Source: Acidobacteria bacterium RIFCSPLOWO2_12_FULL_66_21 (GTDB lineage Bacteria > Acidobacteriota > Vicinamibacteria > Vicinamibacterales > 2-12-FULL-66-21). From it: a stretch of DNA of 60,842 bases. This document shows, one piece after another, positions 1 to 60,842 of this stretch. Position numbers and translations under genes: made by a program. Below the pieces are notes generated by a model. It searched no databases and had not been told where the DNA came from. It saw nothing but the letters and a program-made list of their open reading frames with translations. The stretch covers positions 1 through 60,842 of the forward strand of contig MELC01000046.1 of assembly GCA_001767455.1 (NCBI GenBank), written 5' to 3'. Positions within the stretch are counted from its first letter, which is position 1; the number at the start of each line of letters is the position of its first letter.

Positions 1-1668
1 CGGCCGGTAGATCGCCGGATCGGCGATCCCGTCCCCGTCGTAGTCCCCCGGCACCGGCACGTCGCCCGGCAGGCCCCACTGGACCGCCGTGTGGCTCGTG
101 TAGTTCGCACTCGACTGGAGGCTGTTCCACGTCCACGTGGGGGGGTGGACGTACGTGAGATCTGCCTTCCCGTCGCCGTCGAAATCGAGCGCCGTGGCCG
201 AGAGCGACGCCGCATTCACGGTCAGCATCGCGGCATTACTGGTCGCCGAGCCGACGCTGTTGGTCGCCACGCACCGATACAGAGTGCCGTTCAGCGCAAT
301 CGTCGCGCCCGCCACGGTCAACGTCCCGGTCGCCACGCCGCTGTACGGCGCCGTATTCGTCAGACTCGTGAACGACGCGCCACCGTTCGTCGAGGTCTGC
401 CACTGATAGGTCGGCGCGGGATTGCCGCTGGCGGCCACGGTGAACGTCGTCGTCTGCCCGATGATCACGGCCTGACTCGCCGGGTGCGTCGTGATCGCCG
501 GCGCGGTCAGTCCTGATCCGTCGCTCACGGTCCAGACGCGCGTGGCCGTGAGGACGCTGGCCAGGGCGGCGCGGACCGCGGGTGTCGGATCCCGCACGGT
601 GACCTGGAGCTGATGCGCACCGGCGCCGATCGCGCCGCCGTCGAACGACGGGCCGGCGCCGGCAACCGCGCCGTCGACGCGCCAGACAATCTCGAGATCG
701 TGCGTCAGGGGCTGGGGCACCGACACGCTGAAGGTCTGCTGCCCGCTCACGCTCGACTCGGACGGCGACCATCCATCGATTGGCGAGACGAGGTTATAGA
801 AGCGCCGGATGTGTTGCTCGACGTTGATGGTCTCGAACGGCCGTCCGAGGCTGCGCATCTTCGAGTTGAACGTCGGCCGGAACAGCTCCGTATCGCAGTA
901 CGCGGCACCGGCGTACGCGCCAGGCAGATCGTCGGCCGTGCCGGAGGTCGGCAACGGCGTCGACGCCGCAATCCAGACGCCCCATTTCATGCTGTCGCGA
1001 TTCGTGTCCTTCGTCGCATTGACCGCCGCCGGCTCGAACGACGCGTTGCACGAGGGCGGCGGCGGACCGCCGTACTCGTCGGCCAGCAGCGCAAACGAAT
1101 GCCCTGTCTCGTGCAGGACCAGCTCGACGACCGCCGGATGCATGGATGCAACCGCCACCGCGCCGCCCGATCCGCCGTACTCGCCATCGTTGACCACGAC
1201 GATGACCATGTCGCGGGCGTCGGCCGCGATGCCGCTGGCCGCGAGCACGGCGTTGACCTTGCTCTGATTCACGCAAATCAGGCGTTGGATGCCGGAACAG
1301 TTGTAGGTCGCGTCGAGCGCGGTGTCCCGATACACGCCACTGGCGGGATGGTCGACACCAGACTCGGCGCTCGTCACGTCGATCCGGCGCACGTTGAAGA
1401 AGCGCTGGTACTCGCGATGCGGTTCCTGCTGGAACATCCCCGTGACGAACGTCTCGACGTCCGCCGCGTACTTGCCGGACGCGATGTCGGCTGCCGAGTA
1501 CCCATCGCCGAGAATGACGACGTCCACACGGTTGGCGCTGCTGCCGTTGTTGCGGATGATCGACACGGGTTCGGCATCCACCCGGATGCCGACGATCGCG
1601 AGGGCAGCCACAATCGCTGCGGTGCGCAGTCCATGGCGAAGCGACGACGTCGAGTCCGCCTTGCTCAT
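1..1668 (-). CDS. Secreted M64 (IgA peptidase-like) metalloprotease with C-terminal FG-GAP repeats, 3' end outside window
   Basis: The ORF begins MSKADSTSS with a hydrophobic export segment and runs off the left edge of the window, so its C-terminus is missing. Around residue 183 it has HETGHSFALLADEY, which fits the HExxH zinc site followed by the conserved DEY of peptidase family M64. An Ig-like segment follows, and then the first units of an FG-GAP/VCBS-like array (DFDGDGKADL, QWGLPGDVPVPGDYDGDG). The protein is probably secreted and digests protein outside the cell. Its ATG overlaps the TGA of the gene upstream (ATGA), so the two are translationally coupled. The M64 call rests on the zinc motif and its DEY tail. 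The substrate is unknown. Confidence 0.8.
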   Translation of the reverse strand, partial: MSKADSTSSLRHGLRTAAIVAALAIVGIRVDAEPVSIIRNNGSSANRVDVVILGDGYSAADIASGKYAADVETFVTGMFQQEPHREYQRFFNVRRIDVTSAESGVDHPASGVYRDTALDATYNCSGIQRLICVNQSKVNAVLAASGIAADARDMVIVVVNDGEYGGSGGAVAVASMHPAVVELVLHETGHSFALLADEYGGPPPPSCNASFEPAAVNATKDTNRDSMKWGVWIAASTPLPTSGTADDLPGAYAGAAYCDTELFRPTFNSKMRSLGRPFETINVEQHIRRFYNLVSPIDGWSPSESSVSGQQTFSVSVPQPLTHDLEIVWRVDGAVAGAGPSFDGGAIGAGAHQLQVTVRDPTPAVRAALASVLTATRVWTVSDGSGLTAPAITTHPASQAVIIGQTTTFTVAASGNPAPTYQWQTSTNGGASFTSLTNTAPYSGVATGTLTVAGATIALNGTLYRCVATNSVGSATSNAAMLTVNAASLSATALDFDGDGKADLTYVHPPTWTWNSLQSSANYTSHTAVQWGLPGDVPVPGDYDGDGIADPAIYRP

Positions 1669-2228
1669 GGCCGGCTGAAGGGCACGCTGCCGAGGCCGCG
1701 CAGGACGTACTCTTGTCCGTTCCAGTCGGGCGCGTAGATCCGCAACTCCGCCGGCGCGGCGCGGTCGGGAATCCACACGATCAGGTCGGCTTCGGCGCGA
1801 TAGAACACCTGTCCGTGCAGCATTCCGGAGTCGTCGGGCTGTTCGCTGCGGATCAGCCGCGGATCCTTGAGTCGCTGCCAGCCCAGCTCGCGGCCTTGCG
1901 CGTCGACGGCGATGACCACGAGATCGTCTGGAGAGAGTTGCGGGTCACGCTCGCGGACGGGCGAAAAACTCACCGTCCGGCGTTGAACGAGATCGAATCG
2001 GCTGGAGGTGACGTCGCGTGCGGCCATCAACGAGCTGACCGTCGCCGGACCGCTGACGGTCCACCGGATGATGACTTCCGTCGCGGGGCCGGCGTCGGGC
2101 GCCAGCGCGGAAAGGGCCGGCATATCCTTCAGGACCGTCGACGCCATTCGCTGCGGCGGCGCGGCCGGGGACACTTGATCACCGGTAGCGGGAACGACGA
2201 TGGCCGCTGCGAGCACGGCGCTCGCCAT
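1665..2228 (-). CDS. Exported protein of unknown function, coupled to the M64 protease
   Basis: About 187 residues starting MASAVLAAAIVV, a short hydrophobic segment that looks like a signal peptide or membrane anchor. A longer in-frame ORF reaches 2393, but that extension is arginine-rich and unlike an export signal, so the internal ATG is preferred; a GTG one codon earlier is also possible. The mature part contains segments such as VIIRWTVSGPATV and VLRGLGSVPF, and looks like a small beta-rich domain. I recognise no family. The stop codon overlaps the protease start by four bases, so an accessory role with that protease is plausible, but this is inferred from context only. Confidence 0.6.
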   Translation of the reverse strand: MASAVLAAAIVVPATGDQVSPAAPPQRMASTVLKDMPALSALAPDAGPATEVIIRWTVSGPATVSSLMAARDVTSSRFDLVQRRTVSFSPVRERDPQLSPDDLVVIAVDAQGRELGWQRLKDPRLIRSEQPDDSGMLHGQVFYRAEADLIVWIPDRAAPAELRIYAPDWNGQEYVLRGLGSVPFSRP

Positions 2229-2441
2229 CACAACTATGCGCGCGGCACGGAAAGAGCAGAGTGCCCGCCCGGCGACGCGTGTCTGAGCGCTGTGGCCCGG
2301 TATAGCGTCGATGGCGCCGTCTGAGCGGCGAAATGGGGACACCGCGAGCCTCCGTCCTGGCCTTCGAACCCGAGGTTGAATCTGGCACACCATCTTACCG
2401 CTCGCGGGGGAAGGGCCGGGCTCTCGAACGGAGTGTCTGGG

Positions 2442-2473
2442 CCGGCACGCGCCCTCACGAGGGCGCGTGCCGG
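2442..2473. terminator. Perfect 15-bp inverted repeat downstream of the metzincin-like gene
   Basis: The arms CCGGCACGCGCCCTC and GAGGGCGCGTGCCGG are separated by two bases. The hairpin lies just past the stop of the leftward gene at 2505, where a terminator is expected. No T-run follows on either strand, so it may be a U-tract-less terminator or an mRNA 3'-end stabiliser. Confidence 0.5.
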
Positions 2474-2504
2474 AAGAGAAAGGACCGGAGCGGGCTTGTA
2501 CGTC

Positions 2505-5207
2505 CTACCGCCAGCGTTCGTCGTCAATCACGCGCAGCAGGGGGCTGTCGGCGGGCAGACCCCACTGTCTCTGCAGGGTCCCGCCGCTCGACAGGCGCAC
2601 GTACCACGTCCCGGATGCGGAACGAAACACCGTGGGATCCGACAACCCGTCACCGTCATAGTCGTGGGGCACCGCGGTGTCGCCCGAGAGGCCCCACTGC
2701 ACGGAGATCGGGCGATAGGACGTGAGCGCATCGACGGCGAGCCACTGACCCGTCGACGGGCGGTACACACCCAGATCCGCGCGGCCGTCGCCGTCGAAGT
2801 CGGCGGCCACCGGCACATCAGATGGCAGGCCCCATTGCTTGACGAGCGTCGTTCCGTACGGCGTGGTCGTCAGCTTCAGATACCACTGGCCGGTCGACGG
2901 GCGGAACACCGCGAAGTCGGCGCGACCGTCGCCATCGAAGTCGGCCGCGAACGGCGTGTCGGACGACAGTCCCCACTGGGCGGTGGAATACGAACCGTAG
3001 TTGGTGCTCGACCGCAGCACCCACCACTGACCCGTCGATGGCCGATAGACTGCCGGGTCGGTCCGGCCATCCCCGTCGTAATCCGCCGGCATGGGCACGT
3101 CTGTGCTGAGGCCCCACTGCAGGACGCGCGACGCGCCGCTGGCCGATTGCCGGATGTACCAGTTTCCCGAGGACGGCCGGTAGACCGCCAGATCGGTTCG
3201 CCGGTCGCCGTCGTAATCCCCCGGCACGCGAATGTCGCCGTTGAGGCCCCACTGCGGCTGGGAGAACGTCGCGTAGCCCGTGGACGAGTACCGGGTGTAC
3301 CAGACGCCAGTCGAGGGACGGAACACGGTGATCTCCGAGCGGCCGTCGCCGTCGAAGTCGGACACCGCCGTCGACGGCAGGCGAGGACGCTGCATGACGG
3401 GGACGTCGCTCGACAACCCCCACTGGACGGTGGACGTGGCGCCCGTCGCGAGGGCGTACGAGTACCAGAGCCCGCCCGCCGGCCGGAACACACAGAGCTC
3501 GAGAACGGCGTCCCCATCGAGATCGAGAGGCACCGGCACGTCACCGGGAGCGCCGAACCCCACCGCGAAGGAACCGGCCGCGGTGCGGGAGCCGTACCAC
3601 GCGCCGTTCGACGGACGGAACACGACGAAGTCCGCCTTGCCGTCGCTGTCGAACTGACCGGCAATCGGCACGTCGCCGGTGAGCCCGAACTGCGTCGTGG
3701 TCGTCGTGCCGTTACTGGAATTCGAGATGAACCACTGGGCCGTCGACGGCCGGAAGACCGCGACATCCGTCTTGCCGTCGCCGTCGAAGTCCGCGGGAAT
3801 CGGAATGTCGCCACGGATGCCCCACCCACGCGTCGCCTGTCCATTGATGAACCAGCTGGCGAAGACGCTGTCCGTCGTGCGGAAGACCGCGGCGTCAGCG
3901 GCGCCGTCACCGTTGTAGTCACCGGGGACGGGAATGTCGCCCGCACGGCCCCACTGGACGGTGGTTATCCCGTTGACGAACCACTGGCCGGTGGACGGCC
4001 GGTACACCGCGATGTCGGCGCGCCGATCCGCGTTGTAATCGGCAGGCACGGGGATGTCACCCGGCAGACCCCACTGCACGTTGGACTGCCCCTGGACGAA
4101 CCAGATCCCGTTCGACGGCCGGAACACCGCGATGTCCGCCTTGCCGTCGCCCGTGAAGTCGCCGGCCACGGCCGGCGGCGTCGTGGCGGCCCCGATCGTC
4201 CACCCCTCGTCCTTGAAGATGTTCTTCGTGACCGGCCCAACGTCCGTGTACACCGTGTTCGAATTGAGGGCCCACGCCATCAGCCCGTTCGGCGTGCCGG
4301 CGTACGTGTCGTAGTCCACGTGGGAGTAGCTCGATCCCTGCAGCCACCCGTTGTCGCTGCTGATGCCGTAACGCGTCGTGAAGTTCTGCGTCTCGAGCTT
4401 CGCGTTGCTCTGGTTCGTGCCATTCCAGTACGTGTTGTTGCTGGTCAACTGCGCGTGCAGCTCCGCTGACGGTCGCGCGATGTTCAGCAGCGACGTGCCG
4501 CTCACGCCGGCGACCGCGAAGCGGTCGTATATGTATGGGTTGCTCGAGCCGAGATTCCCGATGCCGCCACTCGACGTGAAGCGGCCGAAAAAGCCGAGGC
4601 CGTGCCCGACTTCGTGCAGGACCACGGTCATGAAGTTGTACTTGCCCGAAACGCCGGTTCCCGACGTGCCGAACTCCCAGTTCGTGAACGAGCTGTTGAA
4701 GCTGGCGTTGATCTCGGCGGTCTGGCCGCCGAGAGACGCACAGAAGGCCGACCCGTTGATCTTGTCCGCCAGGGCCGCGGCATAGAAGGTGCTGGCCACG
4801 CCGCCCGAGACGGTGCACCCGACGGTCGCCCCGGCGCTGCCGAGGATTCCTGAGCCGAGCGGCGTCCAGTTCGCGACAACGCGAATGGGCGCCGGGGACG
4901 TGATCGTACTCGCCCAGATGTTCACGGCCGCCTGAAACGCCGCCTGCGCCTCGGCGCTGAACCCGTTATAGGTCACCTGGAAGGTGGCCCCGGCCACGTG
5001 CTCCCCCGCCGTGAGACTGCGGAGCGCGTCACCCTTGGGTCCGTACGAGTAATTCAGATCGCCCGGCATCGCATAGAGAACGTCCATCGGCGGGGTGAGG
5101 GTCTGCGGCTGCGAGGTCGCCACGCGCGATTGTCCGTGAGCAGGGACCAGGCAGACGCCAGCGAGGAGCAGGCACACCAGGGGCGCGAACCGATTCAACA
5201 GCCGCAT
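2505..5207 (-). CDS. Secreted metzincin-like metalloprotease with a 12-unit FG-GAP-like C-terminal module
   Basis: 900 residues. The chosen start gives MRLLNRFAPLVCLLLAG, a clear signal peptide ending near AHGQS, with GGAG six bases upstream; four extra N-terminal residues are possible. The protease domain occupies roughly residues 40-340, with HEVGHGLGF near residue 196. The third metzincin ligand position (HExxHxxGxxH) is glycine here, so the third zinc ligand must lie elsewhere or be absent. From about residue 346 to the end there are twelve units of about 40-47 residues built on DFDGDGxxDxxVFRPSxGxW and QWGLxGDxPVP. The acidic DxDGDG loops probably bind calcium. The array matches, unit by unit, the one ending the 1,829-residue protein at 11957-17446. 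Confidence 0.85.
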   Translation of the reverse strand: MRLLNRFAPLVCLLLAGVCLVPAHGQSRVATSQPQTLTPPMDVLYAMPGDLNYSYGPKGDALRSLTAGEHVAGATFQVTYNGFSAEAQAAFQAAVNIWASTITSPAPIRVVANWTPLGSGILGSAGATVGCTVSGGVASTFYAAALADKINGSAFCASLGGQTAEINASFNSSFTNWEFGTSGTGVSGKYNFMTVVLHEVGHGLGFFGRFTSSGGIGNLGSSNPYIYDRFAVAGVSGTSLLNIARPSAELHAQLTSNNTYWNGTNQSNAKLETQNFTTRYGISSDNGWLQGSSYSHVDYDTYAGTPNGLMAWALNSNTVYTDVGPVTKNIFKDEGWTIGAATTPPAVAGDFTGDGKADIAVFRPSNGIWFVQGQSNVQWGLPGDIPVPADYNADRRADIAVYRPSTGQWFVNGITTVQWGRAGDIPVPGDYNGDGAADAAVFRTTDSVFASWFINGQATRGWGIRGDIPIPADFDGDGKTDVAVFRPSTAQWFISNSSNGTTTTTQFGLTGDVPIAGQFDSDGKADFVVFRPSNGAWYGSRTAAGSFAVGFGAPGDVPVPLDLDGDAVLELCVFRPAGGLWYSYALATGATSTVQWGLSSDVPVMQRPRLPSTAVSDFDGDGRSEITVFRPSTGVWYTRYSSTGYATFSQPQWGLNGDIRVPGDYDGDRRTDLAVYRPSSGNWYIRQSASGASRVLQWGLSTDVPMPADYDGDGRTDPAVYRPSTGQWWVLRSSTNYGSYSTAQWGLSSDTPFAADFDGDGRADFAVFRPSTGQWYLKLTTTPYGTTLVKQWGLPSDVPVAADFDGDGRADLGVYRPSTGQWLAVDALTSYRPISVQWGLSGDTAVPHDYDGDGLSDPTVFRSASGTWYVRLSSGGTLQRQWGLPADSPLLRVIDDERWR

Positions 5208-5308
5208 ACGACACTCCATTCGTGAGCATAAACAGAGGTGTACGAGATGAACCTAGACCGTCCCGGAGGGGGAATGTATTCTCAATCCGTACGGCTGTGC
5301 TGTCAAGC

Positions 5309-5346
5309 GGGATTTGGCGTCGGATTTGGCGTCGGGATTTGGCGTC
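5309..5346. repeat. Three tandem copies of GGATTTGGCGTC
   Basis: Units of 13, 12 and 13 bases lie between the protease gene and the TA pair. No coding role is visible. The rest of 5208-5447 appears to hold only divergent promoter DNA. Confidence 0.7.
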
Positions 5347-5447
5347 GGACGTCTCGCGGGGCGCGACGACCGCGGAACTCCTGGCCGACTTCCTAACCCT
5401 GTCAGAACAATTCCCCCTGATGGTTCGCGACGAAACCGGACGCACGA

Positions 5448-5482
5448 TTGACGGGTGTCATGTTCAGATGTAAAATGACACC
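5448..5482 (+). promoter_or_regulatory. Promoter and palindromic operator of the RHH/PIN pair
   Basis: TTGACG (5448-5453) and TAAAAT (5471-5476) are spaced by exactly 17 bases, giving a good sigma-70-type promoter. The inverted repeat GGTGTCAT-N13-ATGACACC (5454-5461 and 5475-5482) overlaps the -10 box, as expected for autorepression by the RHH antitoxin. The start codon lies seven bases after the -10, which implies a leaderless transcript. Confidence 0.7.
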
Positions 5483-5483
5483 T

Positions 5484-5693
5484 ATGGTCAAGACGCAAGT
5501 CTATCTTGGGCCCGAGGAACTCGATGCGCTTCACCAGGTGGCCGCACGTTCGGATCGAAGCGTGGCTGACCTGATCCGCGAGGCCATCCGGCGAGTGTGG
5601 CTCCGCCCGGCACGAGAGGGTCCCGTCGGCATCTGGAACGGAAAGCCCAGGCGCACGTCAGTCGATCACGACAGCATCTACGACAATCCGTAA
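5484..5693 (+). CDS. Ribbon-helix-helix (CopG-type) antitoxin
   Basis: 69 residues beginning MVKTQVYLGPEELDALHQVA, a typical RHH beta strand followed by helix 1, then SVADLIREAIRRVW as helix 2. The C-terminal tail would contact the toxin. An upstream in-frame ATG at 5448 overlaps the promoter, so the start at 5484 is chosen. The stop codon shares one base with the toxin start (TAATG). It should bind the palindrome over its own promoter and neutralise the PIN nuclease encoded next. Confidence 0.85.
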   Translation: MVKTQVYLGPEELDALHQVAARSDRSVADLIREAIRRVWLRPAREGPVGIWNGKPRRTSVDHDSIYDNP

Positions 5694-6109
5694 TGCGCGC
5701 AGGCGAGCTCGTGTTTGTCGATACGGGCGCCTGGATCGCGCTGGCGCTCACTCGCGATCCCCTGCATCCGCGGGCAGCTGAAACCTGGGCGCTGTTGGCC
5801 AGCGCCGGCGCGAGGCTCCACACGTCGGTGTCCATTGTCGTTGAGACGTTTACGTTCCTCGACCGCAATGCGGAGCGCAACGTCGCGCTCGCGTGGAAGG
5901 ATTCTCTCGAGGTCGTGCCCAGGCTTCGCGTGTTGCCCTGCACGTCACGGGACCTGAAACACGCCTGGAAATATTTCGAACGTCCCGACTTTCACAAGCT
6001 CTCGGCGGTCGACGCCCTGAGTTTCGTTCTGATGGCTCAGCGGCGAATCCGTGTCGCCTTCGCGTTCGATGGCCATTTCGCCACAGCAGGCTTCCGGATG
6101 GTCGGATGA
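5693..6109 (+). CDS. PIN-domain toxin (VapC-like ribonuclease)
   Basis: 138 residues. The four acidic positions of a PIN active site are visible: VFVDTGAWIAL at the N-terminus, VVETFTF, LSAVDALSF and AFAFDGHF near the C-terminus. PIN toxins are Mg-dependent RNases that cut tRNA or rRNA. The ATG overlaps the antitoxin stop; a longer ORF from 5597 would merely read the antitoxin gene in another frame. The module looks complete. Confidence 0.85.
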   Translation: MRAGELVFVDTGAWIALALTRDPLHPRAAETWALLASAGARLHTSVSIVVETFTFLDRNAERNVALAWKDSLEVVPRLRVLPCTSRDLKHAWKYFERPDFHKLSAVDALSFVLMAQRRIRVAFAFDGHFATAGFRMVG

Positions 6110-6185
6110 TGATCGCGTGGGCAAAATTGCGCCCCGGCTCGACAGCGGGCTTCGGGGTGAACGCGGGCGCTGAACCCGTTGTACG

Positions 6186-8093
6186 TCACCACGAAGGTGG
6201 CTGTCTGTCAGGCCGTTTTGGCACCGCCACGATCAACACCAGCGGCAGGAGCATCGCGAGGGCGACCCAGAGCTCCAGGTGCCGAACGAACGCCTCGAGG
6301 CGCGCGACGGCCCGAGATTTGTACATCGGCACCCCCACCCCGAGCCAGCCGTCCGGTCCGGCGGTGCCATCGACGGCCACGATCCGAACGCGACGTCCGG
6401 GGAGCTGCTCGCGCTCGATGCGCCACGCGATCCAGTGGTTGCCCGGATCGGCACCCGTGTACAGGAGACGGCGGGCGGGGTCTGTCACGGACTCGACGGC
6501 CACAGAGTTCCCCGGGTGCGTGGGATACCCACTGAGCAGGATCACGAGCGGACGCGGCGCTTGAAAGGCGGTGGACGTCAGCTCGCCTTGATGGGCACCC
6601 TCGCCGCTCCACGACCCCCAGTAAAAAGATTCAGGCGGCGGTGGCACAGGAGCAGGAGTGCCCTCGTACGACCAGGCGTCCCCGCTTGCCGTCATTCGCG
6701 CGCGAGGACGCAGGTTGTACGGCAGGACGGCGAGAAAGTCCGGACGATCGAGCATCGGACGGATAGGACCTTCTGGAAATGGCAGAAAGGCGGTGAGTTT
6801 CCTGTCGGGCGACGCATCGCTCAAGTACGTGACGACGTTGTGCTCGAAGATGCGGCGGACGCGCTGGTAGTCCTGCATCGCGTCGAAGAAGGTGAAGTAT
6901 CGCGCCACGTGCGCGCCGAGGATGAACGCGGCGGTCGCGAGGAGCACGAAACGCGCGACTCGCCGCACCGTTCCACGCGCTTCGCGCAGCAGACCTGCAA
7001 TCGCCATCAGGCTCAGGACGCTCGTCCACAGGCAAATCGTCCCGTACCGTGAGGCGACATACACGACGCCGCTTCGCCCGAAGGCGAGGATGGCCACGTT
7101 GCCCAGCACCATCAACAGGATGCCCGCCATCAGCAGCAGCCGCCGATCGTCCCCCTTGCGCCAGTAGAGCCACAACGCGAGCACGATCGGTCCGAGGACG
7201 ATCGCCATCACCGCCGGGAGCCATCGCGCCTGGGCCGGCACGAGCGGATCGAGGATCGGGAATACCAGCGCGAAACCCGACCAGCGCACCAGCTCGACCG
7301 GTCCGCGCATGGCAGCGTCGGGCGGGTGGACGCTCTGGTACCCATTCAGGTACGCCAGCGAGACGGCGAGGCCGATGGCCACAAACGCGAACATCTGAGC
7401 CCACTCGCGTCTGGCGGCGAGCACGCCGGCAACGGACCGCCGCTCCACGACGGCGCGCAGGAACAGCAGCAGGCCGACCGCGGCCCACGACGTCAGGCCC
7501 GAGGCGATCGATCCGGTGCTCACGGCGCAGGCCGCCGCGCACCCGATCACACCTGGCCACGTGAGGCGCGGGGCGAGCGCGATCCAGCAGACCGCTGCGA
7601 CGACCGCGCCGACCAGTGTGTAGAACTCCCCCTGAAAGCCCCAGAGCATGTTCTCGAACTGGCAGGTGGACGCCAGCACCACGACGCTTGCCGCAACGAG
7701 CCAGACAGGCTCGCCGAGGCGGCGGATCGTGTACGCCCAGATCGCGATCATCGTTCCGGCGAGCAGCGCGCTCAGGAGCAGGCAACCGAGGAGACTGCCT
7801 TCACCGAAGATGGTGTACACGAGCAGGAAGAGTAGGCGGGCGACCGGAATCCGGTGCTCCATGTGCTGGGCGACGAGCGCCGGCCAGTCGAGGAATCCGG
7901 CACGGTAGGCGGCGAGAAAGCCGAAGAGGTCGGCCCACTCGTCCCAGAACGGCACGCTCACGAAGAAGCGCCGGACCCAGAACGCCTGCGCGCCGAAGGC
8001 CGCGAGTCCCGCGAGGAGCGCCACGCCAAGCGCCCGTGAGGAGCGGACCTGTGACGGGGCCGCGGGTGCCGACCTCGCTGCGGGTGCCGGCAT
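6186..8093 (-). CDS. Polytopic membrane protein, possible GT-C-type glycosyltransferase
   Basis: 635 residues. The chosen ATG (MPAPAARSAPAAP) overlaps the stop of the methyltransferase gene by one base (TGATG); the longer ORF to 8903 only shadows that gene. About ten hydrophobic segments fill roughly residues 20-430, and a soluble C-terminal part ends with one more membrane segment (LWVALAMLLPLVLIVAV). An early acidic loop (PFWDEWADLFGF) sits after the first membrane segment, where GT-C enzymes carry catalytic acidic residues. I do not recognise a named family. The operon with methyltransferase and RfbC genes suggests a role in transferring a deoxysugar at the membrane. Confidence 0.65.
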   Translation of the reverse strand: MPAPAARSAPAAPSQVRSSRALGVALLAGLAAFGAQAFWVRRFFVSVPFWDEWADLFGFLAAYRAGFLDWPALVAQHMEHRIPVARLLFLLVYTIFGEGSLLGCLLLSALLAGTMIAIWAYTIRRLGEPVWLVAASVVVLASTCQFENMLWGFQGEFYTLVGAVVAAVCWIALAPRLTWPGVIGCAAACAVSTGSIASGLTSWAAVGLLLFLRAVVERRSVAGVLAARREWAQMFAFVAIGLAVSLAYLNGYQSVHPPDAAMRGPVELVRWSGFALVFPILDPLVPAQARWLPAVMAIVLGPIVLALWLYWRKGDDRRLLLMAGILLMVLGNVAILAFGRSGVVYVASRYGTICLWTSVLSLMAIAGLLREARGTVRRVARFVLLATAAFILGAHVARYFTFFDAMQDYQRVRRIFEHNVVTYLSDASPDRKLTAFLPFPEGPIRPMLDRPDFLAVLPYNLRPRARMTASGDAWSYEGTPAPVPPPPESFYWGSWSGEGAHQGELTSTAFQAPRPLVILLSGYPTHPGNSVAVESVTDPARRLLYTGADPGNHWIAWRIEREQLPGRRVRIVAVDGTAGPDGWLGVGVPMYKSRAVARLEAFVRHLELWVALAMLLPLVLIVAVPKRPDRQPPSW

Positions 8094-8773
8094 CACGGTT
8101 TGACGCCGACGACGAGGAACTGCTTTCCGAACAGCCGCCACGCTGGCCGCAGCCTCAGATACAGGCGCACGGTCCAGAGGGGCGGATTGCGGTCGCGCGC
8201 CATGGTGTAGGGAAGAAACCGCGCGAGGCACTCCTCGATGCCAAAGCCGGCCAGCTCGAGCCCTTCGGCGAGCGACCGCTCCGAGAGCGGCAGATAGTGG
8301 TCCCAGAAATCCCAGTACGCGCCGGGCAGCGTGCGGATGTTCGGCCCGAGACAGATGAGGCGTCCACCAGGTTTCAGACACCGCCAGGCTTCGCGCAGCG
8401 TGCGGCCGAGACTGGTCTTGTCCGGCAGGTGCTCGAAAAAGTTGCTCGTAAATATGGTATCCAGCGCCCCATCGTCGAGCGGCCAGCGCTCGGAGCAGTC
8501 CTGGTGCAGGAACTCGATTCCCGGGGCCAGCCGGGCGCGGCTGGCGGGGTTGAGGTCCATGCCGTACTTCCGCCGCGCGCGGATCTGATTCACGAATTCT
8601 CCCCAACCGCAACCGAGCTCGAGCACGGTTCCGTCTTTCGGGACGTAGCGCTGGAAGAACGATTCGGTCAGGAGCGTCCACACACGCCAACGGTAGCCGG
8701 CACGGTCGCCGAACCGCCGCTCGTAGCCGCGCTCGAGCTCCGCCTGTTGTTCGAGGCGCCCGTGTGTGGACAT
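8093..8773 (-). CDS. SAM-dependent class I methyltransferase
   Basis: 226 residues. VLELGCGWGEFVNQI is motif I of Rossmann-type methyltransferases, followed by an acidic loop (YGMDLNPAS), IFTSNFFEHLPD and a post-motif LKPGGRLICLGPN. The start overlaps the RfbC stop by one base, and its own stop overlaps the membrane protein start, so it is the middle gene of a coupled three-gene unit. A sugar- or lipid-carrier-modifying role is inferred from that position; the acceptor is unknown. Confidence 0.85.
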   Translation of the reverse strand: MSTHGRLEQQAELERGYERRFGDRAGYRWRVWTLLTESFFQRYVPKDGTVLELGCGWGEFVNQIRARRKYGMDLNPASRARLAPGIEFLHQDCSERWPLDDGALDTIFTSNFFEHLPDKTSLGRTLREAWRCLKPGGRLICLGPNIRTLPGAYWDFWDHYLPLSERSLAEGLELAGFGIEECLARFLPYTMARDRNPPLWTVRLYLRLRPAWRLFGKQFLVVGVKP

Positions 8774-9342
8774 CACGGACCCTCGGCGGTGAACGCGGGC
8801 GCGCGCCGATACTGCGCGAACGAGATCCCGTGTCGATCGCGCTCCGACAAGATCGGATCGGCAATCGGCCAGGACACGCCGATCTCGGGATCGTCCCAGG
8901 CAATGCTGGTTTCCGCGGACCGCGTATAGAAGCCCGTTTGCTTGTATTGCACTTCGACGCGCTCGGTGAGCGCCTGGAATCCGTGCGCGAACCCGACCGG
9001 CACGAAGATCTGACGCGCGTCCTCGGCGTTCAGCTCCACGCTGAACCAGCGGCCGAAGGCCGGCGATCCCACCCGGAGATCGACCACCACGTCGAAGATG
9101 CGGCCCTGTGTGCAGCGCACGAGTTTCGCGAGCGGCGCGGACAGGTCCTGGTAGTGCAACCCGCGCAGCACACCGCGCTCGGAGCCGGAATGGTTCTCCT
9201 GGACGAAGTGCAGCGCGAGACCGGCCAGCGCGTAATCGCGCTCGTGCCACGCCTCGAGGAAGAAGCCGCGCGGGTCGCGATTGTAGGGGGTATCCACGAG
9301 CAGGACGCCCGGGAGCGGCGTCCTCGTGACCGTTATTTTCAT
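8773..9342 (-). CDS. rfbC: dTDP-4-dehydrorhamnose 3,5-epimerase
   Basis: 189 residues, the normal RmlC length. It begins MKITVTRTPLPGVLLVDT and has the family landmarks RGFFLEAW, FVQENHS, GVLRGLHYQ with catalytic His63, the partner Tyr133 in VQYKQTGFY, and PILSERD near the C-terminus. The enzyme epimerises C3 and C5 of the 4-keto-6-deoxy sugar on the way to dTDP-L-rhamnose or a related deoxysugar. A second copy lies at 19619-20185. It is first in a leftward operon and divergent from the DUF2142-like gene. Confidence 0.93.
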   Translation of the reverse strand: MKITVTRTPLPGVLLVDTPYNRDPRGFFLEAWHERDYALAGLALHFVQENHSGSERGVLRGLHYQDLSAPLAKLVRCTQGRIFDVVVDLRVGSPAFGRWFSVELNAEDARQIFVPVGFAHGFQALTERVEVQYKQTGFYTRSAETSIAWDDPEIGVSWPIADPILSERDRHGISFAQYRRAPAFTAEGP

Positions 9343-9418
9343 GGACCTGACATACTCCGGGTGCGCGCCGCGCGCACGGCGGGCTGGCGCGACGATCCTA
9401 GCAGAAAACGGGGTGCGC

Positions 9419-9424
9419 TATAAT
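9419..9424 (+). promoter_or_regulatory. Consensus -10 box TATAAT for the DUF2142-like gene
   Basis: TATAAT lies 11 bases before the TTG start codon of the rightward gene, so the leader must be very short or absent. No clear -35 hexamer is seen. Confidence 0.55.
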
Positions 9425-9435
9425 TCGCCGGTCAC

Positions 9436-11757
9436 TTGCGATCGGCCCGTTCCCTTCCTGTCCTCGCCGCTGCGCTGCTCGGAACCGTGCTCGCCGGGAC
9501 CGTGGCGATCGTACTGTCGATGCGCGTCGAGGACCTGCGGGACAGCCCACTTTCCCCCGACCGGCCGGATTGGGTCCTGACCGCCCTGCCGCTTCATCCC
9601 GTGCCGGGACTGACCGTACAGCACCTTCTCCTGTACCCGACCAATGTGGCCGCCGTGACAGGCCGGCAGGAGCTCGACATCGCGTTTGCGACCTTCGGGA
9701 AGCGCGTCCCGATCGTTCTGGGGACGCTCAGCGTCGGCGGGTGCGTGTTCTCCGTGCCTCCCGGTACGCGCGTCGAGAACAACGCGCTGGTCCGATTCAT
9801 CCGCTCGCTGCCGTGTCCAGACACGAGCGTGAGCGGTCCCGGGTTGATGGCCCTGACCATGTCGGTGCCGAGCGGCGATCCGCTCGTCGTGTGGACGTCC
9901 CGCCCCACGGCGCCCGCATCGGACCCTGATTTGATCTTCGCGGAGGGCGCAGACGTCACGACGCCACGCCTCGTGCTGCGCGGGCGGTACGTCGATCGCC
10001 GCGCGCCGTCACGCGTCAGGCGCGTGCACCTGCTCAACTTTCTGTGGCAGTTCTCTTCGTATCCCTACTGGATCGGCGGCGTGCTTGCCGTCGCCGGCCT
10101 GTTTTTCTTCGCCGGCGCGCTTCTGCTCTTCGGTTCATTCGACGGCCTGCGCGTGACGACAACCACCGGACTCGGCGCGGGATCCGTGGCACTCTCGCTG
10201 GGGATCCTGTACGCCGTGCTGGTCCCGCCCTTCCAGGCGCCCGACGAGCCCGATCATTTCCTGGCGTTCGCCGATCTGGCGGCGCGGCCCGAGCTGGCGC
10301 AGCAGGCGGCGGAGCTGGCGCGGCTCGGCCACTTCGAACGGATCAAGTTCCATCTGGACGAGCGGTTCCGTCCCGTCGACGTCGAACGTGCGTACCCGGT
10401 GGCGTGGAACGCGGACATCTTCCCGATGCCCATCGCCGGGCGGAGCCGGACGACCCAGGCGCTGTGGTGGTGCGTCAGCCAGGTGACGCGCGGCCTCGAT
10501 GCGCCCGCGACGCTGCTCGCGCTGCGTCTCGCCAATGCCGCGGTGTTCGCGCTGGCCGTGGGCGCCGGCGTCGCCATCCTGGCTGCGCACGGTGCCGGCG
10601 CGGGCGCCTTCATCATCTCGCTCGCCTTCTTCCTGGTCCCCGCGCTTCCGTTTTTCAGCGTTCCTGTGTCGGAATACGCGGTGCTGACCTCGACGTATAT
10701 CGCATTCGCGTCGGTCCTCGCCGCGCTCTTTCTCGACGGCCCGCGCACGCACCGGCTCGGCTTGCCGATCGGGATTCTTGCGGCATTGACGATCGCCGGT
10801 GGCCGATCGGGGACGCCGATGCTGGCGCTCGTGGCAGCGGCGCTCGCCGGGAGGGTGCTCCTGGGCACGCGGGGCACGCTGGGCCGGCGCGACGGCGCGC
10901 GCCGCGCCGCGATCTTCTGGATTGGCGCGGCACTCGGCGCCAGCCTGTTGATCCCCGCAACGGGCGAGGCCTACAGCCGGGGCCTCTGGCCGGGCGATGC
11001 CGGGAGCCTGCCGCCGTGGTTCAAGGCCGCCGCCGAGGGCGTGCGCGATCGATCGTGGGTCCTCGCGCTCCTGCTCCCGATCGGCATCGTCGTCGAGGTC
11101 GCCGCCGGGGAAGTACGCAGGATCGCGGGTGACAGACTGAAGCGCGCTCGCGCGGTCGTCGTGAGCGGCGTCGCGTATGTCGTCGCGGCGGCTGTTCTGG
11201 GAACCGCGGTCGCGTCGCTGGCGATCGACATGCCGACCCTCACGTACTTCAGTCCGGGATCGCGGCCGCCGCTCGACGAATATCTCCGGGCAACCCTCTC
11301 GTCGATCGGCACCCTCGTTCGCCTGCGCCATCACGACCTGCTGCTCTCGACGTTCTTCTGGACGGGGTTCGGATGGCTCGACACGCTCCTCCCGGTCGCC
11401 GTCGTCACCTCGCTTGTGGTCATCGCCGGCGGCCTGGGCGTCTGGCTCCTCGTGCTCGTCGGACGGAGGAGCGACGAGCGGCGCGGCGCATGGCTCGCGC
11501 TGTTCGCCGCTGGCTGGACGGCGGCGGTTGTCCTCGACACGCTCGGCTCCTATTTCCTCCAGCGCAACCTGCACGGTCGATACCTCGTCGGCGCGTACCT
11601 GTCGTCGCTCGCCATTGTCTGGACGGCCCCGATCGTCTGGCGGCTCACCGCCGGCCGTGCACCGCACCTCTCGCGGAGGATGGCCGCGGCCGCACTTGCC
11701 GCCTGCGCCGCGCTGCACGCCTTCGCCCTGAGCGTCATCCTCACGCGGTATTTCTGA
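9436..11757 (+). CDS. DUF2142-like polytopic membrane protein
   Basis: 773 residues read from a TTG codon: the N-terminal membrane helix (LPVLAAALLGTVLAGTVAIV) directly follows it and no better start is in frame. After an extracytoplasmic domain of about 170 residues there are about ten membrane helices. The loop LVPPFQAPDEPDHFLAFADL matches the acidic motif typical of DUF2142 proteins, which are thought to be GT-C-type transferases or polysaccharide-related membrane proteins. The gene is divergent from rfbC. Its substrate cannot be read from the sequence. Confidence 0.75.
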   Translation: MRSARSLPVLAAALLGTVLAGTVAIVLSMRVEDLRDSPLSPDRPDWVLTALPLHPVPGLTVQHLLLYPTNVAAVTGRQELDIAFATFGKRVPIVLGTLSVGGCVFSVPPGTRVENNALVRFIRSLPCPDTSVSGPGLMALTMSVPSGDPLVVWTSRPTAPASDPDLIFAEGADVTTPRLVLRGRYVDRRAPSRVRRVHLLNFLWQFSSYPYWIGGVLAVAGLFFFAGALLLFGSFDGLRVTTTTGLGAGSVALSLGILYAVLVPPFQAPDEPDHFLAFADLAARPELAQQAAELARLGHFERIKFHLDERFRPVDVERAYPVAWNADIFPMPIAGRSRTTQALWWCVSQVTRGLDAPATLLALRLANAAVFALAVGAGVAILAAHGAGAGAFIISLAFFLVPALPFFSVPVSEYAVLTSTYIAFASVLAALFLDGPRTHRLGLPIGILAALTIAGGRSGTPMLALVAAALAGRVLLGTRGTLGRRDGARRAAIFWIGAALGASLLIPATGEAYSRGLWPGDAGSLPPWFKAAAEGVRDRSWVLALLLPIGIVVEVAAGEVRRIAGDRLKRARAVVVSGVAYVVAAAVLGTAVASLAIDMPTLTYFSPGSRPPLDEYLRATLSSIGTLVRLRHHDLLLSTFFWTGFGWLDTLLPVAVVTSLVVIAGGLGVWLLVLVGRRSDERRGAWLALFAAGWTAAVVLDTLGSYFLQRNLHGRYLVGAYLSSLAIVWTAPIVWRLTAGRAPHLSRRMAAAALAACAALHAFALSVILTRYF

Positions 11758-11892
11758 GAGCTGTCAGCTATCAGCTCTCAGCTTCCCCCGCTGGAAGCTG
11801 GAAACTGGAAACTGGACGCTGGCCCCCGACCTCATCTATAAGACCGCCTGGTTCTCAACTGAAAGCTGAAAGCTGAGAGCTGAGAGCTGACA
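11757..11892. repeat. Heptad repeat array, AGCTGAG and CTGGAAA types, with inverted flanks
   Basis: Three blocks share a 7-bp period: AGCTNTC units at the left, CTGGAAA units in the middle and AGCTGAG units at the right. The left block is roughly the reverse complement of the right block, so the array can fold into a long imperfect hairpin. It fills the gap between two rightward genes; only the promoter of the next gene follows. Confidence 0.85.
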
Positions 11893-11911
11893 CCTGGAAT
11901 GCCGCCTGTGC

Positions 11912-11917
11912 TAGAAT
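11912..11917 (+). promoter_or_regulatory. -10 box TAGAAT upstream of the large secreted protein
   Basis: TAGAAT is preceded at 19 bases by CTGACA, which belongs to the end of the heptad array. A 39-base leader with GAGGAG then leads to the start codon. The array edge thus seems to supply the -35 region. Confidence 0.45.
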
Positions 11918-11956
11918 GACGCGTTCCCCCTCAGCTGTTTCCCGAGGAGTTCCTGA

Positions 11957-14900
11957 ATGTTCGTATCAAGTCTCCGGCGAAGGTGTCTCCGGGCGTTGGG
12001 CCGTTCGATGGCACTCGCCATAGTCGTGCTGGCGTGCGTCACGATCACGGGCGCGCAGTCACCCGCCGTTCAACATAAAGACATCACATATATCCTCCCG
12101 CTTTGGTCCAATTTCCCGAGCGCCTCGCCATCGGACATCGATGCCGAGGTGGCGTACCTGAGGTCCAATGTCGGCGAAGGGTCCTACGTGAAGGTCGGCT
12201 TCACCGCGTACGTGTTCGTGGACATGTCGAGCTCGACGGTGAACATCGATGACCCGGCCGCCGTCCGCACGGCCCTCACCTCGACGTTCGCGCAGATCGA
12301 CAACTACGTCGCGCGGGCAAAGGCCGCTGGGATCCCGCTCGCGCTGAATATCCTGACTGCGGTTCGCGAGAGAACCGACGCCGTGCAGGCCGCCGCCGAG
12401 GCGGAGGACCTGCGCAACATGCAGTGGTACAGCGCCGACAACGGCGTCGCGAGCGGCTGGTTGAGCCATTCGCGCTACGCGCGCAAGTCGATCGCGGTCC
12501 AGGAGAAATACGTTCGCGAGATCGGCCGGTATCTCGCCCGGAAGATGGCCGAGGAGCCGGGGACGCTGGTGGCCGCGAGCGGCGATGGCGAAGTCGAGCT
12601 CTCGTACGGCCGGTCATCGATCGTGTGTCCGATCGGTAAGAACGACCCGGTTGCGTGCCCCGTCGAATACACGGACGCGACTTCGCAGCTTGCCGACTAC
12701 TCGCCGTTCGCCGTTGCCGAATTCCGCGACTGGCTTCGCAACGCCGGCTTGTACGCGGCCGGCCAGGCGTACGCGGGAGAGGGATACGAGCTCGCGATCC
12801 GCTACTCCGGCGATGCGACTCCCGGCACGGACGAAGGCGGCGACGGTCACACGTTCAACGGCGATTTCGGCACGTCGTTTACGAGCTGGAACCTGCGGTT
12901 TGCCGATTGGGCTCTGGCAGACTGGAGCCCGGGCTCTCTGCTGCCGGATCCGAAGGCGATCCCGTCGATCGGCGGAACAATCACCGATGCGGGCGCGAGC
13001 TCCGGACGCTTCGACGCCCCACGAACCCGCACGCCAGGCAACGCCTGGTGGGAGGCCTGGTCCCTCTTCCGCCAGACGATGATCGCGCACCACAACAAGG
13101 ACTTCGCGAAGTGGATCACGACCACACCGCTCGATTCCACAGTCCCGGCGGATCCGGTCGCGAATCCCACTGTGCCAACCGACCGGTGGTTCTCCTATCA
13201 GATCCCGACCGACTATCTTTTCGGGAGCACACCCGCGAACCCGAACTTCCGGTTCGTGACCTCGGCAAGTCCATTGTGGAGCGCTGACGTGTCGCCGTAC
13301 GGCGGCATGGGCGTCACCGCGTTCAACATCAACTTCGGCGGAGCAGGCGCAAACGGCCCTTACGTCAAGACGCTGCAAGGCCTCGCGCCGGCGATCGGGG
13401 CGCGGAACGTCCGCTGGGCCATCCTCGAGTGGAACCCCTCCGAGCCCGTCTCATCGGACCGGAAGGTGTACGACGACGAGATGCCGCTCGTCGAACGCTA
13501 TCGGCCGTCTCTGCTCGTTCCGTACACCTGGGAGGTCAAGACCAAGGGCACCGCGTTCGAGAGCGCGTTGAAGGACCTCGTTGCGCGCATGGGTAGCGTC
13601 CCAGCCACGTGCACGTACTCCATTCCGGCCTCGGCATCGTTCCTGGCAACCGGCGGTACGGGTTCGATCGCGGTGACCGCGACCTCGACCACCGGAGCGG
13701 ACTGCCCGTGGACGGCCACGTCCGATTCTTCGTGGCTGACGATTACCAGCGGCGCGTCCGGCACGAACAACGGGACCGTGAGCCTCACGATCGCGGCCAA
13801 CGCGTCGGCGATCCGCTCGGGCACGATTACGATTGCCGGCCGGGCGACGACCGTCACTCAGGCGGCGCCCCCTGTCGTCATCACGTTTCCCAGCCGTCTC
13901 CAGGCCGGCCCTGACTTCGCCACAGACGTGATGCACGACGCCTGGGACATGGCCAACGCCGAGGACATCAGCCCCAATGCTGGAGCGACGGTCGGCTGGA
14001 CCGATTTCGCGGTCTCCGGCGGCCTCGCTGGCGGGACGACCACACCGGTCGGCTCGGCGAACAACTCGACGATCGAGATGCTCTATCGCGGCAACTACGG
14101 GCTGGTGAATCCGGGCAGGAACGGCGTGAACCTGCCCATCGATACCGCGAAATATACAAAGCTCGCGGCCCGCATCAGCGACTCCGGAACCGGCGAAAAC
14201 CCCCGGGTCTACTGGGCCCACCAGGCGTGGGGCGATCCCGCGGCGATTGACGCGGGCGTCGGCGCCGGCGCCGGACTCCGTTACCTGCCGCACACCGGAC
14301 TCGGGTTCCGAATTCTGGCCGCCGACATGACCGAGAGCAACCTCGGCGTGCTCTGGACGAGCGGCGTGGCGCGCGGACTGCGCATCAACCTGAACAGCGA
14401 ACACTCGGGCCAGCAGATGTTCGTCGACTGGGTCCGGCTCACGTATGGCGACGACATGCCCGGGGCGGCCGTGCAGGCGATCCAGTGGACCGGAGGGAGC
14501 GGCGCCGCGACGATCGACGTCATCGACGCCGGCGGCACGATCGTGAACGTCGCGGGCAGCGTGACCGGCGGGTCGTACAACTGGAACTACGGCGTGCTGC
14601 CGCCGGGCGCGTACACGCTGCGTGTGACGACCGCGGACGGCACAACCAGCGCGCAGGCCTTCACGATCAACGCACCTCCGGCCATCCGGGTGACCGACCC
14701 GTCGCGCACCAGCGGCGCGGACTACGCGACGACGGTGCTCGGGAATGCGTGGGACATGTCGTCGGCGAGCGACATTCAGGCGAGCGCGAACCTGTCGGAC
14801 GTGACGTTCGCCGGCGGCCAGCTCAACGCGACCGGCAACTTCGACCCCAGCGTGACGCTGCTCAACAACAGCAACAACGCGACCGCGATCGACACGTCCA

Positions 14901-17446
14901 AGTACCGGTACTTGACGTACCGGATGCAGATCGACGACCCGTTCGACGGCGCCTCTGCCCTCGCCAGCGTGGCATGGGCGTCGACCTCCGCGCTCGACGC
15001 GGGCAGCGTCACGTTCACGCGCCCCGTCGTCATCTGGCCCGGGGCACACTCGTACACCGTCGATCTGGCCAGCCTGACCGAAGCGAACGGCGGCCTCGAC
15101 CCTCGCTTCGGCGCTGAGCGGGTGCCGTGGACGACGAACAGCAAGAAGCAGTTCCGGTTCGACCCGCACGAGTACCCCTCGAGGGTGTTCCACCTGGACG
15201 ACGTCAAGCTGACCGCTATGCCAGTTGCAGACGGCACCTACACGATCCACTACGCGGGAAGCGATGCCGACGCCGGCGACACCCCGACCGTCGCGCTCTT
15301 CTACGACACCGACCAGGATCCCTCGAACGGGAAGACTGCGATCGTATCCGGCCTGACGCTGAGCGCGTCCGGCGCCTACGCGTGGGACACGACGGGCGTG
15401 CCCCCCGGCACGTACTACGTGTACGCCGAAGCCAGCGACGGCGTGCAGAGCACCGGCGCGTACTCGGACGCCCCGCTGCAAATCGCCGCCGCGCCGTGCA
15501 GTTTCTCGCTGTCGGCGAGCACGGCCACCTCGCCGTTCACCGGCGGCAGCGGGTCGATCGTCGTGACCGCGGGGGCGACGTGCGGCGCCTGGTCGGCCGC
15601 GAGCAACGCGTCGTTCATCACGATCGTCTCCGGCGCATCCGGAACGGGCAGCGGAACGGTGTCGTACCTGGTGGCCGGCAACCCGTCGGGCCAACCGCGC
15701 ACCGGCACGTTGACTGTGGCTGGTCTGGTGTTCACCGTTACGCAGTCGGGCGGTACCACGCGGGGAGATTTCAGCGGCGACGGTCGCGCGGATCGCGCGG
15801 TGTACCGGCCCGGCACTGGCACGTGGCTCATCGAAGGGCTCGCCGATCGCCAGTGGGGTCTCCCCGGCGACGTGCCGGTTGCCGGAGACTACGACGGGGA
15901 CGGAACGTTCGACAGCGCCGTGTACCGGCCCGGGTCCGGCGTGTGGTACATCCGGAACCAGCCGGCCGTGCAGTGGGGACGCGCCGGTGATCTTCCGGTC
16001 CCGGCTGACTACGACGGCAACGGAACCACCGACGAAGCGGTGTTCCGCACCACGGATGGTGCCGGCGCCACGTGGTTCGTTCGCGGGCGGGCGCCGGTCG
16101 CCTTCGGGCTGCGTGGGGACATCCCGCTCCCCGGCGACTACGACGGCGACGGCAAGGCGGATCTCGCGGTGTACCGTCCGGGCACGGGCTGGTGGTACGT
16201 GGCGTATTCCGCCGGCGCTTACGGCACCGTCGGGAGCTTCCAGTGGGGCCTCGCCGGTGACACGCCCGTCCCGGGAGACTTCGACGGGGACGACAAGACG
16301 GACTTGGCGGTGTTTCGTCCGTCGTCGGGCACCTGGTTCATCGCATACTCCGCCGGGCACTACGCCACCAGCGGCGCGTTCGCGTTGGGCGCGGCAGGCG
16401 ACGTGCCCGTGGCCCTGGACTTCGACAGCGACGGCGTGGACGACTTGACGATCTTCCGTCCCTCGAATGGCACCTGGTTCACCTACAACCGGATCACGGC
16501 TACCACGTCGAGCCAGTCGCAGGGGGCGCGCGGCGATCGTCCCGTCGCCGAGCGGCCGCGGATTGTCGTGCCGCCGGTGAGCGACTTCGACGGCGACGGC
16601 CGTGCTGACCTCACCGTCTATCGTCCATCGACGGGTATGTGGTACACGCGGTTATCGGCGACGAACTATGCGGGATCCACACAGCTCCAGTGGGGGCTGC
16701 CGGGCGATGTGCGCGTCCCTGGGGACTACGATGGCGACCGCAGGTCGGACGTCGCGGTGTACCGTCCGTCGAGCGGGGTGTGGCACATCCGATTCTCGAG
16801 CACCGGCTTTGCCACGAGCCGCGCGGAACAGTGGGGACTGTCGAGCGACCGGCCGGAGCCGGCCGATTACGACGGCGACGGCCGGACCGATCTCGCCGTG
16901 TATCGTCCGTCCTCCGGCACCTGGTTCGTGAAATTGTCGTCGAGCAACTACGCGACGTCCATCGTGATTCAGTGGGGACTCTCGTCGGACGTCCCGATGC
17001 CGGCGGACTACGACGGCGACGGCCGCGCCGACTTCGCCGTGTTCCGGCCGTCAACCGGCCAGTGGTTCCTGAAGCTCAGTTCCGCGAGCTTCGGCGGCGT
17101 CCTCGTGCGGCAGTGGGGACTGCCGAGCGACGTGCCGGTGGCGGCTGATTTCGACGGCGACGGCCGAGCCGACCTCACCGTCTACCGGCCGGCAAGCGGC
17201 GTGTGGTTCACGCTCGACCCGCTGCTGACGGTGCCCTCTTCGCTCGTGCAGTGGGGCTTGCCGGGTGACACGCCCGTGCCGAACGACTTCGATGGCGACG
17301 GCAAAGCGGACCGGGCGGTGTTTCGTCCCGCCAGTGGCGACTGGTACGTGCGCCTCTCGACCGGCGGGATCCTGCACCTCCAGTGGGGACTCAAGGGAGA
17401 CTCCCCGCTGAGCGATGCGTTGGCAAGACTGGACGACGGGCGCTGA
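11957..17446 (+). CDS. Very large secreted multidomain protein: TIM-barrel hydrolase-like domain, two BACON-like domains, 12 FG-GAP-like units
   Basis: 1,829 residues with GAGGAG upstream of ATG and a signal peptide (MALAIVVLACVTITGA). Residues about 35-540 resemble a TIM-barrel glycoside hydrolase (SGDGEVELSYG, WAILEWNPSEP), though no catalytic pair can be assigned. BACON-like domains start near 551 (CTYSIPASASF) and 1180 (CSFSLSASTA). Between them a domain occurs twice, near 640 and 907, each opening with PSR..GPDFAT / SGADYAT and AWDM. From 1270 the protein ends in twelve FG-GAP-like units that match the array of the 2505-5207 protease one for one. It probably acts on polysaccharide at the cell surface. 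The hydrolase assignment is tentative. Confidence 0.8.
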   Translation: MFVSSLRRRCLRALGRSMALAIVVLACVTITGAQSPAVQHKDITYILPLWSNFPSASPSDIDAEVAYLRSNVGEGSYVKVGFTAYVFVDMSSSTVNIDDPAAVRTALTSTFAQIDNYVARAKAAGIPLALNILTAVRERTDAVQAAAEAEDLRNMQWYSADNGVASGWLSHSRYARKSIAVQEKYVREIGRYLARKMAEEPGTLVAASGDGEVELSYGRSSIVCPIGKNDPVACPVEYTDATSQLADYSPFAVAEFRDWLRNAGLYAAGQAYAGEGYELAIRYSGDATPGTDEGGDGHTFNGDFGTSFTSWNLRFADWALADWSPGSLLPDPKAIPSIGGTITDAGASSGRFDAPRTRTPGNAWWEAWSLFRQTMIAHHNKDFAKWITTTPLDSTVPADPVANPTVPTDRWFSYQIPTDYLFGSTPANPNFRFVTSASPLWSADVSPYGGMGVTAFNINFGGAGANGPYVKTLQGLAPAIGARNVRWAILEWNPSEPVSSDRKVYDDEMPLVERYRPSLLVPYTWEVKTKGTAFESALKDLVARMGSVPATCTYSIPASASFLATGGTGSIAVTATSTTGADCPWTATSDSSWLTITSGASGTNNGTVSLTIAANASAIRSGTITIAGRATTVTQAAPPVVITFPSRLQAGPDFATDVMHDAWDMANAEDISPNAGATVGWTDFAVSGGLAGGTTTPVGSANNSTIEMLYRGNYGLVNPGRNGVNLPIDTAKYTKLAARISDSGTGENPRVYWAHQAWGDPAAIDAGVGAGAGLRYLPHTGLGFRILAADMTESNLGVLWTSGVARGLRINLNSEHSGQQMFVDWVRLTYGDDMPGAAVQAIQWTGGSGAATIDVIDAGGTIVNVAGSVTGGSYNWNYGVLPPGAYTLRVTTADGTTSAQAFTINAPPAIRVTDPSRTSGADYATTVLGNAWDMSSASDIQASANLSDVTFAGGQLNATGNFDPSVTLLNNSNNATAIDTSKYRYLTYRMQIDDPFDGASALASVAWASTSALDAGSVTFTRPVVIWPGAHSYTVDLASLTEANGGLDPRFGAERVPWTTNSKKQFRFDPHEYPSRVFHLDDVKLTAMPVADGTYTIHYAGSDADAGDTPTVALFYDTDQDPSNGKTAIVSGLTLSASGAYAWDTTGVPPGTYYVYAEASDGVQSTGAYSDAPLQIAAAPCSFSLSASTATSPFTGGSGSIVVTAGATCGAWSAASNASFITIVSGASGTGSGTVSYLVAGNPSGQPRTGTLTVAGLVFTVTQSGGTTRGDFSGDGRADRAVYRPGTGTWLIEGLADRQWGLPGDVPVAGDYDGDGTFDSAVYRPGSGVWYIRNQPAVQWGRAGDLPVPADYDGNGTTDEAVFRTTDGAGATWFVRGRAPVAFGLRGDIPLPGDYDGDGKADLAVYRPGTGWWYVAYSAGAYGTVGSFQWGLAGDTPVPGDFDGDDKTDLAVFRPSSGTWFIAYSAGHYATSGAFALGAAGDVPVALDFDSDGVDDLTIFRPSNGTWFTYNRITATTSSQSQGARGDRPVAERPRIVVPPVSDFDGDGRADLTVYRPSTGMWYTRLSATNYAGSTQLQWGLPGDVRVPGDYDGDRRSDVAVYRPSSGVWHIRFSSTGFATSRAEQWGLSSDRPEPADYDGDGRTDLAVYRPSSGTWFVKLSSSNYATSIVIQWGLSSDVPMPADYDGDGRADFAVFRPSTGQWFLKLSSASFGGVLVRQWGLPSDVPVAADFDGDGRADLTVYRPASGVWFTLDPLLTVPSSLVQWGLPGDTPVPNDFDGDGKADRAVFRPASGDWYVRLSTGGILHLQWGLKGDSPLSDALARLDDGR

Positions 17447-17474
17447 CCGAAACGGATCAACCGTAATAGCGAAA

Positions 17475-17513
17475 AGGGGGCGGCTCATGAATCGAGCCGC
17501 CCCTTCTTCTTTA
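17475..17513 (+). terminator. Rho-independent terminator
   Basis: GGGGCGGCTC and GAGCCGCCCC form a perfect 10-bp stem with a 7-base loop, followed by TTCTTCTTT. It sits 30 bases after the stop of the 1,829-residue protein and is the best terminator in the window. Confidence 0.92.
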
Positions 17514-17617
17514 TGCCGGCAGCACCACCTGTCGGCGCGCTCGGCCGTGTCTGACCTGATCTGCGCGCAATCGCCTCAGTCCATCCAGCGGTGACCATTC
17601 AGTCCGCGGCCGCATGA

Positions 17618-17623
17618 TAGAAT
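17618..17623 (+). promoter_or_regulatory. Probable -10 box TAGAAT for the epimerase operon
   Basis: The hexamer sits in TGATAGAATTT, 38 bases before the epimerase ATG, which has a good GGAGG ribosome binding site. No strong -35 is visible. Confidence 0.45.
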
Positions 17624-17660
17624 TTCTGCGCTAACACGCGCGCTGCAGAATGGAGGTGGC

Positions 17661-18719
17661 ATGATTCTGGTCACAGGCGGGGGCGGGTATGTCGGAAGTC
17701 TTCTGGTCCCCGAGTTGCTCGCGCTCGGCGAATCGGTCCGGGTCGTCGACCTCTTCTGGTTCGAGCACCGGCCGGAGCCGCACGCGCGCCTCGAGTTGAT
17801 CCAGGCCGACATCCGCGACGCGGACCCCGCCTGGCTTGACGGCGTGAGAGCCGTCATCCACCTCGCCGGCCTTTCGAACGATCCGACGGCTGACTTCGCG
17901 CCGGAGTTGAACGCCGAAAGCAACGTGCAGGCGACCCGCAGGATTGCCGAGATCGTGGCGCGCAGAAGCGAGGCCACTGGCGAGGATCTCCGGTTCGTTT
18001 TCGCGTCGTCGTGTTCCGTTTACTACACGGCCGCTCACGAATCGGACGCGGACGTGCGACCGAAACGCGAAGATTCGCTGGCCTCCCCTACCGCAAACTA
18101 CAGCAAGACGAAGCGGCTCGCGGAAATCGAGCTGCTGAAACTCGGGGAGCAGTACCCGCACTTCTGCCCGGTGCTGCTGCGCAAGGGCACGCTGTACGGC
18201 CCGTCCCCGCGCATGCGCTTCGATCTGGTGCTCAACACGTTCACGTTGCACGCGTGGTTCCGCCGCGAGCTGACCGTGCACGGCAGCGGCGAGGCGTGGC
18301 GACCCCTGCTCCACGTCCGCGACGCCGTCGATGCGTACCTCTACTGCCTGGTGGCGCCGCTCGCGAAAGTCCGCGGCCAGGTGTTCAACGTGCTTCGGAA
18401 GAACTATCGGACGCTCGAGCTCGCACACTGGATTTCCGAAATTCTGGAACAGCACCGGCAGATCTCGATCCGGGTCAAACGTGACCGCTCGGTGGAGTTC
18501 GGCTCGCGAAGCTATTACGTGCTCGCCGACAAGATGGAGAGCGAGCTGGGCTTCCGCGCGGAGCGCGGAACCACGAAAGCGGTGCTGGACATCTGGGACG
18601 GACTCGAGGCGGGCAGTTACGGCGAGCGGCCGCAGGAGAACCCGGTGTACTTCAATATCCGGTGGTTCAAGGCGCACGCGCTGACGCAGTCTCCCGCCGC
18701 CGCCGCCGAGCCGCGATGA
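17661..18719 (+). CDS. NAD-dependent epimerase/dehydratase (extended SDR)
   Basis: 352 residues starting MILVTGGGGYVGSLLVPEL, the GxxGxxG cofactor motif. The catalytic Tyr-Lys pair is in ANYSKTKRLAE, and SSCSVY supplies the upstream serine region. LLRKGTLYGPSPRMRFDLV and the C-terminal LADKMESELGFRAE are typical of nucleotide-sugar epimerases. GGAGGTGGC precedes the ATG. The stop overlaps the rfbD start by four bases, so the pair is co-translated and probably acts on the same deoxysugar route. The exact substrate is not determined. Confidence 0.88.
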   Translation: MILVTGGGGYVGSLLVPELLALGESVRVVDLFWFEHRPEPHARLELIQADIRDADPAWLDGVRAVIHLAGLSNDPTADFAPELNAESNVQATRRIAEIVARRSEATGEDLRFVFASSCSVYYTAAHESDADVRPKREDSLASPTANYSKTKRLAEIELLKLGEQYPHFCPVLLRKGTLYGPSPRMRFDLVLNTFTLHAWFRRELTVHGSGEAWRPLLHVRDAVDAYLYCLVAPLAKVRGQVFNVLRKNYRTLELAHWISEILEQHRQISIRVKRDRSVEFGSRSYYVLADKMESELGFRAERGTTKAVLDIWDGLEAGSYGERPQENPVYFNIRWFKAHALTQSPAAAAEPR

Positions 18720-19564
18720 CTGCCGTCGTGATCGGAGCCGAGGGACAGCTCGGGCAGGATCTCGTGCGCGCGCTCGGCGATCGGGCCGTCGGGCTCACGC
18801 ACCAGGATCTGGACGTCACCGACGGCGTCGCCGTCCAGCAGGCAATCGCAAGCCGCAGGCCGGACTGGGTCATCAACACAGCGGCTTTTCATCGCGTGGA
18901 CGACTGCGAGGTGAACCCGGCGCTGACCTTCGCCGTCAACGCCATGGGCGCGCTGAACGTGGCGCGCGCCAGTGCAGCGGCCGGCGCACGGCACGTGTTC
19001 TTCTCGACCGATTACGTGTACGGGGGCGGGAACCGGGGGCGCAATCATCCCTTCTCCGAGACCGATCCACCCTGCCCGATCAACGTGTACGGAATCTCCA
19101 AACTCGCCGGGGAACAGCTCGTGCTGCATGCGGCGCCCGGAGCACTGGTCATCCGTTCGGCGGGGCTGTACGGCACGGCCACCAGCCGGAAAGGCTGGAC
19201 CTTTCCCGAGTTGATGCTGAATCTCGCGCAGAAACAGGACGTCGTGCGCGTCGTCGACGATCAGGTCCTGTCGCCGACGTTTACCGCGGATCTGGCGCGG
19301 CAGGTCATCGAACTGATGGACGGCGGCGCGGACGGCCTGATCCACGTGGCCAACGGGGGCGAGTGCTCGTGGTACGAATTCGCCAAAGCGACATTCGAGC
19401 TGACCGGCACGGCGGTGCGGCTCGAGCCCCAGTCCACCGCCGAGACGCGCCGGCGCGCGCGGCGTCCGCCCTATTCGGCGCTCGGCTGCGGGCGACTGCC
19501 GGCTCCCTTGCGTCACTGGCGGGAGGCCCTCGCCGACTACCTCCAGCAGAAGCGCCGCCGCTGA
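18716..19564 (+). CDS. rfbD: dTDP-4-dehydrorhamnose reductase
   Basis: 282 residues beginning MTAVVIGAEGQLGQDLVRAL. RfbD hallmarks are VINTAAFHRVDDCE, FFSTDYVYGG and the catalytic YGISKLAGEQ. It reduces the 4-keto sugar made by the epimerases to the final deoxysugar. The ATG overlaps the upstream stop (ATGA). rfbA and rfbB are not in the window, so the first steps are encoded elsewhere. The short gap 19565-19618 before the convergent second rfbC holds nothing recognisable. Confidence 0.9.
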   Translation: MTAVVIGAEGQLGQDLVRALGDRAVGLTHQDLDVTDGVAVQQAIASRRPDWVINTAAFHRVDDCEVNPALTFAVNAMGALNVARASAAAGARHVFFSTDYVYGGGNRGRNHPFSETDPPCPINVYGISKLAGEQLVLHAAPGALVIRSAGLYGTATSRKGWTFPELMLNLAQKQDVVRVVDDQVLSPTFTADLARQVIELMDGGADGLIHVANGGECSWYEFAKATFELTGTAVRLEPQSTAETRRRARRPPYSALGCGRLPAPLRHWREALADYLQQKRRR

Positions 19565-19618
19565 CCGAAAGTCGCGGCCACCCCGAACGACCTCCGGGAT
19601 CAGGCTCTCGATGCCGGG

Positions 19619-20185
19619 TCAGACCGGCACACGAAACGCCGGCTTCTCCAGGTATTGCTTCAGCGACATGCCGCGCTTGTCGCGCTCCGACAGGATGGGA
19701 TCCGGGAGAGGCCACTCGATCCCGACATCCGGATCGTTCCACGCAAGCGTGCCCTCCGAGGACGGCGTGTAGAAACCGGTCTGCTTGTACTGCACCTCGG
19801 CCACGTCTGAGAGCGTCTGAAACGCGTGCGCGAAACCCTCGGGAACGTAGATCTGGCGCTTGTTCTCCGCCGTCAGCTCGACGCTCGTCCACTTGCCGAA
19901 CGTGCGAGACCCGACCCGCAGATCCACCGCGACGTCGAGGATCCGCCCCAGGGTGCACCGGACGAGTTTCCCCATGGGCGCGGTCATGTCCTGGTAGTGC
20001 AATCCGCGCAGGACACCACGGCCGGATCGTGAATGCCCCTCCTGAACGAAGGTCATCGTCAGGCCGGCATCCGCATAATCGCGCCGGTGCCAGGATTCGA
20101 TGAAAAACCCGCGATCGTCATGAAAGTAGTGCGTGTCGACGAGTACGACACCGGAAAGCGGCGTCTCGGTAACCGTGATCTTCAT
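19619..20185 (-). CDS. rfbC: dTDP-4-dehydrorhamnose 3,5-epimerase, second copy
   Basis: 188 residues starting MKITVTETPLSGVVLVDT, with the same RmlC landmarks as the copy at 8773 (RGFFIESW, GVLRGLHYQ, VQYKQTGFY, PILSERD). The longer ORF to 20224 adds arginine-rich sequence and is rejected. It is convergent with rfbD. The two epimerases are clearly paralogues and differ throughout, so they may serve different deoxysugars (L-rhamnose type versus 6-deoxy-talose type); this is inference. Confidence 0.92.
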   Translation of the reverse strand: MKITVTETPLSGVVLVDTHYFHDDRGFFIESWHRRDYADAGLTMTFVQEGHSRSGRGVLRGLHYQDMTAPMGKLVRCTLGRILDVAVDLRVGSRTFGKWTSVELTAENKRQIYVPEGFAHAFQTLSDVAEVQYKQTGFYTPSSEGTLAWNDPDVGIEWPLPDPILSERDKRGMSLKQYLEKPAFRVPV

Positions 20186-20336
20186 CAGCCGTCGTGACCT
20201 CCGTTGGTGGCGAAAACACAGCATCCTATCAGAAACGGATGTCCGGCGCCGACCGGCTCCTCGCCGCGCAGACCTCCGGCGTCCTTGGCATCGCGGTTGT
20301 CGGCGGCCGTGCCGGTTCGGTCCGGGAGCGCAGCCG

Positions 20337-20530
20337 TCAGCCGACGCGCGCGGCGATGTCGTCGCCGCCGGGCGAGGCGCTGCGGTTGGTGGAAGCCGAG
20401 AGTATTGCCGCGCGCGCGTACGAGCCGAGGAAGCGTTCCGGGATGTCGTGCTCGCGCACGCCGAACTCCGCCGTCCACCTGAGGAACGTGGCGCGGTCGG
20501 CGCCGGTCAGGTCTGGAAACGCGCGGAGAA
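20337..20530 (-). pseudogene. Copy of the 3' end of the glycosyltransferase at 22558
   Basis: About 190 bases are nearly identical to 22558-22748. They encode the same last residues, including FLRWTAEFGVREHDIP and the terminal SPGGDDIAARVG, and the same stop. Only the C-terminal 65 or so residues are present, so this is a fragment. Nothing recognisable lies in 20531-20645. Confidence 0.85.
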
Positions 20531-20645
20531 GGCCACGAGTGTTGCCCAGAAGCGCGAGGGGCGTGCCGCAAGATGCCTCCGCCTCGCGTACGGACGACGG
20601 GCGCAGGCCTCGCTCCTGGATCGCCCGCGCCCGTCGAAAGCCGAT

Positions 20646-22403
20646 CTACTGACGCTGGTCGTGCAGAACTCTGACCTGCAGGGCCTGCTGCGACACGTTC
20701 CCGAACGTGTCCGTTGCCGTCACCGTAATCGTATACAGACGACCGTCCATGTCGTTGCCTGCGCGGAGGGCCTCCAGGAACAGCGTCTTCGGCAGGGTGA
20801 GCGTCTGCGGCTGAGTCGAGAACGTCCCGTACTCATCGGCCAACCGATACGTCAGAGAGGCGATGCCTGACGGGTCGAAAGCCGAACCGGACAGGGTGAT
20901 CGGTACGAACTTGCCGTTGGGGGGCCACAGCGTCGCCTGGCTCACCGTCACCGAGAGCGCCGGTCCCTCGGTGTCATCAGGTACAGCCGGCTCGAAAATC
21001 GCAAACGGGGACAGCGACATCGTCCGACCGCACACGACATTCGCCGCGGTGTCGAGCGTTTGGTTCGGCAGCTCCTCCCAGGCGCTCCCGTTCCAGTGGT
21101 TGAGTTTCAGCTGCGTCTCGTCGACGTAGCTTCCGTCCGGGTAGTTGACACAGACCGTGATCCCACCGGTGAAGCCCACCTCCGTGGTGATCTCATAGTA
21201 GGTCGCCGGATCCCCAAGCTGGAAACCAGATGGTGGCGTGGGCCCGACGGTCGAGGTTACGAGTGACGTGCTGCCCGTGCTGGATACTCCGTCGAATGTC
21301 AGCGTGACAGGCGCCGTCCCGGTCGTGGCATCCACCGGACTGGCGGTCACGGCTGAGCCCACGAATCCGATGCCGTACGGCCCGAAGTCCCACCCGATGG
21401 GAACCCGTGACACTGCGCCGCCCGAACTTGCCACGGTCACAAGGCCACCGTTGGCTGGGCAAGGCTGCCCAAGCCCCGGGGGTTCCATGCCTCCTCCGCC
21501 ACCACCGCACATACCCCATGGATCCGCAACGTAGATTGTGTGTGCGGTCGACGTGCCGACAATGGCCATCTGCGCAGGCCTCACGAGGATCGTCCCTTGC
21601 CCCGGAAGCAGGACTGTCCGGGTGATGGGGGTCGCGGCGGGGTCTAACCACGAGATCGAGGCCCCCGTCCCGGACCATTCGTCGGCTCGGTACTCGGCCA
21701 GATAGATGAGCCCACCCGGCGCCACTGCAATGTCCGACAGCAGCGCGGACCCGGTCACCTCATTCAGGCTTTCGGTGACTCCCGTTTCTGGATTCAACAA
21801 GATCACGCCGTTGGAGCCGTTCGCGGACATTTCATCAATGGCACTGTTCCATCCGATGAGAATGCGGCCGTCCTGGTTGAGAGCCAGCGCCCAGGGCATC
21901 TGCCCTGGTGGCAAGCAATGGACGTTGGTCGTAGTCGCCATGTCGGCTGACAGGCGGGACACGCAGCCCTGGCCGAGCGCTGTGCGCATTGCCAGCAACA
22001 CACTGCCGTCTCGGTCGACCGCAAGATCGTAGAGGGTCGCGCCGGGGTACGCCGGCCCGGGGCCATCAGGCATCCCGGTGGCAGCGACAATCCTCGTGAC
22101 GCTTGCGGGATTCGCGACGCTTGGGGGAATTGAATTCAGCGGCTGGCCTGTGTGCGCCACGAACACCGACTCGAGGACGCCATTGTCGTCGTAGCGCAAT
22201 GCCAGTCCCCGCGCTGCTGTATCGCCGTCCGGCCAGGTCTGCGTTGTGTTCCCAGTCGCCGGCGAACGGAGATCCACTACGGGTGGATTGCCGCGCAGCA
22301 CTGCCAGTTGACCCAGCGTCTGTGTATGGGCCGTCGTCGGTAGACCGCACGCGATGATAAGGGCGAGCGCAAAGATCCCAGGAATTCTGCGTTCAAGTCG
22401 CAT
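20646..22403 (-). CDS. Secreted beta-propeller-like protein with C-terminal Ig-like domain
   Basis: 585 residues. The start MRLERRIPGIFALALIIACG gives a signal peptide with GGGAGG upstream; the ORF extends further upstream but without an export signal. Residues about 30-330 contain NHL/SMP-30-like strands (LYDLAVDRDGSVLLAM, MPWALALNQDGRILIGW, DIAVAPGGLIYLAEY). A glycine-rich loop with cysteines (CGGGGGGMEPPGLGQPC) follows. The C-terminus has LWPPNGKFVPITLSG and YTITVTATDTFGNVS, an Ig-like module common in secreted proteins of soil bacteria. No enzymatic residue can be assigned; it may be a surface adhesin or lactonase-like protein. It stands alone, with the gap 22404-22557 upstream. Confidence 0.75.
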   Translation of the reverse strand: MRLERRIPGIFALALIIACGLPTTAHTQTLGQLAVLRGNPPVVDLRSPATGNTTQTWPDGDTAARGLALRYDDNGVLESVFVAHTGQPLNSIPPSVANPASVTRIVAATGMPDGPGPAYPGATLYDLAVDRDGSVLLAMRTALGQGCVSRLSADMATTTNVHCLPPGQMPWALALNQDGRILIGWNSAIDEMSANGSNGVILLNPETGVTESLNEVTGSALLSDIAVAPGGLIYLAEYRADEWSGTGASISWLDPAATPITRTVLLPGQGTILVRPAQMAIVGTSTAHTIYVADPWGMCGGGGGGMEPPGLGQPCPANGGLVTVASSGGAVSRVPIGWDFGPYGIGFVGSAVTASPVDATTGTAPVTLTFDGVSSTGSTSLVTSTVGPTPPSGFQLGDPATYYEITTEVGFTGGITVCVNYPDGSYVDETQLKLNHWNGSAWEELPNQTLDTAANVVCGRTMSLSPFAIFEPAVPDDTEGPALSVTVSQATLWPPNGKFVPITLSGSAFDPSGIASLTYRLADEYGTFSTQPQTLTLPKTLFLEALRAGNDMDGRLYTITVTATDTFGNVSQQALQVRVLHDQRQ

Positions 22404-22557
22404 TAAGAAGCCTCCCGTCCGGGGGGCGACCCCGATCTGCGCGAAATCTATGCTTCGTTGAGGGCTGCTGTCAAACACCGTGAATCGCACCCTGTCGGAG
22501 CGCTGCGCGGCTCCGCGTCGCCAGGGTCCACAATCTTGTCAAAGCGCGCCGCGATCG

Positions 22558-23847
22558 TCAGCCGACGCGCGCGGCGATGTCGTCGCCGCCGGGCGAGGCG
22601 CTGCGGTTGGTGGAAGCCGAGAGTATTGCCGCGCGCGCGTACCAGCCGAGGAAGTGTTCCGGGATGTCGTGCTCGCGCACGCCGAACTCCGCCGTCCACC
22701 TGAGGAACGCGGCGCGGCCGGCGCCCGTCAGGTCGGGAAACGCGCGGCGAAGGTCAGGGCGTTGCTCGTAGATCGCCCGCCACAACCGCGTGATCGTCAT
22801 GGAGGCGTCCCGGGGGGCGTCGATCGGCTCGTTCAGCCAGTTGAAATAGCTGCCGGGCGCGGCGGTCCGCAACGGATCCCCGAACCCCGTCGACGCGTCG
22901 CCGAGCTCGCGGTGGATCTGCCGCGCGAGGTCGGGAACCGGCACGCCGTTGTCGAAGTGCCCGTACGCGTAAGGCCAGGCCTTGGTCTCCTGGTACCCAG
23001 CCGCGTCCAGCAGCCTCAGATACTGCGCGTACAGCTCCGCGGCCGGTCCGGCGTCGGCCATTGTCAGGCGCGATGCGTACTTCGTGACGGCGAGCGGCTG
23101 GTCCGGATCGAAGCCGCTGAAATGGAAGAAGCGGCACGGTTCGCCGTCGACCAGGACGCGATCGCCGTCGAGCCGCACGTCGCGCTCGGGCAGGTTCCAG
23201 TAGGCCACATTCACCGCCGGGTCGCGCAGAACGTGAACATCTTCGAAGAAGACCGGCGCGAGGTCCAGCCAGCGTTGGTCGTAGAACATCCCCTGAGCAA
23301 CATCGCGCCGGCAGTGGTCACGAAGCCGATCCCGCCACCAGACCAGGAAATCTCTCGCGCGCTGCGTGTTGGAGACGCCGATGAAACCCGCATTGTAGAT
23401 GCCTGACTGAAGGATATTGAGCTCGCGGTTGACCCCCTCGGCGGCCGAAGGCGGTTTCAGGAGGTGCGGCGTCAGCGTGACCGAGTGGCGGCCGGCCTCG
23501 TCGAAGAGCGACGTCAGATCGCTCAACACGAGAATGTCGGGATCCAGAAAGACCACGCGCTCGAAGCCGCGTTCCACCAGGTGGGAGAGGAGGTAGGGCT
23601 TGGACGCGATGGCCACCTGCTCCCGGGTGGAGTGAAAACGGGAGGACGCCAGATCCGGTATCGCGAGATCGCGCAGGTGCAAGAGGTGGAACGGCTCGGC
23701 GGACGGCGCGAAGCAGCCATCCACTTCGTCCGCGAGAACGACGAACAACGGGACGGCCGGATGGTGTCGCCGGAACGAATCCGCCAGGACGCGCGCGAAC
23801 GACACGAAGTTCTTGGCAACGATGGTGCCCACCGCGGTGCGCGTCAT
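22558..23847 (-). CDS. Glycosyltransferase (GT-A, GT8-like fold) with DxD motif
   Basis: 429 residues. TIVAKNFVSFARVLADSF opens a nucleotide-diphospho-sugar transferase domain. VVFLDPDILVLSDL carries the DxD metal site (Asp-Pro-Asp), and LNILQSGIYNAGFIGV and DQRWLDLAPVFF are further conserved blocks. The ATG overlaps the stop of the larger fusion glycosyltransferase by four bases. The last residues, SASPGGDDIAARVG, also end the unrelated pilin-like protein at 29374 almost exactly, so the 3' end looks recombinant. The sugar donor is unknown; capsule or exopolysaccharide assembly is likely from context. Confidence 0.85.
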   Translation of the reverse strand: MTRTAVGTIVAKNFVSFARVLADSFRRHHPAVPLFVVLADEVDGCFAPSAEPFHLLHLRDLAIPDLASSRFHSTREQVAIASKPYLLSHLVERGFERVVFLDPDILVLSDLTSLFDEAGRHSVTLTPHLLKPPSAAEGVNRELNILQSGIYNAGFIGVSNTQRARDFLVWWRDRLRDHCRRDVAQGMFYDQRWLDLAPVFFEDVHVLRDPAVNVAYWNLPERDVRLDGDRVLVDGEPCRFFHFSGFDPDQPLAVTKYASRLTMADAGPAAELYAQYLRLLDAAGYQETKAWPYAYGHFDNGVPVPDLARQIHRELGDASTGFGDPLRTAAPGSYFNWLNEPIDAPRDASMTITRLWRAIYEQRPDLRRAFPDLTGAGRAAFLRWTAEFGVREHDIPEHFLGWYARAAILSASTNRSASPGGDDIAARVG

Positions 23848-26234
23848 ACGGCAGCCCGGACGCCTCCTCCCGTGGCCGCGCTCAAGAGACGCCCGACGTG
23901 CTCGCCGACCACTCGGGGATGCAGGCGGGCGAGAATGTCCTGCCTCGCTCGCCTTCCGACCTCCTGCGCGCGTGCGCGATCCTCGTAGACCAGCCGCATC
24001 AGCGCGGCTGCGTGATCCAGGTCCGGATCGGCCCAGACATGGCCCTCTGTGTACGGGCCCCAATTCTGCTGGACCGGCACCAACCGATAGTCGACAAGAA
24101 AGCTGTTGCTCGCAGTCATGAAGTCGAGGTTGCCAGAGTAGCCGGTGGCCACGACCGGCTTCCCCAGGTCCATCGCCTCCGCGAGCGTCAGACCGAAACC
24201 CTCGGTGCGATGCAGTGACACATAACAATCGGCCCGGCGCATCAGCGACAGGACCTGTTGTCGAGGCAGCACGCGGTCGATGAACTCCACCCGGGCGCCC
24301 TCTGCGGCCTCCCGCAGTCTCGCAAGGTCCGCCGGCGCGAGGTGCGAACGTGCGCACTTGAGGACGAGCAGGACATCATCGTGACGGCCGAACGCGCGCT
24401 TGAAGGCACGCACCAGCCCAAGCGGGTTCTTCCTGGCGAAGTGGCTGGCGAAGTCGAAGGCGAACAGGAAGATCATCCTGTCCGCCGGGAGGGTCACGTC
24501 CGGGCCGCACGCCCGGGCGTGCAGATCGTCGCGTATGCAGTAGGGCACCGTGCGCACCGGAATCGGCGATACCTTCGCCACCGCCTGCTGCACGAACGTG
24601 GAGGCTACCCAGACCTCGTCCAGATGCTCGAAGTACGGCGCCCATGCGCGTGGAAAGTCACTGAACTCCCACGCCCAGTGGGCCACGTTGTGATGCCCGG
24701 CGAGGTACGTCGCGGCGTGGAGAGCCGTAAACGCCGGCATTGCGACGGGATCTGCACAGAGAAGGTTGACTGGATACGGACTGGCGTTGGAGAAGCCGGT
24801 CAACGTCCTCTCCTCGTTCGACGAGAGCGGATCTTCGTAGTTGTTGAGCACGTACGCGATCCCGGCGGCCGCGAGACCCCGCTCGAGGCTGCGCGCGGCT
24901 TCGCCGATGCCCTTCTCGGAGGCGAAGCGGCCTGCGAGGTTCACGCCCAATGTGGATTCGCAAGTGCGTAGTTGAACGGACCGCAGACGCGGTGCCGGCC
25001 TGGATGGGTGCACGAGGAAGCGCTCGGCTACCCCATGTTCGCGTATGCCGAACTGTTCCGTCCACGTAATGAACGCCTCGCGGTCGGCGCCACAGAGGTC
25101 CGGGTACGTCTGGCGCACATCCGGCCGCTGGTCGTAGACCGCACGCCAGAATCGCGTGATCGTTCCGAATGGATCGGAGCGGTCGTCGATCGGCTCGTTC
25201 AGCCAGTTGAAGTAGCTGCCGGGCTTGCCGGTTTGAAACGGGTCGCCAAACTGCGCCGACCTGTCGCCGAGCTCGCGGTGGAACCGGCGCGCCGCGCCGG
25301 GGATCGGCACGCCGTTGTCGAAGTGGCCGTACGCGTAAGGCCAGCCCTTCGTCTCGGAGTAGCCCGCGTCCTCGAGCAGCGTCCGATACCGCGCGAACAG
25401 TTCGGCGGCTGGTCCGGCGTTCGCCATCGTGAGGCGCGATGAGTATTTCGTGACGGCGAGCGGCTGGTCTGGATCGAAGCCGCTGAAGCGGAAGAAGCGG
25501 CATGGCTCTTCGCCGGCCAGCACTCGATCGCCGTCGAGCCGGACATCACGCTCCGGCAGGTTCCAGTGACCCACATTGAACCCGGGGTCGCGCAGGATGT
25601 GCACGTCGTCGAAATAGGCCGGCACGAGATCGAGCCAGCGCTGCTCGAAGTGCATTCCCTGCGGCACGTCGTGGCGGCAGTGGTCGCGGAGCCGATCCTG
25701 CCACCAGGTGAGGAAAGCCCGGGCGCAAGGCTTCCCCGAGACGCCGAGGAAGCCCACATTGTAGACGCCTGATTGGAGAATGTTGAGCTCGCGCGCGATC
25801 CCTTCCTTCCCTGGCAACGGTGCCAGCAGGTGAGGAACGAGCACGATGGAATGGTGGTCCATCGTTGAGAACACGTCCGTCATGTCGCCCAGCACCAGGC
25901 TTTCCTGCTTCAGGAAGGCGGCTCCGCTGAAGCCCCGATCCAGCAGATGACTCAGCAGGTACCCCGTCGCCGAGTAGGTCAGCTCCTGTTGCGAATACCG
26001 AAAGCGAAGATCGGCCAAGCCGGGAATCTTCAAATCCGCGAGGCGCAGCAGCCGGAACGGCTCGGCGGCTGGCACGAAGCAGTCGTCCACCTCGTCTGCC
26101 AGGAGGACGAAAAACGGTATGTCGGGATGGTAGCGGAGGAACGAGGCGGCCAGGACGCGGGCGAACGAGAGATAACTCTTGGCGACGGTGGTGGCTACTG
26201 CCACGCCACGACCTGATGGAGACGGTGCGCTCAT
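23844..26234 (-). CDS. Fusion of a DxD-less GT8-like domain and a GT4-type glycosyltransferase
   Basis: 796 residues. Residues 1-410 are a paralogue of the neighbouring transferase (LNILQSGVYNVGFLGV, EQRWLDLVPAYF), but the DxD segment VVFLDPDILVL has become AAFLKQESLVL, so metal-dependent catalysis is probably lost. Residues 430-796 are a GT-B fold GT4 domain: GIGEAARSLERGL, IFLFAFDFASHFARKNP and the donor-site block LHRTEGFGLTLAEAM. The second half is probably the active transferase, with the first acting as acceptor-binding or scaffold domain. It is the first gene of the pair. Confidence 0.85.
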   Translation of the reverse strand: MSAPSPSGRGVAVATTVAKSYLSFARVLAASFLRYHPDIPFFVLLADEVDDCFVPAAEPFRLLRLADLKIPGLADLRFRYSQQELTYSATGYLLSHLLDRGFSGAAFLKQESLVLGDMTDVFSTMDHHSIVLVPHLLAPLPGKEGIARELNILQSGVYNVGFLGVSGKPCARAFLTWWQDRLRDHCRHDVPQGMHFEQRWLDLVPAYFDDVHILRDPGFNVGHWNLPERDVRLDGDRVLAGEEPCRFFRFSGFDPDQPLAVTKYSSRLTMANAGPAAELFARYRTLLEDAGYSETKGWPYAYGHFDNGVPIPGAARRFHRELGDRSAQFGDPFQTGKPGSYFNWLNEPIDDRSDPFGTITRFWRAVYDQRPDVRQTYPDLCGADREAFITWTEQFGIREHGVAERFLVHPSRPAPRLRSVQLRTCESTLGVNLAGRFASEKGIGEAARSLERGLAAAGIAYVLNNYEDPLSSNEERTLTGFSNASPYPVNLLCADPVAMPAFTALHAATYLAGHHNVAHWAWEFSDFPRAWAPYFEHLDEVWVASTFVQQAVAKVSPIPVRTVPYCIRDDLHARACGPDVTLPADRMIFLFAFDFASHFARKNPLGLVRAFKRAFGRHDDVLLVLKCARSHLAPADLARLREAAEGARVEFIDRVLPRQQVLSLMRRADCYVSLHRTEGFGLTLAEAMDLGKPVVATGYSGNLDFMTASNSFLVDYRLVPVQQNWGPYTEGHVWADPDLDHAAALMRLVYEDRARAQEVGRRARQDILARLHPRVVGEHVGRLLSAATGGGVRAAV

Positions 26235-26303
26235 TCTGCCGGCTTCATCTGCCCTGAGAGTCGGACAATATCACGCAACGGTTGTCCGGTCTTGCGAACG
26301 TCG

Positions 26304-26378
26304 TCAGCGGACACGCGCGGCGACGTCGTCGCCGGCGGGCGAGGCCGCGCGGGTGGATCGAAGGGGGTCTCGATGATG
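26304..26378 (-). pseudogene. Fragment copying the 3' end of the pilin-like gene
   Basis: The reverse strand reads GIIETPF, then after a frame change ASPAGDDVAARVR and stop, matching the C-terminus of the gene at 29374 (GIIETPF... ASPGGDDIAARVR). Homology covers about 75 bases. The rest of 26379-26630 shows no gene I can support. Confidence 0.65.
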
Positions 26379-26630
26379 CCCTCGTCCCACCTCGACGGTG
26401 AACCTCTTCATTACCAGTATGTTAATACTCGTGGTGCTCCCGCTGTGCTACGGCCGGGTCAAGGCCTGGGACGACGAGGAGGAGGGCCTGTTCGCCGAAC
26501 GCTGCACAAGCCCGGCGCACCTGGAGCGCCCCTCGCGCCACCGTCATACGCGCAGGCGCGCCCACCCGTGGGCGATTGCCCTTCCATTCACAATCGAACG
26601 TCTCGGAGACCGCCAGCCTCGAACGCGGGC

Positions 26631-26636
26631 TATAAT
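26631..26636 (+). promoter_or_regulatory. -10 box TATAAT for the rightward polysaccharide operon
   Basis: A consensus TATAAT in GGGCTATAATGATC lies 75 bases before the GTG start of the GT2 gene. No clear -35. Confidence 0.5.
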
Positions 26637-26711
26637 GATCCCCACGGCCGGAGCCGGGCGCGTCCCCGACGCCGTTCCACCGCCGTCACCCAGTACCACC
26701 AACATCGCCCT

Positions 26712-27866
26712 GTGATCGTGTGGGTCATTACCTTCTGGTCGTGCGTCTCGATGATCGTGTACACGTACGTGCTTTATCCGGTGGTGCTGGTGATCGTTCA
26801 TCGAGCCCGGTCCAGGCGGCCGGCGCCGCCGACATCCGCGGAACCGCCGAGTGTCACCGTCGTTGTACCCGTGTTCAACGAGCGCCGCGTGATCGAGGCG
26901 AAGATCGCGAACCTCGAGGCGACGGATTATCCGTCCGGGAAGCTATCGGTGCTGTTCGGATCCGACGGGTCCACCGACGGGACGAATGACGTTCTCGCCC
27001 GGCATCAGTCGATCGTTCTGCGCGCCACGATGTTCCCATTACGTCGAGGCAAGGCCGCCGTGCTCAACGACCTGGTGGCGCACGCTGCCGGGGAGATCGT
27101 CGTGTTCTCGGACGCGAACGCATCCTACGCACCCGACACCATCCGGCGGCTCGCGTCCCATTTCGCGGACCCGGCGGTGGGCGCTGTCTGTGGGGAGTTG
27201 ATTCTGACGGCGGACCAGGACACCGCGGGCGGCCGCGGCGAGGGGCTGTATTGGCGGTACGAGAACGCCCTGAAGCGACTCGAAAGCGATATCTCGACGA
27301 CGCTGGGCGCCGTGGGTCCGGTCTACGCGATCCGACGACGCCTCTTCCGTCCTCTGCCTGCCGGCGTGGCGGTCGTCGACGACTTCGTGATCCCGCTGGC
27401 GATCATCGAGCAAGGCTACCGTGTGCTGTACGATCCATCTGCCCTGGCGTACGAAAGGCCGTCCAACTCCGTTTATGGAGAGTTCCGCCGCAAAGTCCGG
27501 ATCGGCGCCCAGAATTTCCAGGGGATCGCCATCTTCAAGGCCCTGCTGAGTCCACGCTATGGGTTCGCGTCATTTGCCCTGTGGTCGCACAAGATCGTGC
27601 GATGGCTCGTACCGCTGCTGCTGATTGGCACGCTCGTATCGAGCGCCGCGCTCGCGCCGACGTCGTTGTTTTTCGCCGTCGTGACAGCCGGCGAGGGCGC
27701 GTTCATCCTCGCGGCCGGTCTTGGACTGCTGCTCGAGCTGGCCGGCGCGAGGACAGGACGATTCGGGTTGCCGTACTATTTCGTCGCGACGAACGCGGCG
27801 CTGCTGGTGGGGCTGTTCCGCTGCCTGTTCCGGCGGCAGGAGCCCACGTGGGACGCCGTTCGATGA
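26712..27866 (+). CDS. Family 2 membrane glycosyltransferase
   Basis: 384 residues from a GTG directly before an N-terminal membrane helix (VITFWSCVSMIVYTYVLYPVVL). The ORF reaches 26292 but that extension crosses the promoter and a gene fragment. The GT2 core shows VTVVVPVFNERRVIEAKI, FGSDGSTDGTND, GKAAVLNDLV, VVFSDANASYAP and VVDDFVIPLAI. Three C-terminal membrane helices follow. It is similar in layout to processive or single-addition exopolysaccharide synthases near XrtA loci. It overlaps the deacetylase by ATGA. Confidence 0.88.
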   Translation: MIVWVITFWSCVSMIVYTYVLYPVVLVIVHRARSRRPAPPTSAEPPSVTVVVPVFNERRVIEAKIANLEATDYPSGKLSVLFGSDGSTDGTNDVLARHQSIVLRATMFPLRRGKAAVLNDLVAHAAGEIVVFSDANASYAPDTIRRLASHFADPAVGAVCGELILTADQDTAGGRGEGLYWRYENALKRLESDISTTLGAVGPVYAIRRRLFRPLPAGVAVVDDFVIPLAIIEQGYRVLYDPSALAYERPSNSVYGEFRRKVRIGAQNFQGIAIFKALLSPRYGFASFALWSHKIVRWLVPLLLIGTLVSSAALAPTSLFFAVVTAGEGAFILAAGLGLLLELAGARTGRFGLPYYFVATNAALLVGLFRCLFRRQEPTWDAVR

Positions 27867-28684
27867 TCAACGCGTTGTCCGTCGACATCGAGGACTGGTT
27901 CTGCGTTCGAAACCTCAGCGGCGTGATCCGCAAGGAGGACTGGGACACGTGCGAGTCACGCGTAGCCGCGAGCACGCGTCGCCTTCTCGCACTCTTCGAG
28001 CGATACGATGCGCGCGCGACCTTCTTCGTGCTGGGGTGGGTCGCCGACCGGCTGCCCGGGCTCGTCCGTGACATCGAGCGCGCGGGACACGAGATCGCAT
28101 CCCACGGCTACGATCACCGGCTGCTGACGGAGTTGACGGAAGAGGAGTTCGACGCGGATCTCGGCCGCGCGCTCAGCTCGCTCCGGGACTGCGGGCTCAC
28201 GAACGACGTGATCGGATTTCGTGCGCCGTCGTTCACGATCGTGGAGAGGACGAAATGGGCGCTGCCGATCCTCGAACGGCATCGTATCAAGTACGATTCG
28301 TCGATCGTGCCCATCGGGTTCCATCCCGACTACGGGATTGCCAACGGTCCCCTGTTGCCGTTCAAGATCACCGATGGTCTTTACGAATTTCCTCTCAGCT
28401 GCATCGAGGTCTTCGGGAAACGCGTGCCGTGCTGCGGGGGCGCATACTTTCGTCTGCTGCCGTACGCCTACACGCGACACTCCATCCGCCGGTGCAACGC
28501 ACAGGGCCGGCAGGTCGTGTTCTACGTGCACCCGTGGGAGATCGATTCGGGGCAGCCGCGGGTCAGACTGCCGTTGACCAGGCGCATCCGGCACTACTAC
28601 GGCCTGGGCCGGACCGAGCGGAAGCTGGAGCGCCTGCTGCAGGATTTCCGCTTTACGACGATCCGGGAAGTGCTGGGGCTGTGA
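27863..28684 (+). CDS. Polysaccharide deacetylase (NodB fold, PEP-CTERM-locus type)
   Basis: 273 residues beginning MINALSVDIEDWFCVRNL. The metal-binding Asp-Glu/His residues are in SVDIEDW and IASHGYDHRL; VIGFRAPSFTIVE and YDSSIVPIGFHPDYG are typical of the subfamily with a C-terminal DUF3473-like part, found in exopolysaccharide loci of XrtA/PEP-CTERM bacteria. It removes N-acetyl groups from a polysaccharide or its precursor. No signal peptide is seen, as is usual for that subfamily. It is coupled at both ends by four-base overlaps. Confidence 0.9.
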   Translation: MINALSVDIEDWFCVRNLSGVIRKEDWDTCESRVAASTRRLLALFERYDARATFFVLGWVADRLPGLVRDIERAGHEIASHGYDHRLLTELTEEEFDADLGRALSSLRDCGLTNDVIGFRAPSFTIVERTKWALPILERHRIKYDSSIVPIGFHPDYGIANGPLLPFKITDGLYEFPLSCIEVFGKRVPCCGGAYFRLLPYAYTRHSIRRCNAQGRQVVFYVHPWEIDSGQPRVRLPLTRRIRHYYGLGRTERKLERLLQDFRFTTIREVLGL

Positions 28685-29346
28685 CCGATTCGCTCACCCG
28701 TCAGTCGGAGTACTGGAATCGGCAGGCAGAGGACTTTCACCGGATTTATTCCCGCGACAAGCCGTGGCTGTCTGGCCTGCTCGACCGCGTCTTCCGGCGC
28801 GACATGTACGAGCGGTTTGCCTTCGCCATGGCGGCATCGGAGCCGGTTACCGGCCGGACCTTCCTCGACGTGGGGTGCGGCAGCGGCGTGTACGCTCTGG
28901 AACTGGCCCGGCGCGGCGCGGCACAGGTCACCGGTCTCGACATCGCGGAGGAGATGCTTCGTTTGTGCCGACAGGCCGCGGCCGCCGAGAACCTCGACGG
29001 CCGGTGCGCGTTCGCGCACTCGGATCTGCTGGAGTTCGGGCCCGACGCCCTCTTCGACGTCACGCTGGGCATCGGTCTGTTCGACTACATTGCGGATCCC
29101 GGGCCCGTGCTTCGCAGGATGCGTGCGATCACGCGCGATCGCGTGATTCTCTCGTTTCCGCGGCTGGGAACCTGGCGCGCGCCCGTGCGCCGGCTCCGGC
29201 TGTCTCTACGCGGATGCGAGGTGCACTTCTACACGAGGCGGCGGGTCGAGCGTCTCCTCGCCGACGCGCGACTGCACGTGCACACCCTCGAGCGTGTCGG
29301 CAAGCTCTATTGCGTTGTCGCAACGCTGGCAGCCGCCGCGGATTGA
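28681..29346 (+). CDS. SAM-dependent methyltransferase
   Basis: 221 residues from a GTG overlapping the deacetylase stop (GTGA). FLDVGCGSGVYALELARRG is motif I, TGLDIAEEML supplies the acidic ribose-binding residue and LGIGLFDYIADP is the motif IV region. As third gene in the operon after a glycosyltransferase and deacetylase, it may methylate a sugar of the polymer. The acceptor is not known. Confidence 0.87.
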   Translation: MTDSLTRQSEYWNRQAEDFHRIYSRDKPWLSGLLDRVFRRDMYERFAFAMAASEPVTGRTFLDVGCGSGVYALELARRGAAQVTGLDIAEEMLRLCRQAAAAENLDGRCAFAHSDLLEFGPDALFDVTLGIGLFDYIADPGPVLRRMRAITRDRVILSFPRLGTWRAPVRRLRLSLRGCEVHFYTRRRVERLLADARLHVHTLERVGKLYCVVATLAAAAD

Positions 29347-29373
29347 GGACGTTCGACGCGCATGGGAATGAAC

Positions 29374-29847
29374 TCAGCGCACGCGCGCGGCGATGTCGTC
29401 GCCGCCTGGCGAGGCTGTGGAGGCGGGCTGGTCGAAGGGCGTCTCGATGATTCCGTTCGGTCCCGCGGAGAGCACCCAGACGGCATGTGAGGTGGTGAAG
29501 GCGCCAGCGTTCACGAGCAACTGGTTGCCCCACGGATCGGGCGCCGCGGCGGGAAGCGCGCCCTGCGCCCCGGCGATCCACCGCGGCTGCTCCGGCGCGT
29601 CGGGCGTTCGCCCGGGTCCCACGAGCACGTCAACGCGTGCGATGAGGACGGCCGCGCGCAAGCGCGCGGCAGCCTCCTCCACCTGTGCGCCAGCGGCGGC
29701 GATCCGCGCCGTGTGCACGCGGTACGCGAGCGCGGGCGGCGTCAGCATCAGACAGAGGATCCCCGTCAGCGACAGGAGCAACTGCACGAGCGTGAACCCG
29801 CGCGTCGTCCTCATCAGCACCGGCCGGCGCCGCCGTCCGCCCGTCAT
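29374..29847 (-). CDS. Pilin/pseudopilin-like protein with type IV prepilin leader
   Basis: 157 residues. The leader RTTRGFTLVQLLLSLTGILC has the Gly-Phe prepilin peptidase site and a hydrophobic helix, but position +5, nearly always Glu, is Gln. The globular part has PDPWGNQLLVNAG and LSAGPNGIIETPF, the pattern of GspG-type pseudopilins, and ends ASPGGDDIAARVR. The ATG at 29847 overlaps the stop of the sugar transferase (ATGA); an internal ATG at 29814 is possible. Finding a pilin coupled to an initiating sugar transferase is unusual. Confidence 0.75.
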   Translation of the reverse strand: MTGGRRRRPVLMRTTRGFTLVQLLLSLTGILCLMLTPPALAYRVHTARIAAAGAQVEEAAARLRAAVLIARVDVLVGPGRTPDAPEQPRWIAGAQGALPAAAPDPWGNQLLVNAGAFTTSHAVWVLSAGPNGIIETPFDQPASTASPGGDDIAARVR

Positions 29848-31220
29848 CGCCCCTTCAGTCCGAGCACGGTGCCGACCGTTTTCAGCAGGATCCACAGATC
29901 GAACGCGAGCGTTCGATGTTTCAGATAGTAGAGGTCGTACTCGAGCTTCTCCGATGCGCCCGCGACCGTGTCCCCGTAGGGGCGATTCACCTGCGCCCAA
30001 CCTGTCAGCCCCGGGCGCGCCATCAGCCGCGTGCGGTAGAACGGCACCTGCTGCTCGAGCATGGCGACCAGCTCGGGACGTTCCGGGCGCGGACCGACGA
30101 GGCTCATCTCGCCGCGCAGCACGTTCAGCAGGTTTGGCAGCTCGTCGAGCCTCGTGCGCCGCAGGAAGCGGCCGGCGCGCGTGACGCGCGGGTCGTCCGC
30201 CGCCGCCCAGCGCGGCCCTTCGTCCTTCTCGGCATCCCGCACCATCGTCCGGAATTTCAGGATGTCGAACAGCGCACCGCCGCGCCCGACGCGCGTCTGG
30301 CGGAAGATCACCGGCCGGCCGTCCTCCAGCAGGATGGCGGCGGCGATGACCGGCGCGGCGACGACCGACAGGACCAGTCCGCCGAGCGCGCCGGCGATGT
30401 CGAACGCTCGTTTGACGATCCGTGACGCGTCGCGCGTGCTGATTGCCTCGGCGAACGAGGTCAGGAGCCACTCGCGATCGACGTGTTCCACCGGCACGCG
30501 CTGCAGCGTTTCCTCGTAGAGTTGCGCGAAACCGACAATGCGCAGGCCGCGCTCCTGACAGCGCAGCAGCGCGTCCAGCAGCGTGTCGTCCGGCTGTCCG
30601 TCCGTGGCGAGCACGACGTCGGCGGCGCCGGACTCTTCGACGGAATCCACCAGCCGGTCGGTTCCGGAGACGACGATTCTGGTCGCCGGCTGGGCCTCGC
30701 GCAGCAGGCGGCTGGCGGTGTCCGCGCGCGAGCCGCCGCCCACGACGACCACGCGCCGCAGGTACGGCCCGCGGCTGAAGAACCAGAGGTACCAGAGGCG
30801 CCAGGCCAGGAGCAGGAGCGCGCCTTCCCACAGGATGTACAAAGCGACGAGCCGCGGGAGCGCTCGCGGCGGCGCATAGAAGTACGTGGCGAGATACACC
30901 GCAAGCAGCAGCGCCATGCCGCGCGCGAGGGCCGCCGTGGTGCGCCGGGCCGACAGCGCGGTGCGCACGTTGTGCGAGGGGAGCAGCACGAGCACCCAGG
31001 CCGGCACGGCGAGGAACCACTGCGCGCGGCGTGCGAGGAACGCGGGCGTGAACGGGAACCCGGCGGTGATGGACCAGACCCAGATCGCGAGCGCGACCGC
31101 GACCGATGCGGCAATCAGATCGCCGCACGCGAGCAGTATGCGGTGCTCGGACGCCTGGAGCGTCCGCCGCGCCGTACTGCTGACGGCCACGACGCCCGCG
31201 CGTGCATTGGTCGTTTCCAT
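29844..31220 (-). CDS. Undecaprenyl-phosphate sugar phosphotransferase (WcaJ/EpsE-like)
   Basis: About 458 residues. Five N-terminal membrane segments are followed by a Rossmann-like region (RVVVVGGGSRADTASRLL) and the catalytic bacterial sugar transferase domain: KRAFDIAGALGGL, IFRQTRVGRGGALFDILKFRTM, LRRTRLDELPNLLNVL, MSLVGPRPERPELV and RPGLTGWAQVN. It starts polymer synthesis by moving sugar-1-phosphate to the lipid carrier. The start is either this ATG or one 15 bases upstream. A fragment of its 5' end is repeated at 36238-36418. Confidence 0.93.
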   Translation of the reverse strand: METTNARAGVVAVSSTARRTLQASEHRILLACGDLIAASVAVALAIWVWSITAGFPFTPAFLARRAQWFLAVPAWVLVLLPSHNVRTALSARRTTAALARGMALLLAVYLATYFYAPPRALPRLVALYILWEGALLLLAWRLWYLWFFSRGPYLRRVVVVGGGSRADTASRLLREAQPATRIVVSGTDRLVDSVEESGAADVVLATDGQPDDTLLDALLRCQERGLRIVGFAQLYEETLQRVPVEHVDREWLLTSFAEAISTRDASRIVKRAFDIAGALGGLVLSVVAAPVIAAAILLEDGRPVIFRQTRVGRGGALFDILKFRTMVRDAEKDEGPRWAAADDPRVTRAGRFLRRTRLDELPNLLNVLRGEMSLVGPRPERPELVAMLEQQVPFYRTRLMARPGLTGWAQVNRPYGDTVAGASEKLEYDLYYLKHRTLAFDLWILLKTVGTVLGLKGR

Positions 31221-31259
31221 GTGGGAGTCGTTCACCTCTGGGTCGTCTCAACGCTGTGC

Positions 31260-31292
31260 AGGCAACCGACAATCGCCAATCCGCGACAAGGC
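31260..31292. repeat. Short CAATC-type heptad repeat
   Basis: Three to four 7-base units of the form GACAATC/GCCAATC lie between the sugar transferase start and the HEPN gene. The same family is found at 36499 and 38858. Confidence 0.6.
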
Positions 31293-31304
31293 GGAATCAG
31301 GTCG

Positions 31305-31706
31305 CTATCCGAGCAATCCGGCAACGGTGGTGCGCGCGCGGTCGAGGAATCCCTGGCAGGCGGCGAGATCCTCCTCGAGCGCCGCCTCCGTCAGCACGAA
31401 GTCGCGGCCATAGTCGGCCTCCAGACGGTACTTCTGGATCCGGGCAAACAGCCGGGCGTCTTCGGGATCGACCCGGCCGGTCTTGACGAAGTGGAGCCCC
31501 AACATGCTTGCCGTGCCGGCGTGCGAACGGGGCTCGAGGCCCTCGGTGAGCAGGAGCGCGACGGCTGCGTGGTAGATCGCGTAGTAGAGGCGGCTTTCGG
31601 CGTCGTGGAGGAGCGATGCGTCGATCAGGACGCGGGCGGCACGCATGGACTCGTCGGCGCGACCCAGTTCCGCCGCGACGTTCGCGCGTTTGTTCGCGCC
31701 GGTCAC
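31305..31706 (-). CDS. HEPN-domain toxin of a HEPN/MNT pair
   Basis: 133 residues from a GTG that overlaps the stop of the nucleotidyltransferase (GTGA). The helical protein has RLYYAIYHAAVALLL, an R-x6-H form of the HEPN RNase motif. HEPN/MNT modules are type II or type VII TA systems in which the MNT partner AMPylates or blocks the HEPN RNase. The ORF can be extended upstream only by reading the partner gene in another frame. Confidence 0.85.
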   Translation of the reverse strand: MTGANKRANVAAELGRADESMRAARVLIDASLLHDAESRLYYAIYHAAVALLLTEGLEPRSHAGTASMLGLHFVKTGRVDPEDARLFARIQKYRLEADYGRDFVLTEAALEEDLAACQGFLDRARTTVAGLLG

Positions 31707-32056
31707 AGCGGGATCCCCTCGCGCTCGATTTCGAGTGGCGTACGGCGTTCCAGAGCCTTCCAGGCCTCGAACTCCGCGACTGACATGGTCATGGGGGACA
31801 CGACAACGCCGGCGATCTGCCACGTGAGATCGGCGGCCAGATTGGTGACAGCCCGGTCGTCGTCCTGATCCACGCGATCGAGCAGGACCAGGCAGTCGAC
31901 ATCGGAGTCTTCGGTGGCCTCGGCGCGAGCGTACGAGCCAAAGAGGCGGATCTCGGCGACTCTCGGCCCGAACCGCTCGCGGACTCCGGCGACAAACGCG
32001 TCAAGAGTGGTTTGGACGACCACTGGAAGTCGCACGGCCGCCGGGCTGCGTCCCAT
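31703..32056 (-). CDS. Minimal nucleotidyltransferase (MNT) antitoxin
   Basis: 117 residues. IRLFGSYARAEATEDSDVD fits the GSx(10)DxD nucleotidyltransferase signature. The ATG chosen lies seven bases after a TAGAAT -10 box (32069-32064), suggesting a leaderless mRNA; an ATG at 32065 overlaps that box and is less likely. It is coupled to the HEPN toxin. The pair interrupts the exopolysaccharide genes between the sugar transferase and the export protein. Confidence 0.87.
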   Translation of the reverse strand: MGRSPAAVRLPVVVQTTLDAFVAGVRERFGPRVAEIRLFGSYARAEATEDSDVDCLVLLDRVDQDDDRAVTNLAADLTWQIAGVVVSPMTMSVAEFEAWKALERRTPLEIEREGIPL

Positions 32057-32213
32057 GACCGGCATTCTAACACCGCGATCCGAGGTCGGCGGTTCACGAC
32101 CACGTGGCCAGGTCCCGCAACGACGTCACACCGGGCTCAGGGGCGTCGGCAGCCGCGTACAGGCCGTGCGTGCCATAGCGTGCGGCGAGATCCAGGAGGA
32201 CAATGCGTCATTA

Positions 32214-32244
32214 TTGAACACATTCTTGTGAGATTGATTACATT
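32214..32244 (+). promoter_or_regulatory. Possible promoter of the export operon
   Basis: TTGAAC and TACATT, spaced 19 bases, lie in an AT-rich island within 32070-32362. It is a weak match to sigma-70; the long leader to 32363 has no other feature I can name. Confidence 0.35.
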
Positions 32245-32362
32245 TTAGTGGCTCATCCCAGGCGCTTCTGCGATAATTTCCTGCGCGGCGACCACCAGCG
32301 CCGGGACTCTCGACTGGCATCGGGCGCACGCGCGGTCGTCTCAACTCATCACAAAGGAAGCA

Positions 32363-35071
32363 ATGCGTATCTCCAACCGCTTGGAGTTTGGGGCGGTCGT
32401 CTGCTGCGTCGGATTGGGCTTGGTCGCCCTGCCACATGGCAGCGCTTTCGCGCAGGTGCAGCAGCCGTCGGCCACAATCCCGGCGAAACTTCAGCCGCAG
32501 GAGCCGCCAAGACCACCCGAGCCGTCTACAGCCTTCGGCTACGACATCTTCCGAGGGGACGCCGGGCCCATCGCCGAAGGCCCAGTGGACGATCAGTACA
32601 TCCTCAGCACAGGTGATGAGGTGGTGATCTCGGTCTGGGGTGAATTGAACCTGCTCTACAACCTGACGGTCAGCGAGGAAGGCTACATCGAGCTCCCGGA
32701 GGAGGGCGGGCGCATCTACACGAACGGCGTCACGTTGAAGGACCTCAAGACGAAGGTGACACAGGCGCTCTCTCTCATCCACGAATCGTACATCGACGCC
32801 GAGCACCCATCGGCCAGCAAGGCGTTCGTCGATGTCAAGCTCGGAAAGATCCGCAAGCTGCTGCTGTACGTCGTCGGCGAGGTCCGGAACCCCGGAGCCT
32901 ACACTCTGAGCTCCGGGACGGCCACGGTTGTCAACCTGCTGCACAATGCGGGCGGCGTCAAGCAGTCCGGCTCCCTGCGCGAAATCCGCGTGCGCCGGGC
33001 GGACGGGAGAATCGACACCCTGGATCTGTACGACTTTTTCCTGAGGGGCACGCTCGACATTCGGAAGTCCCGGTTGCTCAGCGGCGACTACGTCATCGTT
33101 CCTCTCAAGCAGAAGGCAGTCACGATCACAGGCGAAATTCGCCGGCCGCTGAATTACGAGCTGATCGGTAACGAGGGGCTCAAGCAACTGGTCGGCTTCG
33201 CCGGAGGCTTCACGCCAGACGCCTATCTGATGCGATCCCAGTTGAAACGGTCCGTCATCAACCGCGGCGAGGTCTTCCTCGACGTCAACCTGGATAGCCT
33301 GTTCGCAGACCCCACGCGAAACTATCCTCTGGTCGACCATGACGAGCTCACCATCCTTCCGAACGTTCAGGTCAGAAAGAGCATGGTCATCGTTTCCGGA
33401 GACGGCGTGACCCGGCCAGGTACCTACGAATACACACCGGGCATGACCCTGAAGGATCTGATTGAGAAAGCTGAAGGCCTGCGGGAATACGCCCATCTGG
33501 ACCGTGCGGATCTCGTGCGCACGCAGGAGGACTTCTCCAAGAAACTCACGACGTTCTCTCTGCGGGATCTCTACACGCAGGAAAAATCTGGCGTGTTCAG
33601 GTTCTCGGGAAATACCGGGAAGAACTTCCCGCTGAAAGAGATGGACCAGGTCTCCATCTACTCCGAGTTCGGGATGGCCGGCAAGGACAAGTCCGTCACG
33701 ATCGAGGGACACGTGAAGGAACCGGGCCAGACCCTGCTTGCGAAGAACATGTCGCTCTTCGATCTCGTGTTCGCCAAGGGCGGGTTCCAGGATCCCGACT
33801 TCAAGAACAGGACCTACCTGGAGCGCGCCTATATCGTTCGCAAGGTCCCAGGAACGATCGGCCAACGTCTCATCCCGTTCAACCTGGGCAAAGTGATCGA
33901 TGGCGATGCATCGGCGAGCGTTCCCCTCGAAGACGAGGACGTCATTCGGATCTTCTCGAACGAGCAGATGACGGCCAAGAGCCAGGTCAGCATCAGCGGC
34001 CTGGTGAACAAGCCCGGCAGGTTCGACTTGAGCGAGAACCTCACCGTGGAGGACTTGATCGTGCTCGCAGGCGGTCTCCGGGCAGACGCGTACAAGGTGG
34101 AAGCCGTCGTTGTCCGCGCCGAGGGACTGGGAGCCGACGCAGACCCGGCGCTGATCGAAAAGTCGACGGCCCGCGTGCCGGTTGAAGCCGGGTACGCGCT
34201 CCTGCCGATCGAGAAGAGAACACCCCTGAAGCCCTTCGACCGGGTCACCATTCGCAACCTGCCGGGGTGGGAACCGCTGCAAACGGTCACGATCAGCGGA
34301 GAAGTCGAGAATGCAGGCGACTATTCACTCGTAAGCCGCGATGAGCGGATTTCAAACCTGATCAAGCGAACCGGCGGTTTCCGTAAAGAAGCGTTTCCGG
34401 AGGGTGCCACGCTGCTCCGCAGGAGGAGCGTCCTGTCGATGACGCCTGGAGAATCTCCGGAGGTGTACGGGATCACGCTCGATCTGGTGGAAGCGCTCGA
34501 GAACCCGGGGGGCGAGTACGACCTCATCCTGAAAGACGGCGACACGATCTTCATTCCGAGCAACCCCGGCACCGTCGAGGTGCGGGGGGCGGTCAGAAGG
34601 CCCTTGATCCTGCAGCATAATGCCAGCTTCAAGCTCCAGGACTACATCGACCTGTCCGGTGGCTACCTCGAGGGTGCGGATAAGGACAACATCGCCATTT
34701 TCGCCGCCAACGGCGCCGCGACGAAAGTGAAAGCCGGCGGGTGGCTGTTCGGAAGATCGAGCTCGTCGTCGGTGTCTCCCGGGAGCACCATCGAGGTGCC
34801 TTTTGTCGGCGAGGCGACGCGCCTCGAGACGGTTGAGGTGACGGGCGCCGTGGTCAAGCCTGCGCTCGTTCAGTACATCAAGGGCGCCAAGCTCGGATAC
34901 TACCTTAACCTCTGCGGCGGCTATGCCAAGAACGCAGACATCGACAAGGTGGTCGTCCACCTTCTCAACGGTGAGATTCTCACGAAACTGAACAACGCGG
35001 CATTCAATCCGGTCGTGCCTGCGGGAAGCATCATCGTCGTCACAGCGAAATCAATCGGAGGGTCGGAGTGA
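32363..35071 (+). CDS. Polysaccharide export protein with multiple SLBB domains (Wza-like)
   Basis: 902 residues, AAAGGAAG upstream of ATG. The signal peptide runs to ALPHGSAFAQ. A Poly_export domain lies near residues 75-160 (YILSTGDEVVISVWGELN) and is followed by a long series of SLBB-type soluble ligand-binding beta-grasp repeats (LYVVGEVRNPGAYTL, VTITGEIRRPLNYEL, VSGDGVTRPGTYEY, ISGLVNKPGRFDL, VEVRGAVRRPLILQ, VEVTGAVVKPALVQY). It probably forms the outer-membrane exit channel for the exopolysaccharide. There is no lipobox cysteine at the expected site. The stop overlaps the next start (GTGA). Confidence 0.92.
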   Translation: MRISNRLEFGAVVCCVGLGLVALPHGSAFAQVQQPSATIPAKLQPQEPPRPPEPSTAFGYDIFRGDAGPIAEGPVDDQYILSTGDEVVISVWGELNLLYNLTVSEEGYIELPEEGGRIYTNGVTLKDLKTKVTQALSLIHESYIDAEHPSASKAFVDVKLGKIRKLLLYVVGEVRNPGAYTLSSGTATVVNLLHNAGGVKQSGSLREIRVRRADGRIDTLDLYDFFLRGTLDIRKSRLLSGDYVIVPLKQKAVTITGEIRRPLNYELIGNEGLKQLVGFAGGFTPDAYLMRSQLKRSVINRGEVFLDVNLDSLFADPTRNYPLVDHDELTILPNVQVRKSMVIVSGDGVTRPGTYEYTPGMTLKDLIEKAEGLREYAHLDRADLVRTQEDFSKKLTTFSLRDLYTQEKSGVFRFSGNTGKNFPLKEMDQVSIYSEFGMAGKDKSVTIEGHVKEPGQTLLAKNMSLFDLVFAKGGFQDPDFKNRTYLERAYIVRKVPGTIGQRLIPFNLGKVIDGDASASVPLEDEDVIRIFSNEQMTAKSQVSISGLVNKPGRFDLSENLTVEDLIVLAGGLRADAYKVEAVVVRAEGLGADADPALIEKSTARVPVEAGYALLPIEKRTPLKPFDRVTIRNLPGWEPLQTVTISGEVENAGDYSLVSRDERISNLIKRTGGFRKEAFPEGATLLRRRSVLSMTPGESPEVYGITLDLVEALENPGGEYDLILKDGDTIFIPSNPGTVEVRGAVRRPLILQHNASFKLQDYIDLSGGYLEGADKDNIAIFAANGAATKVKAGGWLFGRSSSSSVSPGSTIEVPFVGEATRLETVEVTGAVVKPALVQYIKGAKLGYYLNLCGGYAKNADIDKVVVHLLNGEILTKLNNAAFNPVVPAGSIIVVTAKSIGGSE

Positions 35072-36240
35072 CCCCGGAGAAAGACATGGACGAACAGGCC
35101 CCGCGACGGCGAATTGTCTCGGAACGTCTAGAACTCCCGGGGGACACGTTGGACGAGCAGCCGATCAATCCCTTGCATTACGTCAGTGTGCTGCTGAAAC
35201 GACGATGGCTGATCGTGATTGGAACGGCGGTTCTCGTCATCCTGGTAGGTGCGTATACCAAGCTGACCATGACGCCCGCGTTCACAGCCGAGGTCAAGTT
35301 CCTGCCTTCGAAGGCATCGGACATGTCGGCCCGCATGAGCACGATTGTTGGCGGCGGGATGCAGCTGAACGGATCGGACGACACGGCGTCGGTGGACTAT
35401 TACACGGCGTTGCTCCAGAGCCCCCTGTTCCTGGAACGGATTATCAAGAAGTCCTTCAGCACCCGCAAACTCGGAGGCCCCAGACCCCTGCTCGACTACT
35501 TCGAGATCGACGCCGATAGCGAGCCGATCCGTCTTCAGAAGGGCATCGAAGCCTTGGCCGGGTCGGTCAAGGTCTCGGCTGGAAGACCGACCGGGGGGCG
35601 GGTGTCGCTACCGATCATCACCATCAGCGTCGAGACGAGCGAAGCCGGGCTGTCGGCCGCCGTCGGGAACGCGTTTCTCGACGAGCTCCTTTTCTACAAT
35701 CAGAGCATCCGGAACAGCAAGGCGGTCCAGACGCGTGTGTTCATCGAGAAACAGCTGAAGGACAATCAGGCTCTGCTGAACAAGGCCGAGAGCGATCTGG
35801 CGATGTTCACGGCCCATAACCGGAAGATCGCCACGCCGGACCTGGACGCAGAGAAAGACCGGCTCACACGTTCCCTCAAGGTCCAGGAAGAGGTGTTCAT
35901 CACCCTCAAGAAGCAGCTCGAGCTGGCGAGGATCGAAGAACAGGAGAACCAGCCCTCGATCGAGATCCTCGAGCGGGCGGTTCCGCCGCTCAGGAAAAGC
36001 TCTCCGAGCGGCCTTTTGAGCGTCGAGCTCGCCGGCGTCGTCGGGCTCATGCTGTTCTGCGGCCTCGCGCTCGCGTTGGATCTCGTGAAAACGATGGACC
36101 CCGAGGATGAAGCTACAAAGGAGTTCCTGAGAATTATCCAGGATGTGAAAGCCGACTTCCCAAAGCTCCGGAAGGCCCTCGAAATCGAGTCTTCGAAAAA
36201 ACTGCCTGCCTCGAAGGAAACGTCTCCTGGCGCACCCTGA
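35068..36240 (+). CDS. Wzz-type chain-length determinant protein
   Basis: 390 residues from a GTG overlapping the export protein. One membrane helix lies near residues 50-70 (RRWLIVIGTAVLVILVGA), a coiled periplasmic region follows (QLKDNQALLNKAESDLAMF), and the second helix is near 315 (LAGVVGLMLFCGLALALDL) after a proline motif (ERAVPPLRKSSPSG). There is no C-terminal tyrosine kinase. It should set polymer length with the Wza-like channel. The stop codon lies inside a duplicated piece of the sugar transferase gene, so the very C-terminus may be chimeric. Confidence 0.9.
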   Translation: MTPEKDMDEQAPRRRIVSERLELPGDTLDEQPINPLHYVSVLLKRRWLIVIGTAVLVILVGAYTKLTMTPAFTAEVKFLPSKASDMSARMSTIVGGGMQLNGSDDTASVDYYTALLQSPLFLERIIKKSFSTRKLGGPRPLLDYFEIDADSEPIRLQKGIEALAGSVKVSAGRPTGGRVSLPIITISVETSEAGLSAAVGNAFLDELLFYNQSIRNSKAVQTRVFIEKQLKDNQALLNKAESDLAMFTAHNRKIATPDLDAEKDRLTRSLKVQEEVFITLKKQLELARIEEQENQPSIEILERAVPPLRKSSPSGLLSVELAGVVGLMLFCGLALALDLVKTMDPEDEATKEFLRIIQDVKADFPKLRKALEIESSKKLPASKETSPGAP

Positions 36241-36418
36241 TGGACCAGGGCCGGATAGTCACCGCGACCGATGCGGCAATCAGATCGCCGCACGCGGGCA
36301 GCATGCGGTGCCCCGAGGATTGAAGCCCCTGCCGCGCCGTCACCGGCGCGGCGGTCACGTGTGGTCCCACGATCGTCCGATCGCGTGATGACGCGCGTTC
36401 AATTCGCCCTGCGGTCAT
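36238..36418 (-). pseudogene. Fragment of the 5' end of the sugar phosphotransferase gene
   Basis: The reverse strand encodes RQGLQSSGHRMLPACGDLIAASVAVT and then WSI, matching RTLQASEHRILLACGDLIAASVAVA... WSI of the gene at 29844. Homology appears to begin at the TGATGGACCAG that contains the Wzz stop codon. Only about 60 codons are present. Confidence 0.8.
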
Positions 36419-36498
36419 GATGAGATGCTGCGCCGCCGCGCGTCGAACGCCGGCATCTCTCGGAATCATCGCACGTGCTCCCTGGGCTTCCCGACCGG

Positions 36499-36577
36499 CA
36501 ATCAGCAATCCGTCGATCGGCAATCGCCAATCAGCAATTCGCCAATCGGCAATCGCCAAATGGGCAATCGGCAATCC
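36499..36577. repeat. CAATC-type heptad array with a 7-7-8 higher-order period
   Basis: Eleven units run GGCAATC, AGCAATC, CGTCGATC, GGCAATC, GCCAATC, AGCAATTC and so on. Their lengths are 7,7,8,7,7,8,7,7,8,7,7, a 22-bp super-period. Part of it recurs at 38874 with one mismatch in 29 bases. Confidence 0.85.
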
Positions 36578-36578
36578 G

Positions 36579-37718
36579 TTAGTGCGTGGCCAAGTCCCGC
36601 AGTGACGTGAAGGTCACCGCCAGGCCGTTGCCGAAGCGTTTCGTGTAGGACTGGCCCGGTGCGGTGTCTGCGGTCACGACCAACGACGGGCCCGCCGGGT
36701 AGCGCGTCCGAAACGCCTCGAGCCCGTGTGGTTCGAACTGGTCAGCCGACCATTTGCACTCGATCGCCACTGGCGGTTTCGAGCGGCCCGCCAGCACGAA
36801 GTCCACTTCGGCGCCGTGCTTCGAGCGCCAGTAACGGATTGGCTCCCGCCCGATATGCGCGTGGAGCTCGTTGAGGACGACGTGCTCCCAGAGGAGGCCC
36901 ATGTCGTCGGGCCGCAGGCTGGTCCAGCCGCGCTGGTGGCACAGGAACCCGGTGTCGAATCCATACGCTTTGGGCGCCGACACGATCTCGGCCGCGCCGC
37001 CTGCGGCGTACGGCCGCACCAGGTGTACGACAAACGTGGCCTCGAGCACAGCCACGTAGTTGGCGACGGTCGTCCGGCTGATTTCGCACGCCCGGGCAAA
37101 TCGTGTGGCTTCGAAGATCCCGCCGCTCTGCACGAGGAGGAGCTCCACGAGCTGCTGAAACGCGCGGCGGCGCTCCAGGCGGAACAACTCGAGAATGTCG
37201 CGCGCCCAGAAGGCATCCATCCACTCCTGGAAGTCGTGTTCGGGAACCGGGTTCGCGAGAAAGAACGGCGGCAGGCCCCCGTGCAGGAACCGATGCCGCA
37301 AGTCGGGCGCGCCGAAATCATCGAGGTCCGCGAGCGTCATCGGCGTGAGCCAGACCTCGGTTTTGCGGCCGGCCAGCGTGTCGCGGAAGTGCGTGGACGC
37401 GCCAAGCGTGGACGAGCCGGTGGCCAGAATGCGGACGTCGCGGTAGTGGTCGGCCGCAATCTTCAACAGCTCGGCGGGATTGGGCAGGCGGTGGATCTCG
37501 TCGAGGACGACGGTGCGTCCGCGTGACGCGCGCAGGAAACTCTCGGGGTCCGAGAGACGGGCGCGAGTGAGGGGAAGCTCGCAGTCGAGATAGTCGGCGT
37601 CTGGAAGGGACTGAGCGAGTACGGTCTTGCCGGCGCGGCGAACGCCCATGAGCCAGACGACAGATCGACGCTGCCACGCGGCCTCGATGCGCCCGTGCCA
37701 GAACCGCCGGACAATCAC
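36579..37718 (-). CDS. AAA_14 ATPase with DUF4143 nuclease-like domain
   Basis: 379 residues from a GTG. Walker A is GVRRAGKTVLAQSL and Walker B is TVVLDEIHRLP, followed by RILATGSSTLG and the DUF4143 segment with VAIECKWSADQFEPHGL, a PD-(D/E)xK-like core. These are common but poorly understood orphan ATPases, often found among TA genes and in genomic islands. TTGCGT and AATACT spaced 17 bases lie just upstream, placing the GTG six bases after the -10, again leaderless. Confidence 0.88.
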   Translation of the reverse strand: MIVRRFWHGRIEAAWQRRSVVWLMGVRRAGKTVLAQSLPDADYLDCELPLTRARLSDPESFLRASRGRTVVLDEIHRLPNPAELLKIAADHYRDVRILATGSSTLGASTHFRDTLAGRKTEVWLTPMTLADLDDFGAPDLRHRFLHGGLPPFFLANPVPEHDFQEWMDAFWARDILELFRLERRRAFQQLVELLLVQSGGIFEATRFARACEISRTTVANYVAVLEATFVVHLVRPYAAGGAAEIVSAPKAYGFDTGFLCHQRGWTSLRPDDMGLLWEHVVLNELHAHIGREPIRYWRSKHGAEVDFVLAGRSKPPVAIECKWSADQFEPHGLEAFRTRYPAGPSLVVTADTAPGQSYTKRFGNGLAVTFTSLRDLATH

Positions 37719-37734
37719 GCCATTAGTATTGCAC

Positions 37735-37747
37735 TTGGTTCAACCAA
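37735..37747. promoter_or_regulatory. Palindromic operator in the ATPase promoter
   Basis: TTGGTT-G-AACCAA (reverse strand) is a perfect palindrome placed between the -35 and -10 boxes of the leftward ATPase gene, a classic repressor position. The DNA-binding protein is unknown. Confidence 0.5.
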
Positions 37748-37789
37748 ACGCAATTCTGCTGGCATTTGGCCGCCTGCCAGAAGGACGAC

Positions 37790-37903
37790 TCAGCGCTTCA
37801 TGCGCTGAGCGCGGCCCTTGATGACCTGACCTCGCTCGACACGCGCGATGACCCGTTTCAGATTCTGCTGAAGCTCGCGGACCGAGATCGAGTTCTTCTG
37901 CAT
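37790..37903 (-). pseudogene. Truncated Phd/YefM-like antitoxin
   Basis: A 37-codon ORF reads MQKNSISVRELQQNLKRVIA, the N-terminal DNA-binding start of a Phd-family antitoxin, then RVERGQVIKGRAQRMKR and stop. Intact members are about 80 residues. No toxin follows. It may still bind DNA. Confidence 0.55.
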
Positions 37904-38075
37904 GTATAACATTTTGCATGACAAATCAGATCCTTGTCAACGCCGCAACTTCGGGGGCCTGGCCAGTCGGGCTCGGCTGAATCTTCCAGATTCGGATCAA
38001 CCCGCCATGGACCATAAGGGGCGAGTACCTTCCGCACGGACTTGTCCACGCGAACAACAGATGTGTTCACAAACG

Positions 38076-38089
38076 CAACACTTGTGTTG
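38076..38089. promoter_or_regulatory. Palindromic operator upstream of hicA
   Basis: CAACAC-TT-GTGTTG is a perfect palindrome, with a weaker GAACA...TGTTC repeat just before it. It abuts the hicA start, as expected for HicB autoregulation. Confidence 0.55.
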
Positions 38090-38090
38090 T

Positions 38091-38288
38091 ATGATGGCTC
38101 GGGTAGTGACAAGCCAGGAGTTCAAGCGGTGGTTACGAAAGGCCGGCTGCACCTTTGCGGCCGGGCACGGCGGCCACTTGATCGTCCGGCTCGGCACCAG
38201 AATGTCGGTCCTGCCGATGCACGGCAAACACAAGGAGCTCGGCACCGGCCTCGTGAACGCGATCAAGAAAGACCTTGGCCTCGAGTGA
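38091..38288 (+). CDS. hicA: HicA-type toxin
   Basis: 65 residues: VTSQEFKRWLRKAGCTFA and GHGGHLIVRLGTRM with the histidine of the dsRBD-like HicA fold, then MHGKHKELGTGLVNAIKKDL. HicA is a small mRNA interferase. Starts at 38091, 38094 or GTG 38106 are all possible; the last gives the closest match to family N-termini. The HicB antitoxin gene follows after 17 bases. Confidence 0.87.
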   Translation: MMARVVTSQEFKRWLRKAGCTFAAGHGGHLIVRLGTRMSVLPMHGKHKELGTGLVNAIKKDLGLE

Positions 38289-38305
38289 GAAGGGAAGCAC
38301 GAACC

Positions 38306-38821
38306 ATGGATTACCCGATCACCCTGACCCGCGACGACAACGGCACCATCCTCGTCAGCTTTCCAGACTTTCCCGAGGCTCACACCGTCGGCGACGACAT
38401 CGACGACGCGCTCGGCCACGCGCCGGATGCCCTGGCGACTGCGATCGACGCGTACATCAGGGACCGTCGGGACATTCCCCTGCCCTCGGCTCTCGTGACG
38501 AAGCATCGCGTCACGGTGCCGGCACTCATCGACGCGAAGATCGGCCTCTATGAAGCGATGCGGGCCGCCAAGGTCGGGAAGGCCGAGCTCGGGCGACGGC
38601 TCAAGTGGCACCTGCCGCAAGTCGATCGCCTGCTCGCCATGACCCACGGCTCGAAGCTGGAGCAGATCGAGGCTGCGTTCAGCGCACTGGGTAAACGCCT
38701 GGTGGTCGGCGTGGAAGACGTCACCGCCGCCCCGACGAGGCGACATGGCGCCAGGAAGGCGCGAGCGGCTCGGGCTGCGCACCGACGGCCTCGCCGATCT
38801 TCGCGGCCTTCAGCCCGGTGA
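38306..38821 (+). CDS. hicB: HicB-type antitoxin with C-terminal helix-turn-helix
   Basis: 171 residues starting MDYPITLTRDDNGTILVSFPDFPEAHTVGD, cut here to the first strands: the partial RNase H-like HicB fold is plain. KVGKAELGRRLKWHLPQVDRL is an HTH that would bind the palindrome upstream of hicA. An arginine-rich tail of about 35 residues makes it longer than usual and may come from read-through into island DNA. AGAAGGGA precedes the ATG. Confidence 0.85.
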   Translation: MDYPITLTRDDNGTILVSFPDFPEAHTVGDDIDDALGHAPDALATAIDAYIRDRRDIPLPSALVTKHRVTVPALIDAKIGLYEAMRAAKVGKAELGRRLKWHLPQVDRLLAMTHGSKLEQIEAAFSALGKRLVVGVEDVTAAPTRRHGARKARAARAAHRRPRRSSRPSAR

Positions 38822-38857
38822 ATGTCCGTGACCACCCCGGCGAGTGCGCCATCCTGG

Positions 38858-38946
38858 GCCAATCGGCAACCAGCAATCCGTCGATCGACAATCGCCAATC
38901 GGCAATCCGGAAATCGGCAATCTGCAATCGGCAGTCGGAAATTCTC
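38858..38946. repeat. CAATC-type heptad array
   Basis: About eleven units of GGCAATC/GCCAATC/GACAATC type, mostly 7 bases with some 8-base units. It separates the convergent hicB and YdcF-like genes and shares a 29-base stretch with the array at 36499. Confidence 0.85.
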
Positions 38947-38950
38947 AGTA

Positions 38951-39673
38951 TCAAACTTGTCCTTTCCACCAATAGACCCCAATCGCGGTCCACTCTCGGA
39001 GCGCCCTTAACAGTACGCTGGAGCGCTGGATCAGCGTGAACATCGGGTCGCCGTACTGCTTGCTGTCGCTCTGGAATGCCGGCAGCGTTGACACGGCCTT
39101 GCGGGTGTCGAGCGGCGAGCGCGCGCGGGCCGTGTAATCGCTCACGACCCTCACGTGGGTGAATCCCTTCTTGCGGAACGTCATCAGGACCCGGCGCGAG
39201 TGGACGTTGGACGTCACGAGCAGCAGGCGGCTGTCGCGTGTGATCGTGCCGGCGAGGCTCTTCAGAAGCGTGGCGGGGTGGTCTGCGGTGCCGGCCGGCA
39301 GCGGGTCGAGCCGCGCCGCGTCAGCCGGCATGCCGAGCCAGCGGGCGGCGTCGGCGTAAATCTCCGCCTCGCTGACTTTCTCGTTCCCGCGCCCGGTGAA
39401 GACGACGACCGGCGCGTAGTGGTCCGCGAGGAGCTGGACGCTCGTGTAGATCCGCTGCCAGCCCTCGTCTGTCGGCAGGTCGTGGCTCGTGGTGCCGCCG
39501 CCGATGCAGATGATGGCGTCGGCCTGCGCCGGCGCCGCGGCGACGTTCAGCGGGGCGTCGATCAGGAGCGGCAGGCCGGCCAGCAGCCAGAGGAATCCGA
39601 GCGTCGACAGCGCGCCGGCCACCAGCAATCCCCAGCGGATGGCACGCCCCAAGAGGCGGACGATGCCGCTCAT
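38951..39673 (-). CDS. YdcF/DUF218-family membrane-anchored protein
   Basis: 240 residues starting MSGIVRLLGRAIRWGLLVAG with one or two membrane helices, then the DUF218 core: ADAIICIGGGT, VVVFTGRGNEKVSEAEIYADAA and RLLLVTSNVHSRRVLMTF. Members are linked to envelope polysaccharide metabolism. The ORF extends six codons upstream (PPNTR), but those codons derive from a duplicated antitoxin segment. A near-identical fragment of its 5' part lies at 40050-40144. Confidence 0.85.
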   Translation of the reverse strand: MSGIVRLLGRAIRWGLLVAGALSTLGFLWLLAGLPLLIDAPLNVAAAPAQADAIICIGGGTTSHDLPTDEGWQRIYTSVQLLADHYAPVVVFTGRGNEKVSEAEIYADAARWLGMPADAARLDPLPAGTADHPATLLKSLAGTITRDSRLLLVTSNVHSRRVLMTFRKKGFTHVRVVSDYTARARSPLDTRKAVSTLPAFQSDSKQYGDPMFTLIQRSSVLLRALREWTAIGVYWWKGQV

Positions 39674-39701
39674 GCGCGTGTTCGGAGGCAAATCGAACGG
39701 C

Positions 39702-39773
39702 TCATCGAGCCCTGTTTTTCAGCCTGCCATCGGCCTGGGGCAGCACCGCCAGAACGACGTCGCCCTCGTTCAC
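39702..39773 (-). pseudogene. N-terminal stub of a MazF/PemK-like toxin
   Basis: From a GTG overlapping the antitoxin stop (GTGA), 23 codons read NEGDVVLAVLPQADGRLKNR, which matches the opening of PemK/MazF-type toxins. It then runs into a second copy of antitoxin sequence (LDEPFDLPPNTR) in another frame and stops. Confidence 0.6.
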
Positions 39774-39988
39774 CGGCCCCTCACGCTTGTCACAGAGTAC
39801 TCAGGCTCGTCGTCCCCGTACGCGCGCGCCAGATTCGCCGCCGACAGATTCAACCAGTCCTCGCGATTCGGGTCCGTCGCGGGCGGCAGCACGGTGACCA
39901 TCAAGCGCGTGTTCGGAGGCAAATCGAACGGTTCATCGAGCCGGATAGTCTTGCCGTCGTAGTGGGCCTTGAGACTGACGGTAGGCTT
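39770..39988 (-). pseudogene. AF2212-like antitoxin with lost start codon
   Basis: 72 codons encode PTVSLKAHYDGKTIRLDEPF, then DLPPNTRLMVTVLPPATDP and AANLARAYGDDEPEYSVTSV. Compared with the copy at 41802, the ATG has become AAG and no other start is near. The body is otherwise open and would have paired with the MazF-like stub. Confidence 0.7.
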
Positions 39989-40049
39989 GACGCTAGTGTA
40001 GCGCAGTCCGGGTACTCAGCTCGGCCGTCTTCGGAACGAGCAGGCGCGT

Positions 40050-40144
40050 CGTGCCGCCGCCGATGCAGATGATGGCGTCGGCCTGCGCCGGCGCCGCGGC
40101 GACGTTCAGCGGGGCGTCGATCAGCAGAGGCAGGCCGGCCAGCA
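40050..40144 (-). pseudogene. Fragment of the YdcF-like gene
   Basis: About 95 bases nearly identical to 39490-39584 encode LAGLPLLIDAPLNVAAAPAQ and ADAIICIGGG. High identity implies a recent duplication. Confidence 0.85.
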
Positions 40145-40168
40145 GCGTGCAGCGGCGATGCGCGAACA

Positions 40169-40197
40169 TGATTACATGATGTGCCATCATGTAGTCA
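40169..40197. promoter_or_regulatory. Inverted-repeat operator of the third RHH/PIN pair
   Basis: TGATTACATGATG-TGC-CATCATGTAGTCA pairs at 12 of 13 positions and lies 12 bases before the GTG of the RHH gene. Confidence 0.6.
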
Positions 40198-40209
40198 TAG
40201 AGGCTTCAA

Positions 40210-40470
40210 GTGGTTAGAACCCAGATTCAGCTCACCAGCGAGCAGGCCCGGCGGTTGCGAACGCTCGCGTCAGCATCCGGAAGGTCGATCGCCGACCTCG
40301 TGCGGGATGGTGTCGACGTCGTCTTGCGCGAGCACGGAGGGATGAGCCGGGGCGAACGGATGCGCCGGGCAAGCAGGAGCAGGATCGTGGGAGCGTTCAA
40401 ATCGGGCACCAGCGATCTGGCCACGCGGCACGACCAGCACTTCGCCGCTGCCGCCGACAGACGTCGGTGA
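40210..40470 (+). CDS. Ribbon-helix-helix antitoxin
   Basis: 86 residues from a GTG: VRTQIQLTSEQARRLRTLA (strand and helix 1) and SIADLVRDGVDVVLRE (helix 2), then a linker with FKSGTSDLATRHDQHF that normally docks on the PIN partner. The partner gene downstream is broken, so this may act only as a free repressor or anti-toxin against related PIN proteins. Confidence 0.82.
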   Translation: MVRTQIQLTSEQARRLRTLASASGRSIADLVRDGVDVVLREHGGMSRGERMRRASRSRIVGAFKSGTSDLATRHDQHFAAAADRRR

Positions 40471-40474
40471 GCAG

Positions 40475-40780
40475 ATGAGCAGTCGACACCTCCGCGATAC
40501 TGGCCCTGCTGGATCGCGGCGACACGCATCACGCCGAAGCGGCCTCCGCATGGAACGACCTGGCAGCGAGTGAGGCCGCACTCGTCACGACCAACTACGT
40601 GGTCGTCGAGACCATAGCGGTCCTGCAACACCGCCTCGGGCTCAAGGCTGTCCGCGAATTCGTGCGGGAACTCCTGCCCCTCATCAAACATCGTCTTCGT
40701 CGACTCAGCCGTCCAGGCCGCAGCCCTCGGAGCGCTCGCGCTCGTCTACATCGGCCGGTCCGACTCCCGGCCGTCGTTCT
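40475..40780 (+). pseudogene. Frameshifted PIN-domain toxin
   Basis: An ATG opens the reading but the PIN sequence VDTSAILALLDRGDTHHAEA is in the next frame. Deleting one base near 40481 would join them. TTNYVVVETIAVLQHRLGL follows, then a second frame change near LLPLI, with VFVDSAVQAAALGALA in the new frame. The gene then ends in the 3' part of the acetyltransferase on the other strand. It cannot make an intact toxin. Confidence 0.75.
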
Positions 40781-40781
40781 C

Positions 40782-41318
40782 TCAGCGCTTCTTCAAGGGG
40801 GCACCCATCGCGGCTCGTATGGCGCGGATCGAAAGAAACATGGGTGTCGGAGCAGGTCGCGCATCCGATCCGCCTTCGACGGGCTGGACGGCGAGAAAGC
40901 CATATTTGGCGTAGAAGGCAACGGCATCCGGCTTGGCATCCACGATGACGCCCGCGCATCCGTAGTCGCCCGCCATCTGCAGCGCCAGCCGGAGCACGAA
41001 CCGGAGGAGCTGAAGACCCAGTCCCTGCCCCTGAGCCGATTGGTCGATGGCCAGCCGGGCCAGTCGGAGCACTGGCAACGGGTAATGTGGCAGCTTGCGG
41101 CGTACGGCGGCTGGCAGCTCGTCGATCTCGACGTGGGCAGCCGCGACCGTCACAAACCCGAGGGTGTCCTGGTCGTCGACCGCGACATAGGTGACGCCGA
41201 GGTGGTGTCGAAACTGATTCTGCCCCGCAAACTGCTGGAAGAAGCGATCGAGGTCGGGATCGCCCGAGCGAAACGAGGCGCGATTGTCGTGCTCGCGAAG
41301 CGCCCTGATCTCAATCAC
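40782..41318 (-). CDS. GNAT-family acetyltransferase toxin
   Basis: 178 residues from a GTG overlapping the RHH stop (GTGA). The GNAT core is visible: LDRFFQQFAGQNQFRHHLGV, LARLAIDQSAQGQGLGLQLL (acetyl-CoA loop Q-x-x-G-x-G/A) and VDAKPDAVAFYAKYGFLAVQ. With an RHH partner it fits TacT/AtaT-type toxins that acetylate aminoacyl-tRNA. Its 3' end overlaps PIN debris. Confidence 0.87.
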   Translation of the reverse strand: MIEIRALREHDNRASFRSGDPDLDRFFQQFAGQNQFRHHLGVTYVAVDDQDTLGFVTVAAAHVEIDELPAAVRRKLPHYPLPVLRLARLAIDQSAQGQGLGLQLLRFVLRLALQMAGDYGCAGVIVDAKPDAVAFYAKYGFLAVQPVEGGSDARPAPTPMFLSIRAIRAAMGAPLKKR

Positions 41319-41575
41319 GCAAGCAGGTCGCGCAGCGCCGGCGTGGGCTTGCCCCGTTGGATCTGCTTCAGGATCGCCTCACCGGACATCTTTGTCACCA
41401 GGAGTTTCGGGTGCACCACGACATCCGCCGGCAATTCCTGCAGCGCCAGGAGATGGTGCCGAAGCGCCTGCTCCACCAGGTGGCCCTTCTTGACGCCAGT
41501 CGCGCGGACATGCCGCTCGAGCAGATCGCGTGTCGTGCGGGAGACGAGTGCCGAGATCTGAGTTTCACGCTCCAT
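41315..41575 (-). CDS. RHH antitoxin partner of the GNAT toxin
   Basis: 86 residues: METQ-type N-terminus MERETQISALVSRTTRDLLE, helix 2 KGHLVEQALRHHLLAL, and a C-terminal half (VTKMSGEAILKQIQRG) for toxin binding. The upstream DNA (41578-41610) is AT-rich with CTACA-AAAA-TGTAG and ATTTATAAAT palindromes, which are probable operators. Confidence 0.82.
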   Translation of the reverse strand: MERETQISALVSRTTRDLLERHVRATGVKKGHLVEQALRHHLLALQELPADVVVHPKLLVTKMSGEAILKQIQRGKPTPALRDLLA

Positions 41576-41592
41576 GATTTATAAATGATATT

Positions 41593-41802
41593 CTACATTT
41601 TTGTAGACTCCAGGTCAAAACGTCGTCCCCGTACGCGCGGGCCAGATTCGCCGCCGACAGATTCAACCAGGTCCTCGCGATTCGGGTCCGTCGCGGGCGG
41701 CAGTGCGGTGACCATCAAGCGCGTGTTCGGAGGCAAATCGAACGGTTCATCGAGCCGGATAATCTTGCCGTCGTAGTGGGCCTTGAGACTGACGGTAGGC
41801 AT
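41593..41802 (-). pseudogene. AF2212-like antitoxin, frameshifted copy
   Basis: MPTVSLKAHYDGKIIRLDEP and LMVTALPPATDPNRED match the copy at 39770. A single extra C after the NRED codons changes the frame, so the AANLARAYGDD part is lost and the protein ends in unrelated residues. It follows the PIN toxin gene by 27 bases. Confidence 0.7.
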
Positions 41803-41829
41803 GACGCTGGTGTAGCGCGGTCCGGGCAC

Positions 41830-42255
41830 TCAGCTCGGCCGCCTTCGGAACGCGCGCTGGCGGTTGGCTCCGTATCGGTACACGAGGAAGTGCCTGTCGA
41901 AGGCGAACGCCTCGGTCACGCCCAGGCGCTCCATCAGCGCGAACGAGGTGCAGTCCGTGAAGCTGAAGTCCTGATCCGGGAACCCCTGCGCGATGTGCCA
42001 GGCGGCCTCGATGTCGGTCGCCTCCACGGGAAGGACGGGAATGCGCGCGTCGCGGAGCGTCTCCCAGAACCTCACCGCGGCGGGCCGGCCCAGGTGGGAC
42101 GCGATGAGCGTCCACGCTTCGGCCATCACCAGATCGGAGGTCACGAACCGGCCGGGCGCAGCCTCGGCCAGATAGAAGCGGGAGGCGGCGGCATGGTGGC
42201 GGTCGGACGTGTCCGCCACGCCGTACCAGGCGCCGGTGTCAACGAAGATGGTCAC
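41830..42255 (-). CDS. PIN-domain toxin
   Basis: 141 residues: MTIFVDTGAWYGVADTSDRH, VMAEAWTLI, FSFTDCTSFALMERLGV and AFAFDRHF give the PIN acidic set. The start overlaps the RHH antitoxin gene by 17 bases. The short C-terminal tail (RQRAFRRRPS) matches sequence also found beside the YdcF-like fragment at 40015, which marks another duplication edge. Confidence 0.87.
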   Translation of the reverse strand: MTIFVDTGAWYGVADTSDRHHAAASRFYLAEAAPGRFVTSDLVMAEAWTLIASHLGRPAAVRFWETLRDARIPVLPVEATDIEAAWHIAQGFPDQDFSFTDCTSFALMERLGVTEAFAFDRHFLVYRYGANRQRAFRRRPS

Positions 42256-42499
42256 GGGTCAACGCCGACGCCAGGCGAGCGTCGTGCTCATCGGCGACCC
42301 CGGCCTGCCCGCTCGAGCCAATGCCCACCAGCCGCGCGTAGACATCGGGCGTAGGCGCCGGGGCTTCGACCTGTCCTTGCAGGCTCTGGCTGACTGAGCG
42401 CCGAATCAGTTCGGCCACCGAGACGCGCTCGGCTCGCGCCCGGTCTTTCAGGGCCTTCATCTGCTCAGGATCCAGGTAGACCATCGTACGTGATGCCAT
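42239..42499 (-). CDS. RHH (CopG-type) antitoxin
   Basis: 86 residues: ASRTMVYLDPEQMKALKDRA, then VSVAELIRRSVSQSLQG (helix 2) and a variable tail that docks on the PIN toxin. The ATG lies nine bases after a TATACT -10 box and inside a perfect palindrome, so expression is leaderless and autorepressed. Confidence 0.85.
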   Translation of the reverse strand: MASRTMVYLDPEQMKALKDRARAERVSVAELIRRSVSQSLQGQVEAPAPTPDVYARLVGIGSSGQAGVADEHDARLASALTRDHLR

Positions 42500-42522
42500 G
42501 ATGCTGTTAGTATAGCATCATG
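42497..42522. promoter_or_regulatory. Perfect 9-bp inverted-repeat operator over start codon and -10
   Basis: CATGATGCT-N8-AGCATCATG spans the antitoxin start codon and the TATACT hexamer (reverse strand, 42514-42509). Confidence 0.7.
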
Positions 42523-42562
42523 TGGCCAGGGAGAACCAGCCTCCGGGAAGGAGACGTAGGCA

Positions 42563-42675
42563 TGTGATTCTGACGAATACCACGCCCTCGATGTCGCGAC
42601 CGTGCTGGAAGTCCTCTGAGAGGATCCATCGTCGAGGTAGATGCCGAACGGATCAGCAAACACGGTTGCCAACTC
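42563..42675 (-). pseudogene. Joined toxin remnants (BrnT-like and PIN C-terminus-like)
   Basis: One reverse frame reads ELATVFADPFGIYLDDG, like the middle of BrnT toxins. The next frame reads ILSEDFQHGRDIEGVVFV, like the end of PIN toxins. Both are too short to be functional. Identification is tentative. Confidence 0.35.
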
Positions 42676-42687
42676 CAACCAGGATGA

Positions 42688-43110
42688 TTATCGGATGAAG
42701 CGCGACTTTTCCTGTTCGACCGGTTCCAGGTCGTCGATGCTCTTTTCCAGCAGCATCGCCGCCAACTGACCCGGGCTGACAGGCTTTCCCAAGCCTGAGA
42801 GATGCTCGGCCTGCATCTGGAGACGCCTCCAAACCTGCTTCTTCAACGGTACGAGGCGCCGCACGGTCGGTGAGGGATCAGATGGCCGGCCGCCGCGGCT
42901 AACCAGACGGTTCTTCACTTCCTCCAGCAGGGCAGCCACACCAAACGGACCGCGAGGCTTGTTCGCGACTGCAAAACTCCTCGAAGCCCCAAGCGCCTCA
43001 GCGAAGTCCGTCGTCTGCGCAGAGCGATCCCGCACTCGATGGGCGCGACCTCGTTGCGCGTGTGCCCGTTCCGCTGGCGCTGGTCGCTTCAACCGCTGCG
43101 TTGTCGCCAT
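42688..43110 (-). CDS. Hypothetical protein, second gene of an unknown pair
   Basis: About 140 residues from the ATG with GGAG eight bases upstream; an in-frame ATG lies six bases earlier. The N-terminus is basic (TTQRLKRPAPAERAHAQRG). The C-terminus has VRRLVPLKKQVWRRLQMQAE and PGQLAAMLLEKSIDDLE, a helical segment resembling the DNA-binding or partner helix of small regulators. I recognise no family. Its start is 25 bases after the stop of the upstream gene. The size and layout resemble a TA antitoxin, but this is inference. Confidence 0.5.
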   Translation of the reverse strand: MATTQRLKRPAPAERAHAQRGRAHRVRDRSAQTTDFAEALGASRSFAVANKPRGPFGVAALLEEVKNRLVSRGGRPSDPSPTVRRLVPLKKQVWRRLQMQAEHLSGLGKPVSPGQLAAMLLEKSIDDLEPVEQEKSRFIR

Positions 43111-43135
43111 TGTCATGTCTCCATGCGGTCGCGAG

Positions 43136-43429
43136 TCAGACCGACTCGCGATCGAATTTCGTGATCCCGTAGTACTTGTCGCCAATCACGATGCCGACCT
43201 CACCTTGGTTGGCTTCTCGCCCCAAACCGTGCAAGAAGGCGCGAAGCCGCAGACGGGCGCTGTCAGTCAGCGCCGCAGGATCGGCATAGCAAGTGACAAT
43301 CGTCGGCTCTTCGTACTGTAACTCTCCACCTCGTTCGTCATCACGCCATACGCCGCGTGCGCGTGGATAGGCGGTTGCACCACGGAACAGTGCGCCCAGC
43401 GTCTCGAGCGCCCGCGTCACACAAGTCAT
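43136..43429 (-). CDS. Hypothetical protein, first gene of an unknown pair
   Basis: 97 residues from MTCVTRALETLGALF; a longer start exists seven codons upstream. The centre reads YEEPTIVTCYADPAALTDSA and the end GEVGIVIGDKYYGITKFDRE, which looks like a small alpha/beta protein. No known TA toxin motif is visible. It sits with 42688-43110 between recognised TA modules, so a novel TA or defence pair is possible. Confidence 0.5.
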   Translation of the reverse strand: MTCVTRALETLGALFRGATAYPRARGVWRDDERGGELQYEEPTIVTCYADPAALTDSARLRLRAFLHGLGREANQGEVGIVIGDKYYGITKFDRESV

Positions 43430-43567
43430 GATCGATGTCGTTGCCGTCACGGTCCTGACCGGGCACGAAGACGACGATTGGGAGCGTTCCGACCGGCTCC
43501 GTAGCTCCGCCAGGACTTCGTGGTCCTGCTGGCTCCCCGTTTCGACATTTCAAGATCACCTTACAGT

Positions 43568-43583
43568 CTTTTGATATCAAAAG
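43568..43583. promoter_or_regulatory. 16-bp perfect palindrome CTTTTGATATCAAAAG
   Basis: It lies about 140 bases upstream of the unknown gene pair. It could be a regulator's operator; no promoter boxes are obvious next to it. Confidence 0.4.
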
Positions 43584-43594
43584 CAAGACGATCG

Positions 43595-43629
43595 CCTCCC
43601 CCTTCTCTCCCCCTTTCTCTCCTCCTCCT
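43595..43629. other. 35-base polypyrimidine/polypurine tract
   Basis: An uninterrupted C/T run (purines on the other strand) next to the palindrome. Such tracts can form triplex DNA. No gene is supported in 43430-43690. Confidence 0.7.
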
Positions 43630-43693
43630 GTCCGAATCCGTGTCGAGCGCGCCATCCTGGACACGTTTGGCGGGATGCAGATCCTGCCAACCG

Positions 43694-43803
43694 TTAGCCC
43701 TGATGCGACAAAGACAGAGTTGACTCAGGTTCCGGCCCTTGCGCCCTGCGCCTTGAGCCCAGCCCCCTGAGCCCAGCCCCCTGAGCTCTGAGCCCTGCGC
43801 CCT
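43694..43803. repeat. Heptad array, CCCTGAG type, with shared left flank
   Basis: The flank TAGCCCTGATGCGAC...CTCAGGTTCCGGC is followed from 43736 by about ten 7-base units (CCCTGCG, CCTTGAG, CCCAGCC, CCCTGAG). The same flank and array recur at 44734-44835. Confidence 0.85.
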
Positions 43804-43987
43804 CATCCACTCCCGCGTCGGGCCAAATCGCGCACCGCCTGGAACGAGAAGTCGTGCGGGCCTGCGGTCATGATGAAGATGCCCAGGGCGATCTTCGGCA
43901 GGAAGGCGACCGCGTAGAGCACGATGGCGTAGGCCAGCGCCCGCTCCCGGTCGATGCCGTACACGGCCAGTGCCAGGATCGTGAGGT
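43804..43987 (-). pseudogene. Fragment of the 3' end of the flippase-like gene
   Basis: The reverse strand encodes LAVYGIDRERALAYAIVLYA, LPKIALGIFIMTAGPHDFS and YQ/FQAVRD, matching the C-terminus of the gene at 44836. Homology ends at GTGAGGT (43981-43987). Confidence 0.85.
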
Positions 43988-44097
43988 GCCGGCAGCACGG
44001 CCAGCGGCTGATGCTTCGATTGATACATTGATACGCGGCGATTGCCGACCAAAACTCGACCGTCTCGACGTATATTAGGGGTGGGGTGAGGGGACCG

Positions 44098-44328
44098 ATG
44101 CAGACCATTGAGGAAATCCTGGACGCAGCGCGTCGCCTGTCGGACGGCGAGCGGAGGCGACTCGTCGAGGCGCTGCAGGGCGACGGGCGCGAGGCATCGA
44201 TCGACGAACAGCGTCGTGACGCAATGGCGAGTTGGCTCGGCCTCGCCGGGAGATTCCACTCCGCCTTCACCACCGTCTCCACCGAGAAGTACACGCATCT
44301 GGCAGACGTGTACGCCGACGAGCGGTGA
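44098..44328 (+). CDS. Small antitoxin preceding a PIN toxin
   Basis: 76 residues: MQTIEEILDAARRLSDGERR RLVEAL-type helix pair at the N-terminus, then a flexible acidic tail ending VYADER. It is not RHH; it resembles the short helical antitoxins that pair with PIN proteins. TATATT (44071-44076) and GAGGGG precede it. An ATG four codons upstream is an alternative start. Confidence 0.75.
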   Translation: MQTIEEILDAARRLSDGERRRLVEALQGDGREASIDEQRRDAMASWLGLAGRFHSAFTTVSTEKYTHLADVYADER

Positions 44329-44735
44329 ACCACGTCTTCGTTGACAGCGGCGGTTTCTTCGCGCATCTCGTCTCGGAGGACGCCCTCCACGCCCGTGCCA
44401 GGGAGCTCTTCGCGCAGGCCGAACGAGAGGACTGGCATCTCGTCACAACGAATGCCGTCGTGTACGAGACGCACGCGCTGCTGATCAACCGCGCTCGGGA
44501 GGGACGAGAGGCCGGACTTCGCTTCCTCGAGCATGTCCAGCGCGGGTTGTGCGAGATCGTACACGTGACCCAGGATGACGAAGCGCGCGCCATCTCCATC
44601 CTGCGCGACCACCAAGACAAGACGTACTCGTTCTGCGACGCGCTGAGCTTCGTGGTTATGGGGCGCCTCGGTCTCAACGAGGCAATCTCCTTCGACCGCC
44701 ACTTCCGGGAGTACGGAAGGGTCACGATTCTGTAG
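44325..44735 (+). CDS. PIN-domain toxin
   Basis: 136 residues from a GTG overlapping the antitoxin stop. VFVDSGGFFAHLVSED, VVYETHALLI, SFCDALSFVVM and AISFDRHF mark the PIN site. The stop codon is the first triplet of the repeat flank TAGCCCTGATGCGAC, so the module abuts duplicated DNA exactly. Confidence 0.87.
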   Translation: MNHVFVDSGGFFAHLVSEDALHARARELFAQAEREDWHLVTTNAVVYETHALLINRAREGREAGLRFLEHVQRGLCEIVHVTQDDEARAISILRDHQDKTYSFCDALSFVVMGRLGLNEAISFDRHFREYGRVTIL

Positions 44736-44835
44736 CCCTGATGCGACCAAAGTCAGGGCTGGCTCAGGTTCCGGCGCTGAGTCGGAACCCCCTGAACCTT
44801 CAACCCTGAACCCTGAGCCCTGAGCCCTGAGCCCT
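44734..44835. repeat. Second CCCTGAG-type heptad array with flank
   Basis: The flank is as at 43694. From 44788 there are about seven units (CCCTGAA, CCCTGAG). It lies directly downstream of the intact flippase-like gene. Confidence 0.85.
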
Positions 44836-45873
44836 TCACCGACCGAGTTCCTGTCGCACCGCTTGGTACGAAAAGCCGTGCGGCCCTACGGCCATGATGA
44901 GCACGCCAAGGGCGATCTTCGGGAGGAGGGCGACCGCGTAGAGCACGATGGCGTAGGCCAGCGCGCGCTCCCGGTCGATGCCGTACACGGCCAGCGTCAG
45001 GACCGTGAGGTAGTGGAAGACGCCGAGGTTGCCGGGGACGGACACGGCGGTGTTGCCGACCTGCAGCACGACCAGAAGGCAGATCGCCGAGGCGGCCGGG
45101 AGCGCGAACCCGAAGGCGACGAAGAGCAGGTAGTTCGTGCTCGCGGCCATCAGCAGGATCGCGGCGGACAGGCCCCAGAGCTGGGCGCTGGCCGACACGC
45201 TGCGCAGCGAGGAGAGGCCTGCGGCCGCCTCGTCGATGTGGCGAGCGGCGCGCATGTGAAAGCGTTCAGGCAGGCGGCGGGCGCCGCGCTGCATCCAATC
45301 CGCGGCCCTTCGCGCATCGAGTGTCAGCGCGATGACGACCGCAAGTGCCGCCGCGGCCAGGGCGACGAGCGCCTGCCCCGGTGCGTGGAGCCACTGCGGC
45401 AGGGAGACCGAAAGGAGGAGGAGGGTCGTGGCGAGGCCGAGGATCACGAGGTCCGCGAGCCTCTCAACGGCGAGCGTGGCGAGCACACGCGCGATCGGGG
45501 CACGGTCGGTGGCGCTCAGCAGGCCGGCGCGCGCCAGCTCGCCGAAGCGAAGAGGCAGGAGGATGTTGACGGTCTGGCCGATGAGCAGCGCGTATGCGAG
45601 AGTGCGCCAGCTCCACGCGCGATGGTCGGGGTAGAACAGCAGGCGCCACCGTGCCACACCGGCTGCCAGGGTCGCCGCCACTGAAACGAGCGCCACGGCG
45701 ACCCACGCCGCTGAAGCATCAGAGAGGGCGGACCCGAGCGTCTCGAAGCTGACCTGGCGAAACGCGAGCCAGAGGGCGGCGCCCGCGACGAGCACCTTGA
45801 GCGCGAGCCAGGCGGCACGGCGCGCACGTCCGGCCGCGCCCGTCGCGTCGCGCCCTGACGGCGCAAGGGTCAC
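44836..45873 (-). CDS. Flippase-like membrane protein (LPG synthase TM / AglD family)
   Basis: 345 residues from a GTG overlapping the upstream stop. About eight membrane helices; LALKVLVAGAALWLAFRQVS, RWRLLFYPDHRAWSW, LPLRFGELARAGLLS and SVPGNLGVFHYLTVL are typical of the PF03706 family, which includes AglD and the membrane part of MprF. A role in moving or modifying lipid-linked glycan is plausible. Its 3' end and the following repeat are duplicated at 43694-43987. Confidence 0.88.
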   Translation of the reverse strand: MTLAPSGRDATGAAGRARRAAWLALKVLVAGAALWLAFRQVSFETLGSALSDASAAWVAVALVSVAATLAAGVARWRLLFYPDHRAWSWRTLAYALLIGQTVNILLPLRFGELARAGLLSATDRAPIARVLATLAVERLADLVILGLATTLLLLSVSLPQWLHAPGQALVALAAAALAVVIALTLDARRAADWMQRGARRLPERFHMRAARHIDEAAAGLSSLRSVSASAQLWGLSAAILLMAASTNYLLFVAFGFALPAASAICLLVVLQVGNTAVSVPGNLGVFHYLTVLTLAVYGIDRERALAYAIVLYAVALLPKIALGVLIMAVGPHGFSYQAVRQELGR

Positions 45874-47546
45874 ACGGTCTCGTGCTGTTCGGGGTGGGGG
45901 TGGGTGGTCCCCGGCGCGTGCGCAGCGATCTCTGACCGGCTCTCTTCGCGGAACCTGGCGAAGACGAATATGCCGATGATGGTCCCCCCTCCCACAAAGA
46001 GGAAGTAGACAACGGCCACGACGAGCAGGCGGCTACCAGCAAGGGAAGATTCGGTGTTCACCGAGGGCGGGACCGTGATCTCGACCAACAAGCTGGTTGG
46101 GTTCAAGTTCTGCTGCGACAACGTGTCGTAAAACAGGTTCACGTTGTCGATCGTTGCCAGTAATTCCTCGAAAGTCTTGGGATATCGTTCGTGAAACACG
46201 TCCAGAAACTGCTTCTGGACTGCGGGGTTCGATCTCTTCGACGCACCCTCGAACACCGAAATCAGGTCCTCGTAATACGAACGTTCCTTCTCGAAATCGA
46301 CAAGCCTCATGCCGACGTCCGTGGACTTGTTGACCATCGTCTGGCGATATGCCGTGTCGTCCCCCTTCGTCCCAAGCTCGATCAGGCGGTCGAAAAAGGA
46401 ATCCCCCAGCTGGGGGATGAGAGCCGGAACGTTGCCCATTCCACCCGAACCGGACGACCGGGCTTCAGATCCCGCACTCGCGGCAGGAAGGTTGGCGCGC
46501 TGCTGCAAGTAACTTCGCAGACTGTTCTCGTAGACCTGGACCTGCCCCTTCGCGGCGTCTCGGTCGAGGTTGATCGTAAACAACTGGTTCCGCAAATATT
46601 GGATCGTGAGCGCGGCGTTCTTGGTGACGCCAATCGCGCGTACGAAACCGATCATGGGGCTGATCCGAAACTGCAGCAGGTCGTCCAGATTCGATTGCGC
46701 GTCGGTCAGGGTCATGCCGGTCGGGCCGACTCGCACAACGTTTGCGCCAGGCAACGATTGCAGAGCCGTGACGGCTCCCTGAAGTCTCCGGACTGCAATC
46801 CGAAGCATGTCGAGGCTGACAATGTAGTCTTCCTCGTCCATCAAGTCCTTCCGCACCATGTTCCGCGTAGGGATCGCCACGCGGTACTTCAACGCTCCCT
46901 TCTTCTGGTCCGCGTCCTTGGCATACGTGCTCAGGATATCGGCCAGGGTCTTTTGCACGAGCGTTGCCGGCATCTCCCGGAACCGCTCCGTTCGAACGAA
47001 GAGCAGCTGGAAGTCAGCGCTTGACAAGCCCTTGCTTCGAGCCTCGAACTCCTGCTCGATGCGCTGCCGGTCGACCGTCGTCAGCTTGGTGTCGGCGAGT
47101 TTCGCCAGAAATGTGCTTCTCAGTAACTCCAAACGGGGGTTCGACTGCTGGACGAATAGACCACTCTTGAAGCCTTCGAACCCACCGTACTGCTCGAGCT
47201 TGTTGGCCTTGTACACCTCCTCCAGGATAGGAGTCGACGCGATGTCGGACGGACCGAAAGGCATGCCGTTGGGATACTGCCCCTTCTCGGCTCCTTCGAA
47301 GAGTAGTCGGAAGCTCACCTGCGCAGTCTTCTGATTCGGGTACCAGACGTAGACGAAGGCGAGTCCCAACAGAAACACACCAATGGCGCCGCCGAAAGCC
47401 CGTGCGATGGTCCTCCGGAAATGCCACAATTCCATGACCTTCGGCCAAATTGCAATGCTCTCATCGTCGTAGATCTCGGTATGCATTTCTGCCGGCGGAC
47501 GAGCCTCCGTCGTCGGCTCGTTCTTCCTCGATTCTCTGTCGGACAT
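45870..47546 (-). CDS. Large Wzz-like chain-length/assembly protein
   Basis: 558 residues. Helix one is near residues 50-70 (FGGAIGVFLLGLAFVYVWY) and helix two near 520 (LLVVAVVYFLFVGGGTIIGI). Between them lies a long periplasmic helical region (LRNQLFTINLDRDAAKGQVQ, DVFHERYPKTFEELLATIDN) with a low-complexity serine/glycine stretch. The topology fits Wzz/GumC proteins, although it is longer than usual and has little of the standard Wzz domain. It may control length or form a bridge to the channel. It is coupled to the flippase-like gene. Confidence 0.75.
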   Translation of the reverse strand: MSDRESRKNEPTTEARPPAEMHTEIYDDESIAIWPKVMELWHFRRTIARAFGGAIGVFLLGLAFVYVWYPNQKTAQVSFRLLFEGAEKGQYPNGMPFGPSDIASTPILEEVYKANKLEQYGGFEGFKSGLFVQQSNPRLELLRSTFLAKLADTKLTTVDRQRIEQEFEARSKGLSSADFQLLFVRTERFREMPATLVQKTLADILSTYAKDADQKKGALKYRVAIPTRNMVRKDLMDEEDYIVSLDMLRIAVRRLQGAVTALQSLPGANVVRVGPTGMTLTDAQSNLDDLLQFRISPMIGFVRAIGVTKNAALTIQYLRNQLFTINLDRDAAKGQVQVYENSLRSYLQQRANLPAASAGSEARSSGSGGMGNVPALIPQLGDSFFDRLIELGTKGDDTAYRQTMVNKSTDVGMRLVDFEKERSYYEDLISVFEGASKRSNPAVQKQFLDVFHERYPKTFEELLATIDNVNLFYDTLSQQNLNPTSLLVEITVPPSVNTESSLAGSRLLVVAVVYFLFVGGGTIIGIFVFARFREESRSEIAAHAPGTTHPHPEQHETV

Positions 47547-47679
47547 CTTCTTTGCCTCCCGAACAACTCACACATGCGCAACGCAATGTTCCTGCGCGCA
47601 GAACCAAGGGTCGGAGCCCCGTTGCTGTAGATGACTCAAGGATACAGCTCAGGCCACTGCTGTCCAATTCGAGCGGAAT

Positions 47680-48180
47680 TCGCCCTCGATGCGTGCCCGA
47701 TCGACCGGCGTCAGCTTCGGGTCGGATAACTTACTTGGTCTGGTACTCGTACGACAACAGCTCCAGGCCGGCGTTCGACTCGAGCGCGAGCATCGACTCC
47801 TTGAAGCTGGTGAAGTCCATGTATCGCTGCAGGTCGTTGGCCTTGTGCACTTGGTCGAGCACCGGCGTCGCCACGATCTCCGAGCTGCTGAACGGCGTAC
47901 CGTTCGGATACCTGCCCTGATCGGCGCCGTCGAACAGCACGCGGAATTGCAGGGTGCCGAAGCGATCCGCCGGCACCAGGAACGACGCGGCGATGAAGAG
48001 CACGGCGACGGCCGCCGCGGCGATCAGCACACCGTTCCGCAGCGTCTGCCGGTACGCCCAGAGAACCTCGAACATCGACTTCAACGAAATCTGATCGCCG
48101 TCATCATCCGGCGGAGACGGCGGCGTGACGTGGTTCTTGGCCAAGCCGGGATCCGGGTAGCGTGAGTGGGTGTCAGGCAT
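47680..48180 (-). pseudogene. Broken paralogue of the large Wzz-like gene
   Basis: MPDTHSRYPDPGLAKNHVTP, a helix near residue 55 and TLQFRVLFDGADQGRYPNGT align with the N-terminus of the intact neighbour. The ORF stops at 47731 in SYEYQTK. A tandem AAGT duplication (AAGTAAGTT) causes the frameshift; past it KLSDPKLTPVDRARIEGEF continues the homology before it is lost. Only the first 165 or so residues remain. Confidence 0.85.
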
Positions 48181-48880
48181 TGTTGTGTGTAATACGTAAG
48201 CGCTGTCGCACGCGCAGGTTCGTCACCAGACCGCCCTGTGGAGGCGTACCCGGCAAGTACGGGAAATGATCCGGATGAGCAACGAAGAATACTATGGGCT
48301 CCCGGCGCTGTCCAGAGGCTGCACAACTCGACCTCCGCCCGCGGCCGGGCTGGAGCCGGATCGATCGTGCGCGGCAAGGAGAGGAATCAGGTCTCACTCA
48401 AACCAGCCGCCGAGCACGGGCCAGAGCAAGCTCTCCCACGAGTTTCGACCTCAGCACATCGCGCGGCGATCAACGGTGCAAAGCCACCAGAAACCGGCGA
48501 CCCTTGCCAAGAAAGGTGTCGTGGTCATGCACGTCGCTACGCTCGACTGCGTAAGCAGCGGGCGGAGAAGCTGTCCAATGGAAGATCCGCCGCGCGTGTC
48601 TCGGCTCAAGTGCAGTCATGGGGGATGTGAGGGACCATCTCAGAGCGACGGCCCGCGCGTCATTGTCGAACATCTTCAGGTCGAGCGACTGGCCTGCGTC
48701 AGCCCGCGGCTCACTGACGCGGTAGAACAGCCCCCCGTACAGCTCGTGGAGCATCGCCTGGGTCTCCTGGAGCCCCGGAGCACTGGGCAGGAAGTCCACC
48801 ACCCCAAGGCGGCCGCCGGTCGCGCGCTGTAAATCCACTGGGAATGGCGCGATGGCGATTAGGATGTCCGTCTCACAGGC
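48181..48880. other. Intergenic/decayed region without a supported gene
   Basis: Reading frames exist on the reverse strand (for example LHELYGGLFYRVSEPRADAG around 48740), but none has a start, RBS or family match that I can support. It may be remains of a gene lost with the neighbouring pseudogenes. Confidence 0.4.
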
Positions 48881-49338
48881 ATGGGTATGAACGACTTTCG
48901 CAGGGTGATGCCGGTCCTGTTCACGACGGTGCGGGGAACCAACCTCGACGTGGCCCATGCCCACAACCAACTGCTGCAGGTTGCCTTGGACGTTGGCCTC
49001 GTGGGCCTCGTTGCCTACGTGTCGCTTTGGCTGGTGGCTGTTGTGTTTTGGTGAGGGTTTACCGGCACTCCAGGAACCTGGTCCATCGGGCCATGGCCGG
49101 CGGCCTTGGCACCAACCTGCTTGCGCACTTCCTCTTCGGCATGACGGACGCCATCGCGCTTGGGTCAAAGGCCGGGGTGCTGTTCTGGCTCACACTGGCA
49201 ATGACGGTCGGGCTCCACCGCGTTGCGCTCGCGCGACCGCCAGACTGGAGGCCCAGAATAAGCGCGTTTGCGGATCGATCGACGGCGTGGGTGTGCGCGC
49301 GGTGGTGCCCACACGCGCTCATTTTGGGTCTAGCTTAG
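48881..49338 (+). pseudogene. C-terminal remnant of an O-antigen ligase/polymerase
   Basis: MNDFRRVMPVLFTTVRGTNL and DVAHAHNQLLQVALDVGLVG match the periplasmic loop and helix of Wzy/WaaL-type proteins. The frame stops at 49052 in VVFW; the next frame continues VRVYRHSRNLVHRAMAGGLG and AHFLFGMTDAIALGSKAGVL. A one-base change in the TTTT run would explain it. The N-terminal two thirds are missing. Confidence 0.8.
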
Positions 49339-49352
49339 CTTAGCTAGCTAGA
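49331..49352. repeat. TAGCT pentamer repeat rich in stop codons
   Basis: TAGCTTAGCTTAGCTAGCTAG holds stop codons in several frames on both strands and contains the stop of the leftward SDR gene. Confidence 0.6.
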
Positions 49353-50055
49353 GCTGCCCCCCGTTGACATCGAGCACGGCGCCGTTGATGTATGACGCGG
49401 CGTCCGACGCGAGGAAGCCAATCGCCTCGGCGACTTCCCTTGGTTCGGCCAGCCGCCCCAAAGGGTTGGCGGCCGCCACGGCGTCGAGTTGCTCTAGCGT
49501 CGCGGCGGCGGCGAGCATGTCGGTCTTCGTCTGCGAGGGTGCCACGCAGTTGATACTGATTCCGTCACGCCCAAACGCGGCCGCCAACTGGCGCGTCAGC
49601 CCGACGACGCCGTACTTCGACGCGGTGTACGCGACCGAGGCGGTCCGGCTGTGGGACCGTCCGGCGATGGATGCTACGTTCACGATCCGACCGAAACCGT
49701 GGCGGCGCATGACGGGCAGCACGTGTTTGCAGCACAGATACGTGCCGATGAGGTTCGTCCGCAGCACCGTCTCCCAGTCGTCCACCGACAACGCGAGCGG
49801 ATCGCCAGTGGTAGCGATGCCCGCGCAGTTGACCAGGATGTCGATCCGGCCGAACGTCGCGACGACGTCGTCACACACCCGCCTGACGTCGGTTTCATCG
49901 GCGACGTCTCCGCGCCGCGTGAGCGGCGTATCGGCCAGGCCTCGCGCCAGGCCGACCGTCGTGATTCCTCGGCTGGAGAAGAGCACGACTGTCGCGCGAC
50001 CGATGCCGCGGGAGGCGCCCGTGACGAGCGCCACGCGTGCACCGGTATCAGACAT
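49348..50055 (-). CDS. Short-chain dehydrogenase/reductase (last gene of the sugar operon)
   Basis: 235 residues: VALVTGASRGIGRATVVLFS (TGxxxGIG), ILVNCAGIATTGDP, VNVASIAGRSH and the catalytic VAYTASKYGVVGLTR (YxxxK). SDR of FabG type acting on a sugar or polyol. The start overlaps the cytidylyltransferase stop by eight bases. Confidence 0.9.
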   Translation of the reverse strand: MSDTGARVALVTGASRGIGRATVVLFSSRGITTVGLARGLADTPLTRRGDVADETDVRRVCDDVVATFGRIDILVNCAGIATTGDPLALSVDDWETVLRTNLIGTYLCCKHVLPVMRRHGFGRIVNVASIAGRSHSRTASVAYTASKYGVVGLTRQLAAAFGRDGISINCVAPSQTKTDMLAAAATLEQLDAVAAANPLGRLAEPREVAEAIGFLASDAASYINGAVLDVNGGQL

Positions 50056-51217
50056 AGATGTGTTCCATGTCGCGACCGCCGCAGGCCAGACGAATCCCGG
50101 CCTCGGGGCTGGTGCACACGATGCTGTGCACGGTGCCGCGCGGCAGGTAGACGACGTCATGCCGACCTGCCTTGATGACGATTCCGTCTTCGAGCCGCCA
50201 CTCGAACTCACCCTCGAGCACAACCCACCACTCGTCGTGGGTGACGTGGCAATGCAGCTGAGCGCCATCGCCCTGAGGCTGGCGGATGAGCCCCGTTTGA
50301 TCGTCGCCGCTGTAAATCAGCAGGTGCAGCCACGGCGGCGCGCCCATCGTCCGCTTGATCTCGTCAATGTTGATGAGCCGCGCGTTCGCACGATCGGCGC
50401 GGTAGTTGACCACGCCGTCGCGGACCATCAACTCCTGCAGGTTGCTGTCGATGCTCCGCGTGGAATCGCGGAACCGGTGGGCGCCCGCGGCGACCTTGGA
50501 GCGCCGGTACCGAAGGGCTCCTTCGATGAGTCGCAGGTCGTCCCACGTGTCCGCGTCGAGCGCCTCGATGCGATTGAGCGCGAAGAACCCGTATTTCCCA
50601 CAGAACGTCGGCCCGTGCTCGTCCGGGATATCGCGGCGGAACGACGCCATGAAGGTCTCGGCCTTCCACCCGGTCATCGCCCACGTAATCAACTGCACCG
50701 GCGTAAGAGTCTGGGTTGGAATCTTACGGGCCATCAAGACGTTCAGCGGCCGACCGTCGAACAGCGCCTCGGTGTGCCGCTCTTCGACGGATAACAACGA
50801 GTCGTAGCCGTCCTCGACGAGCATGTGCATGAACGCGCGGATCGACTCGGGCCGGAGCAGCGGCGACGTAGTGTGCACGAGCGCTAGATACTCTGCCTCG
50901 ACCGCCTCCATGAAGTCGGCGAGAAAATGATCGTGGGTCTGGCAGCGGGCGCCGGCACAGTCGCACGACTTGTTGCGCATGGTGCAGGCCGAGCCGCCCC
51001 GTGCCGGGTCGCGACGGTAGAACTTCACCCCGAGCATCTCGGCAAACCGTTGGCCAACGTCATGCTCCGAGTTGATGTAGATCTCGTCAAAGACCCCGGA
51101 CTCCTTGCAGGCACGGGTGACGTAGAACGCCAGCGGGTAACCGTCAACGAGGATCAGGTTCTTGTCCGGAATCCTGGTGCTGCCGAGCAGCATCGGAATC
51201 ATGGCGACGTTCTTCAT
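50048..51217 (-). CDS. NeuA-like cytidylyltransferase fused to a cupin domain
   Basis: 389 residues. Residues 1-230 are an acylneuraminate cytidylyltransferase-like domain: MIPMLLGSTRIPDKNLILVD (the GSxRIPxKN CTP-binding motif) and VHTTSPLLRPESIRAFM. Residues about 72-87 hold an insert with four cysteines (CTMRNKSCDCAGARC), which could bind metal. From about 290 a cupin follows: QLHCHVTHDEWWVVLEGEFE and LPRGTVHSIVC with the histidine/glutamate metal set. It probably activates an acid sugar or cyclitol as CMP conjugate, the cupin isomerising or sensing it. The substrate is inferred. The ATG overlaps the upstream stop. Confidence 0.85.
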   Translation of the reverse strand: MKNVAMIPMLLGSTRIPDKNLILVDGYPLAFYVTRACKESGVFDEIYINSEHDVGQRFAEMLGVKFYRRDPARGGSACTMRNKSCDCAGARCQTHDHFLADFMEAVEAEYLALVHTTSPLLRPESIRAFMHMLVEDGYDSLLSVEERHTEALFDGRPLNVLMARKIPTQTLTPVQLITWAMTGWKAETFMASFRRDIPDEHGPTFCGKYGFFALNRIEALDADTWDDLRLIEGALRYRRSKVAAGAHRFRDSTRSIDSNLQELMVRDGVVNYRADRANARLINIDEIKRTMGAPPWLHLLIYSGDDQTGLIRQPQGDGAQLHCHVTHDEWWVVLEGEFEWRLEDGIVIKAGRHDVVYLPRGTVHSIVCTSPEAGIRLACGGRDMEHIYV

Positions 51218-51690
51218 CTCGGCTCCGCGGTGAACAATCGAGTGGCAACCTTGAATACGAGCTTCCGCACCCGGGCCGGGGCGCCGGCGGAGAGTGCGGG
51301 CATGTGCGCGTCCTGCGGCTGGAAGACAACAAAGTGTCCGGGGCGAAGATCCAGCACCACCGGTGCGACCGCCGGTGGCTCGTAGAGAATCACGTCCCGG
51401 TCCGCGTCGTAGGCCTGGCACGGCGACAGTTCCTCGGCCGGCCACACGCGAATCGCCTCCCGACCGTCGAGGACGACGTGCACGTCCGCGTAGACGCGAT
51501 GCGACTCGAGCACCGCCGCCTCCGGCGGGCTCGTCGTGAAGTCGAGGATCTTCACGAACATGTCCTGACCTCGAATAGGCCGCTCGCCCACCGGCAGATC
51601 CGGCCGGGCTGCCGCGGCGAACGCGAGCACCTCCCGCCACCAGTCGCCGGCGAAGTATGCTGGCGCGTGAGTGAACGTGTCGAAGATCAT
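51214..51690 (-). CDS. YhcH/YjgK/YiaL (NanQ-like) family protein
   Basis: 158 residues starting MIFDTFTHAPAYFAG. VKILDFTTSPPEAAVLESHR, VYADVHVVLDGREAIRV and PGHFVVFQPQDAHMP are the cupin-like YhcH blocks with the metal-binding histidines. NanQ members are sialic-acid anomerases, so this supports an acid-sugar intermediate. It is coupled on both sides by ATGA overlaps. Confidence 0.9.
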   Translation of the reverse strand: MIFDTFTHAPAYFAGDWWREVLAFAAAARPDLPVGERPIRGQDMFVKILDFTTSPPEAAVLESHRVYADVHVVLDGREAIRVWPAEELSPCQAYDADRDVILYEPPAVAPVVLDLRPGHFVVFQPQDAHMPALSAGAPARVRKLVFKVATRLFTAEPR

Positions 51691-52421
51691 TGGGCCTCCG
51701 GTGTGAGCGTCTGCATGTACTTGCGCTCGTAGTCCGCAGACAATCGGTCGAGTATCGCCATCGCCTCGGGCGTAGCGCTGCCGGCGGCCAACTCGCGGCG
51801 CGTCGCGAACTCCCGCGCTTCGTCCGACCCCTTCGCGGGCGGCTGCCAGCCGTACTCTGAATAGATGGGCCGCCCGATCCCTTCGGCGTACATCTTCCTC
51901 GGGACGTTCTGCCTTTTCATCTCGCGGCGGGTGACCCCGGTGACCTCGGTGCCGAGCAACGTCTCCAGTTGCCGCATGTAGGGCCACGGGTCGATCACGA
52001 ACCGCTCGAACGGGATGACGAGCACCTGGCCCTGCCCGACCGGCGTCAGCGCCGCCAACATGCGCTCGTGCCTGCGACCCATCTCGTCCACCATATGGAT
52101 GGCACGATCCATGGCGTTGGACTCGAGGAACTTCCGCTCCCAGCCGCGGGCAAACCACGGGACCGTGCCGCCCTCCGCTTCGATCCAGATCGAGAAATCG
52201 CGGGGATCGGACGCAAACCGATCCATGTAAAGGGACTGCTGCTTGATCATGTAAAGGGGGTGCCTGACCACCTCAACGATCTTCCCCCGGTCACCCAGCG
52301 CGTCCAGCACGAGCGGCGTGTGGACGAACAGCAGGTGCGCCATCATGGTCTTGCCGCAGTCTGGCAGGCCGTCGACGAACACGACCTGGCCGACTATGTG
52401 CGGAGGCCGGACGGCCTTCAA
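51687..52421 (-). CDS. Sulfotransferase-like P-loop protein
   Basis: 244 residues from a TTG overlapping the upstream stop (TTGA); a GTG 13 codons later is an alternative. FVDGLPDCGKTMMAHLLF is a P-loop of the sulfotransferase/kinase type, and VEVVRHPLYMIKQQSLYMDR matches the PAPS-binding region of sulfotransferases (RxPxxxxxS-like). YMRQLETLLGTEVTGVTRRE is the usual C-terminal helix. It may sulfate the glycan. The exact family is uncertain. Confidence 0.65.
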   Translation of the reverse strand: MKAVRPPHIVGQVVFVDGLPDCGKTMMAHLLFVHTPLVLDALGDRGKIVEVVRHPLYMIKQQSLYMDRFASDPRDFSIWIEAEGGTVPWFARGWERKFLESNAMDRAIHMVDEMGRRHERMLAALTPVGQGQVLVIPFERFVIDPWPYMRQLETLLGTEVTGVTRREMKRQNVPRKMYAEGIGRPIYSEYGWQPPAKGSDEAREFATRRELAAGSATPEAMAILDRLSADYERKYMQTLTPEAQ

Positions 52422-53428
52422 CTCAACCCCTGCCCCTCCGGCCGGGCGTCGGCCTGGTAAATTCGATCGACGAGGCGCATGAGCTTCAGCGCGTCCGCCG
52501 AGGTGCCGTAATGGATCGGCGAATCCGAGGCAACGGCCGAGAGGAAATGTTCGACCTCGTAGCGCCACGAGTTATTGACGCTGTACCGCGTGCATTCCTC
52601 GTCGCTCCAGCGTGCGGCGGGCGCGGCGGTGCGATTCCGCGCCACGGTCATCGCCTCTTCGCCGTACGAGCCGGACGTGGTCAATAAACCGTTGATTATG
52701 ATATTGCCATGCTCGAGGAACATCTCAAGCGAGAACAGGTGCCGCCACTGCGTCATGGTCGAATGGAGCGAAGCCACGACACCGGCTTGGTTGCGCAGAA
52801 TGGCGAACACATTGTCCTCGACGTCCAGCTTCCAGTAGATCGTTGAGACAAACGCATGCACCTCGTCGAAGTCCCCGGCCATCATCAGGAACAGATCGAG
52901 CATGTGCAGGCCCTGATCGATCAGGATGCCGCCGCCCGCCAGCGCCCGCTTCGACCGCCAGTTGCTGTAGAAGCTCTCGTCGACGCTTTTGCCGTACCGC
53001 CCGCGCATCCACAGCAGCCGCCCATGCACCCCGGAATCGATGAGGGCTTTCGCGCGGATGATGCTGTCATGGTGGCGGTGATTGAGGCCGTACATGAGCT
53101 TCCGGCCGCCCGATGCGCGCTCCGCCGCGATAATGGCCTCGACGCCGTGCGCGTTGAAGGCCGGCGGCTTCTCGCAGAAGACGTGTTTCCCGGCGCCGAG
53201 CGCCCGGATCGTCAGCTCCTGGTTCAAATGGTTCGGCGTGCAGATGAACACGGCGTCGATCGACGGGTCGGCGATGATCGCGTCGGTGCCCACCGTCGCG
53301 ACGCCGGGCACGCTGGGCGACGTCCCGGGATCGGCCACCGCGACGACCCGCGCCTGTGACGACCGGGTCACCTCGTGCAAACGGATGCGGCCCATCGACC
53401 CTAACCCGATAATGCCAACCCTGATCAT
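52418..53428 (-). CDS. Gfo/Idh/MocA-family oxidoreductase
   Basis: 336 residues: MIRVGIIGLGSMGRIRLHEV (Rossmann), VFICTPNHLNQELTIRAL, GKHVFCEKPPAFNAHGVEAI (the EKP motif with catalytic Lys) and GGGILIDQGLHMLDLFLMMA (the DxxxH motif). It oxidises or reduces a sugar or cyclitol using NAD(P). The start overlaps the previous stop (ATGA). Confidence 0.93.
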   Translation of the reverse strand: MIRVGIIGLGSMGRIRLHEVTRSSQARVVAVADPGTSPSVPGVATVGTDAIIADPSIDAVFICTPNHLNQELTIRALGAGKHVFCEKPPAFNAHGVEAIIAAERASGGRKLMYGLNHRHHDSIIRAKALIDSGVHGRLLWMRGRYGKSVDESFYSNWRSKRALAGGGILIDQGLHMLDLFLMMAGDFDEVHAFVSTIYWKLDVEDNVFAILRNQAGVVASLHSTMTQWRHLFSLEMFLEHGNIIINGLLTTSGSYGEEAMTVARNRTAAPAARWSDEECTRYSVNNSWRYEVEHFLSAVASDSPIHYGTSADALKLMRLVDRIYQADARPEGQGLS

Positions 53429-54759
53429 GACTGACTCACCAACTCCAGCACCTCGTCGAGGACGCGGTCTGCGCAGGCGCCGAGGTGCCAACGCCGCCGC
53501 AAAACCCGAAAGTGGGCTTCCCGGCTCGACGGCCGGAATAGGAGCCGCGCGACGGCCGGAGCGATGTCGCCAGCCCTGGTGGCGTACGGCAACGCACGCT
53601 GGGCGGCGAACGGCATGATCGTCATCCCCGCTCGCGTGGTGCGCATTGTGCGCCGCACGCCGGCGGGGCACAGCGTGTGAAAGCCAATGGGGCACTCCTC
53701 GGGTCTGAGGCCTACGGCGCTCGCGCCGAGCGCGGTCGCCTCGATCGACGCGTTCGAGTAGCTACTCGCGAACACATCCGCCGCCATCATGGTGTCCTCG
53801 AAGGAGACCGTGCGTTGCCCGATCACCAGCGGCGTGAAGTTGACGACTCGGCCGTCGTACGCCGCCGTGGCGCGGGCGGCCGCCCAGTTGAGGCCCAGGC
53901 GGCCATCGGCCGGATCGGCCTCCCGCGGGTGTTCCTGGGTTGCGAGTATGACGCCCCTCGTGCCCAGACCCGCCCGGTTCATCGCGCCGACAAAAGCATC
54001 GAGCGCCTCGACCTCTGCACGCTCCCGATGGGTCGGCTGCACGAAAAACACGACCAACGGTTCGTTCGGGCCCACACCAATTCGCTGTCGTGCACGGGCC
54101 CGCCGCGCCGGAGTTGCGCGACCCACGAGCCGGTCGAGGGTGTACAAGCCGCGGACGGCTCGCAGGCGGTTGCGCGGAATCCCCAGTCGGCGTGCCGAAA
54201 GCTCGACGCCCCGCTCGTCAATCTCCAGGTACCGCGTCGCCAGCGCCTCACGCCGCAACGCGACGGACAGCCGGTCGCGCCACGCGCGGTTCTCGACGCC
54301 GGCCGCCGTGCCCCAGGCGTCGCGCACGCGGACGGTGGGAATCCCCACGCGGCTCGCGGCGATCGCGAGCAGCTGATCCGCGCCGAGCTGTTCGGTCGCA
54401 TCTGTCAGCAGGATGGCGGACGGCCGTGACTCGGCCAGGTAACACACCAGCCACGCCACCATCTGCTCAACCAGGCGGCGGGCCCGAACGGGCCGCGTCC
54501 AGTCATCGCGCTCGATGCGCTCGGGCCCTGCGTAGACCGGCAGGGACGGATACCGTTCGCGCGCCGTGCGAAACGAATACACGTGTGGCAGTCGGCTCGC
54601 GGTCAGATTGGACCACGCCGGCCCGCTCGCCAGAATCTCCACGCAGAGGCGTCGCCGACGTGCGGCCGCTGCAAGTGAGGCCGCACCGCCTGCAGCGCTC
54701 GGATGACGGGCAGCGATGAGGATCGTCCGCCCCCGGCGAGTGGACACCCTCGGTGTCAC
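53425..54759 (-). CDS. Predicted GT-B-type surface glycan protein
   Basis: 444 residues from a GTG overlapping the cyclase stop. The first half has alpha/beta character (LCVEILASGPAWSNLTASRL, SAILLTDATEQLGADQLLAI) and the second has VVFFVQPTHRERAEVEALDA, VILATQEHPREADPADGR and SFEDTMMAADVFASSYSNAS, a layout like polysialyl- or CDP-glycerol-type transferases in which a HP or EHP motif binds the nucleotide. The family is not firmly recognised. As the only transferase-like gene in the operon it is the likely enzyme that adds the special sugar. Confidence 0.6.
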   Translation of the reverse strand: MTPRVSTRRGRTILIAARHPSAAGGAASLAAAARRRRLCVEILASGPAWSNLTASRLPHVYSFRTARERYPSLPVYAGPERIERDDWTRPVRARRLVEQMVAWLVCYLAESRPSAILLTDATEQLGADQLLAIAASRVGIPTVRVRDAWGTAAGVENRAWRDRLSVALRREALATRYLEIDERGVELSARRLGIPRNRLRAVRGLYTLDRLVGRATPARRARARQRIGVGPNEPLVVFFVQPTHRERAEVEALDAFVGAMNRAGLGTRGVILATQEHPREADPADGRLGLNWAAARATAAYDGRVVNFTPLVIGQRTVSFEDTMMAADVFASSYSNASIEATALGASAVGLRPEECPIGFHTLCPAGVRRTMRTTRAGMTIMPFAAQRALPYATRAGDIAPAVARLLFRPSSREAHFRVLRRRWHLGACADRVLDEVLELVSQS

Positions 54760-55838
54760 GCCACCGGCCGGCCGGCAGCCTGCGCCGGCAGTTCTGCAAG
54801 AAACTCACGACAGATGTCCCGAAACCGATCGTCATTCGGGTACCGGTCGAGAAAAACGTCGCCGGGGCCGCGCAGCAACACCAGCGACAATACCGAGCCG
54901 CTGTGTTTCTTGTCGCGCGCCAACGCGTCGAAGAACGCCCCATCAGGGATGGGAACCGTGGCGAACGCTCCGCAGTTGGCCGCGAGCAGCTCGTGCAGGA
55001 ACTCGAAGGTCGAGCGGTCGAGCAGGCCGAACTTCCAGGACACGAAGTTCGCGAAGTCCATCCCGATCGTCACGGCGATCCCATGGGGAACGGCATAGTG
55101 TGTCGCGCTCTCGATCGCGTGGCCGAAGGTGTGACCGTAGTTGAGCACCAGGCGAACGCCCGTGTCGAACTCGTCGGCCTCGATCCGCACCTGCTTGATC
55201 TCGAGCGACCGGCGGATGTAGTGCCGCACCAGGGGGCGATCGGTGGCCAGCCGCGAATAGTCGCGAGCGAGCGCGCGCACGTCATCCCCGCCGCTTACCA
55301 CGTGCACTTTGATGACCTCGCCAAGCCCCGATCGCAGATCGGCCTCGTCTAGGGTGTCCAGGACGTCGGTAGACACGAGGATGTCGGTAGGGGGCGTGAA
55401 CGTCCCGAGCTGGTTCTTGAAGGGGCCGACGTTGATGGACGATTTCGATCCGATGCAACTGTCGGCCTGGGCGAGCAGCGTCGTCGGATAGAACGTCCAG
55501 GGCAGTCCGCGCATGACCGTGGCGGCGATGAAACACACGATGTCCTGGATGATGCCCCCGCCGACCGCCACGAGCGTGCAGTCGCGACGCAGCCCGTGGT
55601 CCAGCAGGTGCAGGACGTACTCCGGCATCCGCTCCAGTGACTTGTTGAGTTCCGTGGCCTCAATGCGCAGCGTCGAGGACGCCGCCATGGGGCCCGCGAG
55701 CCGGTCCGCGTAGAGGTCCGCGACACGGGTATCGACGATCACCATCGCGCGCGGCCCCAGGGCGTCGAGCCCCTCGAACGCCGTCCCGAACCGAACCCGG
55801 TAGGGCCCCCGATGCGACTGAATCACCAGATCACGCAC
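54756..55838 (-). CDS. Dehydroquinate-synthase-like sugar phosphate cyclase
   Basis: 360 residues from a GTG eight bases inside the SDR gene; a TTG further upstream is possible. VAVGGGIIQDIVCFIAATVM, YPTTLLAQADSCIGSKSSIN, DLRSGLGEVIKVHVVSGGDD and LVLNYGHTFGHAIESATHY carry the NAD and zinc residues (Glu of GEVIK, HTFGH) of the DHQS superfamily. The SKSSINVGPFKNQLG segment differs from standard AroB (usually GGKTGIN), so it may be a different cyclase (for example EEVS-like, using a heptulose phosphate). With no other shikimate genes nearby, a glycan role is more likely. Confidence 0.9.
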   Translation of the reverse strand: MRDLVIQSHRGPYRVRFGTAFEGLDALGPRAMVIVDTRVADLYADRLAGPMAASSTLRIEATELNKSLERMPEYVLHLLDHGLRRDCTLVAVGGGIIQDIVCFIAATVMRGLPWTFYPTTLLAQADSCIGSKSSINVGPFKNQLGTFTPPTDILVSTDVLDTLDEADLRSGLGEVIKVHVVSGGDDVRALARDYSRLATDRPLVRHYIRRSLEIKQVRIEADEFDTGVRLVLNYGHTFGHAIESATHYAVPHGIAVTIGMDFANFVSWKFGLLDRSTFEFLHELLAANCGAFATVPIPDGAFFDALARDKKHSGSVLSLVLLRGPGDVFLDRYPNDDRFRDICREFLAELPAQAAGRPVA

Positions 55839-56544
55839 AGGTGAAGCCCCCGTCAACGACCACGGTCTGCCCGGTCATGAAGGTGTTGTCGTCGCCGCAG
55901 AGGAACGCTACGTAACGCGCGATTTCCTCCGGGCGCGCGAGCCGCCGCATCGGGACCTGCTGCACCAGCTCGGCGATGCCGGCGCTGCCGAGCACCGTGC
56001 GGGTCAACTCCGTGTCCACAATCCCCGGCGCCAGGCAGTTGACGAGCACGTTGTCCTCCGCGACCTCGAGCGCCAGCGCCCGCGTCAGGCCGAACAAACC
56101 AAACTTGGACGCCGAATACGCCGATCGCCCAGCCTTGCTGACCACGCCGAAGATCGAGGTGATGTTGACGATGCGGCCGTACCGCTCTGCGCGCATGCCC
56201 GGCACGACGGCGCGGCACAAGAGATACGGGGCGACGAGATTCACGTCGAGAATCCGCTCGAGGTCCAGGCGGGCATACCCCTCAACGGGGCCCGCCTTGT
56301 TCACGCCGGCGTTGTTCACGAGTACCGAAAACCCGCCGCGTGCCACTTCTTCAGCGAAGGCTTCCGCTCGCGCGGGATCTGACAAGTCGATCGCTAGGTA
56401 ACTGCAACCATTCGGTGCCGCCCCGTCGGGCATGGTCCCGGTCACCACCACGTCGAGCCCCGCGTCACGAAGCGCCACGGCCGTGGCCGCGCCGATGCCG
56501 CGCGTGCCGCCCGTGACGAGAGCTTTGCGCCGACGGGACGTCAT
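55831..56544 (-). CDS. Short-chain dehydrogenase/reductase (FabG-like)
   Basis: 237 residues: KALVTGGTRGIGAATAVALR, LVNNAGVNKAGPVEGYARL, VNITSIFGVVSKAG and SAYSASKFGLFGLTRALALE (YxxxK). It precedes the cyclase and probably sets a hydroxyl on the same intermediate. The start overlaps the SIS stop (ATGA). Confidence 0.92.
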   Translation of the reverse strand: MTSRRRKALVTGGTRGIGAATAVALRDAGLDVVVTGTMPDGAAPNGCSYLAIDLSDPARAEAFAEEVARGGFSVLVNNAGVNKAGPVEGYARLDLERILDVNLVAPYLLCRAVVPGMRAERYGRIVNITSIFGVVSKAGRSAYSASKFGLFGLTRALALEVAEDNVLVNCLAPGIVDTELTRTVLGSAGIAELVQQVPMRRLARPEEIARYVAFLCGDDNTFMTGQTVVVDGGFTCA

Positions 56545-57158
56545 GTGGAAGGTGTGGCCGCGCCCGAGTCGCGCGCGCCCCGCGTCGCTGGGTACTCCAT
56601 GAACCCCACCAGCAGATCGCAGACCATGAGCAGCCAGATCTGATGCACCGATTCAACAACGTTGTAAGCGCGGCTGTCAACCCACAGCGACAGATCACCG
56701 AGTTGGCGCAGCGGGTTGTCCGGAGCGAACCCGGTAAGTGTGACCACGGTCAGTCCGCGCCCGCGGGCGTATTCGGCCGCCCGTAGGACATTGGGCGACC
56801 AGCCGCTCGAGCTGATGAGGATCACCAGGTCGGCGTCGTCGGCGTACGCCGCGAGTGCCTGTTCAATCCACCGCTCGTAGCCGAAGTCATTCGCGAAACA
56901 GGTGATCAGGTCGACGTCATGGAACGTCACCGCGCGCACACCGGCGGCCTTCGTGTAGTCCGCCGCAGCGTGGCTGGCGATCGCCGAGCTGGCGCCGTTG
57001 CCGGCGCAGATCAGTTTGCCGCCTCGCGCCCGTGTCGCGGTGACGAGTTCCTTCAGCCGGACGAGCGATGCGATCACGTCTGCGTCGAGGGCCCGGCGGT
57101 AATGCCCGAGGCAGTCACGCAGCCAATCGGCGTCCGGGGTCGGATAGGTTAGAGCCAA
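56541..57158 (-). CDS. SIS-domain sugar isomerase (GmhA-like)
   Basis: 205 residues from a TTG at the end of the broken upstream gene. KLICAGNGASSAIASHAAAD and LVILISSSGWSPNVLRAAEY are the SIS phosphosugar sites; length and GNGxS fit sedoheptulose-7-phosphate isomerases. It would feed a heptose or heptulose phosphate to the pathway. The reading frame is also open upstream through an smc fragment (to 57656), but that part is unrelated. Confidence 0.85.
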   Translation of the reverse strand: MALTYPTPDADWLRDCLGHYRRALDADVIASLVRLKELVTATRARGGKLICAGNGASSAIASHAAADYTKAAGVRAVTFHDVDLITCFANDFGYERWIEQALAAYADDADLVILISSSGWSPNVLRAAEYARGRGLTVVTLTGFAPDNPLRQLGDLSLWVDSRAYNVVESVHQIWLLMVCDLLVGFMEYPATRGARDSGAATPST

Positions 57159-57322
57159 AAGACCTTCTCCTTGGGAACACCGAGCGATCTCAGCCGCGCC
57201 CGAACGCCTTCGCGGTCTTCGAACGCCGCCACGATCAATTGGTCGAACGGAGTGGCGCCGAAACCGCGTTCGGTCGGCTCGCTGCTCGGCTGCACGGGCA
57301 GTCCGAAGAAGCACGCCCTGCA
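57149..57322 (-). pseudogene. C-terminal remnant of a lost operon gene
   Basis: One frame reads LPVQPSSEPTERGFGATPFD and AFEDREGVRARLRSLGVPKE, ending KVFWL and stop just inside the SIS start. This looks like the end of a Rossmann-type sugar-related enzyme. The rest was replaced by smc DNA. Confidence 0.6.
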
Positions 57323-57596
57323 TCGCCGCCTGCTCCACCTGGCTCAGCATCAGGCGCACTTCCGCGGCCGCCGTCGGCTTGCGGTCATCGCTGCCGCTGA
57401 AGATCACGTCCTCCATGCGGTCGCCGCGCATGCTCTTGGCGCTTTGCTCACCCAAGACCCAAGTGATGGCGTCCACGACGTTGCTCTTGCCGCAGCCGTT
57501 GGACCCGACAATCGCGGTCACGCCGTCGTCGAGGGCAAGCTCCGCAGGCTCGGAAAAGCTCTTGAATCCAGCCATATGCAGTTTTGCGAGGCGCAT
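57323..57596 (-). pseudogene. 5' fragment of an smc gene
   Basis: MRLAKLHMAGFKSFSEPAEL and VGSNGCGKSNVVDAITWVLG (Walker A) are the SMC ATPase head, ending after about 88 codons at LMLSQVEQ. Upstream, TACACT and a TGCCCC/GGGGCA hairpin (57621-57639) look like the smc promoter region. A complete smc should exist elsewhere in the genome. The gap 57640-57721 has nothing else. Confidence 0.88.
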
Positions 57597-57721
57597 CGAA
57601 AGTTGAACGAAGTGTACCCCTGCCCCAGTAGATGGGGCAAGGGCAAATCGGGCCACTGGAAGGCAGATCGAATCGAGATTCAGGATGGCCCGCGCCGGTC
57701 GACGGCGTTCACGGTCGGCTT

Positions 57722-58690
57722 CTACGCGTGCTCGCGCAGGGCGTACTCGGCCTCCGGCACCAACTGCTCCACCGTCTCTCCACGGGCCCAGCGCACCACG
57801 GCTTCCACTGCGTCGTACTCCATCCGGAACCGGCAGTCCTCGGACATCGACCCCATGTGGCTGGTCAGTAGGCAGTTATCGATCCCGCCCAGTTCGCCGT
57901 GATACGGTTCGACCTGGAACACGTCCACGGCGGCGCCCGCGAAGCGGTCGGCGCGCAGCGCCTCGGCCAGTGCGGCCTCATTAACGATGCCGCCCCGGGC
58001 GGTGTTGATGAGGAAGGCATCGCTCTTCAACCTGGCGAGCACCGAGGCGTCAAACAAGTTGCGCGTCGCGGCGGTCAGCGGCACGTGCAGCGTGAGCACG
58101 TCCGACTCGCGGCAGATCGTGTCGAAGTCCACCCAGGTGACCGCCTGCGGCACGGTGATCGACCGGATGTCGTGCGCCAGAATGCGGCCGCCAAAGGGTT
58201 CGAGCAGTTTGATCACCCGGCTGCCGATCCGGCCAACGCCGATCACGCCCACCGTCACCTCGGACAGCCGGCGCCCCATGATGCGCTCCCAGCCGCCGCC
58301 GTGCGCGCGCGCGTTGGCGTGGTGAACGCCGCGCAGGAGCGCGACCATCAGGCCGATCGTCAGTTCGGCGACGGCCGGCGACGGACCGTCGGGCGTGTAG
58401 GCCACGGCAATGCCACGCCGACGCGCCTCGAGCAAGTCCACGTTGTCGAGGCCGATGCCCACCCGCGAGACAAGACGAAGGCGCGGCGCCGCCGCGAAGA
58501 CCTGCTCGCCGATGGGTTCGGTGCCGGCGACCAGGCACTCGACATCGCCGATGAGACCGGTCAATTCCGTCTGGGTCAGTCGACGACCAAAGGGGTTGAT
58601 GCAGTAGTCGAGGCCGGCCTGCTCCAGCAGATCAAGCGGGGCGCGGTTCTTCTGCCCAAAGGGCACCGTCGTGATCAGCACGCGGGACAT
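57722..58690 (-). CDS. D-isomer-specific 2-hydroxyacid dehydrogenase (PGDH-like)
   Basis: 322 residues: VSRVGIGLDNVDLLEARRRG, VGVIGVGRIGSRVIKLLEPF (NAD Rossmann), FLINTARGGIVNEAALAEAL (catalytic Arg) and TSHMGSMSEDCR (catalytic His). It reduces a 2-keto acid or oxidises a hydroxy acid. In this operon it could act on an acid-sugar precursor rather than serine synthesis. It is upstream of the smc insert. Confidence 0.9.
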   Translation of the reverse strand: MSRVLITTVPFGQKNRAPLDLLEQAGLDYCINPFGRRLTQTELTGLIGDVECLVAGTEPIGEQVFAAAPRLRLVSRVGIGLDNVDLLEARRRGIAVAYTPDGPSPAVAELTIGLMVALLRGVHHANARAHGGGWERIMGRRLSEVTVGVIGVGRIGSRVIKLLEPFGGRILAHDIRSITVPQAVTWVDFDTICRESDVLTLHVPLTAATRNLFDASVLARLKSDAFLINTARGGIVNEAALAEALRADRFAGAAVDVFQVEPYHGELGGIDNCLLTSHMGSMSEDCRFRMEYDAVEAVVRWARGETVEQLVPEAEYALREHA

Positions 58691-58708
58691 GGCAGCAGCA
58701 GTCTGTCG

Positions 58709-59160
58709 CTACAGGCGCCCGGACACCGGTACCGATTCCGCCGGCCGCCGATGCGACGCGGTCACATCCCGAAGGATGTCGTCGAGCGGGGTCTCGGGCC
58801 GAAAGCCGAGCAGCGCATGAATCTGCGACACGTCGGGCACCCGCCGGCTCATGTCCTCGAAACCGCTGTCGAAGGCTTGCTCGTAGGGCTGGAGACGGAC
58901 CTCGGACCGGCTGCCGCTCAGCACCACCGCTCGCTCGGCGAGCGCCCGCATCGAGATCTCCTCCATGCCGCCGACATTGAACACCTTGCCCATGGCGTCA
59001 TGCCGATCGCTCAGGGCCGCCACGGCGCGCACGACGTCACGCACATGGGTTGAAATACCGCGACTGCGCACCGTCGCCGTGCACGAGCAACGGCTCGCTC
59101 GCCAGCGCCTGGCGCACGAATGTGGGAACGACCATGCTGTACTGACGATAGTCCGTATTA
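58709..59160 (-). pseudogene. Frameshifted C-terminal part of an NAD-dependent epimerase
   Basis: QYSMVVPTFVRQALASEPLL and VHGDGAQSRYF are in one frame; after an extra base in TTCAACCCATG the frame shifts to THVRDVVRAVAALS, GKVFNVGGMEEISMRALAER and DMSRRVPDVSQIHALLGFRP. The N-terminal cofactor domain is missing, cut by transposase DNA. Confidence 0.82.
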
Positions 59161-59169
59161 AGATTAAGA

Positions 59170-59310
59170 TCAAAATGGCGCACACAAGGCCTCGACGTGC
59201 CCATCGAATCGCGCGTCGTCCAGGATCCCGTTCAGGCGCTCGTAGAACGGCTGCGCCGCCGTGGTCGGAAAATCGGTGGCCGCGATCCACATCGACGCTT
59301 GTGTTTGTCC
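59170..59310 (-). mobile_element. N-terminal remnant of an IS1182-type transposase
   Basis: WIAATDFPTTAAQPFYERLN and ILDDARFDGHVEALCAPF resemble the start of IS1182-family transposases. It is joined directly to the epimerase fragment; the rest of the element is gone. Confidence 0.6.
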
Positions 59311-59337
59311 ATCGCCATGCGCAAAGTGCAGTACACG

Positions 59338-59356
59338 GGATCGACCTTGTCGATCC
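59338..59356. terminator. Hairpin after the membrane protein gene
   Basis: GGATCGAC-CTT-GTCGATCC, a perfect 8-bp stem with a 3-base loop, 33 bases past the stop of the leftward gene at 59390. No T-run. Confidence 0.45.
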
Positions 59357-59389
59357 TCTACCAGTCACTTTCACCACGCGGCGCTGGCC

Positions 59390-60842
59390 TCAGTACCACG
59401 CGAAGTAGGTGACCATGATCAGATGCTGGACTCCGTAACCTAGTTGAAGGGCGTAGAGCGCAAGACCCGACGTTCTCACGAGCGCCGAAGGCGAGCGTGT
59501 GAGCCTCAGCACGAGAATCGGAAGGCTCAAGAGGACCATGGCTGCGCCAGCCCAACCGAAGTTGCCACTGTACATCTGACTGTTGTTCTCCAGCAGGAGA
59601 ATCCGCTGGAGGACTCCGAAGACCAGGCTGAGCATCAGGAAGGACTCCAGCCAGTGGGACTGGATCCAGGCGCGCACTCCAGGAGCACCGGAGCCACGGA
59701 TCTTGCGGATGAACGAAGTCAGGTCGGACAGCAACGCAGGAAGGAAAGCGGCGAACGACAGTCCCAGCACGATCGCCCCGAAGACCCAGGTGTGTTGCAT
59801 GACCCACTCCGGGAACCGCAGGCCTCCCCGCTTCATGAACAGGGCAAACGGGCGGATGATCGGATTCAACGTCCGGGTCTCCGTGTGAAACACCATCCGG
59901 TAGCCTGACCAGATCGCCACCGGAATCGAAAGGACGATGTATCCGGCCAACCGATCCCGGCTGAAGGGATCTCTCAGGAACATGAGAAGCAGACAGGCCG
60001 AGGGCGCGAGCACGGTATAGAGCGCGGGTTTGAAGACGAAGGACCCTGCGATCAAGGCACAGCCGATGGCGAAGCCGGAGTGACCCGCGCGAATCGACCG
60101 GCCGATCAGCACGATCCCACCCAACGCGAACGTCAGCGAAAACAGCTGGGGGAGATTGTGATAGAGAGTCCCGGAGGCGTTGAACAGGCCAGCATATGAG
60201 GACGTCTCAACACTATTGAATGGAAAGTTGATGGGTGCGAAGAAGGCTGCACCCGCAAGGACCAGTACAGTGGCCTTGCGATCCATGTTGAAGACCTCCC
60301 GACAGAGCACCAGGAAGAGGTACAGAAAGGAAAGGTGGAAGACCAGTTCAACCACTTTCGACGTCTTGATGATGTTCTCCGGGAAACCTCCGCGAATCGG
60401 CGCAGACAGGCCGATCATCAGGGCCTGGACCCCGCGATGGGCCTGTATGCCCGAAGGCAGGCCCGACTGGATCATGGGCTCGGTCGTCACGATCAAATGG
60501 ACCGACTTGTCTCCCTGCGGTCCCCAGTTCGGTATTGTCGAGGACGAGGCGCCTCGCTGGAGCCGGTCCCTGATCGTAAAATCATCGCTGTTGTTCCTGA
60601 AGCCGTAGTTCGTAGTCGCGGACAGCAATGTGGCAAGGACCACCGCGAACAACAGGCCAGATCTCTCACCGGCAGAGCCGTTCGGGGCACGCGGACGCAG
60701 CACCAGGCCACAGAGCGCGCTGGGAATCAAAAGAACCGTGGCGACTCGGACCGCGACCTGTGGATTCGACAGGCCGAGAGCCTGAAAGACGGGGCGGTGA
60801 AGCAGTGCAAAGACCACGGATACGAAGACGAGTGTGCCGACG
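59390..60842 (-). CDS. Polytopic membrane protein, 5' end outside window
   Basis: At least 480 residues with about eleven membrane helices. The frame is open to the right edge, so the GTG at 60817 is probably internal to a helix (VGTLVFVSVVFALLHRP). Loops include an acidic region (NNSDDFTIRDRLQRG) and NSVETSSYAGLFNASGTLYH. It has the look of a GT-C or polymerase-like glycan protein, but no family is certain. Confidence 0.6.
   Translation of the reverse strand, partial: VGTLVFVSVVFALLHRPVFQALGLSNPQVAVRVATVLLIPSALCGLVLRPRAPNGSAGERSGLLFAVVLATLLSATTNYGFRNNSDDFTIRDRLQRGASSSTIPNWGPQGDKSVHLIVTTEPMIQSGLPSGIQAHRGVQALMIGLSAPIRGGFPENIIKTSKVVELVFHLSFLYLFLVLCREVFNMDRKATVLVLAGAAFFAPINFPFNSVETSSYAGLFNASGTLYHNLPQLFSLTFALGGIVLIGRSIRAGHSGFAIGCALIAGSFVFKPALYTVLAPSACLLLMFLRDPFSRDRLAGYIVLSIPVAIWSGYRMVFHTETRTLNPIIRPFALFMKRGGLRFPEWVMQHTWVFGAIVLGLSFAAFLPALLSDLTSFIRKIRGSGAPGVRAWIQSHWLESFLMLSLVFGVLQRILLLENNSQMYSGNFGWAGAAMVLLSLPILVLRLTRSPSALVRTSGLALYALQLGYGVQHLIMVTYFAWY

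Follow-up and report, generated by a model that had tools for sequence, protein, structure and literature searches.

Which product is made by an operon that joins a dehydroquinate-synthase-like cyclase to a NeuA-like cytidylyltransferase? The question is raised by the window analysed here, a 60,842-nucleotide stretch of Acidobacteria bacterium RIFCSPLOWO2_12_FULL_66_21 (contig MELC01000046.1), in which an initial annotation had described a leftward operon of nine overlapping genes, with a 2-hydroxyacid dehydrogenase gene upstream. Gene calls, family matches and starts confirmed this layout. The nine minus-strand genes span 49348-57158 and each overlaps its neighbour by 4-26 bases (4, 4, 4, 4, 4, 4, 8 and 26), figures that depend on the starts chosen here, four of which are TTG or GTG. 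The features are:

49348-50055, minus strand: SDR2, short-chain dehydrogenase, final gene of the operon (PF13561, 183 bits)
50048-51217, minus strand: P0002, NeuA/PseF/KdsB-like cytidylyltransferase fused to a cupin (PF02348, 50.7 bits; PF07883, 37.8 bits)
51214-51690, minus strand: YhcH/YjgK/YiaL family protein (PF04074, 117.8 bits)
51687-52421, minus strand: sulfotransferase-like protein, marginal (PF13469, 26.7 bits; cut-off 27)
52418-53428, minus strand: Gfo/Idh/MocA oxidoreductase (PF22725, PF01408, PF02894)
53425-54759, minus strand: P0006, 444-residue protein without Pfam or NCBIfam match
54756-55856, minus strand: P0007, cyclase, AroB-related sugar phosphate phospho-lyase of family TIGR04425 (profile, tree and residues)
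55831-56544, minus strand: SDR1, short-chain dehydrogenase paired with the cyclase (PF13561, 174 bits)
56541-57158, minus strand: SIS-domain sugar phosphate isomerase, GmhA-like, inferred start (PF13580, 47 bits)
57249-57596, minus strand: smc 5′ fragment, in frame ahead of the SIS gene and outside the pathway (PF02463, 88.6 bits)
57722-58690, minus strand: D-isomer 2-hydroxyacid dehydrogenase upstream of the operon (PF02826, 171.5 bits)

Pfam matches bore out the earlier labels of both SDRs, of the Gfo/Idh protein and of the NeuA-like/cupin fusion. The ATG of SDR2 overlaps the stop of the fusion gene, which is adjoined by a second SDR in locus L289 as well. The SIS domain was correctly recognized, but the 371-residue frame given for it (56541-57656) is a chimera: its residues 23-110 match SMC_N, and 57249-57596 shares 73% identity with the intact SMC of the same genome. 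The TTG at 57158, preceded by AAGGAG, is a likelier start for the SIS gene, whose product scores 73.3 bits against the GmhA model TIGR00441 (cut-off 209). For the sulfotransferase-like gene, with an inferred TTG start behind GGAGGGG, the label is marginal, the match falling just under the cut-off. Of the ‘YhcH/NanQ-like' label the first half held (TIGR00022, 93 bits; cut-off 45.5), while the match to the NanQ (N-acetylneuraminate anomerase) equivalog NF040884, at 83.1 bits, is below its cut-off of 160; the protein is thus a YhcH-family member that is possibly anomerase-like. The ‘GT-like' label of P0006 found no support: besides lacking a family match, the protein matched only itself in a sample of 396 genomes from the phylum, a search of viral contigs for close relatives found none, and AlphaFold modelled it poorly (pLDDT 47).

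The cyclase is central to the question. P0007 scored 427.2 bits against TIGR04425, above the curated cut-off of 400 (residues 12-355 of 366 on model positions 1-347 of 348), and 249.5 bits against the aroB model TIGR01357 (3-dehydroquinate synthase), below the cut-off of 305. TIGR04425 is an NCBIfam hypothetical equivalog named AroB-related putative sugar phosphate phospholyase, and no mention of its name or accession was found in the literature searched. On trees, P0007 and the other cassette cyclases form a single clade (SH-aLRT 97 in the 81-row tree; 100/100 in the 20-row tree), and its grouping with 16 AroBs was rejected (p-AU 0.0002). The genome has a separate AroB, which is placed among the AroBs. 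A housekeeping AroB is ruled out by the 100/100 clade, the p-AU value and this separate gene, and the P0007 clade is an uncharacterised sister clade of AroB. The initial annotation, which firm grouping with AroB would have contradicted, therefore stands on this point. Sedoheptulose-7-phosphate (S7P) cyclases and EboD fall together in a clade apart from that of P0007. As regards 2-deoxy-scyllo-inosose synthase (DOIS), 2d2x scored below the bacterial AroBs; the alignments contained no DOIS sequence.

PMC6262012 lists 11 DAHP-pocket residues of S. aureus DHQS; all of those listed are identical in P0007 when mapped through the cyclase alignment, S. aureus DHQS itself lying outside that alignment. 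All 81 cassette cyclases retain K221, R235, N239, H242, H246 and K317, whereas in four S7P cyclases (ValA 4p53, 5tpr, L197 and L198) K221 is replaced by Met, H246 by Pro and N239 by Asp or Ala. At these three fingerprint positions, which we take to be K250, N268 and H275 of DHQS (A. nidulans numbers), P0007 thus has K, N and H, against M, D and P in ValA, L197 and L198 and M, A and P in 5tpr. This speaks against an EEVS-type cyclase: all three compared positions differ from the four S7P cyclases and match AroB. Together with the 11 kept pocket residues, this makes a DAHP-like 3-deoxy-ulosonate phosphate the likelier substrate than S7P. The heptulose phosphates first suggested as cyclase substrates are accordingly disfavoured by the residue evidence. 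Substrates may also differ within the clade, because 22 of 30 type-B cyclases have His in place of K183.

Two alternatives are addressed by these data. P0007 could be an S7P cyclase that yields a C7 cyclitol of the valiolone type, as in the acarbose and validamycin pathways; the GmhA-like SIS protein, which would feed it, and a Gfo/Idh protein of inositol-dehydrogenase type are in keeping with this, yet the fingerprint and the separate clade of the S7P cyclases make it very unlikely. Alternatively, P0007 could be a true second DHQS that raises 3-dehydroquinate supply, the product then coming from ordinary shikimate-pathway intermediates (quinate, shikimate). AroB and P0007 do share fold family, metal ligands and all the listed pocket residues. 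However, P0007 differs in its separate clade, in its surface-sugar gene context and in signature residues (Q104 and C134, each in 80 of 81 clade members and in 0 of 30 AroBs); with the sub-threshold aroB score, the rejected AroB grouping and the accompanying CMP transferases that would be left to be explained, we regard a second DHQS as quite unlikely.

The core genes are found together in other phyla and in many viral contigs, which argues for a grouping beyond chance. A Pseudomonadota genome carries seven matching genes in a row. Locus L289 (NeuA-cupin, SDR, 2-hydroxyacid dehydrogenase, cyclase, SDR, Gfo, SIS) has seven genes of six families, all present in the window, and five or six of the window's families occur in L038, L041, L042, L287 and the viral contig L164, so that the gene set is conserved, as the initial annotation implied; in L038, L041 and L287 a KdsB-like CMP transferase stands in place of NeuA-cupin. 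L038, L039, L041, L042 and L120 have Gfo/Idh relatives (41-51% identity) no more than 7 kb from the cyclase, and 2-hydroxyacid dehydrogenase relatives lie within 4 kb of it in these five and in L164, L175 and L289. Among 45 non-redundant NeuA-cupin loci, 43 have a SIS isomerase, and 39, the window not among them, have either a class III aminotransferase or a GT29-like transferase. A loose collection of surface-polysaccharide genes with no relation to each other and no common product would fit the mosaic nature of the region, with its truncated gene (the SMC fragment), and the failure to find P0003, P0004 and P0006 in the related loci searched; for the core genes it is largely refuted by their recurrence and strong co-occurrence across phyla and viral contigs, and adjacent genes overlap, so that we consider it highly improbable.

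The transferase P0002 exceeds the PF02348 cut-off of 22.6 but is far under those of the equivalogs (PseF, 41.5 versus 205.7 bits; KdsB-type models, at most 33 bits). Its N-terminal nucleotide loop is altered and reads PMLLGSTRIPDKN instead of PARxGS-K/T-R-I-P-x-KN, of which most relatives keep PAR, and in the family alignment its subgroup, with L151 and L161, has a Cys insertion (C80, C89, C94 in P0002 numbering). These features make CTP use by P0002 uncertain.

The cyclase is present in 30 of the 45 NeuA-cupin loci, each time with an SDR (30 of 30). Nine of the 15 cyclase-less loci have a HAD-like protein, and none of the 45 sampled loci has both (p 6e-6). The HAD label requires three changes on the NeuA tree. 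A paired HAD-cyclase test on the tree is too small to reach significance. The HAD-like proteins have invariant DxDG, K and DD motifs (five aligned), with DFDKV as the first motif in L258. Their HAD part gave no Pfam match in the four tested; the top Foldseek matches are mostly HAD-type phosphatases (best E 0.005), and their PHROG match carries the name phosphoheptose isomerase. We read the cyclase plus SDR and the HAD-like protein as alternative routes of phosphate removal ahead of CMP activation. As for ulosonate-forming enzymes, HAD-bearing loci have an HpaI-type aldolase (five) or a DAHP synthase-type enzyme (one), and cyclase loci without NeuA (54 of 81) have an HpcH aldolase (28) or NeuB (16), never both. 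Such exclusions are not absolute, given weak DAHP-synthase-like matches (21% identity) in two cyclase loci and a NeuB plus thiamine-enzyme cassette next to the NeuA cassette in L218.

Since a HAD-like protein stands in for cyclase plus SDR in nine cyclase-less loci, CMP activation there would not depend on ring formation. This favours an alternative in which CMP is attached to an open (hemiketal) ulosonic acid, and the AroB-like enzyme and SDR only remove phosphate and reset or deoxygenate carbons, or make a separate cyclitol decoration. The YhcH-family protein and the aldolase or DAHP synthase-type enzymes of six HAD-bearing loci point the same way. Against it, apart from K183, the DHQS pocket residues are retained by all 81 cyclases, and characterised members of the superfamily are cyclases (PMC5133447); on balance it appears somewhat unlikely.

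The best explanation, which we put at slightly under an even chance, is that the operon makes an undescribed CMP-activated, probably carbocyclic, ulosonic-acid-like sugar or mimic for a surface glycan. The conserved gene set and the non-AroB clade keep a CMP-linked carbocyclic or ulosonic sugar, as first proposed, in place, but not its heptulose-phosphate input. The data show the operon with its gene families, the clade and residue pattern of the cyclase, the recurrence of the gene set, its association with GT29 and, in the sampled loci, the mutual exclusion of HAD and cyclase, whereas all substrates and products, the sequence of reactions, the role of CMP as donor and ring formation are inferred. 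The SIS isomerase would prepare a sugar phosphate, and the cyclase, an NAD-type phospho-lyase with a dehydroquinate-synthase active site, would act on a 3-deoxy-2-ulosonate phosphate, either DAHP itself or a near analogue, with loss of phosphate and closure of a carbocycle whose C(OH)(COO−) group would mimic the anomeric carbon found in Kdo or sialic acid. Keto and hydroxyl groups would be adjusted by SDR1, probably together with Gfo/Idh, SDR2 and the 2-hydroxyacid dehydrogenase, and the NeuA-like/cupin protein would activate the product with CTP. Many of the phage relatives would then rely on a GT29 sialyltransferase-like enzyme for the transfer. Several observations count against this explanation, among them these: no ulosonate synthase was found in the operon, six of the 15 cyclase-less loci also lack the HAD-like protein, and YhcH-type proteins are linked to anomers, of which a carbocycle would have none.

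A GT29-like sialyltransferase was found in 33 of the 45 NeuA-cupin loci (23 at a stricter score; the window is not among them), and in a set of 81 non-redundant cyclase loci, 15 of the 27 with NeuA have the GT29 cluster versus 0 of the 54 others (Fisher p 2e-9). L140, the single member tested, matched PF00777 at 29.6 bits (cut-off 23), and 16 aligned members share motifs, presumably the sialyl motifs. A search of the window genome and of five bacterial carriers yielded no GT29, though it gave no match in any control either. The CMP-linked tertiary alcohol of a carbocycle cannot depart via an oxocarbenium ion, so GT29-type transfer of it would be unusual chemistry. The fuller version, a CMP-activated carbocyclic ulosonic-acid mimic (quinate-like, and aminated in many relatives) that an AroB-like enzyme would form out of DAHP-like acids, that GT29-type pseudo-sialyltransferases would transfer and that has spread between bacteria and T4-like phages, is doubtful.

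If true, the proposed route would link shikimate-type ring closure with CMP-sialic-acid-type activation, metabolic branches thought separate, and would offer a testable substrate class for the unassigned family TIGR04425. A further suggestion is that much of a pathway to an unknown glycan residue is present in many environmental phages, which may thus remodel host or virion surfaces with sugars that glycan surveys are not designed to seek. Through the exchange of HAD for cyclase, the question becomes directly testable with two enzymes.

Known systems resemble the operon in part. C7-cyclitol pathways share a sugar phosphate cyclase with dehydrogenases, but differ in cyclase fingerprint and clade and in transferase, which is of CMP rather than GDP/ADP type in the operon; nucleotide activation of a carbocycle is reportedly known from them (acarbose). 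The CMP-Kdo pathway (KdsD, KdsA, KdsC, KdsB) likewise runs from a SIS isomerase through a phosphate-removing step to a PF02348 CMP transferase, a set that the HAD-bearing relatives resemble, whereas the operon has an AroB-like phospho-lyase and SDR in the place of KdsC, no Kdo8P synthase and a CMP transferase fused to a cupin. Nonulosonic acid pathways (Neu5Ac, Leg, Pse) share a NeuA/PseF-like CMP transferase and, in phage relatives, the GT29-like transferase, but the operon has a cyclase and no NeuB, NeuC, PseB or LegB. Unlike in a canonical nonulosonic acid operon, no NeuB-type synthase was found among the ten genes of the operon and upstream dehydrogenase (Pfam/NCBIfam), and the reported absence of NeuB and aminotransferase genes holds for the operon itself. 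Elsewhere, the genome has three NeuB homologues (PF03102 matches, one weak), one of which adjoins NeuA- and NeuC-like genes on contig 78 (annotated by eye).

Nine minus-strand genes, with neighbours overlapping by 4–26 bases at the chosen starts, form the overlapping leftward operon described in the initial annotation, with a 2-hydroxyacid dehydrogenase (2HADH) gene upstream on the same strand:

57158–49348, minus strand: operon, in the order SIS, SDR1, cyclase, 444-aa protein P0006, Gfo/Idh, sulfotransferase-like, YhcH-family, NeuA-like/cupin fusion (NeuA-cupin), SDR2
57249–57596: 5′ fragment of a chromosome-segregation gene (smc), reading in frame into SIS; 73% identity to the intact copy in this genome
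57722–58690, minus strand: 2HADH, upstream of the operon

The SIS isomerase gene is indeed present, but its long frame is chimeric; since that frame opens inside the smc fragment, the TTG at 57158 is the probable start of the gene. The fragment is a scar of recombination or transfer. The ‘GT-like' label earlier given to P0006 (53425–54759) found no backing, as this protein matched no family and yielded no usable predicted structure (pLDDT 47); searches for its relatives also gave nothing useful. The sulfotransferase-like call is marginal, the family match falling just below the cut-off.

The cyclase P0007 (54756–55856) scored 427 bits against TIGR04425, an uncharacterised NCBI family (cut-off 400), and 249 bits against the AroB model (cut-off 305); a separate AroB is encoded on contig 65 of the window genome. 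TIGR04425 is sparse in the sampled genomes. Among 297 from the window's phylum its cut-off was exceeded once, in the window genome itself, and among those from the phylum of the Undibacterium carrier in 5 of 398, the carrier itself included; a protein search of 40 near relatives found the family in one, again the window genome. Plasmids held no close relatives at 1e-45, and nine GenBank phage records carried matches of 28–37% identity, of which four are annotated as 3-dehydroquinate synthase and five are without annotation.

A tree of 116 cyclases was built after 14 near-duplicate loci were removed, its AroB rows being 27 of 70 AroB-like loci (L048–L117) plus three other AroBs. The 81 sugar-cassette members formed one clade (SH-aLRT 97), apart from 25 of the 30 AroBs, aminoDHQS (DHQS, dehydroquinate synthase), sedoheptulose-7-phosphate cyclases and EboD; the remaining five AroB-labelled rows branched beside it. 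A careful 42-row tree gave support of 100/100 for 20 cassette cyclases, and a constraint forcing P0007 among 16 AroBs was rejected (p-AU 0.0002). A housekeeping AroB is thus ruled out by the sub-cut-off AroB score, the tree placement and the constraint, and the cyclase grouping does not refute the reading first proposed for the operon.

Comparison of active-site residues revealed that the AroB-type DAHP pocket is kept, which favours a DAHP-like substrate and speaks against the heptulose phosphate that had been considered alongside it. The pocket consists of 11 residues in S. aureus DHQS, as described in PMC6262012. Their counterparts in P0007, mapped via V. cholerae AroB plus 30 other AroBs in an alignment without S. 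aureus DHQS itself, are D132, K138, N148, E180, K183, K221, R235, N239, H242, H246 and K317, each the same amino acid as in the list. Across all 81 cassette cyclases ten of these do not vary. At the eleventh, the phosphate-site K183, 54 members have Lys, 24 His and 3 Arg, the His form being concentrated in the type-B rows (22 of 30); the window, L038, L218, L287, L288 and L289 have Lys. Sedoheptulose-7-phosphate cyclases (ValA 4p53, 5tpr, L197 and L198) instead have Met at K221, Asp or Ala at N239 and Pro at H246, residues on which such an enzyme was rejected here. Given the kept pocket and these differences, the P0007 active site looks suited to a DAHP-like acid, not a heptulose phosphate. 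The cassette clade also has its own signature, Q104 and C134 (each in 80 of 81 members versus none of 30 AroBs), which argues for a substrate or outcome unlike plain DAHP to dehydroquinate.

Cyclase relatives from bacterial genomes, which are under-sampled, and from viral contigs gave 95 loci with the window, all counts being among the matches listed: 34 combine a thiamine-diphosphate enzyme with an HpcH aldolase and 20 combine it with a NeuB, 23 have both a NeuA-type gene and SIS, and the other 18 are differently composed. The window is of the NeuA and SIS type, although it was scored as NeuA without SIS in this count because its SIS frame is chimeric. Some of the CMP transferases counted as NeuA-type lack the cupin fusion (L038, L138, L142, L145, L148, L156, L159 and L175 among them). 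Among the matches listed, the 81 non-redundant loci include 28 with the aldolase and 16 with NeuB, never in the same locus, and a single one with both a NeuA-type gene and the thiamine enzyme; in L218, a later locus, a NeuA cassette and a thiamine-enzyme cassette lie side by side. The aldolase and NeuB families both produce 3-deoxy-2-keto acids, in agreement with the cyclase residue evidence.

The closest bacterial relatives among the matches listed (L038, L039, L041 and L042) resemble the window in carrying SIS, SDR, cyclase, Gfo and 2HADH, and L038, L041 and L287 encode a CMP transferase resembling KdsB and an aminotransferase resembling HisC. On one strand of a 4.1-Mb Pseudomonadota contig (L289) lie NeuA-cupin, SDR, 2HADH, cyclase, SDR, Gfo and SIS; these seven genes belong to six families, all of which are found in the window. 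The gene set is therefore conserved together elsewhere, and a chance neighbourhood was rejected on the recurring core and the co-occurrence counts. A canonical Neu, Kdo, Leg or Pse operon was rejected on family profile searches of the operon genes.

A second type of cassette (L033, L119, L132, L152, L171 and others, on viral contigs and in some bacteria) combines cyclase, SDR and an acetolactate-synthase-like thiamine enzyme with HpcH aldolase or NeuB and, by eye, an RfbH-like enzyme and an epimerase; it looks like a route to a branched or ring-bearing deoxysugar.

Viral contigs were searched with NeuA-cupin and pooled with the earlier loci into 45 non-redundant NeuA-cupin loci, window included, counting only NeuA-cupin matches of at least 280 residues. 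Left out were 19 of the 69 loci from this search (L263–L281; short or weak transferase-part matches, several beside NeuB) and L260, below the length filter at 233 residues; L248 was omitted from the NeuA tree. SIS is present in 43 of the 45 and a class III aminotransferase in 35, while the cyclase is found in 30, always with an SDR alongside. Among the 15 cyclase-less loci, nine have a small HAD-like protein and six have neither, and no HAD match occurs in the 30 cyclase-bearing loci (p 6e-6, with no correction for relatedness). The NeuA tree requires three changes for the HAD label and six for the cyclase, and a relatedness-aware paired test, with too few pairs, fell short of significance. 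A clean exchange rule is contradicted by weak DAHP-synthase-like matches (21% identity) in two paired cyclase-bearing loci, L240/L241, and in L262, a locus with neither cyclase nor HAD.

The HAD-like protein has invariant DxDG, K and DD motifs in five aligned members and Foldseek matches to phosphatases, for example heptose bisphosphate phosphatase and phage AfhF (best E 0.005), with no Pfam match to the HAD-like part. Five of the cyclase-less loci (L229, L242, L246, L250 and L258) have SIS fused to a HAD-like domain with an HpaI-type aldolase adjoining. One HAD locus has a DAHP synthase-type enzyme; on viral contig L224 such an enzyme (6957–7817) adjoins the aminotransferase and NeuA-cupin. 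The simplest reading is that cyclase plus SDR and the HAD-like protein are two ways of stripping phosphate from one type of precursor ahead of CMP activation, the latter by hydrolysis and the former by a phosphate-losing ring closure that would be followed by reduction.

The operon may make a CMP-activated carbocyclic sugar acid, a proposal that we rate at slightly below an even chance. Going by the gene families, SIS would prepare a sugar phosphate, and the cell or a partner enzyme would supply a DAHP-like ulosonate phosphate. The cyclase would convert this into a ring like that of dehydroquinate, with a C(OH)(COO−) group similar to Kdo's anomeric centre. SDR1 would reduce the ketone, Gfo, 2HADH and SDR2 would make further changes, and NeuA-cupin would attach CMP; in many relatives, though not in this operon, an aminotransferase would add nitrogen. 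The window NeuA-cupin, P0002 (50048–51217), groups with L151 and L161 in having a three-Cys insertion and no usual PAR loop, features that leave its nucleotide and substrate unsure; the inserted loop (residues 80–94, also in L151, L160 and L161) has three shared cysteines and is perhaps a metal site. These doubts, the YhcH protein, the lack of a recognised transferase in the window and the ring-free HAD relatives hold the carbocyclic proposal at that level. The YhcH-type protein is a hint of a sugar with an anomeric centre and no carbocycle, and ring closure is not needed in the HAD relatives, as would fit an open CMP-ulosonate with the cyclase giving an unusual dephosphorylation, an outcome that we consider rather unlikely. 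The gene set would represent a further form of CMP-sugar biosynthesis; a categorically new residue, such as the carbocyclic acid, is the bold case, if true. No paper was found under the TIGR04425 name or accession, most subscription journals lying outside coverage. The gene set is not described in the available portions of the literature on NeuA-cupin with cyclase genes, on phage sialyltransferases or sugar genes, or on carbocyclic O-antigen sugars, and neither ‘cyclase’ nor ‘dehydroquinate’ appears in the available text of the bradyrhizose paper PMC4743980.

Many of the carrier viral contigs look T4-like: representative neighbours of the cassettes match PHROG families for clamp loader, processivity factor, DnaB-like helicase and translation repressor, in clusters each present in 7 to 10 loci. 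Of 16 viral records searched, none with a 90% completeness rating, 4 contained the PF03237 terminase; a single tested protein each for cyclase, NeuA-cupin and GT29 had no PHROG match at 1e-5. A gene of the sialyltransferase-like GT29 family lies near viral NeuA-type genes (L140 member, 29.6 bits; cut-off 23), its cluster occurring in 15 of 27 NeuA loci versus none of the 54 others among 81 loci, and in 33 of the 45 NeuA-cupin loci at >60 bits (23 at >100 bits). Neither the window genome nor any of five bacterial carriers gave a GT29 match, a result of little weight as no control was matched either. Precedents for sugar genes on phages exist in the LPS-type genes carried by pelagimyophages (PMC7029224) and the alteration of pseudaminic acid by prophage enzymes (PMC12053666), the available portions of both papers being without mention of the cyclase/NeuA-cupin gene set. 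GT10 and GT11 fucosyltransferase-like genes (one member per family tested) lie near the viral CMP cassette in L118, L130, L138, L144, L148 and L151, which suggests a larger phage-encoded oligosaccharide.

Contig 78 of the window genome (L209, 6378–10139) has its own group of NeuA-, NeuB- and NeuC-like genes and an SDR, all but NeuB assigned by eye; an ordinary nonulosonic acid may therefore be among the organism's products as well. Elsewhere in the window, polysaccharide export genes encode an SLBB/Poly_export protein and a Wzz-like chain-length protein (32363–36240). By eye, the C-terminal end of an LPG-synthase-like membrane protein recurs nearby as a diverged remnant (43803–44750 and 44836–45873), and the 558-aa protein at 45870–47546 seems to have a truncated copy at 47731–48180.
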